Shown here: one piece after another, positions 1 through 35,666 of the stretch
How positions within the stretch are numbered: the first letter of the stretch is position 1
How the letters are laid out: each line of letters opens with the position of its first letter
From: a bacterium
GTDB taxonomy: Bacteria > Bacillota > Limnochordia > DTU080 > RSA5
Reading direction: 5' to 3'
Length of the DNA: 35,666 nt
NCBI GenBank assembly: GCA_002919195.1
Contig: PKEU01000141.1
Span: forward strand, 1 to 35,666
Position numbers and translations under genes: made by a program
The notes under the pieces: generated by a model
Databases searched by the model: none
The model's input: only the letters and a program-made list of their open reading frames with translations
What the model was told of the DNA's origin: nothing

Positions 1-1449
1 CCTGATGTCGCCGACTTGGAAGTTCTTACCGTAACGGGCGTGATTGCTGGTCATGTGGTACGCCCGTTCGACGTACCGCGCATCGACGCCCGGGTAGTTA
101 AATGCGATCGACTTAGCGGTAAGCTCAGGATCGCCGAGATCCAAGCCGTTGATCGTCAGTGTGTAGTCGATGTTTTGCGGCGAATTCATGATCTTGTCGC
201 CGGTGGCGGCCAAGATCTGGATCGCCCCATCGGGAAGGACCACGTGCGTCACGCCCTCCTCGCCGATCTGGAGGAACCGCCGGTTTTCGAGCTTCGAAAT
301 CCAATCCAGGTAAAGGAGCGATGCCAGCGGCTCTTTGTTGGTGACCGGGAAGAAGATCTTGCGGTCGACCGGGGCGCTCAAAAACTTGCGGGGAATGCCG
401 GCGTCGTTTAAGAAAGGCTCTACGGCGATGTAAGCCGCCTCCGGGCCGACAAGCCGCTGCAGCGCCACGTGGATGCTGTCCTCGCCATTGCGATACGGGT
501 AATCCCAGTTGTGCATAAAGGCCCCGACGAACCCTTGCTTCATCAAATCGTCCTCCGTCGTGTCGCCGGGTCGAGAGAGCGTGAACTCCTTCCAAATCAG
601 ACCTTCATTGTACCACTGGTTGAGTTTGCGAACCCCCTCTTTGTAGCCGGGAAAGAGGAAGCGGCGATCATCGTATCCGTAGATGAACATCTCTTTGTCC
701 GTCAAGCTTTCCGGCACAAAGGACGTCAAGAGATGCTCGTTGCGCCACCCCACGTCAAAGCTGGTCGAATACGGGATCATCTTGTCGGCATTTTCGCCCA
801 AGAGGAGCTCGGCGTTGTCGCGAAACGCCCTGAGCATGTTTTCGAACTCTTCGAGCGTGGTGGGCTCAGGTAGGCCCAGCTTCTTCAACCAGTCCTCCCG
901 GACAAAGGTGTTGATCCGCTTGTTTTGGAAAAGCAGCGCTTCGATCGCCCAAATCCTGCCCGTCTCCGGATCCTGGTTCCAATACAAGTTGGACTCGCCC
1001 AAAAGCTCCCACAGGTTGGGAAGCACGTCCTTATATTTTTCCAGATACGGCGCGAGGTCGATCACACCGCCCATGTTGGCGTAAGTCTGGATGGTGGTAT
1101 AGCTGTAGGTGACCGAGACGTCCGGCGCATCACCGGCCGCGAGGAGATTGTTGAGGACTTCCACCTCAGTCCAGCGGGGCACCGGCACAAAAGTGACGGC
1201 GATGTTGTGATCGCGGAGCACGCCCTCTTTGATCCAATTGGTGTAGAAGTTGTTTTCCGGCGGCGAACCCCCGGGATTGCTCCGGTCGTACACCTCGACC
1301 GTAATGTGCCGCGTCGTCTTAAACCTGCGGGTCACCGGATCGAAGTCGGGATCGTCGGGAATGGCAGCGGAGCTTAAGGCAGCCCAACCCAGCACCAGCG
1401 CCATGACCAGTAACAGCGACCCAAAATGACCCAGCGGACCTCTCCTCAT
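1..1449 (-). CDS. Extracellular solute-binding protein of a sugar ABC importer (LplA/YtcQ-like), partial at 3' end
   Basis: A reading frame runs without a stop from an ATG at 1449 to the left edge (483 codons), so the C-terminus is missing. The start is preceded by an AAAGGATG ribosome site about 8 bases upstream. The N-terminus is a signal peptide (MRRG, then a hydrophobic run ending ALSSAA) with no lipobox Cys, so cleavage by signal peptidase I is likely. The mature part resembles large family-1 sugar-binding proteins of the LplA/YtcQ type (about 500-550 residues), with the N-terminal lobe containing GDAPDVSVTYSY and the phrase NLYWNQDPETGRIWAIEA. It captures a carbohydrate outside the cytoplasmic membrane and delivers it to the two permeases encoded just upstream (1492-3440). 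The ligand is unknown. Family assignment is by overall character, not by a search. Confidence 0.9.
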   Translation of the reverse strand, partial: MRRGPLGHFGSLLLVMALVLGWAALSSAAIPDDPDFDPVTRRFKTTRHITVEVYDRSNPGGSPPENNFYTNWIKEGVLRDHNIAVTFVPVPRWTEVEVLNNLLAAGDAPDVSVTYSYTTIQTYANMGGVIDLAPYLEKYKDVLPNLWELLGESNLYWNQDPETGRIWAIEALLFQNKRINTFVREDWLKKLGLPEPTTLEEFENMLRAFRDNAELLLGENADKMIPYSTSFDVGWRNEHLLTSFVPESLTDKEMFIYGYDDRRFLFPGYKEGVRKLNQWYNEGLIWKEFTLSRPGDTTEDDLMKQGFVGAFMHNWDYPYRNGEDSIHVALQRLVGPEAAYIAVEPFLNDAGIPRKFLSAPVDRKIFFPVTNKEPLASLLYLDWISKLENRRFLQIGEEGVTHVVLPDGAIQILAATGDKIMNSPQNIDYTLTINGLDLGDPELTAKSIAFNYPGVDARYVERAYHMTSNHARYGKNFQVGDIR

Positions 1450-1491
1450 GTTACCATCCTTTCTCTTGGATTGGATTGCCTGGGCCCGATC

Positions 1492-2406
1492 TTACTCCTT
1501 GATCGCGCCCAGGGTGGCGCCTGTGATGAAGTACTTTTGCAGCCACGGGTAAACGAGAAGAATGGGGACCGTGGCAAACATGACGGTGGCCGCCTTGAGT
1601 GTTTCACTCATCCCGGGGGTCACAAAGCCTTCTTGCGTTGCCACTTCGATGCTGGTGACGGCGTTGAGAATGTTAAAGAGCAAGAGCTGGATGGGATGGT
1701 ACGTCCGGTTGTTCATAAACATCAGTGCGTCGGAATAGCCGTTCCAGCGCGCCACCGCGTAAAACAGCGCGAGCGTCGCCAGCACAGGTTTCGATAGCGG
1801 CAAGTAGATGCGGACGAGAATCTGAAAGGGGCTTGCGCCATCGATCTCAGCCGACTCCCGCAGGCTTGCCGGGATCGTGTAAAAAAAGCTCCGCATGATA
1901 ATCATGTTAAAAACGCTCAAGGCGTTGGGAATCACCAATACGGCAGGTTTATTGAGCAAGCCCAGGTCTTTGAGGAGGAGGTACATAGGGATCGTCCCCG
2001 CGTTGAAATACATCGTAAAGAGAATCAAGGCGTTGATCAGACGACGACCCACGAGCTTATCGTAGGTAAGCGGGTACGCGCACAAGATGGTCATCGTCAT
2101 CGCGACGCCGGTGTAAATCGCCGTCAGGATGATCGTCCAGACCAAAGACCAGGTGTATTTGGCGTCGCTGAGCACGAGCTGATAAGCTTGCAAGTTAAAT
2201 CCTACAGGCCAAAGGGACACCCGGCCGCGAATCAGCGCGTCCGCGGAGCTCAACGAGCGAGCCAACACGTGCAACATCGGCAACAGGCATGCGAGGACGA
2301 TGAGGAGGCAGATCAGCGCGATCACGAAATCTCCGATGCGCGTGCCCCGGGACTTGACTTTGCGGGTGGTGGGGGTGAGTTCCCTAACTTCTACATGGGA
2401 AGCCAT
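1492..2406 (-). CDS. Carbohydrate ABC transporter permease, LplC/YtcP-like
   Basis: Inner-membrane permease of about 304 residues with six predicted helices. The binding-protein-dependent permease (EAA) loop is visible as ESAEIDGASPFQILVRIYLP, and the C-terminus ATLGAIKE is typical of LplC/YtcP-type subunits. I place the start at the ATG at 2406 because GGAGAGG lies 8 bases upstream; a TTG at 2430 would extend it by 8 residues but lacks a better ribosome site. It pairs with the LplB-like permease at 2499-3440 and the binding protein at 1-1449 in one leftward operon. No ATPase is encoded nearby; such importers in Bacillota commonly share an MsmX-like ATPase (known of the family, inferred here). 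A perfect 14-bp palindrome sits just upstream of its start. Confidence 0.92.
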   Translation of the reverse strand: MASHVEVRELTPTTRKVKSRGTRIGDFVIALICLLIVLACLLPMLHVLARSLSSADALIRGRVSLWPVGFNLQAYQLVLSDAKYTWSLVWTIILTAIYTGVAMTMTILCAYPLTYDKLVGRRLINALILFTMYFNAGTIPMYLLLKDLGLLNKPAVLVIPNALSVFNMIIMRSFFYTIPASLRESAEIDGASPFQILVRIYLPLSKPVLATLALFYAVARWNGYSDALMFMNNRTYHPIQLLLFNILNAVTSIEVATQEGFVTPGMSETLKAATVMFATVPILLVYPWLQKYFITGATLGAIKE

Positions 2407-2425
2407 GGCTCTTACCTCTCCGCTT

Positions 2426-2439
2426 GACAAACGTTTGTC
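2426..2439. promoter_or_regulatory. LacI-type operator-like palindrome inside the leftward importer operon
   Basis: GACAAACGTTTGTC is a perfect 14-bp palindrome with the central CG usual in LacI-family operators. It lies in the 92-bp gap between the two permease genes, 20 bases before the second permease's start. The island's LacI-family regulator (9001-9975) is the obvious candidate binder, but that is inference. A site within an operon could act as a roadblock or mark a secondary promoter; I see no convincing -35/-10 pair next to it. Confidence 0.5.
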
Positions 2440-2498
2440 GAGCTACGAAGACTTCCGCTCCGGCGGCCAGCAGCGCTCCCACACCGCGGCAAGAAACC

Positions 2499-3440
2499 TC
2501 ACCAGACGCCCCGCTCGCCGTACCGCTTGGCGAGGGCGTTCGCAGCAAACAGGAAGATGACACAGACCACCGATTGGAACAATCCGACCGCGGTCGTCAG
2601 GGAGAACTGGAGGCCCCGAATGCCGTAGGTATAGACGTACGTGGCGAGGACGTTGGAAACATCGTAAACCAACGCGTTGCTCAAGGCGTAGGGCCGGTCG
2701 AAATCACTGCTCAAAATCTGCCCCAAATTTAAGATGAGCAAGGTGATAATGGTGGGACGGATTCCTGGAATGGTGACGTAGCGAATCTTTTGCCACCGGT
2801 TGGCCCCGTCGATCTCCGCGGCTTCGTAAAGTTCGGGATTGATGCCCGTCAGTGCGGCCAGATAGATGATCGAGTTCCAGCCGAGGCTTTTCCAAACGCC
2901 GAGAAAGACATACGTCGCAACCCACCATCCAGGTTCCGTCAAAAACGGTATGGGGTCAAAGCCCATCCGCCGGAGGGCGATATTGACCAAGCCCGTTTGC
3001 GGCGCGAAAACTTGAACCGCTAACCCCGCGATGATGACCCACGAAAGAAAGTGCGGCATGTAGGTGACCGTCTGCGTAAAGCGTTTGAAACGCATGAACG
3101 GCAGCTCATTGAGGAGCAGGGCAAAGAGGATGGGCGCGGGGAATCCCACCAATAGATCGAGGAAGTTGAGCATGAGCGTGTTGCGGAGCGCATTGAGGAA
3201 GTCCCGGTTGGAAAAGGCCCTGACAAAATATTCAAAGCCCCAGTGGTCGGCCCAGGGCATCTCCCAGACGCTTTGAAAGAGGCTATACTTCTTAAAGGCG
3301 ATCAAGATATAGGACATCGGGATGTAGCGGAAAATCGCGAAGTAAAGGAGGGGCAAGAGCAGCATCAGGTATAAGGACCAGTAGTACCGCAGGTAATTGA
3401 CGACCTTGCGGATCCTCCGGGGCGCAAGAAGCGTAGCCAT
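2499..3440 (-). CDS. Carbohydrate ABC transporter permease, LplB-like
   Basis: First gene of the leftward importer operon, 313 residues, ATG at 3440 with a GGAG ribosome site 9 bases upstream. Six membrane segments are predicted, starting with a long hydrophobic helix after the basic N-terminus (RRIRKVVNYLRYYWSLYLML). The EAA loop reads EAAEIDGANRWQKIRYVTIP, which docks on the ATPase. The N-terminal pattern, with FRYIPMSYILIAFKKYSL following the first helix, is characteristic of LplB-type subunits that work with large YtcQ-like binding proteins. A strong sigma-A-type promoter lies about 110 bases upstream (3551-3579). The gap of 92 bases to the next gene contains the palindrome at 2426-2439. 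The substrate is not deducible. Confidence 0.93.
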   Translation of the reverse strand: MATLLAPRRIRKVVNYLRYYWSLYLMLLLPLLYFAIFRYIPMSYILIAFKKYSLFQSVWEMPWADHWGFEYFVRAFSNRDFLNALRNTLMLNFLDLLVGFPAPILFALLLNELPFMRFKRFTQTVTYMPHFLSWVIIAGLAVQVFAPQTGLVNIALRRMGFDPIPFLTEPGWWVATYVFLGVWKSLGWNSIIYLAALTGINPELYEAAEIDGANRWQKIRYVTIPGIRPTIITLLILNLGQILSSDFDRPYALSNALVYDVSNVLATYVYTYGIRGLQFSLTTAVGLFQSVVCVIFLFAANALAKRYGERGVW

Positions 3441-3488
3441 ATCAGGTTGCTCCGACTCCTATGACGAAGTACCTCAAGAGAACCCCCC

Positions 3489-3510
3489 TATGCAGCGATA
3501 TTTCTGCATA
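3489..3510. repeat. Inverted repeat in the leader of the leftward importer operon
   Basis: TATGCAG at 3489-3495 and CTGCATA at 3504-3510 are perfect 7-bp arms around an 8-base loop. The repeat lies about 35-55 bases downstream of the predicted transcription start and about 50 bases before the LplB-like gene. It could be an operator for an unidentified regulator or a weak mRNA hairpin; nothing in the sequence decides between these. Confidence 0.45.
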
Positions 3511-3550
3511 TAGTTCACATAAGTTCTAATAGCGTGTCTTTTCAGACCTA

Positions 3551-3579
3551 ATTTTAGTAGGTCGTGGTATTTGTGTCAA
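3551..3579 (-). promoter_or_regulatory. Sigma-A-type promoter for the leftward sugar importer
   Basis: On the minus strand TTGACA (3579-3574) is followed by exactly 17 bases and TAAAAT (3556-3551). This is a perfect -35 hexamer and a near-consensus -10 (one mismatch to TATAAT) at optimal spacing. Transcription would start near 3544, giving a leader of about 100 bases before the LplB-like start at 3440. This makes constitutive strength likely unless repressed. Confidence 0.8.
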
Positions 3580-3711
3580 TCCTGAATCATTGTCGCCACG
3601 CATTTCCTACATGTGAACAGCTCTCGTCCTCTCCACTCAACCCTGAATCCCATCATGTTTTTTACAATTGAGAAGAAGGAAATCAAGAACACACGTGGAA
3701 AATCGTGTACC

Positions 3712-3725
3712 TGAAATCGATTACA
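3712..3725. promoter_or_regulatory. cre-like / LacI-family operator upstream of the SDR-importer operon
   Basis: TGAAATCGATTACA fits the Bacillus catabolite-responsive element consensus TGWAANCGNTNWCA at every fixed position and is a near-palindrome with central CG. It lies 44 bases before the SDR start. Known biology: CcpA and other LacI-family proteins bind such sites. Whether CcpA or the operon's own LacI-type regulator acts here is open. Confidence 0.55.
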
Positions 3726-3768
3726 GCACCCAATGATTTATCTCGCTAACGAAACGAGGGAATAGCAT

Positions 3769-4488
3769 ATGGCAAAACTAAACGAGTTGGTAATTGTCGT
3801 TTCCGGCGCCACCGGAGGAATAGGACAAGCAATCGTAAAACGATTACAGGAAGAAGGCGCCGTCGTCGTAGCGACGGACGTGACTGCGTCGCCGCAAGAG
3901 ACAAATGTCGAGTTTATCCAGGCAGATCTCGCTCGACCCGAAGAGATCAGGGCCCTTTTTCAGAGAGTTGATGAAAAGTACGGGCGCATCGACGGTTTGG
4001 TCAACAACGCAGGAGTCAACCGCCGCGCCACGACGATGGACGTCACGGTCGAAGAGTGGGACTTCATCATGGACGTCAACCTTCGCGGGACCTTTTTTAT
4101 GTGCCAGGAGGCCTGCCGGCGTATGATCCAGCAAAAGCGCGGCGCGATCGTCAATATCGCGTCGTCAGCCGCCAAAGTGGGCGGCAAGATCGCCGGCATT
4201 CACTATTCGATCGCGAAAGCGGGCGTCAATGCGATGACGATGCTGATCGCAAAGGACATGGCCGCACACGGCATCCGAGTGAACTCAATTTGCCCTGGCC
4301 CTATCGACACACCGTTCCATAGCGAAACCACCGATGCAGAACGGGAACGGGCGATTCAAAACATCCCGCTCGGCAGATTCGGAAAGCCCGAAGAGATCGC
4401 CGCCGTCGTCTCCTTCTTGCTCTCAGAGGACGCCTCCTACATGACCGGCGAGATCCTTGACGTCAACGGCGGCCTGATTATGGACTAG
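3769..4488 (+). CDS. SDR-family NAD(P)-dependent dehydrogenase (FabG-like)
   Basis: Cytoplasmic oxidoreductase of 239 residues, the normal size for classical short-chain dehydrogenases. The nucleotide-binding glycine motif SGATGGIGQA is at residues 12-21, NNAG (87-90 region) supports the central sheet, the active-site Tyr and Lys are in YSIAK (about 145-149), and PGPIDTP follows. GEILDVNGG near the C-terminus is typical of the family. It starts at ATG 3769 with GAGGG about 8 bases upstream and leads a rightward operon; the FAD-dependent oxidoreductase follows 12 bases later. In sugar-uptake operons such enzymes usually oxidise or reduce a sugar, sugar acid or polyol, but the substrate cannot be read here. 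It could equally be annotated as a 3-oxoacyl-ACP reductase by similarity; context argues against fatty-acid synthesis. Confidence 0.93.
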   Translation: MAKLNELVIVVSGATGGIGQAIVKRLQEEGAVVVATDVTASPQETNVEFIQADLARPEEIRALFQRVDEKYGRIDGLVNNAGVNRRATTMDVTVEEWDFIMDVNLRGTFFMCQEACRRMIQQKRGAIVNIASSAAKVGGKIAGIHYSIAKAGVNAMTMLIAKDMAAHGIRVNSICPGPIDTPFHSETTDAERERAIQNIPLGRFGKPEEIAAVVSFLLSEDASYMTGEILDVNGGLIMD

Positions 4489-4500
4489 GAGGTTCGAGCG

Positions 4501-5865
4501 ATGCAGTTTATCGAGGTTCCCGCCCAGCAGGTTCCTGTGAGGCTTGAGGCAGATGTCGTCGTCTGCGGCGGCGGCCCGGCGGGCATAGGCGCCGCCCTTG
4601 CCGCCGCCCGTACCGGAGCCAAGACGGTCTTGATCGAACGATACGGGTTTCTTGGTGGGATGGGCACCGCTGCGGCGGTCTGTACCTTCGCGTATGGTTA
4701 CCATGACAAGCGCCGGTTTATCATCGGTGGCGTCTTCCAAGAGATTCGCACGAAACTTCATCAACGGGGCGCCTTGATCATGACCGAGCGCAAAGGGTGG
4801 GAGCCGTTTAATCCCGAGCACTACAAGATGCTCGCTTTCGACTTGCTGCAAGAAGCTGGCGTTCACATTTTGTGCCACACCTACGTGAGTGACGTCCTTG
4901 TCGACAACGGTCGCATCAAAGCGGTTTTGATCGAAAGCAAAGCCGGTCGCCAGGCGGTCGTCGCCGACCTCTACATCGACGCTACGGGGGACGGAGACGT
5001 GGCCGCCCGGGCCGGCGTGCCCTTTGAAATCGGCCGGGAGTCGGACCAAGCGACACAGCCCCATACCTTGATGTATTTCTTGGGTAACGTCGACGTGCAC
5101 AAGACTGGAGAAATGCTGGCCCAGACCGGGCGTAGAGGCTATTGGCGGACGCCCGAAGGAAAGCCCTACCTAAATGCCACAGGTTTTGTGGATGAAATCA
5201 AGGCGGCCAAAGCAGCTGGATACCTCCCCACCATCATGCGCGATCACGTCGCATCGATTTTTACCATCCCGTGGCTCGATAACGTGGTCGGGGTCAATTT
5301 CGGTCGTATTACGGGAAGGCTCGCCCTCGACCCCAAGGCGCTCACAGAGGCGGAGATCATCGGTCGCGAGCAAATCCGAGAAGGCCTCGAGTTTCTCCGC
5401 CGGTACGTCCCTGGTTTCGAGCGAGCCGAAGTCATCGCGACCGGCCCCCAGGTGGGTGTACGGGAAACCCGGCGAATCATGGGCGAATACGTGATCAACA
5501 AAGACGACATCATCGAGCAGAGGCAGTTCGACGATGTCATCGCCCAGTCGTGCTATATGATCGATATCCATTCACCCGATTCGGACACGACCACCATCGT
5601 CAAGCTACCTCCGGGAACTCACTACGACATCCCCTACCGTAGTCTGGTCCCTAAGCAAATCGACAACCTGCTCCTTGCAGGGCGCTGCATTTCGGCAACC
5701 CATGAAGCCCTGGGATCGTTTCGCGTCCAGGCGATCTGCCTGGCGCTCGGGCAAGCGGCGGGAACCGCGGCGGCCCTGTGCGCTCAAAAGCGGACGACTC
5801 CCAGAGAGCTCAATGTTGCAGATCTCCAAAAAAGATTGGAGGTGGACGGCGCTATTTTAAGCTGA
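4501..5865 (+). CDS. FAD-dependent oxidoreductase (FAD_oxidored family)
   Basis: Flavoprotein of 454 residues. A Rossmann ADP-binding motif opens the protein: ADVVVCGGGPAGIGAALAAA at about 18-37, followed by the acidic IER at the end of strand 2. The second FAD-contacting region is LLLAGRCISATHEALGS near residues 388-404, followed by the helix-rich QAICLALGQAAGTAAALC, a signature of the FAD_oxidored (PF12831) type. AGGAGG sits just before ATG 4501, only 12 bases after the SDR stop, so the two are surely cotranscribed. Family members of this kind occur in sugar and sugar-acid catabolic loci, with poorly known substrates. Together with the SDR it suggests a two-enzyme oxidation/reduction step (for instance an epimerising or keto-sugar route) acting on what the downstream importer brings in. 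That pathway is inference. Confidence 0.88.
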   Translation: MQFIEVPAQQVPVRLEADVVVCGGGPAGIGAALAAARTGAKTVLIERYGFLGGMGTAAAVCTFAYGYHDKRRFIIGGVFQEIRTKLHQRGALIMTERKGWEPFNPEHYKMLAFDLLQEAGVHILCHTYVSDVLVDNGRIKAVLIESKAGRQAVVADLYIDATGDGDVAARAGVPFEIGRESDQATQPHTLMYFLGNVDVHKTGEMLAQTGRRGYWRTPEGKPYLNATGFVDEIKAAKAAGYLPTIMRDHVASIFTIPWLDNVVGVNFGRITGRLALDPKALTEAEIIGREQIREGLEFLRRYVPGFERAEVIATGPQVGVRETRRIMGEYVINKDDIIEQRQFDDVIAQSCYMIDIHSPDSDTTTIVKLPPGTHYDIPYRSLVPKQIDNLLLAGRCISATHEALGSFRVQAICLALGQAAGTAAALCAQKRTTPRELNVADLQKRLEVDGAILS

Positions 5866-5948
5866 CGACAGTCGAAAGCCGGCGACGACTCTTTCCCGGT
5901 AGCTGACGGAGTAGGCCATCGCGTAAAGGAATCGCAAGGGGTGAAACG

Positions 5949-7190
5949 ATGTTGCGACGGTTGGTTGTGATCTTGGTCGCATGCACGCTCATCGCGGCGG
6001 GAGCGGCGATGCCCGCGCTCGCAAGAGAGAAGATCACTGTATGGGCCTGGGGCGAAGCAGCGATCGCGATCCAGGAGCAGATTAAGCCCGATTTTGAGAA
6101 GCTCTACCCGGACATCGAGGTGGAACTGGTCCAGATGGGTCCGTGGGACCTCATGGACAAGCTTCTCATCTCGATTGCCTCGGGAGTAGGCGCTCCCGAT
6201 GTAAGCGAAGTCCTGCGCAGGGCGTTTTCGCCTTACGCCGAATCGGGCGGCCTCGTCGACCTGACAGAGCTCGCTTCCAAATACGAAAACGACGTATTGC
6301 CCGCGGCTTGGGCGCAGTCTGTCTTTGATGGCAAACTGTACGGCGCTCCCGGCGACACCAACCCCGGCTGGGTGATGTACAACAAGGAGATCTTTGACCA
6401 GTACGGCCTTGATCCCGAAGCAATTGTTACCTGGCAAGATTTCCTGGAAGTTGGTCAAAAGCTCAAAGAGCAAGGCGTTTACATGACCCAGTTGAGCATT
6501 CCCGCGGGTAGCTGGGGTGCCAACCACTATACCCTCTTTCTCAATTCCCGCGGGGGCAACCTCTTTACGCCTGAGGGCCAAGTGATTCGCAACAACGAGC
6601 TGGCTCTCGACACCCTCCGCTTCTACAACGAGCTGAAGGAAGTCGCCCTCGCTCTTCCCCAAAACGATCCGGCCATTTGGACGGCCTGGAAAGAGGGCAG
6701 GCTGGCGACGATGGCGCATAACGCGGGCCAAGCGGCGGTGCTCAAACAGCTCGCGCCTGAGTTGTCCGGGAAGATCCGTGTGATGCCTTGGCCGTTGTGG
6801 GCGCCTAATGCTCCGGCGACGACCGGTCAGTGGGGCGGCGCCAACTGGGTGATCCCTGAGGCGAGCACGAAAAAAGAAGCGGCGTGGAAGTTTATCGAGT
6901 ACATGACCTTCACCAAAGAAGGCGCGGCGGCCATGTGGTCCGCGGGGCAACTGATGCCGTCCTACATCCCCGCTCTCGAGACCCCAGCGTTTTACGAGCC
7001 GGATCCCTTCTTTGGGGGGCAAGTACCTTTTGACGCGATCCGCGCCCGGGAGATTCCTCCCCTTTATCAGTACGAATGGATCCGGGCGGAAGAGATCATC
7101 GGCAATGCGATCGATGCCATGTTCCTCCAAGGGGTCTCTCCCGAGCAGGCTTGGAACATGATCGAAAGCAACCTGGCACGGCTGCGCTAA
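5949..7190 (+). CDS. ABC sugar-binding protein, UgpB/MalE-like (family 1)
   Basis: Secreted solute-binding protein of 413 residues. The N-terminus is a clear signal peptide: MLRRL, a hydrophobic stretch, then a cleavage site after MPALA before REKITVWAWGEA. No lipobox Cys is present, unlike most monoderm binding proteins, which are lipoproteins. The TVWAWGEAAI opening, YNKEIFDQYGLDPE and EASTKKEAAWKFIEYMT near the C-terminus are typical of family-1 binding proteins. AAGGGGTG precedes the ATG at 5949. It lies 83 bases after the flavoprotein and is followed by a stem-loop and two permeases, so this is the receptor of the rightward importer. The ligand is unknown; aromatic residues such as the Trp in WGANHYTLF could stack on sugars. 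Confidence 0.92.
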   Translation: MLRRLVVILVACTLIAAGAAMPALAREKITVWAWGEAAIAIQEQIKPDFEKLYPDIEVELVQMGPWDLMDKLLISIASGVGAPDVSEVLRRAFSPYAESGGLVDLTELASKYENDVLPAAWAQSVFDGKLYGAPGDTNPGWVMYNKEIFDQYGLDPEAIVTWQDFLEVGQKLKEQGVYMTQLSIPAGSWGANHYTLFLNSRGGNLFTPEGQVIRNNELALDTLRFYNELKEVALALPQNDPAIWTAWKEGRLATMAHNAGQAAVLKQLAPELSGKIRVMPWPLWAPNAPATTGQWGGANWVIPEASTKKEAAWKFIEYMTFTKEGAAAMWSAGQLMPSYIPALETPAFYEPDPFFGGQVPFDAIRAREIPPLYQYEWIRAEEIIGNAIDAMFLQGVSPEQAWNMIESNLARLR

Positions 7191-7209
7191 TCCTCGTGGT
7201 CTTTCTGGC

Positions 7210-7242
7210 GGCGTGAAGGCAGGCGCACCCTGTCTTCACGCC
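7210..7242 (+). other. Intercistronic stem-loop between binding-protein and permease genes
   Basis: GGCGTGAAGGCAGG (7210-7223) pairs with CCTGTCTTCACGCC (7229-7242) to form a 14-bp stem with one G-U pair and a 5-base loop. It sits 20 bases after the binding-protein stop. Stem-loops here are known from malE-type operons, where they protect the upstream mRNA or partly terminate so that the binding protein outnumbers the permeases. The T-rich stretch after it is short and interrupted (GTTCCTTT), so partial termination or mRNA protection is more likely than a full stop. Confidence 0.7.
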
Positions 7243-7267
7243 GTTCCTTTCAAGGGGGGTGGCGACA

Positions 7268-8158
7268 ATGAACCTCATACAGAAATTCTTCAGTCACAAA
7301 ACAAGACGGCGAGCGGCACCGTACCTCTTCCTGCTTCCCTTTATCGTCCTCTTTACAACCTTCTGGGCCGGACCAATCATAAGCTCGATGTACCTGAGCC
7401 TGACAAGGTGGAATGGCCTGCGCCCGCCGCAGTTCATCGGCTTTGAAAACTATGCTCGGCTGTTTTCAGATCCCGTCTTCCAAAAGGCCTTACAAAACAC
7501 ATTGATCGGCGCCGTGGTCTACGACGTGCTGCTGGTGCTTATGGCGCTGGCCTTGGCCTTGGTGCTTCACCTTCCCTTTCTCCGGTGGAAGAGCTTTTTC
7601 CGCGGTGTTTCGATCCTTCCGGTGACCATGTCGTTGGCCGTCGTCGCTTTTGTCTTCCAGCTAATCTACTCCGCGCAAGGAGGCCTGCTTAACCAGCTCT
7701 TGGGGCTGGTCGGCGCGCCTCCTCGAAACTGGCTGGGAGATCCCAATATCGCGCTGGGTTCGATCATCGGCTTGAGGCTCTGGCGCGCCGTGGGATATTA
7801 CGCAATCATTTTGCTCGCCGGCCTGCAAAACATTCCCGAAGAGCTGAGCGAAGCTGCCTGGATCGACGGGGCCAACTGGTTTCAAACCACCTGGCATGTG
7901 ACGATTCCCTTGCTGCGTCCGGTGCTGGCTTTTGTCATCGTTACCTCGACGATCTGGGCCCTCCAGTTGTTTGATGAGCCATGGCTGTTGACCCAAGGAG
8001 GACCGCTTGACGCTACCAAGACGGTCGTGATCTACCTTTATCAAAACTCGTTCCGATTTCTCACCTTGGGGTATGGCGCAGCCATCTCGTACATCCTGAC
8101 GCTCGTGATCATTGCGATTTCCGTCATCCAGCTGCGGCTGACCATGACTCGGGATTAG
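7268..8158 (+). CDS. Sugar ABC transporter permease, UgpA/MalF-like
   Basis: Inner-membrane subunit of about 296 residues with six predicted helices. The EAA loop reads EAAWIDGANWFQTTWHVTIP. The N-terminal AAPYLFLLPFIVLFTTFWAGPIISSMYLSLTRWNG is the classic opening of UgpA-type permeases. I choose ATG 7268 because AAGGGGGG lies 8 bases before it; the in-frame GTG at 7259 overlaps that ribosome site. It forms the transport channel with the permease at 8169-8987 and receives substrate from the binding protein at 5949-7190. The ATPase is not encoded in the window. Confidence 0.93.
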   Translation: MNLIQKFFSHKTRRRAAPYLFLLPFIVLFTTFWAGPIISSMYLSLTRWNGLRPPQFIGFENYARLFSDPVFQKALQNTLIGAVVYDVLLVLMALALALVLHLPFLRWKSFFRGVSILPVTMSLAVVAFVFQLIYSAQGGLLNQLLGLVGAPPRNWLGDPNIALGSIIGLRLWRAVGYYAIILLAGLQNIPEELSEAAWIDGANWFQTTWHVTIPLLRPVLAFVIVTSTIWALQLFDEPWLLTQGGPLDATKTVVIYLYQNSFRFLTLGYGAAISYILTLVIIAISVIQLRLTMTRD

Positions 8159-8168
8159 GTGATTGGGT

Positions 8169-8987
8169 ATGAGACACGCACACCGCGTTTTCATCTACAT
8201 CGGTCTTGCCATCATGTGCGTCGTAAGCCTCCTTCCTATTTACTGGATGGTTGTTTCATCGATTCGCCCCGAAGCAGAGATCTTTTCGAGCACCTTTCGC
8301 CCCATTCCGTCGACGGTCACGCTCGAACATTACGTCAAGCTGATCCAGCGGACCAACTTCCGCTATTGGCTCTGGAACAGTGTCTTCACGACGGTCGCGA
8401 GCACGGCCCTTGCACTGCTCGTCAGCACGATGGCAGGATTCGCGTTCAGCCGTTACCGGTTCGTGGGAAAGAACGTGCTGTTTTTGATCGTCCTGGCGTC
8501 GGTCTCAATCCCCGAGTTTGTGACGATCGTCCCTGTCTTTGGCATGATGTCGCGCATGGGGCTCGTCGACACCTACGCCTCGCTGATCCTTCCCTTCGGG
8601 GCCAACGCTCTTGGGATCTTCCTCATGCGCCAGTACATGGAAGGAATTCCTGAGGAAGTCTTCGAAAGTGGCAGGATTGACGGCTGCAGCGAGTGGCGGC
8701 TTTACTGGAACATCATGCTGCCCGTGATTAAACCCGCGGTCGGGGCGACAGGGATCTTCATCTTCCTGGGCTCTTGGAACCGATACATGTGGCCGCTGGT
8801 CATGACCCGTTCGGATACCATGTTCGTCCTCCCCGTGGGGCTCGCGACGCTCAAATCTGACTTCATCGTCCAGTATGGACAGCTCATGGCTGGAGCCACG
8901 CTCTCGGTGGTCCCGATTATGCTCGCCTTCCTCTTTTTCCAAAAGCAGTTTGTCCAGGGTCTGACCGCAGGCGCGGTCAAAGGATAG
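8169..8987 (+). CDS. Sugar ABC transporter permease, UgpE/MalG-like
   Basis: Second membrane subunit, 272 residues, six predicted helices. The start is ATG 8169, 7 bases after AGGTG that overlaps the upstream stop region; an in-frame TTG at 8163 is less likely. SLLPIYWMVVSSIRPEAEIF at the N-terminus, the EAA loop ESGRIDGCSEWRLYWNIMLP and the C-terminal FVQGLTAGAVKG are standard for MalG/UgpE-type subunits. The gap to the preceding permease is only 10 bases. A LacI-family gene follows 13 bases downstream, so transport and control are in one transcript. Confidence 0.94.
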   Translation: MRHAHRVFIYIGLAIMCVVSLLPIYWMVVSSIRPEAEIFSSTFRPIPSTVTLEHYVKLIQRTNFRYWLWNSVFTTVASTALALLVSTMAGFAFSRYRFVGKNVLFLIVLASVSIPEFVTIVPVFGMMSRMGLVDTYASLILPFGANALGIFLMRQYMEGIPEEVFESGRIDGCSEWRLYWNIMLPVIKPAVGATGIFIFLGSWNRYMWPLVMTRSDTMFVLPVGLATLKSDFIVQYGQLMAGATLSVVPIMLAFLFFQKQFVQGLTAGAVKG

Positions 8988-9000
8988 GAGTTGGGCACAC

Positions 9001-9975
9001 GTGGCAACGATCAAAGATGTGGCCGAGGCTGCGGGTGTCTCCCGCGCCACGGTATCGAGAGTCCTCAACGGACACCCGTGGGTGAGCGAAAAAACCAGGC
9101 AGTTGGTGCTGGAGGCCGTCAAGCGAACGAACTACCACCCCAACAACCTCGCCCGCTCTTTGCGTCTCAAGACGCCTCGATCCATCGGGGTCCTCGTCAG
9201 CAATCCCTACGGCTCGGCCTATGAGGACGTCTTCTTCGTGCGCGTGGCGCTGGGAATCGGGCGAGAGGCAGAGACTCGGGGCTATACGATGACCTTTGCC
9301 ACCCTTTCCTCTCCTGAAGATGCCCCCGAGATGGTGCAAGCCAAAACGGTGGGTGGGCTGGTCTTGGCAGGCATCACCAATAACGACTCGCCGCCTCAAT
9401 TCGTCAGCAAGACATTTCCCACGGTGATCATTGGAAAACATTACCCCAAGTTGCAACGGCCCCGTGTACTGGTTGACAACAAGACCGCGTTGAAGCGCGC
9501 CACAAGATACCTGATTCAGACCGGACACGAACGCATCGCGATCGTCATCGGTCCCCGCCGGCTTTACGCCTTCGCGGATCGTCTGGCCGGGTACCGAGAG
9601 GCCCTGCTTGAAGCTGGATATCCGTACTCCGAAGACCTCGTTGTCGAATTGCCGCGCTTTACCGTTCACACCGGGTTTGAAGCGTATCGCATTTTGCTTG
9701 CCATGCCGCAAAAGCCGACAGCGGCGTTAATTTGCGATTCGGCAATGAGCAGCGGCGCTCTTCAAGCCCGGGCGCTCTTTCCCAGCGGCTTAGAGCTGGT
9801 AACGTACGGAGATCCCGAAACGCTGGGAATCGCCGCGCCGTTGGCCGTGACGACCCTGCGGCTGAGCGCCAACGAAATTGGGGCCGCCGCGGCGCGGCTG
9901 CTCATCGACGCGATCGAGGGGCAAGACCCGCCGAAAGAGGTTTCGATCGTGCCCGAGATTCACGTCGTGTCGTAG
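9001..9975 (+). CDS. LacI-family transcriptional regulator
   Basis: 324 residues. The DNA-binding helix-turn-helix and hinge helix occupy about residues 1-55: TIKDVAEAAGVSRATVSRVL, then NNLARSLR at the hinge. The rest is a periplasmic-binding-protein-like sensor domain, with SIGVLVSNPYGSAYEDVFF opening the first lobe and VTYGDPETLG / LTTLRLSANEIGAAAARLL near the end. The start is GTG 9001 with AGGAG upstream. It closes the rightward SDR-importer operon, so it probably represses its own operon and possibly the divergent importer, releasing DNA when the transported sugar or a derivative binds. Candidate sites are 2426-2439 and 3712-3725. The consensus for this particular protein is not known. 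Confidence 0.95.
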   Translation: MATIKDVAEAAGVSRATVSRVLNGHPWVSEKTRQLVLEAVKRTNYHPNNLARSLRLKTPRSIGVLVSNPYGSAYEDVFFVRVALGIGREAETRGYTMTFATLSSPEDAPEMVQAKTVGGLVLAGITNNDSPPQFVSKTFPTVIIGKHYPKLQRPRVLVDNKTALKRATRYLIQTGHERIAIVIGPRRLYAFADRLAGYREALLEAGYPYSEDLVVELPRFTVHTGFEAYRILLAMPQKPTAALICDSAMSSGALQARALFPSGLELVTYGDPETLGIAAPLAVTTLRLSANEIGAAAARLLIDAIEGQDPPKEVSIVPEIHVVS

Positions 9976-10034
9976 ACACCGAGCGCATCGACCTATGTCC
10001 GGGGCGGCCGCCGGGCACCAATCAAAAGCCAGCG

Positions 10035-11372
10035 TTACCCCCTTGGGCAAAGGCCATCCCGCAGCATCTCCAGGAAAGTCTCCGCTTCGCGAAAGACGCG
10101 CTCAAGCTCATGCAATCCCTTTTGCGGATGCTCTGCCAGCTCGCCGCGGGCGCGCTCGCTCACCAATTCGGCGACCATCAACACCAACTCGATCGCATCC
10201 TCCGGCGAAACACCGGGGCGAATCGGCTCTGTATCGATGCCGTCTAAGAGCAGCCTCCATCCCAGCTCGATCCCTTGGCTCATGTACTTCTCCATGGAGG
10301 CGCGGACGGACGGCGGAGGATCGGCGAAAGCCGACATCACCAGTTGATAATGCACGGGCTCGGCCTGGAAAATCTCGAGCTTTCGCTGCATCCATGTGTA
10401 CATCCGTTGAAAGAGATCGGGTTCGGGCTGGGGAAGCCCGTCGAAAAACCTCTCAGAGATGCGGGTAAAGGAGTCGGCCACCGCAGCCAGGTAAAGATCC
10501 GCCTTGGAGCCGAAATAGTGAAAGATCAGCCCCTTGGCCACGCGGGCCTCTGCGGCGATCGCCTCAGCCGAAGCGCCCTCATAACCTCGCTCGGCAAAGA
10601 GCGCCTGGGCCGTCCGCAAGATCCGCTCTCGCCGGTGGTCGCCCTCGCCGGCCGCAGGGGCTAATCCAGCCGACAGGGCGATAAAGGCTTCCGGCTTCCA
10701 GGCGCGCAGCGGTTGAGGACGGGAGGCAGCCTCCGGCTGGTAGGCTCCCCATTTCAGGATCTCGGTGAAACGGCGGACGCGCTCGCGCACGCCCTTGGCA
10801 TCCAGGATGGAGGCAATCTCCCCCTCATTCTCTCCCGCCTGCTGAACCGCTACAAGAAATCGCTCTTCCAGGGCCTCCGCCACCAGGCTCAAGAGCTCCA
10901 GGGCCGCGGCAAAATCCCAACCGCGCCGGAAAACCTCGATTTGGACGCCTTCTTTAAAGATGGCTCGCAAGTTGTCGTACGCCCTGTCCACGCGACGAGT
11001 GGCTTTGCTCGCCACCAGGCGGCTGCGCCCGCGAAACTGCGCAATAAACCGGGCGAGCACCGGATGAGCCTCAATTGCTCGCGCCCGAAGGACGACAAAC
11101 TCTTCCAGCCGTTGGAAGGGGTCCGCCGGGAGCGCTCCTCGGGGCGGCGCGAAGAGATGCTCGCACGCGTGGTCCAGCGCCGCGTCAAACAGACCTTCCT
11201 TGGATGTGAAATACCGGAAGATCAATCCCTTAGCCACCTGGGCCTTGCGGGCGATCCGGTTGGTGGAGGCGCCTTCACGACCGTGCTCGGCAAACTCCTG
11301 GACGGCCGCCGCCAAGATTAACTGCCGGCGGTCGCCCAACTCGGGCTCAAGATGCACACGGGGAACGTTCAT
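10035..11372 (-). CDS. Double-length TetR-family regulator with two DNA-binding domains
   Basis: About 445 residues, roughly twice a normal TetR protein (about 200). Two complete TetR units lie in tandem. The first helix-turn-helix is at about 17-66 (GASTNRIARKAQVAKGLIFR, YFTSKEGL) and the second at about 249-298 (GASAEAIAAEARVAKGLIFH, YFGSKADL). By direct reading, 28 of 48 residues of these two regions are identical, so an internal duplication is likely. Each is followed by its own helical ligand-binding-type domain; the halves are joined by a Pro/Ala-rich linker around 210-245. The start is ATG 11372 with GGAGG 9 bases upstream; the frame stays open to 11432 but that start has no ribosome site. 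It lies 81 bases after the beta-barrel-like gene and probably belongs to the same operon, making it the likely controller of the promoter at 16676-16704. Ligand unknown. Confidence 0.92.
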   Translation of the reverse strand: MNVPRVHLEPELGDRRQLILAAAVQEFAEHGREGASTNRIARKAQVAKGLIFRYFTSKEGLFDAALDHACEHLFAPPRGALPADPFQRLEEFVVLRARAIEAHPVLARFIAQFRGRSRLVASKATRRVDRAYDNLRAIFKEGVQIEVFRRGWDFAAALELLSLVAEALEERFLVAVQQAGENEGEIASILDAKGVRERVRRFTEILKWGAYQPEAASRPQPLRAWKPEAFIALSAGLAPAAGEGDHRRERILRTAQALFAERGYEGASAEAIAAEARVAKGLIFHYFGSKADLYLAAVADSFTRISERFFDGLPQPEPDLFQRMYTWMQRKLEIFQAEPVHYQLVMSAFADPPPSVRASMEKYMSQGIELGWRLLLDGIDTEPIRPGVSPEDAIELVLMVAELVSERARGELAEHPQKGLHELERVFREAETFLEMLRDGLCPRG

Positions 11373-11394
11373 CGCCTCGCGCCTCCAAGAGTCC

Positions 11395-11409
11395 GCTCGA
11401 AAAACGAGC
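11395..11409 (-). repeat. Small perfect hairpin in the leader of the tandem TetR gene
   Basis: On the minus strand GCTCG, five T, CGAGC form a perfect 5-bp stem 23 bases before the TetR start. There is no U-tract after it, so it is not an intrinsic terminator. It might limit translation or be incidental. Confidence 0.3.
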
Positions 11410-11453
11410 GTCATCCAGACTATGTACTCCACAAATACTCTACACCAAGACAG

Positions 11454-12593
11454 TCAAAAGAAATAGCGAAGACCGAGAGAAGCCGAAAAGACCGCAGGAT
11501 AGGAAACAGGCGCAACGCGATGGGCCGCAAACTCAAGGGCGCTCACACCGGGCATTAATTCGCGACTGATGACGATGCCCCATCGATAGGGCCGCAAGCT
11601 ACCCGCGGCTCTTGGCTCGCCTCCAGAGCCGTCATGGCCGCCGACCTCCGCCTTCCCGCCGCCCAGGCCGGCCGACGCGTCCGCGACGATGGTGAGCCCG
11701 GGTAAAGGCGCATGCGCTAGCTGAACGGCGACCAGCGGCCTGGGGGCTTGGCGTGAGGTGGCGCTTCCGCTGGCGGGATTAAAAGGGGCCCTGGCAACTT
11801 CTGCGGTCCACAAGAGGTCACCGACGTATCCCGTAGCGCCCACGCTGAAGCGGATCCCCGCCTCTCCCGCAACGCGCCACCCTTCGCCGTAGACGACGGT
11901 CGACCCGGCGAGCCCGCTCCAGCCGGCGCCGGCGACAAGGCCGCTTTCACTCCGCAGAAGATGCCCCGTAAGCTCCCAACCCAAAGCCGCCCGGCGCCAC
12001 CCGACGACCGGCGTCCAAGCCTCACCGTCCCAGGCACCCACGAGTTGCAACCGCCCCGCCTTCAGGTAGACGTCGGCGCGGATGCCGTCGGCGCCGGGCC
12101 GGCGCCCAGCCTCGTCGGGCGGCGTCAATGTGTAAGGCAGCGTGAGCCGTGCCGTCTCGAGCGGGAGACCAAAGCGGCCCACGTAAAGGTCCACCGCCGG
12201 AAAACGAAAACCGGCCAGCCCCCGCGTCCACACAACTGAGGCCTCGGTCTTTCCGCCCGCCTTCGTCAGGTCCAGGACCCACCGCGGCTCGGCTGTCGCT
12301 TCCGCCCACCACTCTGGAAAAGCGGCCACCGGTCCCTTCGGGTCCATCCGCGCCTCCACGCGGCTCTCCAGGACTCCCAGCAACTGCGGCGCGCCGGCGT
12401 CCACGTGGTGATGCACCACAAACCCGCCGATCTCGCCCCGCACGTCCGCTTGCAAATCCGTGGAGACATCCATCGCCGGCGCTCCCATCGCACGAGCCAA
12501 GCCCCAACCGGAGGGGGCCAGGGCCAAAGCCGACAGGACGCCCAAGCTGGCCCAAATCACTCGCAGGATGACCGCACAACCCCCGCGGCTCAC
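11454..12593 (-). CDS. Predicted outer-membrane beta-barrel-like protein of the Lol-like cassette
   Basis: 379 residues. The N-terminus (MSRGGCAVILRVIWASLGVL to GLARAMGA) is a signal peptide. The mature part is rich in alternating polar/hydrophobic strands with Gly and aromatic residues, such as GIRADVYLKAGRLQLVGAWD and AALGWELTGHLLRSESGLVA. The protein ends VFSASLGLRYFF: a C-terminal strand closing with Phe is the classic recognition signal of outer-membrane barrels assembled by BamA. Start is GTG 12593, overlapping the ATPase stop in GTGA, which implies translational coupling. I recognise no named family. Alternative readings are a secreted beta-rich protein or a surface protein. If it is a barrel, the organism has an outer membrane and this gene may provide the outer end of the cassette. 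Confidence 0.75.
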   Translation of the reverse strand: MSRGGCAVILRVIWASLGVLSALALAPSGWGLARAMGAPAMDVSTDLQADVRGEIGGFVVHHHVDAGAPQLLGVLESRVEARMDPKGPVAAFPEWWAEATAEPRWVLDLTKAGGKTEASVVWTRGLAGFRFPAVDLYVGRFGLPLETARLTLPYTLTPPDEAGRRPGADGIRADVYLKAGRLQLVGAWDGEAWTPVVGWRRAALGWELTGHLLRSESGLVAGAGWSGLAGSTVVYGEGWRVAGEAGIRFSVGATGYVGDLLWTAEVARAPFNPASGSATSRQAPRPLVAVQLAHAPLPGLTIVADASAGLGGGKAEVGGHDGSGGEPRAAGSLRPYRWGIVISRELMPGVSALEFAAHRVAPVSYPAVFSASLGLRYFF

Positions 12594-13285
12594 GCGGCGT
12601 TCACCCTTTCATCGGAGACGACGCGACCGTCTTCGAGGCGGACGATGCGGGTGACGTGCTCGAGCAGCCGGGGATCGTGCGTGGAAAAGAGAAACGTCAT
12701 GCCCCGCTCGACGTTGAGCCGTTTCATCAACTCGATGAGGGAGAGGCCCGATTGGGAGTCCAAATTGGCCGTCGGTTCGTCCGCCAGGATCACCTGGGGT
12801 TCGGCGGCCAAAGCCCGTGCGACGGCGACCCGCTGCTGCTGGCCTCCCGAGAGCTGGTTGGGCCTTCGATGGGCGAGATCGGCGATCCCCAGCGCCTCCA
12901 GGGCTTGCATCGCTTTCTCTTCGCGGACCTTTTTCGGCACGCCGCGCAGCTCCAACACAAACGCTGCATTCTCCAGCGCGCTCAAGACCGGGATGAGATT
13001 GTACGCCTGAAAGACGAAGCCGATTTCCTGCAAACGCAATCGCGCCGATGAGACCGGATCCAATTGGTCCGTGCGCCGCTCGCCCAAGTAGGTCTCGCCT
13101 GACGACGGCTTGTCGAGGCAGCCTAGGATGTGCAGCAGCGTGCTTTTCCCCGAACCGCTGGGACCGACGATCGCGGTAAACTCCCCCGGCAAAACCTCCA
13201 GGTCGACACCCCGCAAAGCCGGAGTGGAGACGCCATCGCTCCCATACACCTTCGTCAAGCCCACGGCGCGCAAAATCGGTTTCAT
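12590..13285 (-). CDS. ABC transporter ATP-binding protein, LolD/MacB type
   Basis: 231 residues, a typical stand-alone LolD/FtsE-type ATPase. Walker A GPSGSGKST is at 41-49, the ABC signature LSGGQQQR at 145-152, Walker B VILADEPTANLD with catalytic Glu at 170, and the switch His in FSTHD. The Q-loop is in VFQAYNLIPVLSALENAAF, typical of the LolD/MacB branch. I choose ATG 13285 because GAGGAGGG lies 8 bases upstream; an in-frame extension to 13357 would overlap the preceding gene. It sits 20 bases after one FtsX permease and overlaps the beta-barrel-like gene by 4 bases. It should power the two FtsX-type permeases at the cytoplasmic face, by the mechanotransmission known for LolCDE and MacB. 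Confidence 0.95.
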   Translation of the reverse strand: MKPILRAVGLTKVYGSDGVSTPALRGVDLEVLPGEFTAIVGPSGSGKSTLLHILGCLDKPSSGETYLGERRTDQLDPVSSARLRLQEIGFVFQAYNLIPVLSALENAAFVLELRGVPKKVREEKAMQALEALGIADLAHRRPNQLSGGQQQRVAVARALAAEPQVILADEPTANLDSQSGLSLIELMKRLNVERGMTFLFSTHDPRLLEHVTRIVRLEDGRVVSDERVNAA

Positions 13286-13305
13286 GAGGCTCGCCCTCCT
13301 CTTAC

Positions 13306-14532
13306 CTAGGCTACGTGACGCATCGCTTCCACCGGCTGCAACCGGCCCGCCACCCACGCGGGCCAGAGGGCAGCCAGCAGAGCCGTGGCGATGGTAAAGG
13401 CCATCGTGATCGCCACTTGCTGCAACGTGACCGACGGATACAGCACCGCCGGAAGGCCAAACTCGGCCAGAGCCTCATCCAGACCTGGAAAGGCAACCCC
13501 CCGGCTCATCCATGCGATACAAACTCCGCTCACCGCAAGACCTACGGCGCTGCCTGCGAGCACCAGCACCAGGCTTTCGGCAAAGATCATGCGCATCACC
13601 CGCCACCGGTCGGCGCCGACGGCGATCATCACGCCAAACTCTCGGATCCGCTCCACAAGGCCCAGGTAAATCGTGTTGACGACCAACAGCCCGGCGAGGA
13701 CAAAGATAAAAAAGGAAAAGACGACCATCGCCGGGTCCATCAGATCCAAAATGGCGGCCAAATCGGGCGACGCTTCACGCCACGTCTCCACCGAAACGCC
13801 CGCGCCCAGCACGCTCGTAAGACGCTCCTTGACGCGATGGATCTCCTCTTCCCGGGGCACCCCGCGCCCCGCCCCAAGATGCACCTCAAAACGAGTGACC
13901 GCCCCCGGCGCGGCCAGCTCCTGGGCGCCTTCCAGCGAGAGGTAAGCGACCTTGCCCTCGTAGGACGCTTGCGGAAACTTCAAGATGCCGACCAGCACGT
14001 AGGCCGAGGCGCCCCACCCCTCGGTGCCCGGCGCAAAGACGTACACAGGATCTCCAATGTCAAGATGAAGGGTCCGGGCCAGCGCCTCTCCCAGGGCGAT
14101 CTCGTCCAGGCTGCCGGGACTTGGCAGGCGGCCGGCTGCCAAATACTCTAGTTCAAAGCGCTCCCGGAGCGTCGGGTCTTGCTTCAAACCGATCACGAGC
14201 ACTCCCCGGGAACGGGTCTCGCCGCTCACGAGCGCGGGCACCTCGAGCACGCGCGCCATCCGGACGCCCGGCAGCTCCTCCAAGAGCGCAGCCTCAAGCT
14301 CTGCCGCCCCACGAAGGAGGCTCGCGTCAAAGTCCTGCGCGTCTTTCGCCCGGGCGCTCTTGACCTGCAGGTGCCCAAAGTCGTTGGTGAGCACCTCCAT
14401 CATTCCGGTCTTGGTGGCCTGCGTGAAGGAGAAAAAGACCAACGTGAAGATGACGACCACCGCCACCGCGCCCGCGGTGACGATGCTCCGGGCTTTATGA
14501 CGCCAGACGTTGCGCCAGGCTAGAGCCCACAC
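13306..14532 (-). CDS. FtsX/MacB-family ABC permease (LolC/LolE-like)
   Basis: 408 residues with the 1+3 helix layout of FtsX/MacB-type permeases. There is a first helix after AWRNVWRHKARSIVTAGAVA, a large extracytoplasmic domain of about 220 residues (with IALGEALARTLHLDIGDPVY, a MacB periplasmic-core phrase), then three helices beginning MVVFSFFIFVLAGLLVVNT. The motif IREFGVMIAVGADRWRVMRM is the hallmark of the FtsX domain. The GTG at 14532 immediately follows the TGA of the LolA-like gene, with GAGGGTG 7 bases upstream, so translation is coupled. It probably forms a heterodimer with the permease at 15342-16592, as LolC does with LolE. Cargo is unknown. Confidence 0.92.
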   Translation of the reverse strand: MWALAWRNVWRHKARSIVTAGAVAVVVIFTLVFFSFTQATKTGMMEVLTNDFGHLQVKSARAKDAQDFDASLLRGAAELEAALLEELPGVRMARVLEVPALVSGETRSRGVLVIGLKQDPTLRERFELEYLAAGRLPSPGSLDEIALGEALARTLHLDIGDPVYVFAPGTEGWGASAYVLVGILKFPQASYEGKVAYLSLEGAQELAAPGAVTRFEVHLGAGRGVPREEEIHRVKERLTSVLGAGVSVETWREASPDLAAILDLMDPAMVVFSFFIFVLAGLLVVNTIYLGLVERIREFGVMIAVGADRWRVMRMIFAESLVLVLAGSAVGLAVSGVCIAWMSRGVAFPGLDEALAEFGLPAVLYPSVTLQQVAITMAFTIATALLAALWPAWVAGRLQPVEAMRHVA

Positions 14533-15306
14533 TCACCGGCACCCTCTTTCCAAGGCCTGGAGCGTAAAGCAGCTGTCGGGGATGGCGATGCCAAACGCCA
14601 CGTCGGAAAGGCGGGCAACCGTCCGGTAACCCTGCCGGACCTTGTCTTCGACCACCATGACGAGGGGAATCCGCTTGCTCCCTACCTCGAGGTAATCGGA
14701 CAGCGCGAGTCGCTTGACGACCTGTCCCCGCTGGTCGTAGTAGTCAACCCATTGGGGCGCCAAGGTGCGAGCTTCCACGCCAATGACAACCTTGCCGTAC
14801 GGAGTCGGCGCTCCCGGCTTGGGAGTGAGCTCCAGCTCGAGGACCGTACCGTCCGAAGGCTTCAGGGCTGGCTCGTAATCCCTCTCTAAATCGCGGCCCA
14901 CGATATCGTTGTAGCTCACGTCCGACCCCAGAAAGGCGTCGCTGCGGCCACTGGGCGGCAGCCTCAGCGAGCGGCCGAGTCGCGGGTTGTACACCCAGAG
15001 ATCGTCGCCGTCCATGAGAAACGCCTGGCCCGCATCGCGAGCGGGCGCGACCACCCGGATGAGCCCCCGCTCCTCCCCGTCGCTGATCACGTCCATGACG
15101 TACTCGACGCTTCGTCCGGGCCGCTCTACGGCGAAGGTGTAAGTCCCCTGCCTCGTGCCTCCCCGCAGGTTGTCGATCACGGCCTCCAAGATCGCCTCTG
15201 CTTCCGCATCACCTGCTCCTTGGATCGCGGGCGAAAAAACAGCGCCCGCGCCCAGAATCATGGCGACGACCCAACCCACGACAGTCCAACGGCGCTTTTG
15301 GGACAT
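14533..15306 (-). CDS. LolA-like outer-membrane lipoprotein-sorting family protein
   Basis: About 257 residues. A signal peptide (KRRWTVVGWVVAMILGAG to QGAGDA) is followed by a beta-rich domain of the LolA-like COG2834/PF17131 type. The diagnostic stretch is DDLWVYNPRLGRSLRLPPSG then FLGSDVSYNDIVGRD, with GKVVIGVEARTLAPQWVDYYD and KRIPLVMVVEDK later. No lipobox Cys is seen, so it should be soluble outside the membrane. I prefer ATG 15306, spaced about 10 bases from AAAGG; ATG 15315 is possible but abuts the GGG. In diderms LolA carries lipoproteins across the periplasm, and relatives of this subgroup may carry other lipids. Its place between two FtsX permease genes makes it the likely extracytoplasmic carrier or acceptor of this ABC system. 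Confidence 0.88.
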   Translation of the reverse strand: MSQKRRWTVVGWVVAMILGAGAVFSPAIQGAGDAEAEAILEAVIDNLRGGTRQGTYTFAVERPGRSVEYVMDVISDGEERGLIRVVAPARDAGQAFLMDGDDLWVYNPRLGRSLRLPPSGRSDAFLGSDVSYNDIVGRDLERDYEPALKPSDGTVLELELTPKPGAPTPYGKVVIGVEARTLAPQWVDYYDQRGQVVKRLALSDYLEVGSKRIPLVMVVEDKVRQGYRTVARLSDVAFGIAIPDSCFTLQALERGCR

Positions 15307-15341
15307 GGCCCTCATCCCTTTCCCATGGTGCTAAGACTTCG

Positions 15342-16592
15342 TCACTCGCTGCGCATCGCTTCGGCCGGCCTAAGGCGCGCCGCCCGCCGGCCAGGAAGGA
15401 GCGCGCTCAAAGCCACGGCGCACGCGATAACCATCCCTGAGTACAGCGCGTAAACCGCTCGCACCGCGCCGTACACTTCGTCGCTGAGCCCCGCGCTGGG
15501 AGTGCTCGCGCTGACGGCCGCAAAGACCGGGCCCAAGATGTTGTAGCGGGACAAAACCCAGGCACCGGCATAACCGGCGCCAATGCCGATCAACCACCCT
15601 AACGCGCACGCCATCAGCGCCTCTAACGTCACCAATAGCCCGAGCCGCCTGGGCGCAAGGCCCAACGCGGCGACAACCCCAAGCTCCCGGGTCCTCTCCA
15701 TCACGCTGACAAACACGGTCGTGGTGACGGCCAGAGCGGCAAAGATGTAAATGATCGCCGCCATGACGTGAGCGAAGGCTTTGTTGGCCTCAACGTCGGT
15801 CTTGATCGGTCCCACAAGCTCCCATACTTCCCGGGCGGTCACGCCGTCTGGGAGCAAAGCTTGCACGCGGCGCGCTACGGCCGCCTCCGCGCCTCGGGGC
15901 ACGTCCAGATCGATCGTGGTCGCGGTGGGAACCCCGGTGAGCCGGCGGGCATCATCCAATCCGATGATCACGGCCGTTTCGTCGACAGCCAGGATCCCGG
16001 TGCTCGCAAGGCCCACCACTTTGAGCCCCAACGCCTGCGGCCCCGCGAGCGAGCCCGCGCTCAACACGACCTGCTCGCCCACACGCGCGTCGATCCGGCG
16101 GGCGAGCTCCTTTCCCAGCACCACTTCACCCGGACCTGCAAGCCACCGTCCCTCTGCCAGTTTCCCGGGAATGCGGCTTAAGCGGACCTCCCCCTCAGGA
16201 TCGACGCCGCGGACCTCGACCCCTTGAGTCACATAGGCCGACTGCAAAAGGGCGGGAAACTGAATCCGCGCCGTCGCCGACCGGACTTGGAACACGCCGG
16301 GTAGCGACGAAGCAAAACCGAGGTCCGTCAGGTGATTTTCGGGATCAGGATCGACAAACCAAGCATCCCGCGCGATCCGCACGGGCGCGACGATGTAGCG
16401 GGCGTACGATTGCACCACCGATTCCGCGTACCCGTCCACGAAGCTCCAGTAGACGATGGTGAAAAAAGTCGCGTAGGCCACGACCACCAAGAGGAGGACG
16501 GTCCTTTGTCGATGGCGCCAGAGGTTGCGCCAGGCAAGACGGGCGAGGGGAGCCGCAGGAGAAGATCCTTGCGACGAGGCGTGGTGCGGCAT
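15342..16592 (-). CDS. FtsX/MacB-family ABC permease, first gene of the Lol-like cassette
   Basis: 416 residues. Like the permease at 13306-14532 it has RLAWRNLWRHRQRTVLLLVV as first helix, an extracytoplasmic domain of about 230 residues (VVLGKELARRIDARVGEQV is the MacB-core phrase), and three C-terminal helices containing ERTRELGVVAALGLAPRRLG, the FtsX hallmark. I choose ATG 16592: AGAGGTG lies about 11 bases upstream, and the frame beyond it to 16736 would run through the promoter and operators. Its two halves differ enough from the other permease that a heterodimer is expected. The LolA-like gene follows 26-35 bases later. Confidence 0.9.
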   Translation of the reverse strand: MPHHASSQGSSPAAPLARLAWRNLWRHRQRTVLLLVVVAYATFFTIVYWSFVDGYAESVVQSYARYIVAPVRIARDAWFVDPDPENHLTDLGFASSLPGVFQVRSATARIQFPALLQSAYVTQGVEVRGVDPEGEVRLSRIPGKLAEGRWLAGPGEVVLGKELARRIDARVGEQVVLSAGSLAGPQALGLKVVGLASTGILAVDETAVIIGLDDARRLTGVPTATTIDLDVPRGAEAAVARRVQALLPDGVTAREVWELVGPIKTDVEANKAFAHVMAAIIYIFAALAVTTTVFVSVMERTRELGVVAALGLAPRRLGLLVTLEALMACALGWLIGIGAGYAGAWVLSRYNILGPVFAAVSASTPSAGLSDEVYGAVRAVYALYSGMVIACAVALSALLPGRRAARLRPAEAMRSE

Positions 16593-16653
16593 GACCGATC
16601 GGACACCTCTCAAAGCGGGCCTGACCTCAAGAAAGCGGTGGTCGACCCCGAGA

Positions 16654-16667
16654 TTGACCACGTGGTC
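16654..16667. promoter_or_regulatory. Operator O2 (palindrome) just downstream of the cassette's -10
   Basis: TGACCACGTGGTCA is a perfect 14-bp palindrome. On the minus-strand promoter it covers roughly +2 to +15, where a bound repressor blocks transcription. It shares the TGACCA/TGGTCA half-sites with O1; centres are 36 bp apart. Confidence 0.8.
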
Positions 16668-16675
16668 ACCAATTT

Positions 16676-16704
16676 CAGTATAACGCACATTGACCACTTG
16701 GTCA
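16676..16704 (-). promoter_or_regulatory. Sigma-A-type promoter of the Lol-like cassette
   Basis: On the minus strand TTGACC (16704-16699) is followed by exactly 17 bases and TATACT (16681-16676): five of six matches at -35 and four of six at -10. The start would be near 16669, leaving a leader of about 77 bases. The -35 lies inside palindrome O1 and the start region inside O2, so the promoter looks tightly repressible. Confidence 0.82.
16689..16704. promoter_or_regulatory. Operator O1 (palindrome) over the cassette's -35
   Basis: TTGACCACTTGGTCAA has perfect 7-bp arms (TTGACCA / TGGTCAA) around CT. It includes the -35 hexamer of the leftward promoter. Size and symmetry are typical of TetR-family operators. 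The tandem TetR protein (10035-11372) is the natural candidate binder by context. Confidence 0.8.
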
Positions 16705-16892
16705 ATACGAAAGAAAACACCGGCCCGCGCTGGCACACGTGCGCTTCCCGCGCCCGGGGGCCAGCGAGGCCGGTCAAACTCCGCTCAAACCAAAACGGCG
16801 TAGCGCCTTGTCACTGCTGCATCCCGGACAGACCGAAGGGCCCGGAGCCTAGCCGCTCGTCAGTTTGCCGTGTCAACGCGTTCTAGCGCCCG

Positions 16893-17759
16893 TCAAAACC
16901 GGATAGGTTGACTCCACGCCTTGCGTCCCTGGGCGTCGATTGCCTCGATGCGGCAGTACCCGTCGGACCAATGCTTCATGCTGGCTTTGTTGAGGGTTTC
17001 GCCAGGCTTTGCCCACACGGACTTGCCGCGCCCGCGATTGGACACAAACACGATGCGCGCGACGTCGGAAGTCTCCACGTGAATCCAGCCGTCTTCGACC
17101 CGCAGGTCACGAATCTCCGGCCCTTGAGTTGCGTAAAAGTGGCCCGCGCGCAGCGCCTCCTTGATGCTCTCCTGCGTGAGCTCCCGAGCACGCACCATCA
17201 CCCAACCCACAGCGCCATCGTAACTGTAATGATGCGTATCGTCGGTCGCCAGGCCCCAAGTGTCGTAGCCATGGTGCAAAAGGTCGTCCCAGTGCACATC
17301 GCTCAGGGCTTTCCCGCACTCCATGCAGCCCGAGTTGTACACCTCGATGCCGATGGCGCCGGTGAGATGTTCGATCGCCTGTCGCTCAAGGCCCAGCCAG
17401 TAAGGATGGGCGATAAATGCGACCCCGTCGTGCGCCAGCACCTGGTCGATGAGCCCCTGTCCGGTGCGGATTTCGGGATCTTGCTCAAACGGCCGCACGC
17501 CGACCCCCACGATGTGGTACTCGTAACCGTTGGGATCCCAGCAATTGAGCTCGATGCCGTGCATGGCGAGAAAAGTATCGGTGGTGAACTCCTCGACAGG
17601 TGTCGTCTTCCGATGATCGGTGACAGCGACGAAGTCGTACCCGCGCGTTTTGTAAAATTCGATCGCGTCGGCGAGCTCGAGACGGCCATCGGATGCGGTG
17701 GTGTGCATGTGAAGATTCCCTTTGTACCAGCGGCCTTCAACAGGAAACGGATGGATCAT
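16893..17759 (-). CDS. PHP-domain metal-dependent phosphoesterase (CehA/COG0613-like)
   Basis: 288 residues, cytoplasmic. PHP metal-binding motifs are in order: H17-x-H19 in GNLHMHTTASDG with D24, T-D48-H49 in FVAVTDHRK, the Glu of MHGIELNCWD, the His of YEYHIVGVG, a further His in FIAHPYWLGL and a DxH in ATDDTHHYS. The spacing fits a trinuclear-metal PHP fold. The C-terminal part (about 200-288) is a beta-rich extension ending KAWSQPIRF, as seen in CehA-like members. Start ATG 17759 is preceded by GAGGAGG. It overlaps the SoxR-type gene by 23 bases and is therefore in one leftward operon with it. The substrate (a phosphoester or other hydrolysable ester) is unknown; linkage to a redox regulator is not expected from the family. 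Confidence 0.9.
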   Translation of the reverse strand: MIHPFPVEGRWYKGNLHMHTTASDGRLELADAIEFYKTRGYDFVAVTDHRKTTPVEEFTTDTFLAMHGIELNCWDPNGYEYHIVGVGVRPFEQDPEIRTGQGLIDQVLAHDGVAFIAHPYWLGLERQAIEHLTGAIGIEVYNSGCMECGKALSDVHWDDLLHHGYDTWGLATDDTHHYSYDGAVGWVMVRARELTQESIKEALRAGHFYATQGPEIRDLRVEDGWIHVETSDVARIVFVSNRGRGKSVWAKPGETLNKASMKHWSDGYCRIEAIDAQGRKAWSQPIRF

Positions 17760-18252
17760 GTTGCCCCCTCCTCTGCGGATCGTCGCAGGTCAAATCATCG
17801 CCCAGCCAAAAACGAGGGCCCGGCCCGAAACGGGCCGCGCGGTCCTGCGGGTTGAGCAGCGCGCACTTTTCCATCGAGAGGCAGCCGCACCCGATGCAGC
17901 TTGTCAAACCCTCTCGAAGCCGCAAGAGCTGGGCGATCTGTGCGTCGATCCGCTTTTGCCATCCTGCAGCCAAGCGGCTCCAATCTTGATCTGTAGGGAT
18001 GCGGTCAACAGGAAGTTTGTCGAGTTCGGCCCGGATCTCCTCCAATGAAAGGCCCACTCGCTGGGCAAAAACGATAAAGGCCACTCGGCGGGCCACGGCG
18101 CGCGGGTAACGACGGTGACCTGCCGCGTTGCGCTGGGAATGGATCAGGCCGCGCTCTTCGTAATACCTGAGCGCGGAGGGAGCGACGCCGGTGCGCTCCG
18201 CCAACTCGCCGATGGTCAGGAGTTGAAAGGGGCTTTTGACCGTTTCCATCAT
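17737..18252 (-). CDS. soxR: SoxR-type redox-sensing MerR-family activator
   Basis: 171 residues. The MerR DNA-binding domain is at about 11-80 (LTIGELAERTGVAPSALRYY, EERGLI, GHRRYPRAVARRVAFI), followed by the dimerisation helix and a cysteine cluster C119-x2-C122-x-C124-x5-C130 in SCIGCGCLSMEKCALLNPQD, which is the [2Fe-2S] ligand set of SoxR at the very positions known in E. coli. Known role: oxidation or nitrosylation of the cluster switches on a promoter with an over-long spacer. The C-terminal tail extends about 35 residues beyond the cluster. Start is the first of two adjacent ATGs at 18252, with AGGA 7 bases upstream. The divergent MFS gene carries the matching promoter; the operator is shared, so autoregulation is possible. 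Confidence 0.95.
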   Translation of the reverse strand: MMETVKSPFQLLTIGELAERTGVAPSALRYYEERGLIHSQRNAAGHRRYPRAVARRVAFIVFAQRVGLSLEEIRAELDKLPVDRIPTDQDWSRLAAGWQKRIDAQIAQLLRLREGLTSCIGCGCLSMEKCALLNPQDRAARFGPGPRFWLGDDLTCDDPQRRGQHDPSVSC

Positions 18253-18277
18253 AGCCAGATCCTACCAAAAATGCCTC

Positions 18278-18308
18278 TTGACTTCAAGTAGACTTGAAGT
18301 CTTATTGT
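18278..18308 (+). promoter_or_regulatory. SoxR/MerR-type promoter with palindromic 19-bp spacer
   Basis: TTGACT (18278-18283), 19-base spacer, TATTGT (18303-18308). The spacer region carries perfect 9-bp inverted arms ACTTCAAGT (18281-18289) and ACTTGAAGT (18292-18300) separated by AG. The core TCAAGT..ACTTGA equals the known sox-box core. A 19-bp spacer is the diagnostic for promoters twisted into shape by MerR-family activators. It drives the MFS gene starting 38 bases downstream. Confidence 0.9.
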
Positions 18309-18345
18309 GGGTCTCGAGTCAAATATGACATCGAGGTGATTTCCC

Positions 18346-19845
18346 GTGGCACGACCCAATGACTCCCACGAAGCAAGCCTTGTGTCCTCTCCACGCCGGC
18401 TGCTGCTCGTCATCGTCTCGGCCGTGTTTCTCACGACCTTCACAGGCTCGATGATCAACGTCATGATCCCTGTGATCCGGGCAGAGTTTAACGCATCGCC
18501 AGCGCTGATCGGTTGGGTGGTCACAGGGTACTTGCTGGCCTACGCCGTCGCCGTGCCCATCCTCGGCAGGGCGTCGGATCGCTACGGCGTGCGGCGCCTC
18601 TTTGCCATCGGCCTCACGGGGTTTGCGGCAGGCGGCGTCGTTTGCGCGGTCGCACCGAGCCTTGCGGTCCTGATCCTCGGGCGCACGCTTCAAGGGTGCC
18701 TCGGAGCGGCTGTTCCCGCCCTGGCCTCGGTCGCCGTCGCCCGCACCTTCCCACCCGGCCGCCGCGGCGCCGCCCTAGGCATGATCGCCTCTACGGTCGG
18801 CATCGGGCAATCGGCCGGACCTGTCGTCGGCGGCGCTTTGGGCGAATGGCTGGGCTGGCGAGGCCTCTTTGGGATCCCGATCGCCCTGGCCCTCATCCTG
18901 GTTCCGCTCGCTTTGCGCACCCTCCCCGACGGCCGGGCTGCCCAAGTCCGCCGCTTTGACGCCGCGGGCGGCGTCCTCCTTGCCGCCAGTGCCGGATTGT
19001 TTCTCTTTAGCATCACTCAGGGACAGACCCTGGGCTTTGCGGCTCTTTCTTCGTGGGGATCGCTGCTCATCGCTATCGTGGCGGGCGTGACACTCATCCG
19101 GCGCAGCCAACGGGTGCCCCATCCCTTCGTCCCGCTCGCCCTCTTTCACAACCGGAGCTACGTGGCAGTCTTCTTTACCGGGCCTCTCGCCCAATTTGTC
19201 AACCTTTCCGTCCTGATGCTGGTGCCGCTCCTCGTCGTCGAGGTCAATGACCTCTCTTCCAGCGCCACGGGGCTCGTTCTCATGCCCCAAGCCCTCGCGA
19301 TGGCCCTCGCCTCCCCGTTCGCAGGGCGCTTGTCCGATCGCGTCGGCGTGCGCCGCCCGATCCAAATCGGTATCGGGCTCATGATGCTCACGGTTGCGGC
19401 ACTCTCCGTGTGGGCCGGCATAGCCCCGGCAGCGATCGCCGTCTTTATGGCGCTCCTTGGCGCAGGGATGGCGTGCGTGCAGTCCCCCTCCAACAATGCG
19501 GCCGCAAACTCGCTCCCTGAAAAAGACGTGGGCGCGGGCATGGGCTTGTTCCAAGGGACGGGCTTTTTGCTGGGAGCCGCAGGTCCGGCGATTGCTGGAG
19601 CCCTGCTCGCAGCGCGCCAAGAAGCCGCCTCGAGCGGGTGGAACCCCTTCCACGCCTTTCAAGCGGCCCCGTTTTCCGACGTTTTCCTGTTGCTGCTCCT
19701 GCCGTTTGTCGCGGCCCTTTTGGCGACGCGCCGGCTCCCCGCGGCCCAGGGCGCGACCCAGACCCAAAAGGCGCACCACACCGACCCCGTGGATCAAGCT
19801 CAACCCACTCCTGTGATGGCTGGGCCCAGGCAAGAGCCGCGATAG
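18346..19845 (+). CDS. MFS drug-efflux transporter (DHA2/EmrB-QacA-like)
   Basis: 499 residues, with about 14 predicted membrane helices. Motif A is GRASDRYGVRRLF in the 2-3 loop and the antiporter motif C is visible as GIGQSAGPVVGGAL. A second-half copy of motif A is GRLSDRVGVRRPI. The start is GTG 18346, with GAGGTG 8 bases upstream. The position behind a SoxR-type promoter implies that it exports redox-cycling compounds such as quinones, phenazines or similar antibiotics; this is how SoxR works in many non-enteric bacteria. The last 25 residues are polar and Gln/Thr-rich. A hairpin follows the gene at 19923-19955. Confidence 0.93.
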   Translation: MARPNDSHEASLVSSPRRLLLVIVSAVFLTTFTGSMINVMIPVIRAEFNASPALIGWVVTGYLLAYAVAVPILGRASDRYGVRRLFAIGLTGFAAGGVVCAVAPSLAVLILGRTLQGCLGAAVPALASVAVARTFPPGRRGAALGMIASTVGIGQSAGPVVGGALGEWLGWRGLFGIPIALALILVPLALRTLPDGRAAQVRRFDAAGGVLLAASAGLFLFSITQGQTLGFAALSSWGSLLIAIVAGVTLIRRSQRVPHPFVPLALFHNRSYVAVFFTGPLAQFVNLSVLMLVPLLVVEVNDLSSSATGLVLMPQALAMALASPFAGRLSDRVGVRRPIQIGIGLMMLTVAALSVWAGIAPAAIAVFMALLGAGMACVQSPSNNAAANSLPEKDVGAGMGLFQGTGFLLGAAGPAIAGALLAARQEAASSGWNPFHAFQAAPFSDVFLLLLLPFVAALLATRRLPAAQGATQTQKAHHTDPVDQAQPTPVMAGPRQEPR

Positions 19846-19922
19846 CGCTATGTACCCGCACGAACATGACGAGTCTGAGAGAGCGGCTGGCAGGAAAACC
19901 AACGACGTGCCACGAGATGGGA

Positions 19923-19955
19923 CCGGAGGCGGAGGGTGTGAGCCCCCGCCTCCGG
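19923..19955. terminator. GC-rich hairpin between convergent genes (possible bidirectional terminator)
   Basis: CCGGAGGCGG (19923-19932) and CCGCCTCCGG (19946-19955) form a perfect 10-bp stem with a 13-base loop. It lies between the rightward MFS gene and the leftward germination operon, where a terminator is expected. It lacks a T-tract on either strand, so function as an intrinsic terminator is uncertain. Confidence 0.5.
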
Positions 19956-19981
19956 CCAACCTGCGGGCGCTTGCGCAGGCC

Positions 19982-20212
19982 TCAAACCGGGGGTTGTTGG
20001 ATCAACAGCTTCCCGATCGGCTCAAACAAGGCCCGGAGCAGCTGGGTGACCTGGTTGACATCCACTCCGTAGTTGACGAGCAACGCCAGGGTCAAACCTA
20101 CAGCCCAAAGGGCCGCAAAGGCAACAAGTTCCGGCCACTGCTGGCGCCGCAGCATCGCTGGGAGATCGGGAATCCAAAGCGCCGCAAAGACCAGGATGAC
20201 GACCCAGGTCAA
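19982..20212 (-). CDS. Small two-helix membrane protein, candidate germinant-receptor D subunit
   Basis: 76 residues if translation begins at TTG 20212, which has AGGTG about 5 bases upstream; the longer open frame to 20356 only runs inside gerC. Two hydrophobic segments are clear: TWVVILVFAALWIPDLPAML (about 2-21) and ELVAFAALWAVGLTLALLVN (about 28-47), followed by an amphipathic tail QVTQLLRALFEPIGKLL. It starts 8 bases after the gerC stop and is last in the ger operon. Known biology: several Bacillus ger operons carry small two-helix D-subunit genes next to A, B and C that modulate germinant response. Size, topology and position match; sequence identity was not tested. Confidence 0.75.
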   Translation of the reverse strand: MTWVVILVFAALWIPDLPAMLRRQQWPELVAFAALWAVGLTLALLVNYGVDVNQVTQLLRALFEPIGKLLIQQPPV

Positions 20213-20220
20213 CGCTTCAC

Positions 20221-21537
20221 CTACTTTCGGAGCTGCTCCGGTCGAAAGATGGTGGGGTTGCCGGTAAGTCCCGTCCGGCGCACGTCGACGTCGACCGTGA
20301 TGTGGACCGGAAGCCGGCGAAAGTGATCGTGCCAGTCTTGGCGCAGCGTCCGCCACAGCTGCGGGTAGTTTCTGCGGATCAAAGCGCCAAAGCCAAAGAC
20401 GTCTGCGTTGAGCTCCTCTTGAGCGAGGCGGAGCATCGCTTGCATGCGCTGTTTTACACTGTCAGCCAAGGCCTCCTCGAGCTCGGGGATGACCTTGGGA
20501 TCCGTCAAATCGAGCCCTGCCTGGTTGGTGACGATGTCGTCGACCGCGTGGGCGTGCACGTTGACGACCACCTGCCCGTCTTGGATCTCCGTGTGAAAGT
20601 GCACTCGGGCCCGCACGATGAGCGGTGTGATGTGATTAGGCTCCTTAAGCCCGCTTCCGGGACTCCCTGGACCGGTGCCAGGAGGCGCTTCCCGCTCAAT
20701 CAACGCCTCCGAAGGCGATAGGTCGGTTCTTTCAAGCTGGGGAGACGGCGCGCCCGTCTCGGGCGGCCACTCGATCGTCGCGGCCGCAAAAGGCGCTTCG
20801 TCCACCAGCCAAGCGAGCCCCCGCGCAAGATCCAGGGGAGCAAAGCCGACAAGGCGGTCGCCGCGGAAAATGCCCACGCCCGTCAGCTCGTACTCCTGGG
20901 CCCGCGTCCCCACTTCGAGCTGCGTCTCGATGCGCGGGACCAATCCTACCGCCGGGATAAAGGGGTCCATGCCCTCGGCGGCCAAGGCGATCGCGACCTG
21001 TCGTATTTCACGCTGAGGGACAATCCTTTGGCCCAGCGTGTTGGCCAGCGCCAAGACCGGAAGCCTGCCAAGGCGCGGAGCCGCTCGTAGGAGCCTCGCG
21101 CCCTCCCCTTCCGTCACGACCACATCCGCTGAGATCCTGAGCTCCCGCATGCGGGTGAGGCTGTCAAACACGGGTCCAATTCCCGACCGGGCCAGCTCCT
21201 CTCCGAGGACGATCACCCGGATATGAGAGGTAAACAGGCGCCGGGGCACCTTGGCCTGGAGCAGGCTAAACGCCTCGGGCAAAGTGGCCCCAGTCGCCTC
21301 CATGATGTAAAAAGGATCTCGCAGCCCCCCGCCGGAGCCGACGCCGCCAGGATTGGTGAGCTCGGAAGGGATCAAAAACTGTAAGGAGACTTTGAGAAGG
21401 CCGTCCTCCGTGCGATCGATGGCCATGATGTCCGCGATGGCAAGCTCGTTCAGCTCAATCCGGTCGTAGCAACCGCCCAAGAGAAGCAAGAGCGCGCAGC
21501 AAGGCAAAACCCGGAGCCAGCTCCTAGCGCTTCGCAT
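20221..21537 (-). CDS. gerC: Ger(x)C family spore germination lipoprotein (germinant receptor C subunit)
   Basis: 438 residues. A lipoprotein signal peptide ends in LLLLLGGC with Cys23 as lipid-attachment site, followed by YDRIELNELAIADIMAIDRT, a typical Ger(x)C start. Domain phrases RRLFTSHIRVIVLGEELARS and EYELTGVGIFRGDRLVGFAP match the family. An extra Pro/Gly/Glu-rich stretch of about 45 residues (around 255-300, including APPGTGPGSPGSG) interrupts the region before the last domain, making the protein longer than the usual 370-400 residues. The last domain (RARVHFHTEIQDGQVVVNVH to PVHITVDVDVRRTG) is intact. It overlaps gerB by 14 bases. It sits on the outer face of the spore inner membrane and forms the receptor with the A and B subunits. 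Confidence 0.93.
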   Translation of the reverse strand: MRSARSWLRVLPCCALLLLLGGCYDRIELNELAIADIMAIDRTEDGLLKVSLQFLIPSELTNPGGVGSGGGLRDPFYIMEATGATLPEAFSLLQAKVPRRLFTSHIRVIVLGEELARSGIGPVFDSLTRMRELRISADVVVTEGEGARLLRAAPRLGRLPVLALANTLGQRIVPQREIRQVAIALAAEGMDPFIPAVGLVPRIETQLEVGTRAQEYELTGVGIFRGDRLVGFAPLDLARGLAWLVDEAPFAAATIEWPPETGAPSPQLERTDLSPSEALIEREAPPGTGPGSPGSGLKEPNHITPLIVRARVHFHTEIQDGQVVVNVHAHAVDDIVTNQAGLDLTDPKVIPELEEALADSVKQRMQAMLRLAQEELNADVFGFGALIRRNYPQLWRTLRQDWHDHFRRLPVHITVDVDVRRTGLTGNPTIFRPEQLRK

Positions 21538-22630
21538 CCACTCTCACTCCCACTCCCCGGATCGCGGCGACGATCAGCACCACGGCGGGCAGCACCAGTT
21601 GAAAGAACTGCGTATACGGCGGCCAAAAGTAGGCCAGCATGTGCCCGTGCTCGACAAAGTTTTGAAGGTGCCCGGCTGCGTACGCCGATACCAGCGCCGA
21701 CATGGGAAAGACCAACGGGCGCCAGTCCCTCAACCCAAACACTTGGGCGAAGGTCACAACCGCCGCGTACAAGTGCACCGCCAGCTTAAAACAGCTGCCA
21801 CCCACCCAAAACCCGATCACCAGCGGATCAATGCGGGCCAACACTTGGCCAAACTTTGCGATCCGCGCGACCTTAAAAAACGGCCAGAGAAACTTGTCGG
21901 TGATGGGGCCAAAGACGCTGAGCGAGACGATGCTCACCAGCGTCAACGCCGCCACGATGACGCCCAGCGCGGCGTAGCTCGCCTTGACGCCTTGATCTCG
22001 CCGCGTCACCGAAGGCAAGAGCACCGCGAGGAGGATCACCTGTCCGGTAAAGGCTTGAGTGATCAAGCCCGAGGCGAGCACTGGACGCAGCCCATTTTCA
22101 AGGACGGGCTTGAGGAGATTGGCGTCCGTGCTGGAGTACGCCATGCCGACAATGACCAAGAGCAGGACGACGGCGCCCGGTGTAAACAACTCGCCAAGCC
22201 GGGCCAAGATTTCCGGCCCATGGCGCACAGCGACCGCCGCTGCAAAGCCTGCGAGCCCCACCGCCAGCACCATCGGTGTGCGTGGGTGCGCGGCTGCGAC
22301 GAGAAAATCGGCAAACTCCCGGGAGATCGCAGCGTCTAGGTGAAAGAAGTACCAAAAGAGGAGCAATCCGCACAGTTTCCCCGGGATCCTTCCCAACACT
22401 TTGGGAGCGTACTCGACAAAGGTCTCATCCGGAAACCTTGCGGCTAAGCGACCGCACAACCAGATCACCAAAGCCGAAGCGGGAAAGGCGACGAGGGGCG
22501 CCATCCACGCGTCCTGCCGGGCAAAGGTGGCCGTGGTTCCCGGCAAACCCAAGATGGCTGTTGACCCGATACCGGGGATCAAGAGCATCGCAAGCTGGAA
22601 GGGACTGATCTTAGTCTCTGCCGGGCGCAC
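21524..22630 (-). CDS. gerB: GerAB-family germination permease (germinant receptor B subunit)
   Basis: 368 residues and about ten predicted helices, related to amino-acid/polyamine transporters. ISPFQLAMLLIPGIGSTAIL near the start and TFVEYAPKVLGRIPGKL are family-typical phrases. In the spore inner membrane this subunit binds the germinant. The start is GTG 22630, with GGAGGG 8 bases upstream inside the end of gerA, overlapping that gene by 20 bases; the gerC start overlaps its end by 14 bases. The A-B-C order and overlaps are as in characterised ger operons. Germinant identity cannot be read from sequence. Confidence 0.94.
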   Translation of the reverse strand: MRPAETKISPFQLAMLLIPGIGSTAILGLPGTTATFARQDAWMAPLVAFPASALVIWLCGRLAARFPDETFVEYAPKVLGRIPGKLCGLLLFWYFFHLDAAISREFADFLVAAAHPRTPMVLAVGLAGFAAAVAVRHGPEILARLGELFTPGAVVLLLVIVGMAYSSTDANLLKPVLENGLRPVLASGLITQAFTGQVILLAVLLPSVTRRDQGVKASYAALGVIVAALTLVSIVSLSVFGPITDKFLWPFFKVARIAKFGQVLARIDPLVIGFWVGGSCFKLAVHLYAAVVTFAQVFGLRDWRPLVFPMSALVSAYAAGHLQNFVEHGHMLAYFWPPYTQFFQLVLPAVVLIVAAIRGVGVRVDAKR

Positions 22631-24305
22631 GGGCCGTTCCCTCCTCTCTTGGGAAGGTCTTGTTCCCCTGTCTCAAAGGAAAATCACGACGGCGCCGGAC
22701 CCAGGCGGTCGTCACCTGGGGTCTTTTCCGCATGAGCCAACGAGGCAGCCGGATCACCGTGTCTTGCAGATCAGGCCACCGGAGGGGGCTGACAGGAGCC
22801 AGATAGGGCTGTCCAAAGGACCTCAGGGCGGCTAAGTGCAAGATCAGGAGCATGAGGCCGATGGAGATCCCCAAGAGGCCGAGGCTGCCGGCGAGGATCA
22901 GGATGAAAAACCGGGCGATGCGAAAGGCGACGCCGACGTTGAAATGGGGGACGACAAACGACGAAATGCCGGTGAAGGCTACGATAATCACGACGGGGGC
23001 GGAGACGATCTGAGCCGAGACCGCGGCCTCGCCGATGACGATAGCGCCGACGATGCCGATGGTCTGGCCGATGGGCCGCGGCAACCGGACCCCCGCCTCC
23101 CGCAGCGCTTCAAAGGTGATCTCCATGAGGAGGACTTCGGTAAAGGATGAAAAGGGAACGGCTTCCCTGGCCGCGGCGATGCTGATGAGCATGGGGGATG
23201 GGAGCATCTCCGGATGAAAGGTCGTAGCGGCGACGTAGACCGAGGGAAACAAGAGCATCAACGCGACCAGCGCATAGCGCAGTAACCGCACGAGCGTGGC
23301 GCCGTCCCACCGCTGGTAGTAGTCTTCTGCTGCGTTCATAAGCGCCCACAAGCTGGTGGGAACGATGAGAGCAAACGGGGAGCCTTCGGCCATAATGGCG
23401 ACGCGCCCCTCTAAGAGGTTGGCCACCACCACGTCGGGCCGTTCGGTGTTGAGGACCTGGGGGAAGACGGTGTAGGGTGTGTCTTCGATAAACTCTTCGA
23501 TATAGCTGGTATCGATGATGCCATCGATATCGATGGCGGTGATGCGCCGGCGCACTTCCTCAATCAGCTCGTCCGGCGCCAGGCCGCGGAGATAGGTGAT
23601 GACCACGGGCGTCTTGGTCCACCGCCCAAGGAGCAGGCGCTCAAAGCGCAAAAGAGGCGAACCAACCCGCCGCCGGATCAGTGACATGTTGGTTTGCAGG
23701 CTCTCGACAAATCCATCCCGCGGCCCCCGCACCACGGGCTCCCCGACGGGTTCCTGCACATTGCGGGTGTCGAGGCCCAGCAGTTCGACGATGATCGCCC
23801 GCGCAAGCCCTTGGACCAGCAGCGCCGTCTTGCCGTGACAGAGCTCCCGGACGACCTCGCGGAGATCTGTCTCCACCGTCACCCGGGCGCTGTTGATCAC
23901 CTGCTCTCGGATCCACGCCTCCAACCCGCCGGCACTCGATGGAACCCTAAGCCCCGCCTGTGCTGCATCGTGGGTCAGCGGTTTGATCACTTGATTCGCG
24001 ACCAGCTCCGCGCGGCCCAAGGTCTCAAAAAATACGACCGCGGCCTCGGGGCCGCCGGCGATGTGAAGATGGCGCACGACCAGGTCCGGAGCGTCGCCGG
24101 CGAGCCTCCGGAGCGTCGACAAGTTGGTCTTGAGATCTTTGCCGAGGCGCACGCCGGCCAGCCCTTCATCGACCAGCGACGCGGGCTTGCGAGCGAGTCG
24201 CTCTTGGATGGCGCGCTGCACCCAGCGATCATCAAGCGACGGATGCTGAGCCGGCGCACGGCCACGCCGCAACCAATCGAAAAACGCGCGAAACAGACTT
24301 GACAT
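22611..24305 (-). CDS. gerA: GerA-family spore germination protein (germinant receptor A subunit)
   Basis: 564 residues. A soluble N-terminal region of about 330 residues contains DLVVRHLHIAGGPEAAVVFF, then TNMSLIRRRVGSPLLRFERL and DIDGIIDTSYIEEFIEDTPY, and ends in RPDVVVANLLEGRVAIMAEG, all hallmarks of GerAA-type proteins. About five membrane helices follow (LLMEITFEALREAGVRLPRP, GQTIGIVGAIVIGEAAVSA). The C-terminus is basic and disordered. ATG 24305 is preceded by GGTGGAG 10 bases upstream, which lies within one arm of an inverted repeat (24310-24391). It leads the ger operon. Together with B and C it forms a germination ion channel and receptor in the spore inner membrane. Confidence 0.95.
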   Translation of the reverse strand: MSSLFRAFFDWLRRGRAPAQHPSLDDRWVQRAIQERLARKPASLVDEGLAGVRLGKDLKTNLSTLRRLAGDAPDLVVRHLHIAGGPEAAVVFFETLGRAELVANQVIKPLTHDAAQAGLRVPSSAGGLEAWIREQVINSARVTVETDLREVVRELCHGKTALLVQGLARAIIVELLGLDTRNVQEPVGEPVVRGPRDGFVESLQTNMSLIRRRVGSPLLRFERLLLGRWTKTPVVITYLRGLAPDELIEEVRRRITAIDIDGIIDTSYIEEFIEDTPYTVFPQVLNTERPDVVVANLLEGRVAIMAEGSPFALIVPTSLWALMNAAEDYYQRWDGATLVRLLRYALVALMLLFPSVYVAATTFHPEMLPSPMLISIAAAREAVPFSSFTEVLLMEITFEALREAGVRLPRPIGQTIGIVGAIVIGEAAVSAQIVSAPVVIIVAFTGISSFVVPHFNVGVAFRIARFFILILAGSLGLLGISIGLMLLILHLAALRSFGQPYLAPVSPLRWPDLQDTVIRLPRWLMRKRPQVTTAWVRRRRDFPLRQGNKTFPREEGTARAPGRD

Positions 24306-24309
24306 GAAT

Positions 24310-24391
24310 GTGGCGCTCCACCGGTGTGAATTGGTCCTGCCGCTGGTAGTCTGCGACCAAAAGCGGCATCATATACCAGGTGAAGCGCCAC
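24310..24391 (-). promoter_or_regulatory. Structured gerA leader that can bury the gerA ribosome site
   Basis: On the minus strand GTGGCGCTTCACC (24391-24379) can pair with GGTGGAGCGCCAC (24322-24310) over 13 bp with one G-U pair. The second arm contains the gerA ribosome site GGTGGAG. An inner stem (AGCGGCA 24362-24368 with TGCCGCT 24335-24341) nests in the loop. A TATGAT -10-like hexamer (24373-24368) lies between the arms, with no good -35. Confidence 0.5.
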
Positions 24392-24425
24392 GCTTACTTT
24401 TCCGCAGGTTAGTACCGCAAGTCCC

Positions 24426-25985
24426 TTATGCGTCCACTGAGGCGGTCCGTCGCGGCTCCTTGTCCAAGGCTGGAGACCGGGTATAACGAAACGTGTCCAC
24501 GTCGACAAAGCCCCCAGTCTCTCGTCCCGCGTAGCAAAAGATCCCGACGCGGTATCCCATAAAGTGATCGAGAGTGTAACGCATCGAAAGGTCGGCACCG
24601 ATCTTTCGCCATTCCCCGCCCGCGGTGGCGTAGTAAAACCGAGCGATGTCAACGCTCTCGCGAAAATCGAAGTCGATCCTCAAGCTCACTTTGTCCCCCG
24701 AGAGCGGCACCCGCTCGACCACCCTTTCACCGCCGCCCTCGCCCCGCAGGCACATCTCCAACACTTTCCCCTCATCCAGGCACCGCACCCCGACCGTGCC
24801 AAACTGGCTCTGTAGGGCGATGAGGCCCGCGTGATCGCCGGGTTTCATGTGGCTCACATCCATCTCGATTTCACCGCGGCACGTCGGGCCTTCCGTCCTT
24901 TGCGTCAAGGTATTGGGCGCTTGGAGCACCGACGGGACCACCCGGCTGGTGTAAAGCCGCAGGTGGCCAGGCCGCTCCAGAAGTGTCCAGAAACGGTGAT
25001 CCGGGTTGTGATTCCACTGCCAAGCCAAGGGCAGCCGGCCGTCGGGATGATCAAAGGTGTCGCTCGTCACCCAGTTGACAGGCAAGGGGCACTCCGGCAA
25101 GGCCACCACCACCTCTTCCGGTACCTTGCCGTCGACGCCCACCACCGGCCACCCGTCCTCCCAGGTGACGGGAAGGACATGGGGAATCCGGCCCACCGCG
25201 TCGTGGTCTTGAAACAGGATCGCGTACCAGTCGCCGTGCGGCGTGTCGACGATGGCCCCTTGCGCGACGCCGTGGTTGCGGTAACCCATGTCGTCGTCCA
25301 AGATGACCCGCCGCTCGTAAGGGCCCAAGAGGCGCCTAGAGCGGTAACACACCTGGCGCCTGCGGGCGTGGCCCGTCCGGGGCCACTCGATGAAGAGAAG
25401 GTAGTAGGTGTCACCGATGCGGTACGCGTGGCACCCCTCGCAGCGAAGCCCGATCCCGTCGGTGGGCGTCGAAAACAGCAGCTGGTTAAGGCCACCCTCT
25501 CGCACCCCGGTGAGATCGGGGGTCAGTTCCGTAATGTAAATATCGCCGTTCCCGTAAATGACAAACACCCGGCCTTCGTCAAACAGGAGGCTAGGGTCGT
25601 GAAAGAGCCTGGGAATAGTGGTCCTCCGCCACCCGCCGCGCTCGATGTCGTCGGTGCGGTAGAGGTAAAACTTTCCCGTGTCGTTGCACGAAAACGCGAC
25701 GTAAAACATCCCCTCGTGGTAGCGGAGGCTGGGGGCCCACGACCCTTGTCCGTACACCCCTTTGCCGTCGGCCAAGTTGTGCCCGTCGTTGTCCTCTAGC
25801 CTATCAAAGACGTAGCCGACCAGCTCCCAGTGCTTGAGATCCCGCGAGCGCATGATCGGGCAACCGGGCATCGTGTGCATGCTGGTGGTGACCATGTAAA
25901 ACCAGTCACCCACCCGGATGACATCCGGATCCGGGAAGTCGGCCCAGATGACAGGGTTTTTGATCCGCGTTGCAGACTGCGCCAT
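24426..25985 (-). CDS. GH43 family glycoside hydrolase (beta-xylosidase / arabinofuranosidase type), cytoplasmic
   Basis: 519 residues without a signal peptide, so intracellular. The five-bladed GH43 catalytic domain (about 1-300) has PVIWADFPDPDVIRVGDWFY with the catalytic base Asp in DPD, the pKa-tuning Asp in RLFHDPSLLFD and the acid Glu in RCEGCHAYRIGDTYYLLFIEW. A C-terminal beta-sandwich (about 320-505; SDTFDHPDGRLPLAWQWNHN, HAGLIALQSQFGTVGVRC) is the accessory domain that closes the active site in xylosidases. The ATG at 25985 overlaps the upstream enzyme's stop in TGATG, so both are translated from one mRNA. It likely removes terminal xylose or arabinose from oligosaccharides that have been imported. 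Exact specificity is not decidable here. Confidence 0.92.
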   Translation of the reverse strand: MAQSATRIKNPVIWADFPDPDVIRVGDWFYMVTTSMHTMPGCPIMRSRDLKHWELVGYVFDRLEDNDGHNLADGKGVYGQGSWAPSLRYHEGMFYVAFSCNDTGKFYLYRTDDIERGGWRRTTIPRLFHDPSLLFDEGRVFVIYGNGDIYITELTPDLTGVREGGLNQLLFSTPTDGIGLRCEGCHAYRIGDTYYLLFIEWPRTGHARRRQVCYRSRRLLGPYERRVILDDDMGYRNHGVAQGAIVDTPHGDWYAILFQDHDAVGRIPHVLPVTWEDGWPVVGVDGKVPEEVVVALPECPLPVNWVTSDTFDHPDGRLPLAWQWNHNPDHRFWTLLERPGHLRLYTSRVVPSVLQAPNTLTQRTEGPTCRGEIEMDVSHMKPGDHAGLIALQSQFGTVGVRCLDEGKVLEMCLRGEGGGERVVERVPLSGDKVSLRIDFDFRESVDIARFYYATAGGEWRKIGADLSMRYTLDHFMGYRVGIFCYAGRETGGFVDVDTFRYTRSPALDKEPRRTASVDA

Positions 25986-28900
25986 CACTGCTCAAACTCC
26001 CATGCGTCAAAGTAAAACCCGTCGCCTGCAAAGACAAAGAACAAGTCGTGGACGCCGGTCACTGGCTCGACCTCAACGGTCACCTCTTGAAAACGATCGA
26101 GGCCACCGGTCACAGGCACTTCGACAAAACTGATTACTTTCCCATCCGGGCGGTCCACGGCGATCTTGATCCAGTTCCCCGGCACGACGCTGGCCACTTT
26201 GGCCGTAAAGGCCCCTGGGCCACGGGATCCAAAATCGACGCCGGCGACGCCCAGCCAGCTGCCATCGGACATCCCCGCGACCACCATGTTGACGTCGCCA
26301 AAGACCGCGCTGGGCTCTTTCGTGGGCAGCGTCTCGATCGCGGCCGACCAGGCCATCGTCTCGGCTTCGGTACGTTGATATGGGTCCAGCGGCCGCAGCT
26401 GGGCCACGCCCTGGCGCGTCGCCCGGACCGGCAACAAGCGCCCGTCCTCCGTCAGGGTGATCCGGTCGACGTGGGTGCTGCGGTAACCGCCCTTTACGCC
26501 CATCGCGTCTTGCAGGGTTTGGGTATGGTAAAAGATGTACCAGCCGCCTTGAAACTCAACGATGCTGTGGTGGTTGTTTCCCCAGCTACCGAAAAAGCGT
26601 CCGGGATTGTCCAGGATCATCCCCTGGTACTCCCAGGGACCCAAGGGGCTGTCACTCGTCATGTAGACGATCTGCCCGGCGCCGGGCCGGTGCGGGCCGG
26701 AAGCCCCCTCGCGGCTCTCCCAGTTGGTCATGTAGGAGTAGTAATACCGCCCTGCAATCTTGTTGACAAAGGCCGCCTCGAAAAACCAGGGCGCTTCGAC
26801 GACCCGCGGGATCCCCGCCAGGCTGATCATATCCGGTCCCAGCTCGACCACGCGCGCCGTGCCGGGGTTTTCACCCCTGCCCTCAGGAACCCCGCCGCCA
26901 AAATAGAGGTAGCTTACACCCTCGTCATCGGTCACCACAGCCGGGTCAAAAAGCCACACGACGTTGGCGTTGGGCACGCTCCGGGAGACCAGCGGCCGGC
27001 CGATCGGATCCACCCATGGGCCTACCGGATTGTCGCTGGTGAGCACGCCGATGCCGTTCCCCGAGTTGGCAAAGTAAAGAAAGAAGCGATCCTCGCCGTC
27101 GATCGTCTTGTAGGTGGCCGCCGGCGCCCAGGAGTTGCCAGCCCACCGGGCTTTGCCGCTGCCTACGGGGCCGATGTCAATCCACCCATGATCCGTCCAG
27201 TTGACAAGATCCGCCGAGGAAACTCGGTTGATCGACCGGATGTGACCATAGTGGTTGTCGACGATGTTGCCGGCCGCATCCCGGGCAAAGGTGTCGTTGG
27301 TGGAGTAGACGTACACGCGGTCGCCGTAGACCATCGCGTACGGATCGGCGCCGAAACGGTGGGCCATGATGGGATTGTGGTAGCCTAGTGGTTTGTACGG
27401 CCGGGCCAGACGGACGCTGCGAAATCGCTCCACTGGATCCACCGGCGCCACTGCCTCCGGACTGCTCGCCTCGCCCTCCAAACCAGCGCCCGTCAGCGGC
27501 GTCCCGTACACCTCCAATTCGTACACCACCAGGTTTTGGTTAAACTCCAGCGACGTGGGTTTCGTCACGTAAAGGCGCACGTAGCGGGCCACGACCGGTT
27601 GGATGGTCCTATCGGTGATGCTCTGCGTGTTTCCCACCACCTGGTCGATCGTGGTCCACTCCGCGCCGTCACGGCTCACCTGCAGCTCAAAGTCGGAGGC
27701 GTTAAGCGGTCCATCCGTGGGACCGCCGCGAATCGTGCTGCTCCCTTCGAGCTTCGCCACCCAGCGGTAGAGCGTGTGCTCTTCGCCCAGGTCGACCTGG
27801 AGCCAGTAGGGCGCCCCGCTGGACGGGGACCAGCTGGTGTCGCGATCGCCGTCGACCGCCCGTGGGGCTCGTGCTTCTTGGGCGTTGGCGGTCACCTCTT
27901 TGCCCGCGGCGACGTTGGAAACCTCGACGTACTCGACGACCATCGACTTTGCCCGGTCCAAGAGACTCCGGCCGTCGACCGGGGCCGTTCCCGAGTACGC
28001 CCACGAGCGCCCCTGAAAGTCGGCGGTCTCGTAAAAGGTGACGACGTGGCCCCTTTCAATCGAGAGGCGCTGCACCTTCTCAAAGGCGAGACCCTGAGCC
28101 TTCAGGTCTTCCAGGGAGTAGCGGCCGGGGACCAGGGTCGCGACCTCCTCCCCCTCGGCCGTTTCCATCACCACGGCGCCCATGTACTCCGCCCTGGTCA
28201 CATACCAAGGCCGGTACGGGTCCACCACGGCCCAAAAGGCCGGCTTGGGCTCGCCCACCCGGTCAAACAGCAGGGGATGATCGGGCCGGTTGGGCTCTGG
28301 ATGATGGTTGAGCCAGCTGTAAAGGTCGGTCGTTCCCCAAAACGTCACCCGGTCAATGACGTGATGATACTCGTCAAAGATGCGAAAGAGCTCGGCGTAC
28401 CGCTCGGCTTGCTGGTGGAGGAGCGTCTCCGGCAATCCTGTCGGGTAGCGGTTGCTCCGATCCGAATACTCGTAAACGCTCACGTCGAGCTCCGTAATGC
28501 TCACCTTGAGCCCCAACGACGCAAACTTCTCAATAGCTGCCCGGATCCGCTCGGGCGAAGGGCCATACAGGCTCCAATGCCCCTGCATGCCGATCCCGTG
28601 AATCGGCACTCCTTTATCCAGCAGATCCTTGGCCAGCTGGTAGATCCGGTCCCGCTTTCCAGGATCCGTGGTGCTGTAATCATTGTAAAAAAGCAAAGCG
28701 TTGGGATCCGCCTCATGGGCGATGCGGAAGGCATGCTCGATGTAGTCCTCACCGATCACTCGCAGCCATGGCGAGTCCCTCAGCTGCCAGACGCCTCCAT
28801 GCTGCTCGACCGCCTCGTTTACCACGTCCCATTGGTAAATTCGACCGGCGTAGCGACCCGCGACGGCGCGGATGTGCTCCTCCAGGAGCTCAAGCCCCTC

Positions 28901-29791
28901 CTCCCGGGTGCGGGGCCGCCCGTCGGGATGCTCCCACACCCAGCCCGGCGTCTGCGCATGCCACACCAAAGTGTGGCCGATGAGCTTCATGCCGTGCTCC
29001 TCGGCAAATCTCGCTTGGAGGTCCGCGGCGGTGAAGTTAAACCGGCCCGGAGCAGGCTGCACCGAGGCCCATTTCATCTCGTTTCCGGGCGTCAAGGCGT
29101 TGTAGTGGTGGGCCAGCATCTCCTCCATCTGGAAAAACTCCAGGCCGGTGGCAAAGCCTACGAGAAACCGGTCAGCGTAGATCTCTTTCAACGAGGGAAG
29201 CTCCCGGGTGTTGCGGAAAGGCCGCGGGCTTTCCGCCCCGTCTTGGGCGGCGAAGGGCACGTCCATCGGCTGGTCACCGGTGATCTCAAAGTGATCGACG
29301 AGAAACGACGCCGTGGGATGATCCAATTCGATGTAAATCGCCGTGGACACGGCTTTATCGGCGTCGTAAGTAAAAGGCTCTGTGACCAGTTCCGTCCATT
29401 CGTCGCTGGATAGTGGCACCGATTCCGTCAGCCATCTGAAGCTGGCCTGGCCGTTGGCGTTGACTTCGCGCAAAGTGACGTTGGCCGCAGCTTCCGGTTC
29501 GCCGGGCAGCAGCTTCACCTGGACACGAAACTGGTAGGTGCCTCCCGGGGTGAGTTTGCCGTCGAGCTCGTACAGGGCGCCGTTCCAGCTGGCCGTCCGG
29601 TTGATCACTTCGAGGCTCTTAGCATCGTCGTACCCGTCCTCATTATGGGGAATCACGATCGCGCCGAAGGAAGTCCACCCGCTTAGCCCCTGGCGAAAGT
29701 CAATGAGCGCGTGATACTCCCCTGCAGCGGCCACTCCCGGAACGGCCCCAATGACCAAGGCCACCAAGAGCAGCGCCAATCGCACCACCAT
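25985..29791 (-). CDS. Secreted multimodular xylanase: CBM22-GH10-crystallin-like-CBM32-GH43-CBM6
   Basis: About 1,268 residues. Signal peptide 1-23 (VRLALLLVALVIGAVPGVAA). CBM22-like module about 30-170. GH10 xylanase about 195-525, with acid/base Glu326 in WDVVNEA and nucleophile Glu434 in ITELDV. A beta/gamma-crystallin-like module follows at about 550-620 (YSLEDLKAQGLAFEKVQRLS, VTFYETADFQGRSW). Then a discoidin/F5-8C (CBM32-like) domain, about 625-765 (RAVDGDRDTSWSP, YWLQVDLGEEHTLYRWV), a GH43 domain about 800-1130 (GADPYAMVYGDRVYVYST, WLFDPAVVTDDEGVSYLYFG) and a CBM6-like end (TEAETMAWS to YFDAWEFEQ). It should cut the xylan backbone and remove side chains. Start: GGGAGG lies 9 bases before ATG 29791; the ATG at 29800 abuts it and GTG 29794 is also possible. 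It leads the operon with the cytoplasmic GH43 enzyme. Confidence 0.93.
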   Translation of the reverse strand: MVVRLALLLVALVIGAVPGVAAAGEYHALIDFRQGLSGWTSFGAIVIPHNEDGYDDAKSLEVINRTASWNGALYELDGKLTPGGTYQFRVQVKLLPGEPEAAANVTLREVNANGQASFRWLTESVPLSSDEWTELVTEPFTYDADKAVSTAIYIELDHPTASFLVDHFEITGDQPMDVPFAAQDGAESPRPFRNTRELPSLKEIYADRFLVGFATGLEFFQMEEMLAHHYNALTPGNEMKWASVQPAPGRFNFTAADLQARFAEEHGMKLIGHTLVWHAQTPGWVWEHPDGRPRTREEGLELLEEHIRAVAGRYAGRIYQWDVVNEAVEQHGGVWQLRDSPWLRVIGEDYIEHAFRIAHEADPNALLFYNDYSTTDPGKRDRIYQLAKDLLDKGVPIHGIGMQGHWSLYGPSPERIRAAIEKFASLGLKVSITELDVSVYEYSDRSNRYPTGLPETLLHQQAERYAELFRIFDEYHHVIDRVTFWGTTDLYSWLNHHPEPNRPDHPLLFDRVGEPKPAFWAVVDPYRPWYVTRAEYMGAVVMETAEGEEVATLVPGRYSLEDLKAQGLAFEKVQRLSIERGHVVTFYETADFQGRSWAYSGTAPVDGRSLLDRAKSMVVEYVEVSNVAAGKEVTANAQEARAPRAVDGDRDTSWSPSSGAPYWLQVDLGEEHTLYRWVAKLEGSSTIRGGPTDGPLNASDFELQVSRDGAEWTTIDQVVGNTQSITDRTIQPVVARYVRLYVTKPTSLEFNQNLVVYELEVYGTPLTGAGLEGEASSPEAVAPVDPVERFRSVRLARPYKPLGYHNPIMAHRFGADPYAMVYGDRVYVYSTNDTFARDAAGNIVDNHYGHIRSINRVSSADLVNWTDHGWIDIGPVGSGKARWAGNSWAPAATYKTIDGEDRFFLYFANSGNGIGVLTSDNPVGPWVDPIGRPLVSRSVPNANVVWLFDPAVVTDDEGVSYLYFGGGVPEGRGENPGTARVVELGPDMISLAGIPRVVEAPWFFEAAFVNKIAGRYYYSYMTNWESREGASGPHRPGAGQIVYMTSDSPLGPWEYQGMILDNPGRFFGSWGNNHHSIVEFQGGWYIFYHTQTLQDAMGVKGGYRSTHVDRITLTEDGRLLPVRATRQGVAQLRPLDPYQRTEAETMAWSAAIETLPTKEPSAVFGDVNMVVAGMSDGSWLGVAGVDFGSRGPGAFTAKVASVVPGNWIKIAVDRPDGKVISFVEVPVTGGLDRFQEVTVEVEPVTGVHDLFFVFAGDGFYFDAWEFEQ

Positions 29792-30076
29792 CACGGCCAT
29801 CCTCCCTTGCTTGCACCGTGCGGGGACGGCGCTCTTGTCGCGTGAGGCTTAAACAATCACTACGCTACACGCCGCAACTTCCTTTCTCTTCCAAACGAGA
29901 ATCGAAATTTCGGCCGCAGCGCTGGGCGATCGCCTCAACGCGCAACTTGTCCTTCTCGTCATAACGGCGGATCAACACGGGTTGAAACTTCCTTATATCG
30001 TTTTGTGCATCCCGTTCGGCCAAATCGCGTGACAACAGCGCGCGGGGCGACTTGTCCGGTGCCGTCAATCCCCCCC

Positions 30077-30105
30077 TTGTCACGGGACCAACCATGTGGT
30101 ATGGT
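30077..30105 (+). promoter_or_regulatory. Sigma-A-type promoter of the heterodimeric ABC exporter
   Basis: TTGTCA (30077-30082), 17-base spacer, TATGGT (30100-30105). Start expected near 30112, about 54 bases before the first ABC gene. Good spacing and five of six matches at -35. Confidence 0.72.
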
Positions 30106-30113
30106 GATGCATT

Positions 30114-30128
30114 GCGCCGTCACGGCGC
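30114..30128. promoter_or_regulatory. Palindrome overlapping the exporter's transcription start
   Basis: GCGCCGT-C-ACGGCGC is a perfect 15-base palindrome with 7-bp arms, covering about +2 to +17 of the transcript from the promoter at 30077-30105. The location suits a repressor operator, or a hairpin at the mRNA 5' end. No regulator gene lies adjacent, so the binder is unknown. Confidence 0.5.
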
Positions 30129-30165
30129 CTAGTTCTTTCCTGTTGGATCAGGGGAGCGAGATCCC

Positions 30166-31917
30166 GTGTCTTATCGAGAGCTTTTGCAAACCTATCTCAA
30201 AGGGCACTGGGGTAAGGTAGCCCTCTTCACCATCGCGCTTTTCGGCGGGATTGCAGTCCAGCTCCTCGCTCCCCAGGTGATCCGCGCCTTTATCGACGCC
30301 GCCGCCGAGGGAGCTGAGCTAGGGCTCTTGGTGCGGCTCGCGGTCTGGTTTCTCGTGTTAGGCCTCGCCAACCAGATCTTGGGCATCCTCGCTGCCTACT
30401 CCAGCGCGGATGTGGGCTGGAGAGCCACCAACGCCCTCCGCCTCGACCTTTTCCGGCATGTGCTCGACCTTGACATGAGCTTTCACAAGGAGCGGACACC
30501 GGGAGAGCTCATCGAGCGCATCGACGGCGATGTCACACACCTTTCCAACTTCTTTTCACAGTTCGTCGTCCAGCTGATGGCCGGGCTCCTCCTCATCCTC
30601 GGGATCTTGGTCCTCTTTTGGCTCGAAGATTGGCGGGTCGCGCTGTCCCTCACGATCTACGTGGTGGTCGTGAGCTGGGCGATGCACCGGCGTCGCGAAG
30701 TGGCTGTCCCTGCCAGCGAAATGGAGCGAGAGACCAACGCGCGGCTTTTCGGCGCCATCGAGGAGCGCCTGTCGGGTCTCGACGAGATCCGGGCCAACGG
30801 GGCGAGCCGCCACGTCCTTTACCGCTATCTGCTGATGCAGCGAGAGTGGTATCGTAAAAGCTTCAGAGCCTGGCAGCTGCGCAGGACCATCTGGTCGATG
30901 ATGATGTTTTGGAGTGTCGTCGGCAACGCCTTAGTGATCGGGTTGGGCATCTACTTATACCGGCAGGGCGCCGCCACGCTCGGCTCTGTCTACCTCTTTT
31001 ACCATTACATGACCCTCCTCGAAGGCCCTCTCGAACGGATCTCCAACCAGTTCCAGGAGTTTCAAAAGGCGGGCGCGGGTTTTCGCAGGGTCCAAGACCT
31101 CCTCAAAGTGCGGCCGCAAATCACCGACGGTGAAGGGGTGGAGCTTCCGCGAAAGGCGCATTCCGTTGCCTTTGTCGACGTGTCTTTCTCTTATAGCGAC
31201 CAGGAGCTCTTGCAGGGGATCAACTTCCGCTTGGAGCCGGGCGAAAGCCTTGGCCTCCTTGGGCGCACCGGCAGCGGCAAGACGACCTTAACGCGCCTTC
31301 TTTTTCGCCTTTACGACCCGCAAAAGGGCAAAATCGAGCTGGACGGCGTCGACGTGCGCCAGCTGACGCTCAAAACGTTGCGAAAGCGAGTTGGGCTAGT
31401 CACCCAGGACGTGCAGCTCTTTAGGGGCACCGTCCGGGAAAACCTCACGTTCTTTGATCCAAGTATCACCGACGAAAAGATCTATGAAGCTTTGGAGCTC
31501 CTGGGACTTCGCCGTTGGGTCGAGAAGCTCCCCCAGGGCCTCGACACACCCCTCCACGGCGAAGGGGGCGGCCTCTCCGCCGGCGAGGCTCAGTTGCTCA
31601 CCTTCGCCCGTATCTTCCTGCAGGATCCGGGTGTGGTCGTCCTTGACGAGCCGTCCTCGCGGCTTGACCCGGCGACGGAAAAGCTCCTTACCCACGCCAT
31701 GGACCGCCTCTTTCAAGGGCGTACGGCGATCGTCATCGCCCACCGCCTCGAGACCATCGAACGGGTCGACAAGGTGATGGTCTTGGCCGGCGGCAAAATC
31801 GCCGAGTTTGGCAAACGGGAAGAGCTGGCGAGGGACCCCCGCTCGATTTATCGCTCGATGCTCGAGGCAAGCCGCCAAAGAGAGCTGGAAAGACGGCTTG
31901 AGGAGGTGATCCCATGA
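30166..31917 (+). CDS. ABC exporter subunit 1 (permease-ATPase fusion, catalytic ATP site Walker B)
   Basis: 583 residues: six membrane helices (about 1-310), then an ATPase domain. Walker [10 protein letters not shown] is at about 365-373, the ABC signature is the unusual LSAGE (about 469-473) instead of LSGGQ, Walker B is [12 protein letters not shown] with catalytic Glu (about 494), and the switch His is in VIAHRLET. The start is GTG 30166, with GGGGAG 9 bases upstream. Its stop overlaps the next gene's ATG (ATGA), so the two are made together. This is a type IV (BmrCD, TM287/288-like) heterodimeric exporter half, moving drugs, lipids or peptides outwards. The canonical ATP site forms from this Walker B and the partner's LSGGQ. 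Confidence 0.94.
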
Positions 31918-33701
31918 CCGGCAACCGCCCGCTGACTGCGTTTCAGGTGGCCTACCGCATCTTGACGTACCGGCCCGCGAACTTCCTGGTCAACGCGCTG
32001 GCCTGGGGCGTCTTTCAGATGGTCCCCTTGGCCTTCGCGGCGCTGATCAAGGCGATCTTTGATGCTCTGAGCGGCGCGGCTCCCGCCGGTTGGAACCCGT
32101 GGAGCCTCCTTGCGCTCTTTTTCGTCCTCGGCATTGTCGGCCGGCCAGGCCTCTTTAGCCTGAGTTTTGACTTGTACATCCGTTTCTACTTGACGGTGCT
32201 GGCGCTTTTACGCACCAACCTCCTCAACTACCTGCTGACTGCGGCAGGTTCCCGGGTCTTGCCCGATAGCCCTTCGGAGGTGGTGACACACTTTCGCGAC
32301 GACGCCGAAGACGTCGTCCGCTACGTCGAAATGTACATCGATATGGGCGGTTTTGCCCTGTATACGGTCGGGGCCTTGGTGATGCTCGTCCTCATCGATC
32401 CCTTTCTGGCTCTGGCCACTTGCGCGCCCCTCCTGGCGATGGTGCTGGTGATGCAGCGGCTCACGCCGGTGATACGCCGTTTTCGCAGAGCTCTGCGCGA
32501 AGCGACCGAGCAGGTGACGGGCTTTATCGGCGAGACCAGCGCCGCGGTGCAGGCTGTCAAAGTCGCCGCCAAAGAAGAGACCATGACCCAGCATTTTGCC
32601 GTCTTGAGCGAAGCCCGGCGGCGGGCAGCCATAAAGGACACGCTGCTCACCGAAGTGGTCCGCAGCATCAACCGCAATTTGATTGATCTGGGCATCGGGA
32701 TCGTGCTCCTTTTCGCGGCGGACGCGATGCGCTCGGGCGCTTTTTCCGTAGGCGACCTTGCTGTCTTTGCCAACGTGCTCCCCCGGATCACTTGGATTTT
32801 GACCCTGATCGGCGAGACGATCGCCCATCACAAGCGCACGCGCGTGGCGATGGAGCGCTTCGACCACCTGCTGCAGGATAGCCCCCCACAGACCCCGGTG
32901 AAACATATACCCCTTCACCTGTGGGGCGAGGAGCCGGAGCCCATGCGCGACGAGCCCGTCGAGGATCCGCTCGAAACCTTGGAGGTGCGCGGGCTCACGT
33001 GCACCCACGCCAGTGGAGACGCTGGAATACGCGACGTGAGTTTCTCCCTTAGGAAGGGGGATTTCGTCGTCATCACCGGGAGGATCGGTTCGGGAAAGAC
33101 GACGCTTCTAAGAGCGCTCCAAGGGCTCTTGCCCATCCAACGGGGCGAGATCTACTGGAACGGGCGGCGGGTCGAAGATCCGGCATCCTTCTTCCGCCCC
33201 CGGCGTACCGCGTACACGCCTCAGGTGCCGAGCCTCTTTAGCGAAACACTGCGGGAGAACATCCTCCTCGGCGAAAGCGGTGACGAGCGCCTTTCTCGGG
33301 CCTTGCGCCTCGCCGTGATGGAGCCTGACGTCGCGGCCCTTGAGCGTGGGCTCGACACCCCTGTGGGCGCCCGGGGCGTGAAGCTTTCCGGCGGGCAAAT
33401 CCAGCGTACGGCTGCAGCGCGGATGTTTGTGCGGCAGGCGGAGCTGATGATCTTTGACGATCTCTCCAGCGCCCTCGACGTCCACACGGAGCAGACCATG
33501 TGGACAAGGTTGTTTTCCAGTGGCCGCCCCACCTGTCTGGTCGTGAGCCACCGCCGCCCGGTGCTGCGGCAGGCGACAAAGGTGATCGTCATGAAAGACG
33601 GCCGTATCGAAGCGATGGGAACGCTCGACGAGCTGCTAGAAACTTGCGAGGAAATGCGCCGCTTGTGGGACGATCCTTCGCTGGCGGCGTCCGCCGGATG
33701 A
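31914..33701 (+). CDS. ABC exporter subunit 2 (permease-ATPase fusion, degenerate Walker B)
   Basis: 595 residues: six helices (about 1-320), then a linker of about 30 residues rich in Pro and Glu ([20 protein letters not shown]) before the ATPase domain. Walker [10 protein letters not shown] is at about 389-397, signature [15 protein letters not shown] near 491, and Walker [13 protein letters not shown] (about 512-523) has Asp where the catalytic Glu should be. The switch His is in [10 protein letters not shown]. The Asp replacement is the mark of the non-hydrolysing site in heterodimeric exporters. It pairs with the partner's altered LSAGE signature, so both lesions fall on the same composite site. 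ATG 31914 overlaps the upstream gene by 4 bases, with GAGGTGATCCC just before it. Confidence 0.94.
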
Positions 33702-33836
33702 GCTTGGGCGAAGTCATGCATTCGCCTCGTCCGGGATCTCGCGCCCGGTCGCGAAAGATTGCTAGGCTGTCGCTCCCGCTTTCGAGAGCAACGCCCGGCG
33801 CGCCAAAAATCCGCCACGCGGCGCATCAAGGCTTTT
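33702..33836. other. Convergent gap after the ABC exporter
   Basis: 135 bases between the rightward ABC exporter and the leftward hydrolase. A 6-bp stem (GGCGAA 33707-33712 with TTCGCC 33721-33726) with an 8-base loop exists, but without a T-tract. No convincing terminator or gene is present. Confidence 0.4.
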
Positions 33837-34745
33837 CTACCCCAAGAGGGCTTCTCGGACGAGCTCCAGAAACCGCTCGGGCTGGTCGATCCAAACGTTG
33901 TGCCCCGCGTCCTCGAGCACGACCAACCTAATTGGTGAATTTTCGTAGTAAAAGCGGGCGAGGCGTCCCCCAAGGTCCACCACGTCGTGATCGCCCACGA
34001 TGACGGTAACGTTCCCATGGTGCTTTTTCAGCGCGTCGACAAAATCGTACTCTTTCGGCATCGAGTTGCCGACCGCCATGCTCACCTCATGGGAGTAAAA
34101 ATACACCGGATTGTCGCGCCACCGCTCCGGATACCGGAGAAAGAGCGTCGCGTCCCGCATCCGGTAAAAGTGAGATCGCTCGCGATCTGGGAGCTTGCCG
34201 AGGTCACTTTCGTCGTACCCTAGTTGCTCTAAGAGCTGACGCCATTTTTCCTTTTCAAACGCGACGCGGGCTTGATGCTGTTGTTGCAAAAGCTCTCGTT
34301 CCTCCTCATCGCCGCCGGATCGAAGGGGAGGCGGCCCCACCAACACCACACGCCCTACGAGGTCAGAAAAAGCTTGCACATAAGCGGCGGCCAACTCCGC
34401 GCCCGCCGAGTGAGCGAAGAGGTGAATCTTTTCGGCGCCGAGCTGTTCTTGAAGCGCGCGCAGATCCGCGACGTTGGCTTGAAACGTCACGCGGTCCAAG
34501 GGAACCGGCGAACGCAGGCAACCCCGCCGGTCATAAAGGACCACCCGAAAGTGTTGGGTCAGAGGCGCCACGGCCGCGATCAAGTACCTGTGGTCGCCCC
34601 CGGGACCTCCATGGAGCACGACCAGCGGTTCGCCTTCCCCTTTCTCAGTCACATAGAGGCTTCCTGCGCTGTCAGGACAACTGAGAAACCACTCGTCCCA
34701 GCCGGTATACACGATGCGACCTCCTCGAAGGGCGTCCCAGATCAT
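33837..34745 (-). CDS. Alpha/beta hydrolase (proline-iminopeptidase-like)
   Basis: 302 residues, cytoplasmic. The oxyanion-hole motif HGGPGG is at 45-50, DRRGCLRS at 72-79 follows the pattern of prolyl-iminopeptidase-like hydrolases, and the nucleophile elbow is AHSAGAE with Ser113. The usual first Gly of GxSxG is replaced by Ala, which is tolerated in some members. Catalytic Asp is probably in VIVGDHDVVD and His in EDAGHNVW. A helical cap of about 100 residues (about 135-235) is present. Start ATG 34745 overlaps the response regulator stop by 4 bases (ATGA), so it is coupled to the two-component system. The substrate (peptide, ester or lactone) is unknown. Confidence 0.9.
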   Translation of the reverse strand: MIWDALRGGRIVYTGWDEWFLSCPDSAGSLYVTEKGEGEPLVVLHGGPGGDHRYLIAAVAPLTQHFRVVLYDRRGCLRSPVPLDRVTFQANVADLRALQEQLGAEKIHLFAHSAGAELAAAYVQAFSDLVGRVVLVGPPPLRSGGDEEERELLQQQHQARVAFEKEKWRQLLEQLGYDESDLGKLPDRERSHFYRMRDATLFLRYPERWRDNPVYFYSHEVSMAVGNSMPKEYDFVDALKKHHGNVTVIVGDHDVVDLGGRLARFYYENSPIRLVVLEDAGHNVWIDQPERFLELVREALLG

Positions 34746-35425
34746 TCATCCCAAGCCGGCTCGGCGACGAGCCCGTGCTTGAGAGCGTAGACGGCTGCTT
34801 GAGTCCGGTCTTGGACGCCCAGCTTGCTCAAGATATTGCTCACATGACTTTTGACAGTCGTCTCGGTAATGCAAAGCTCCGCAGCGATCTCTTTATTGCT
34901 CCGCCCGTGGGTCACGAGCGTGAGGACTTCGAGCTCGCGAGGCGTAAGCGGGGTTGGGCCGGGTCCGCCGCCCGCGTCCTTCCTCTGCCCCACTTGAACC
35001 ATCAGCGCCTCAGCCACACGGGGGTGAAGGCGGACCTCCCCCCGATGCACGGCCCGAATGGCTTCGACAAGGACGTCAGGCGCTACATCCTTGAGAAGAT
35101 AACCCGCCGCTCCAGCCTGAATCGCCGGCACGACCCGATCCTGCTCAGAAAAGCTGGTGAGCACAATCACCTTTGTCTCCGGAAACGCCTGCGTCACCTC
35201 CCGGGTTGCCTGCACGCCGTCCATCCCCGGCATGACCAGATCCATCAAGACCACGTCGGGCTTTAGCCTCGCCACTTGCTCCAATGCGCTCCTCCCGTCC
35301 CTCGCCTCGCCCACGACTTCAATCTCTTCTTCCGTCTCAAGGAAAAAACGCAGGCCCCGCAGCACCACAACGTGGTCGTCGACGAGCAAAACGGTGATCG
35401 GCCGCCCGTTTCTCTTTCCGGTCAT
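34742..35425 (-). CDS. NarL/LuxR-family response regulator
   Basis: 227 residues. Receiver domain about 10-125: acidic pair D16/D17 in LLVDDH, phosphorylation site D62 in VVLMDLVMPGMDG, Thr/Ser switch in VIVLTSF and Lys in GYLLKDV. LuxR-type helix-turn-helix about 160-220: LTPRELEVLTLVTHGRSNKE, ITETTVKSHVSNILSKLGV. This is the LiaR/VraR/DegU type. It overlaps the upstream kinase by 4 bases (stop and ATG in ATGA) and the downstream hydrolase by 4 bases. It is phosphorylated by the kinase and binds DNA as a dimer; target genes are unknown. In Bacillota, LiaSR-like systems answer envelope stress, but nothing here fixes the signal. Confidence 0.95.
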   Translation of the reverse strand: MTGKRNGRPITVLLVDDHVVVLRGLRFFLETEEEIEVVGEARDGRSALEQVARLKPDVVLMDLVMPGMDGVQATREVTQAFPETKVIVLTSFSEQDRVVPAIQAGAAGYLLKDVAPDVLVEAIRAVHRGEVRLHPRVAEALMVQVGQRKDAGGGPGPTPLTPRELEVLTLVTHGRSNKEIAAELCITETTVKSHVSNILSKLGVQDRTQAAVYALKHGLVAEPAWDE

Positions 35426-35666
35426 CGCTTATCCCCTCCGACGCCTGCAAGACCCTCCGGTGCCAGCGGAATGACGGCCCTCACTTCGGTCCCGGCACCC
35501 GGCCGGCTCCGGACCGTCACATCGCCTCCTAGCGACTGCGCCCGCTCGCGCATGCCGATGAGGCCAAAAGAGCCGCCGTCGAATCCGGCTGCGCCCGATG
35601 GGCGCCAGCGAAAACCGGCGCCGTTGTCCCGCACGATCAATGTGACGGCCTCCTGGTCAGCTGTAA
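35422..35666 (-). CDS. Sensor histidine kinase, C-terminal part only (DegS/NarX/LiaS-type ATPase domain)
   Basis: The frame is open to the right edge, so only the last 80 residues are present. The visible part is the end of the HATPase domain: VTLIVRDNGAGF is the G1 box (DxGxG), FGLIGMRERAQSLGGDVTVR is the G2-type GLxGMxER motif of HisKA_3-type kinases paired with NarL-like regulators, and GAGTEVRAVIPL closes the domain. No sensor or phosphoacceptor region is in the window. It is followed by the response regulator, overlapping by 4 bases. Confidence 0.88.
   Translation of the reverse strand, partial: TADQEAVTLIVRDNGAGFRWRPSGAAGFDGGSFGLIGMRERAQSLGGDVTVRSRPGAGTEVRAVIPLAPEGLAGVGGDKR

Follow-up and report, generated by a model that had tools for sequence, protein, structure and literature searches.

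The window (the whole 35,666-nucleotide stretch analysed, from a heat-loving compost bacterium) contains an operon of six genes, all on the minus strand, in the order permease 1, LolA-like carrier, permease 2, ATPase, barrel, and a regulator with two TetR units, here called the double TetR. Together with the predicted promoter and two candidate operators, its features are the following:

16690..16705: candidate operator 1, TTGACCAAGTGGTCAA, covering the -35 hexamer
16677..16705, minus strand: sigma-70-like promoter, TTGACC-17-TATACT (one found; mean of 0.0 in shuffles)
16654..16669: candidate operator 2, GTGACCACGTGGTCAA, just downstream of the -10 hexamer
15342..16592, minus strand: permease 1, LolC/E-like (MacB_PCD and FtsX)
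14533..15315, minus strand: LolA-like carrier (PF17131)
13306..14532, minus strand: permease 2, LolC/E-like (Pfam FtsX and MacB_PCD)
12590..13357, minus strand: ABC ATPase, LolD/MacB-like (ABC_tran)
11454..12593, minus strand: probable outer-membrane beta-barrel, 379 residues with a C-terminal Phe, conserved in the operon
10035..11372, minus strand: double TetR gene, 445 amino acids, the last gene of the operon
11178..11318, minus strand: TetR_N DNA-binding domain of the N half, residues 19-65
10638..10748, minus strand: linker of 37 residues (bounded in the AlphaFold model by the last N-half helix, which ends at 208, and the first C-half helix, which starts at 246)
10482..10622, minus strand: TetR_N DNA-binding domain of the C half (Pfam TetR_N)

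The gaps between successive genes are 26, 0, -52, -4, and 81 bases, with the open reading frame starts as listed; by reading, we propose the ATG at 16592 as the start of permease 1, because the longer frame would cross the operators. A LolA-like carrier, two LolC/E-type permeases, and a LolD-type ATPase make up the gene set of a LolCDE-LolA system, but the operon is called only Lol-like, because the permeases (76.6 and 77.8 bits vs. 362.45 for LolC/E) and the ATPase (207.8 vs. 307.75 for LolD) fall short of the NCBIfam equivalog cut-offs. The barrel protein has no match in Pfam or NCBIfam. An outer membrane is described for cultivated members of the class, the Limnochordia (PMC11456536).

Several other loci share the window. 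A LacI-type regulator (9001-9975), convergent with the double TetR gene, ends a sugar ABC transporter cluster, and a SoxR-type MerR regulator (17737-18252; above its equivalog cut-off) is divergent from an MFS transporter (18346-19845). There is also a GerA/B/C-type spore germination operon (20221-24305), in a genome whose class has an outer membrane, as well as a 1271-residue enzyme with GH10, GH43, and carbohydrate-binding modules (25985-29800) that adjoins a GH43 xylosidase.

The double TetR gene is a single open frame; its start codon, the ATG at 11372, is preceded by a GGAG-type ribosome site. A first-pass annotation had read two complete TetR units in this frame, and that reading holds: TetR_N matches the protein twice, and the halves, searched separately as that annotation had advised, score 60 and 58.7 bits against a cut-off of 24, placing both helix-turn-helix (HTH) regions in the TetR family. 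The segments that follow the HTHs are all-helical in both halves (AlphaFold) and match many structures of TetR-family regulators (TFRs), consistent with ligand-binding and dimerization domains; no Pfam C-terminal model scored above its cut-off for them. One unbroken chain therefore carries two full TFR units. By alignment, the two HTH stretches (residues 15-62 and 247-294, an offset of 232) are identical at 28 of 48 positions, the count that the annotation had obtained by direct reading.

AlphaFold models, computed from an alignment of five sequences, reached a pTM of 0.83 both for the window protein (pLDDT 86.5) and for the orthologue in genome G066 (pLDDT 86.9). As a rule of thumb, two independent domains of equal size would give a pTM nearer 0.5; the halves are therefore predicted to be held in a defined arrangement. 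The top full-length Foldseek match of both models is Mce3R (9b7y; approximately 440 columns), with TM-scores of 0.48/0.54 and 0.49/0.53 for the two models and an rmsd of 9.4-9.8. Mce3R is also first in the VIA-align list of one model and second in that of the other, with Z-scores of 13.8 and 14.6 over 343 and 360 residues (rmsd 6.9-7.1). Because this structural match is loose, the mutual orientation of the halves probably differs from that in DNA-bound Mce3R. A domain swap between the halves, suspected from VIA-align rows spanning both, was set aside; only the end residues of those rows are given, and further rows, for identical or comparable proteins, are confined to one half. The suggestion that a covalent pair could behave as a built-in dimer is made plausible by these predictions, with the same pTM obtained twice and Mce3R as the best full-length match.

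The window belongs to a draft genome of 219 contigs, in which a double frame could conceivably reflect a frameshift, readthrough, or the assembly fusion of neighbouring tetR genes; alternatively, the C half might be translated from an internal start. Yet the same unbroken frame occurs in five genomes. Nine of 72 genomes of the class match the double TetR at 1e-20, and the full double frame is found in the window's own genome (G000), G005, G066, G067, and G070; the four orthologues are 46-50% identical to the window protein, and none of the frames is interrupted. When the orthologues were compared, no conserved internal start codon was seen in the linker or near the beginning of the C half, which argues against separate translation. 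The first-pass annotation had named two observations that would speak against a genuine fusion, an assembly or sequencing error and relatives that always occur as two genes; neither was made, as all five genes found are single frames, and no pair of separate neighbouring genes equivalent to the two halves was seen in the genomes searched. We consider an artefact extremely improbable and, for practical purposes, already refuted.

A profile scan of named genomes, with the aligned N ligand domains and linkers as the query, recovered exactly the four orthologues above, in the metagenome-assembled genomes (MAGs) ZC3RG10, ZCTH02-B6, RSA5, and ZC3RG07; the lone double TetR protein, unlike the alignment, gave no match in a scan of the contigs of these named genomes. 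ZC3RG10 is assigned to the GTDB family ZCTH02-B6 of the Limnochordales (PMC8434746), and three of the four orthologue MAGs come from thermophilic compost, as indicated by isolate names and the same source. Among 398 sampled genomes of the phylum, the profile of N ligand domain and linker matches 18, namely those of the doubles in G000 and G005 and 16 genomes whose matches are taken as singles. Two long frames, in G125 (667 amino acids) and G079 (636 amino acids), were considered as further doubles and rejected: upstream, both read as sequence of low complexity, and TetR_N matches the G079 frame only once.

The gene neighbourhood is conserved along with the frame. The full gene order is kept in four of the five genomes with the double TetR (the window, G070, G066, and G005), and in G067 a short contig holds the barrel and double TetR genes only. 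The upstream DNA (16654-16704) that had been put forward as a binding target for the regulator is likewise real: it corresponds to the two candidate operators, both 16-bp palindromes of the TGACC-N4-GGTCA type. In all four testable loci with the double TetR, both palindromes retain 10 of 10 conserved positions, and their spacing is 36 bp in the window and G066 and 37 bp in G070 and G005. The exact sequence TTGACCANNTGGTCAA occurs once in the window's own genome, at operator 1; with one mismatch it is found at operator 2 and at three other places, all of which read as inside open frames. A wider regulon was considered and rejected, since the other near-motif sites that we examined lie in open frames (seven loci in this and related genomes, judged by frame only).

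The palindrome is not confined to loci with the double TetR. TGACC-N4-GGTCA is present in 4 of 47 single-TetR loci (5 sites vs. 0.14 expected from base composition), and two of the palindrome-bearing single TetRs, those of G021 and G019, are related to the C half (identities of 34.7 and 32.5%), suggesting that the palindrome either predates the fused protein or extends beyond it. The G019 locus has two palindromes 39 bp apart, indicating that a pair of palindromes needs no double chain. The earlier suggestion that a covalent pair could bind two operators at once may therefore hold, as two candidate operators exist, but a palindrome pair does not call for it.

Operon copies that lack an adjacent double TetR gene offer a natural comparison. 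A match to the LolA-like carrier was found in 14 of 72 genomes; we examined seven stretches, from G071, G069, G067 (two stretches), G064, G065, and G014, while G011, G012, G015, and G045 were left out and the remaining four were genomes with the double or the window's own. G065 and G014 have a LolA-like gene without the rest of the operon in the stretch (tblastn). The operon of G064 is distant, with permeases 46-47% identical, and its stretch shows no palindrome and no TetR match; the frame immediately preceding this operon (L132, 7300-7600) reads like a regulator of another family. In the three close copies (G071, G069, and contig C219 of G067), one palindrome retains 10 of 10 positions and the other 7 of 10, in three of three cases, although G069 and C219 resemble each other so closely that they represent roughly a single case. 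C219 breaks off short of the expected position of the regulator, and it may have entered the G067 MAG by contamination (4% contamination is listed for this MAG). In G071 and G069, no double-TetR match to the window protein at 1e-20 was found anywhere in the genome. The decayed second palindrome of such copies (L128, 1700-1960; L129, 6620-6830) amounts to a natural loss experiment.

The unbroken frame, its conservation and synteny, and the conserved operator pair, all read from genome sequence, together with the predicted fold and arrangement of the halves, point to a natural single-chain TetR pseudo-dimer that probably acts as a self-regulating repressor of the Lol-like operon. The mechanism that we infer includes intramolecular pairing, repression, autoregulation, and a response to ligand. 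The N and C halves, with their near-identical recognition helices, would pair within the chain, so that one double TetR molecule could read both half-sites of one palindrome. Both palindromes flanking the promoter would be occupied, by two such molecules or by paired chains, and this occupancy would block RNA polymerase and shut the Lol-like operon. The double TetR would also repress itself, because its gene is the last of the operon that it closes. The repressor would be released when one diverged pocket, or both, takes up a ligand, which would be a hydrophobic or amphipathic substrate of the envelope transporter. Weighing against this pseudo-dimer are the loose match to Mce3R and the small alignment, of five sequences, behind the models; in addition, fixed pairing of unlike halves could allow an asymmetric operator, as in Mce3R, yet the operator stayed palindromic, and the operons of G071 and G069 persist without the double TetR.

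The main rival is a bridging tetramer, in which two chains would pair N half with N half and C half with C half, with one pair on operator 1 and the other on operator 2, clamping both palindromes across the promoter. Such symmetric pairs would fit symmetric operators, and each half has all the TetR helices, including the two C-terminal ones that normally dimerize. The spacing of the palindromes, nearly fixed at 36-37 bp in all four operons with the gene, is in keeping with a bridge, as is the survival of a single intact palindrome in all three close operon copies without it. Conversely, the pTM of a lone chain already implies a defined arrangement of the halves, the single TetR of G019 is also associated with two palindromes, and Mce3R is described as working in an intramolecular mode (PMC11667970). 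Weighing these points, we regard the bridging tetramer as rather unlikely and retain the intramolecular pseudo-dimer as the preferred reading.

Aligned locally, the N and C halves score 179; for the segments beyond the HTH the score is 43, a value reached by 1 of 500 shuffles, so these segments are weakly but probably related. The ligand domains share a mean identity of 23% over the five doubles, in agreement with the earlier impression that the sensor domains have diverged; the integration of two ligands, which that annotation had derived from it, would be a possibility. The annotation had also held that the 28 of 48 shared HTH residues imply an internal duplication, which we do not find established, because single TetRs of related genomes come as close to either half (31 of 48 between the C-half HTH and L050, 30 of 48 between the N-half HTH and L066) and the trees are indecisive. 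In the tree, the N halves form one clade (99/97) and the C halves another (100/100), as expected if a single fusion preceded the divergence of the five genomes. The two clades are not sisters, and the C clade joins 24 singles at 93/83; holding N and C together nevertheless costs little, with AU p values of 0.36 in the first tree (47 singles, a set from which single L009 and the double frames had been removed) and 0.31 in the second (42 singles, with five long-branch singles left out). A common clade of N and C halves is neither shown nor rejected by these sequences, and fusion by duplication or by the joining of two paralogues would fit either way.

The age of the halves and their divergence outside the HTH would also suit a chain whose HTHs have different targets, with one half bound to this promoter and the other to a second promoter, coupling two regulons. 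Against this, the two recognition helices, VAKGLIFRYF and VAKGLIFHYF, hardly differ, and the one-mismatch sites other than operator 2 read as inside open frames, as judged with one motif in the window's own genome. We consider this two-target arrangement very unlikely.

A TetR_N scan of the window's own genome and ten others, a non-random set picked because they had already been met, found eight frames with two TetR_N domains: the five orthologous doubles, plus three that belong to a different, second kind and come from G067, G070, and G071 (L153, 5961-7364; L154, 3391-4890; L155, 7572-8927). In this second kind the halves are sisters (100/97 in the tree) and the HTHs differ; in G067 it precedes, by reading, an alpha/beta hydrolase and a FabG-like reductase. 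Given these two separate lineages, double TetRs seem to have arisen at least twice in the class. A broader scenario, which we offer tentatively and consider possible but doubtful, is that thermophilic, two-membraned Bacillota of this class repeatedly made TetR homodimers covalent while keeping the ancestral palindromic operator, the second lineage having evolved separately. Once fused, the repressor would no longer depend on the concentration of monomers, and one of its pockets could become available to a second signal, which would put the envelope transporter under a natural switch with two inputs.

A single-chain double TetR has one well-studied precedent, Mce3R, and no other natural example with a structure was found in the literature searched. 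The protein described here would be a second, non-orthologous to Mce3R, with a conserved pair of candidate palindromic operators and a conserved operon. With natural operon copies that have one operator and no regulator, the benefit that covalent dimerization brings to a TetR could be studied cleanly here, and the two unequal pockets would allow one to ask whether one ligand or two are sensed. The findings also suggest that a Lol-like transport operon is under regulation in diderm Bacillota, in which lipoprotein traffic is poorly known. LolA-LolCDE clusters are described in the diderm Halanaerobiales (PMC5007114), where carrier, two permeases, and ATPase are likewise clustered; relative to those described there, the window operon adds a probable barrel and the double TetR.

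Among the matches listed in literature searches on double, tandem, or duplicated TetRs, Mce3R and engineered single-chain TetR were the only relevant items. Mce3R of Mycobacterium tuberculosis is, like the double TetR, a natural single chain of two TetR units, whose arrangement is defined in Mce3R and predicted to be so in the double TetR; as described, each Mce3R chain forms one omega-shaped pseudo-dimer, with a four-helix bundle shared by its halves, that further pairs into a dimer of chains, and both HTHs are needed for its non-palindromic site (PMC11667970). It regulates a neighbouring lipid-transport operon and itself from two operator sites at the promoter, an organization for which the window has candidate counterparts. 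The Mce3R sites are asymmetric, 25 bp long, and 53 bp apart, whereas the candidate operators described here are palindromes in all four loci and lie closer together, and the Mce3R gene is upstream of its operon, whereas the double TetR gene closes its own. Sequence similarity between the two proteins is limited to a stretch in the HTH region (phmmer 4.5e-6, residues 244-318), and 9b7y is absent from the profile matches of the double TetR at 1e-10; without homology along both halves, the double TetR is not, on sequence, an orthologue of Mce3R.

The closest solved relative of the C half, in both sequence and fold, is TM1030 of Thermotoga maritima (2id6, 1zkg, and 4i76), which matches over the whole half with a profile E-value of about 5e-20 and, unlike the double TetR, is a single-unit TetR. 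The tet operators of engineered single-chain TetR are, like the candidate operators here, palindromic. In those single-chain Tet transregulators, two TetR units are likewise joined head to tail, and with a flexible linker the protein is described as folding inside one chain, the chains not dimerizing with one another (PMC1797012 and its ref. 18). They are man-made from copies of one TetR, whereas the halves of the window protein are natural and diverged.

Follow-up and report, generated by a model that had tools for sequence, protein, structure and literature searches.

Five genes on the minus strand of a Limnochordia contig encode a Lol-like ABC transporter with two permeases, a LolA-like periplasmic carrier and a predicted outer-membrane beta-barrel, and they are followed by the gene for a regulator with two TetR domains in a single chain. 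The cassette is best explained as a repressible trans-envelope export system in which the carrier would hand its cargo to the barrel under ligand-released TetR control, a reading given a probability of roughly 0.58. Most likely it exports, when induced, a small molecule of hydrophobic or amphiphilic character. Positions are those of the window, which is the whole 35,666 nucleotide stretch of DNA that was analysed.

Gene order and the host envelope

From 16592 to 10035 on the minus strand the order is permease 1, LolA-like carrier, permease 2, ATPase, barrel and TetR-type regulator, as follows.

15342-16592, minus strand: permease 1, LolC/E/F-like, with FtsX and MacB_PCD domains (Pfam domains, hydropathy, profile comparison with solved structures)
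14533-15315, minus strand: LolA-like periplasmic carrier, PF17131 (Pfam match, structure model)
13306-14532, minus strand: permease 2, LolF/LolE-like, with FtsX and MacB_PCD domains (Pfam domains, hydropathy, profile comparison)
12590-13285, minus strand: LolD/MacB-type ATPase, ABC_tran (Walker A GPSGSGKST, signature LSGGQQQR)
11454-12593, minus strand: predicted outer-membrane beta-barrel of 18 strands, distant DUF1302 relative (AlphaFold model, structure alignment, hhalign)
10035-11372, minus strand: tandem TetR regulator, two domains in a single chain (two TetR_N matches)

An earlier note on this DNA, made from the sequence alone, had placed the first five genes at 11454-16592, and its positions are exact for all five. 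Its description of them as translationally coupled holds for two of the four junctions, where the carrier and permease 2 genes abut and the ATPase and barrel genes overlap as GTGA, and not for the other two, which are gaps of about 20-26 bp. The cassette was also said to lie next to spore genes. This is so in a loose sense, with GerA and GerAC 3.6-8 kb away, however no other cassette copy examined is beside ger genes, and a link between cassette and spore genes was dropped for want of any such conserved proximity.

The host, with a genome assembly of 3.13 Mb that is 96.7% complete and in 219 contigs, is a diderm spore-former. An outer-membrane cluster on one of its contigs (C20) contains genes for TamB, BamA, LpxD, a YjbH-like protein, LptF/G and an LptD-like protein. 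A Skp-like protein in the same cluster is assigned by position and size only. An outer membrane is present in cultured Limnochordia (PMC11456536). The earlier note had made its proposal of a regulated path from the inner to the outer membrane depend on genes such as BamA and LptD; BamA and LptD-like genes are found, and such a path, using the LolA-like carrier and the modelled outer-membrane barrel, is supported.

The transporter, the carrier and the barrel

Both permeases have FtsX and MacB_PCD domains in a Pfam search. Hydropathy gives the expected four membrane helices in permease 2, and in permease 1 the expected four together with one extra peak in the periplasmic domain. When compared with PDB structures, the permease profiles have LolF as their top match (E 2e-26 and 4e-18), followed by LolE and LolC, with MacB being a weaker match. 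The ATPase falls under the NCBIfam equivalog cut-off for LolD (TIGR02211, 207.8 versus 307.75 bits) and the permeases fall under that for LolC/LolE (TIGR02212, 77.8 and 76.6 versus 362.45 bits). Although TIGR02212 is missed, LolF, LolE and LolC are the nearest solved structures, and on these profile comparisons the engine appears to be Lol-like rather than MacB-like.

The earlier note had named an ordinary MacB-type drug exporter as a reading that would overturn its own. Such an exporter, with a neighbour that is there by chance, is very improbable on this evidence. The FtsX/MacB_PCD permease domains are shared with MacAB-TolC, however the cassette has a separate ATPase, two permeases and a LolA-like carrier, with neither an HlyD-type adaptor nor TolC among the operon genes. 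The gene content, the closer permease matches to LolF/LolE/LolC and the keeping of barrel and carrier alongside the transporter in two phyla largely refute this reading.

The carrier matches PF17131 (LolA_like) with an E value of 7.7e-42 and 143.5 bits (cut-off 30), whereas its match to DUF1329 is weak and that to PF03548 (LolA) is under the cut-off (E 0.058). There is no PF03548 match anywhere in the host genome. The single-chain structure model of the carrier (pLDDT 87) has Z scores of 24-25 to the PF17131/DUF1329 structures 3buu (25.0), 4z48, 9tp6 (24.5) and 3bk5, compared to 10-14 for most true LolA structures. The model bears out the LolA-like assignment of the earlier note and points to a LolA fold of the PF17131/DUF1329 branch. 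Structure 9tp6 is LolA3 of Porphyromonas gingivalis, which is without the arginine and leucine features of LolA and LolB and hardly binds to LolB at all (PMC13103446).

The reading that the cassette is the true lipoprotein-sorting (Lol) system of its hosts would fit the best PDB matches of the permeases, and the PF17131 protein could stand in for the PF03548 LolA that is absent from the genome. LolCDE-LolA-LolB and the cassette have in common LolC/E/F-type permeases, a LolD-type ATPase and the LolA fold. They differ in that the cassette proteins are under the curated cut-offs, that the operon has a barrel but no LolB-like gene, that there is no PF03548 protein, and that the cassette is TetR-switched, patchy and not core to the host class. 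The features of LolA3, which is of the same family as the carrier, also count against sorting, as does Veillonella, which has no identified Lol homologue (PMC10665443). Canonical lipoprotein sorting is improbable because of the patchy distribution, the TetR switch and the failed Lol cut-offs.

The barrel protein matched no Pfam family, DUF1302 (PF06980) included. Its AlphaFold model, made as a single chain with 15 homologues, is a full-length porin-type barrel of 18 strands (mean pLDDT 83.1, pTM 0.76), rather than the non-barrel that the earlier note had considered would count against it. Residues 45-379 of the model align with the OprD/Occ porins at Z 21.9, with about 300 residues superposed at rmsd 3.4-4.0 (for OccK2, Z 21.9 and rmsd 3.4 over 297 residues). 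The alginate exporter AlgE is also close at Z 19.9. OprD/Occ porins are mostly uptake channels, and this counts against export, although AlgE is near. The chain has a hydrophobic N-terminal helix at residues 4-24 and a C-terminal end of GLRYFF, as read from the sequence and the model.

RND cassettes of the host class have DUF1302-type barrels, and hhalign found a match between a profile of these and the barrel profile over 99 columns (probability 93.5, E 2.2e-7). Single-sequence comparisons of the barrel profile with four other barrel-like proteins, of which three come from ABC cassettes, had yielded nothing significant; a Prevotella DUF1302 protein gave a weak match (E 0.006). A distant kinship between the barrel and DUF1302 is likely from the local profile match, a relation that is visible only with a DUF1302 profile and not with single sequences.

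Tandem TetR regulator and candidate operators

The promoter region of the cassette contains the following features.

16690-16705, no strand assigned: candidate operator O1, TTGACCAnnTGGTCAA, an exact palindrome overlapping the -35, conserved in 4 relatives
16705-16700, minus strand: -35 TTGACC, read from the sequence
16677-16682, minus strand: -10-like TATACT, 17 bp from the -35, with similar spacing in relatives
16654-16669, no strand assigned: candidate operator O2, 1 mismatch, just downstream of the -10 and 36 bp from O1

The exact palindrome of O1 is present as a single copy in the whole host genome, at the cassette promoter. The regulator has two TetR_N domains in one chain in the Pfam search. 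Its longest frame begins at 11432, however the start is most likely the ATG at 11372, as the similarity to relatives sets in at residues 23-39 of that frame. The earlier note was right to propose a TetR-type switch, and the case is stronger than was claimed, given two TetR domains in one chain and an exact palindrome unique to the cassette promoter.

All ten half-site bases are kept at both candidate sites in each of the four genomes that have the tandem TetR and a readable promoter. In the two genomes where the tandem TetR was not found (G043 and G022), one of the two candidate operators has lost three half-site bases; as G043 is 89% complete, the absence of the regulator there is uncertain. 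Computation thus links operator to regulator, with both sites preserved in genomes that have the tandem TetR and one of them decayed in those where it was not found. The tandem TetR and the two candidate operators look like a natural single-chain repressor. A search of open-access full texts returned nothing useful on tandem or fused TetR proteins.

In six Deinococcota loci there is an upstream MarR-type gene in place of the TetR regulator, and in G025 the MarR-type gene is split over two frames. The replacement of TetR by a MarR-type regulator in several Deinococcota loci suggests that the sensor is exchangeable.

Distribution, RND relatives and function

The cassette is found in 8 of the 61 genomes searched, including the host, from four families of the host class. 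The conserved-neighbourhood analysis that the earlier note had proposed gives the order permease 1, LolA-like carrier, permease 2, ATPase, barrel in the host and the 7 other genomes, and the same order in nine Deinococcota loci with a complete cassette (Meiothermus, Thermaceae and Truepera/Trueperaceae), which is beyond chance. The Deinococcota count is from one pattern-seeded scan of a genome collection, and a cultured Meiothermus (M. rufus) also has the cassette. In G048 the cassette genes are split over contigs; one of these (locus L048, contig C219) has identities identical to those of G022 throughout, is probably mis-binned, and was left out as an independent case. A carrier–barrel pair with no permease nearby is present in a Trueperaceae chromosome (L060), and in two Trueperaceae bins (L056 and L059) the four inner genes are there but the barrel is missing.

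A tree built from the three ABC proteins groups six host-class cassettes in a single supported clade and places the G025 cassette apart from these, among Deinococcota lineages. Given this position, the G025 cassette may reflect an old duplication or a transfer from one phylum to another. The host itself has a second ABC-type set (contig C8, L043) made up of an ATPase, two FtsX permeases, a PF17131 carrier and a weakly DUF1302-like protein. This set differs from the cassette in having the ATPase first, identities of 21-48%, another barrel sequence and no tandem TetR. Across 299 Bacillota genomes, PF17131 (E <= 1e-15) is present in 55, every one of which has Omp85; the 223 Omp85-negative genomes all lack it. 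The Fisher p for this association is 5e-43, which overstates independence since the genomes are related; what matters is that there are no exceptions.

Delivery of an envelope lipid is the main rival to small-molecule export. A native lipid, such as a phospholipid or a glycolipid, would be carried to the outer membrane and inserted into its outer leaflet by the barrel, as a stress-induced repair. Lol-type engines and the LolA fold handle acyl chains, and the diderm host with its LptF/G and LptD-like genes and the regulated expression of the cassette are also in keeping with this. Lipid delivery is nonetheless unlikely, as the distribution is patchy, TetR and MarR regulators are typical of efflux and are not envelope-stress regulators, and the barrel resembles open porins.

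The same carrier and barrel are found with an RND engine. In the host class, 42 of 46 DUF1302 matches are within 2 kb of a PF17131 match, and the twelve loci read are mostly of the form (TetR)-MMPL/RND-LolA_like-barrel. In one locus read (L105) the MMPL pump and the LolA_like carrier are one protein, and several further open frames of ~1000 aa under PF17131 matches point to an MMPL–carrier fusion too. Likewise, permease 1 and the LolA_like carrier are in a single ORF in L046, a relative of the host cassette. The occurrence of pump–carrier fusions in both the RND and the ABC versions argues for direct hand-off. Plasmid PF17131 genes adjoin MMPL or FtsX/ABC genes, with two being within biosynthetic-looking clusters (Rahnella and Paraburkholderia) and a Prevotella plasmid having MMPL-LolA_like-DUF1302. 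The cassette suggests that the carrier–barrel pair is a module able to work with either an RND or an ABC engine.

The nearest described system is AmeABCD, which consists of a DUF1302 barrel, a DUF1329 protein of the LolA superfamily, AmeC and an RND HAE3 pump. A LolA-like carrier, a DUF1302-like barrel and a pump are common to both. The cassette differs in having a LolF-like ABC heterodimer instead of the RND HAE3 pump, no AmeC-like protein, a PF17131 carrier with a weak DUF1329 match, and a tandem TetR. Deletion of AmeABCD makes Castellaniella defragrans less tolerant of monoterpenes and increases its accumulation of Nile Red (PMC6394551). PP_0765/0766/2018/2019 of Pseudomonas putida resemble the cassette in a carrier, a DUF1302-like barrel and an inner-membrane pump; a complex between a DUF1302 and a DUF1329 protein is predicted, and P. 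putida requires the DUF1302/DUF1329 genes to grow on Tween 20 (PMC10866462). In P. gingivalis, PG1178-1181 similarly have a TetR, a pump, a lipoprotein-sorting-type carrier of PF17131 and then a hypothetical protein as one unit, although the pump is MMPL and the phylum is different. This unit is strongly regulated by iron/hemin (PMC10470040, PMC10434189).

By this comparison, the cassette would be an ATP-driven version of the AmeABCD kind, with a LolF-like ABC pump in place of RND. The earlier note did not recognise the system as described. The plan of carrier, barrel and TetR is known with an RND engine, however no description of an ABC-driven form was found in open-access full texts.

Retrograde uptake, with a hydrophobic nutrient entering through the porin-like barrel, is quite improbable. 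The barrel is closest to the OprD/Occ uptake channels, and the Tween 20 requirement in P. putida may also mean uptake, which counts against export. FtsX-type ABC transporters of known function, however, mainly extract to or through the periplasm. The RND relatives show efflux phenotypes (PMC6394551), and no binding protein or catabolic gene is conservedly linked across the loci examined.

Export under ligand control is the simplest reading of the AmeABCD-like composition. Counting for export are the five-gene order kept in two diderm phyla, the efflux phenotype of the RND relatives, the predicted DUF1302/DUF1329 complex and the pump-free carrier–barrel pair of L060. The barrel-less Trueperaceae bins count against it, as does the lack of any linked cargo-making gene; among the cassette loci examined there is no conserved neighbour, biosynthetic genes included, that names the cargo. 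In the export reading, the carrier would traverse the periplasm with cargo in its cleft and hand it to the 18-stranded barrel, which would let it out. The tandem TetR, bound to both operators around the promoter, would keep the operon off until a ligand arrives, the ligand probably being the cargo or its relative. As the last gene of the run, the tandem TetR would set its own level. A more specific and tentative proposal, possible but doubtful, is that this is an unrecognised ABC-driven counterpart of AmeABCD which diderm Firmicutes share with Deinococcota. Its Lol-type engine and LolA-fold shuttle would feed a dedicated barrel and take a lipid or lipid-linked product all the way through the outer membrane instead of just up to it.

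The cassette bears on how hydrophobic cargo gets across the periplasm when no continuous channel spans it, and diderm Firmicutes serve to infer ancestral outer-membrane biology. The presence of the five-gene set with its own switch, including in the cultured M. rufus, makes the carrier and barrel route directly testable.

Regulators and other genes of the window

The regulatory gene that ends the cassette is a tandem TetR gene:
10035-11372, minus strand: tandem TetR gene, a single chain holding two TetR_N domains
It looks like a natural single-chain repressor. In four other genomes, orthologues with 45-51% identity adjoin the corresponding cassette or the barrel gene from it. The MarR-type regulator gene upstream of the cassette in G025, a genome of the same class, is spread over two frames (L040, 4121-4550) and is therefore probably broken or the product of a sequencing error.

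Elsewhere in the window, at 17737-19845, a FexA/EmrB-like MFS efflux gene and a divergent SoxR-type regulator are adjoined by a CehA/McbA-type PHP metallohydrolase. The GerA/GerAC germination genes (20221-24305) are adjoined by glycoside hydrolase genes (24426-29800, minus strand), encoding a GH43 enzyme and a xylan-degrading GH10-GH43-CBM6 protein of 1271 aa.

Second cassette and carrier fusions

Features found outside the window are:
L043 3120-9222 (contig C8 of the window's own genome): another ABC cassette, with an ATPase, two FtsX permeases, a PF17131 carrier and a DUF1302-like protein
L046 5747-7795: permease 1-LolA-like carrier fusion, one ORF, in a relative of the window's cassette
L105 3295-6342: MMPL pump-PF17131 fusion, one ORF, 1015 aa

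The likeness of the L043 protein to DUF1302 is weak, and its C-terminal residue is Phe. Several other PF17131 matches fall in open frames of about 1000 aa, which suggests further MMPL-PF17131 fusions beyond L105.

Incomplete, doubtful and plasmid loci

Two Trueperaceae bins (L056 and L059) have the four inner genes and lack the barrel. These gene sets adjoin cupin- and enolase-like genes, are of unusual composition and are perhaps mis-binned. At L060 (6839-8864), also from Trueperaceae, there is a two-gene unit of LolA-like protein and barrel, with no FtsX permease nearby. The G048 cassette on contig C219 (L042/L048) has identities equal to those of the G022 cassette throughout, and this contig is probably from another strain within the bin.

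On Rahnella and Paraburkholderia plasmids (L071 and L074), ATPase-FtsX-PF17131-hypothetical sets are located within biosynthetic-looking gene clusters, the surrounding genes including those for a ketosynthase and malonyltransferase, and for a P450 and phosphopantetheinyl transferase. It is possible that these sets are dedicated exporters of acylated products.
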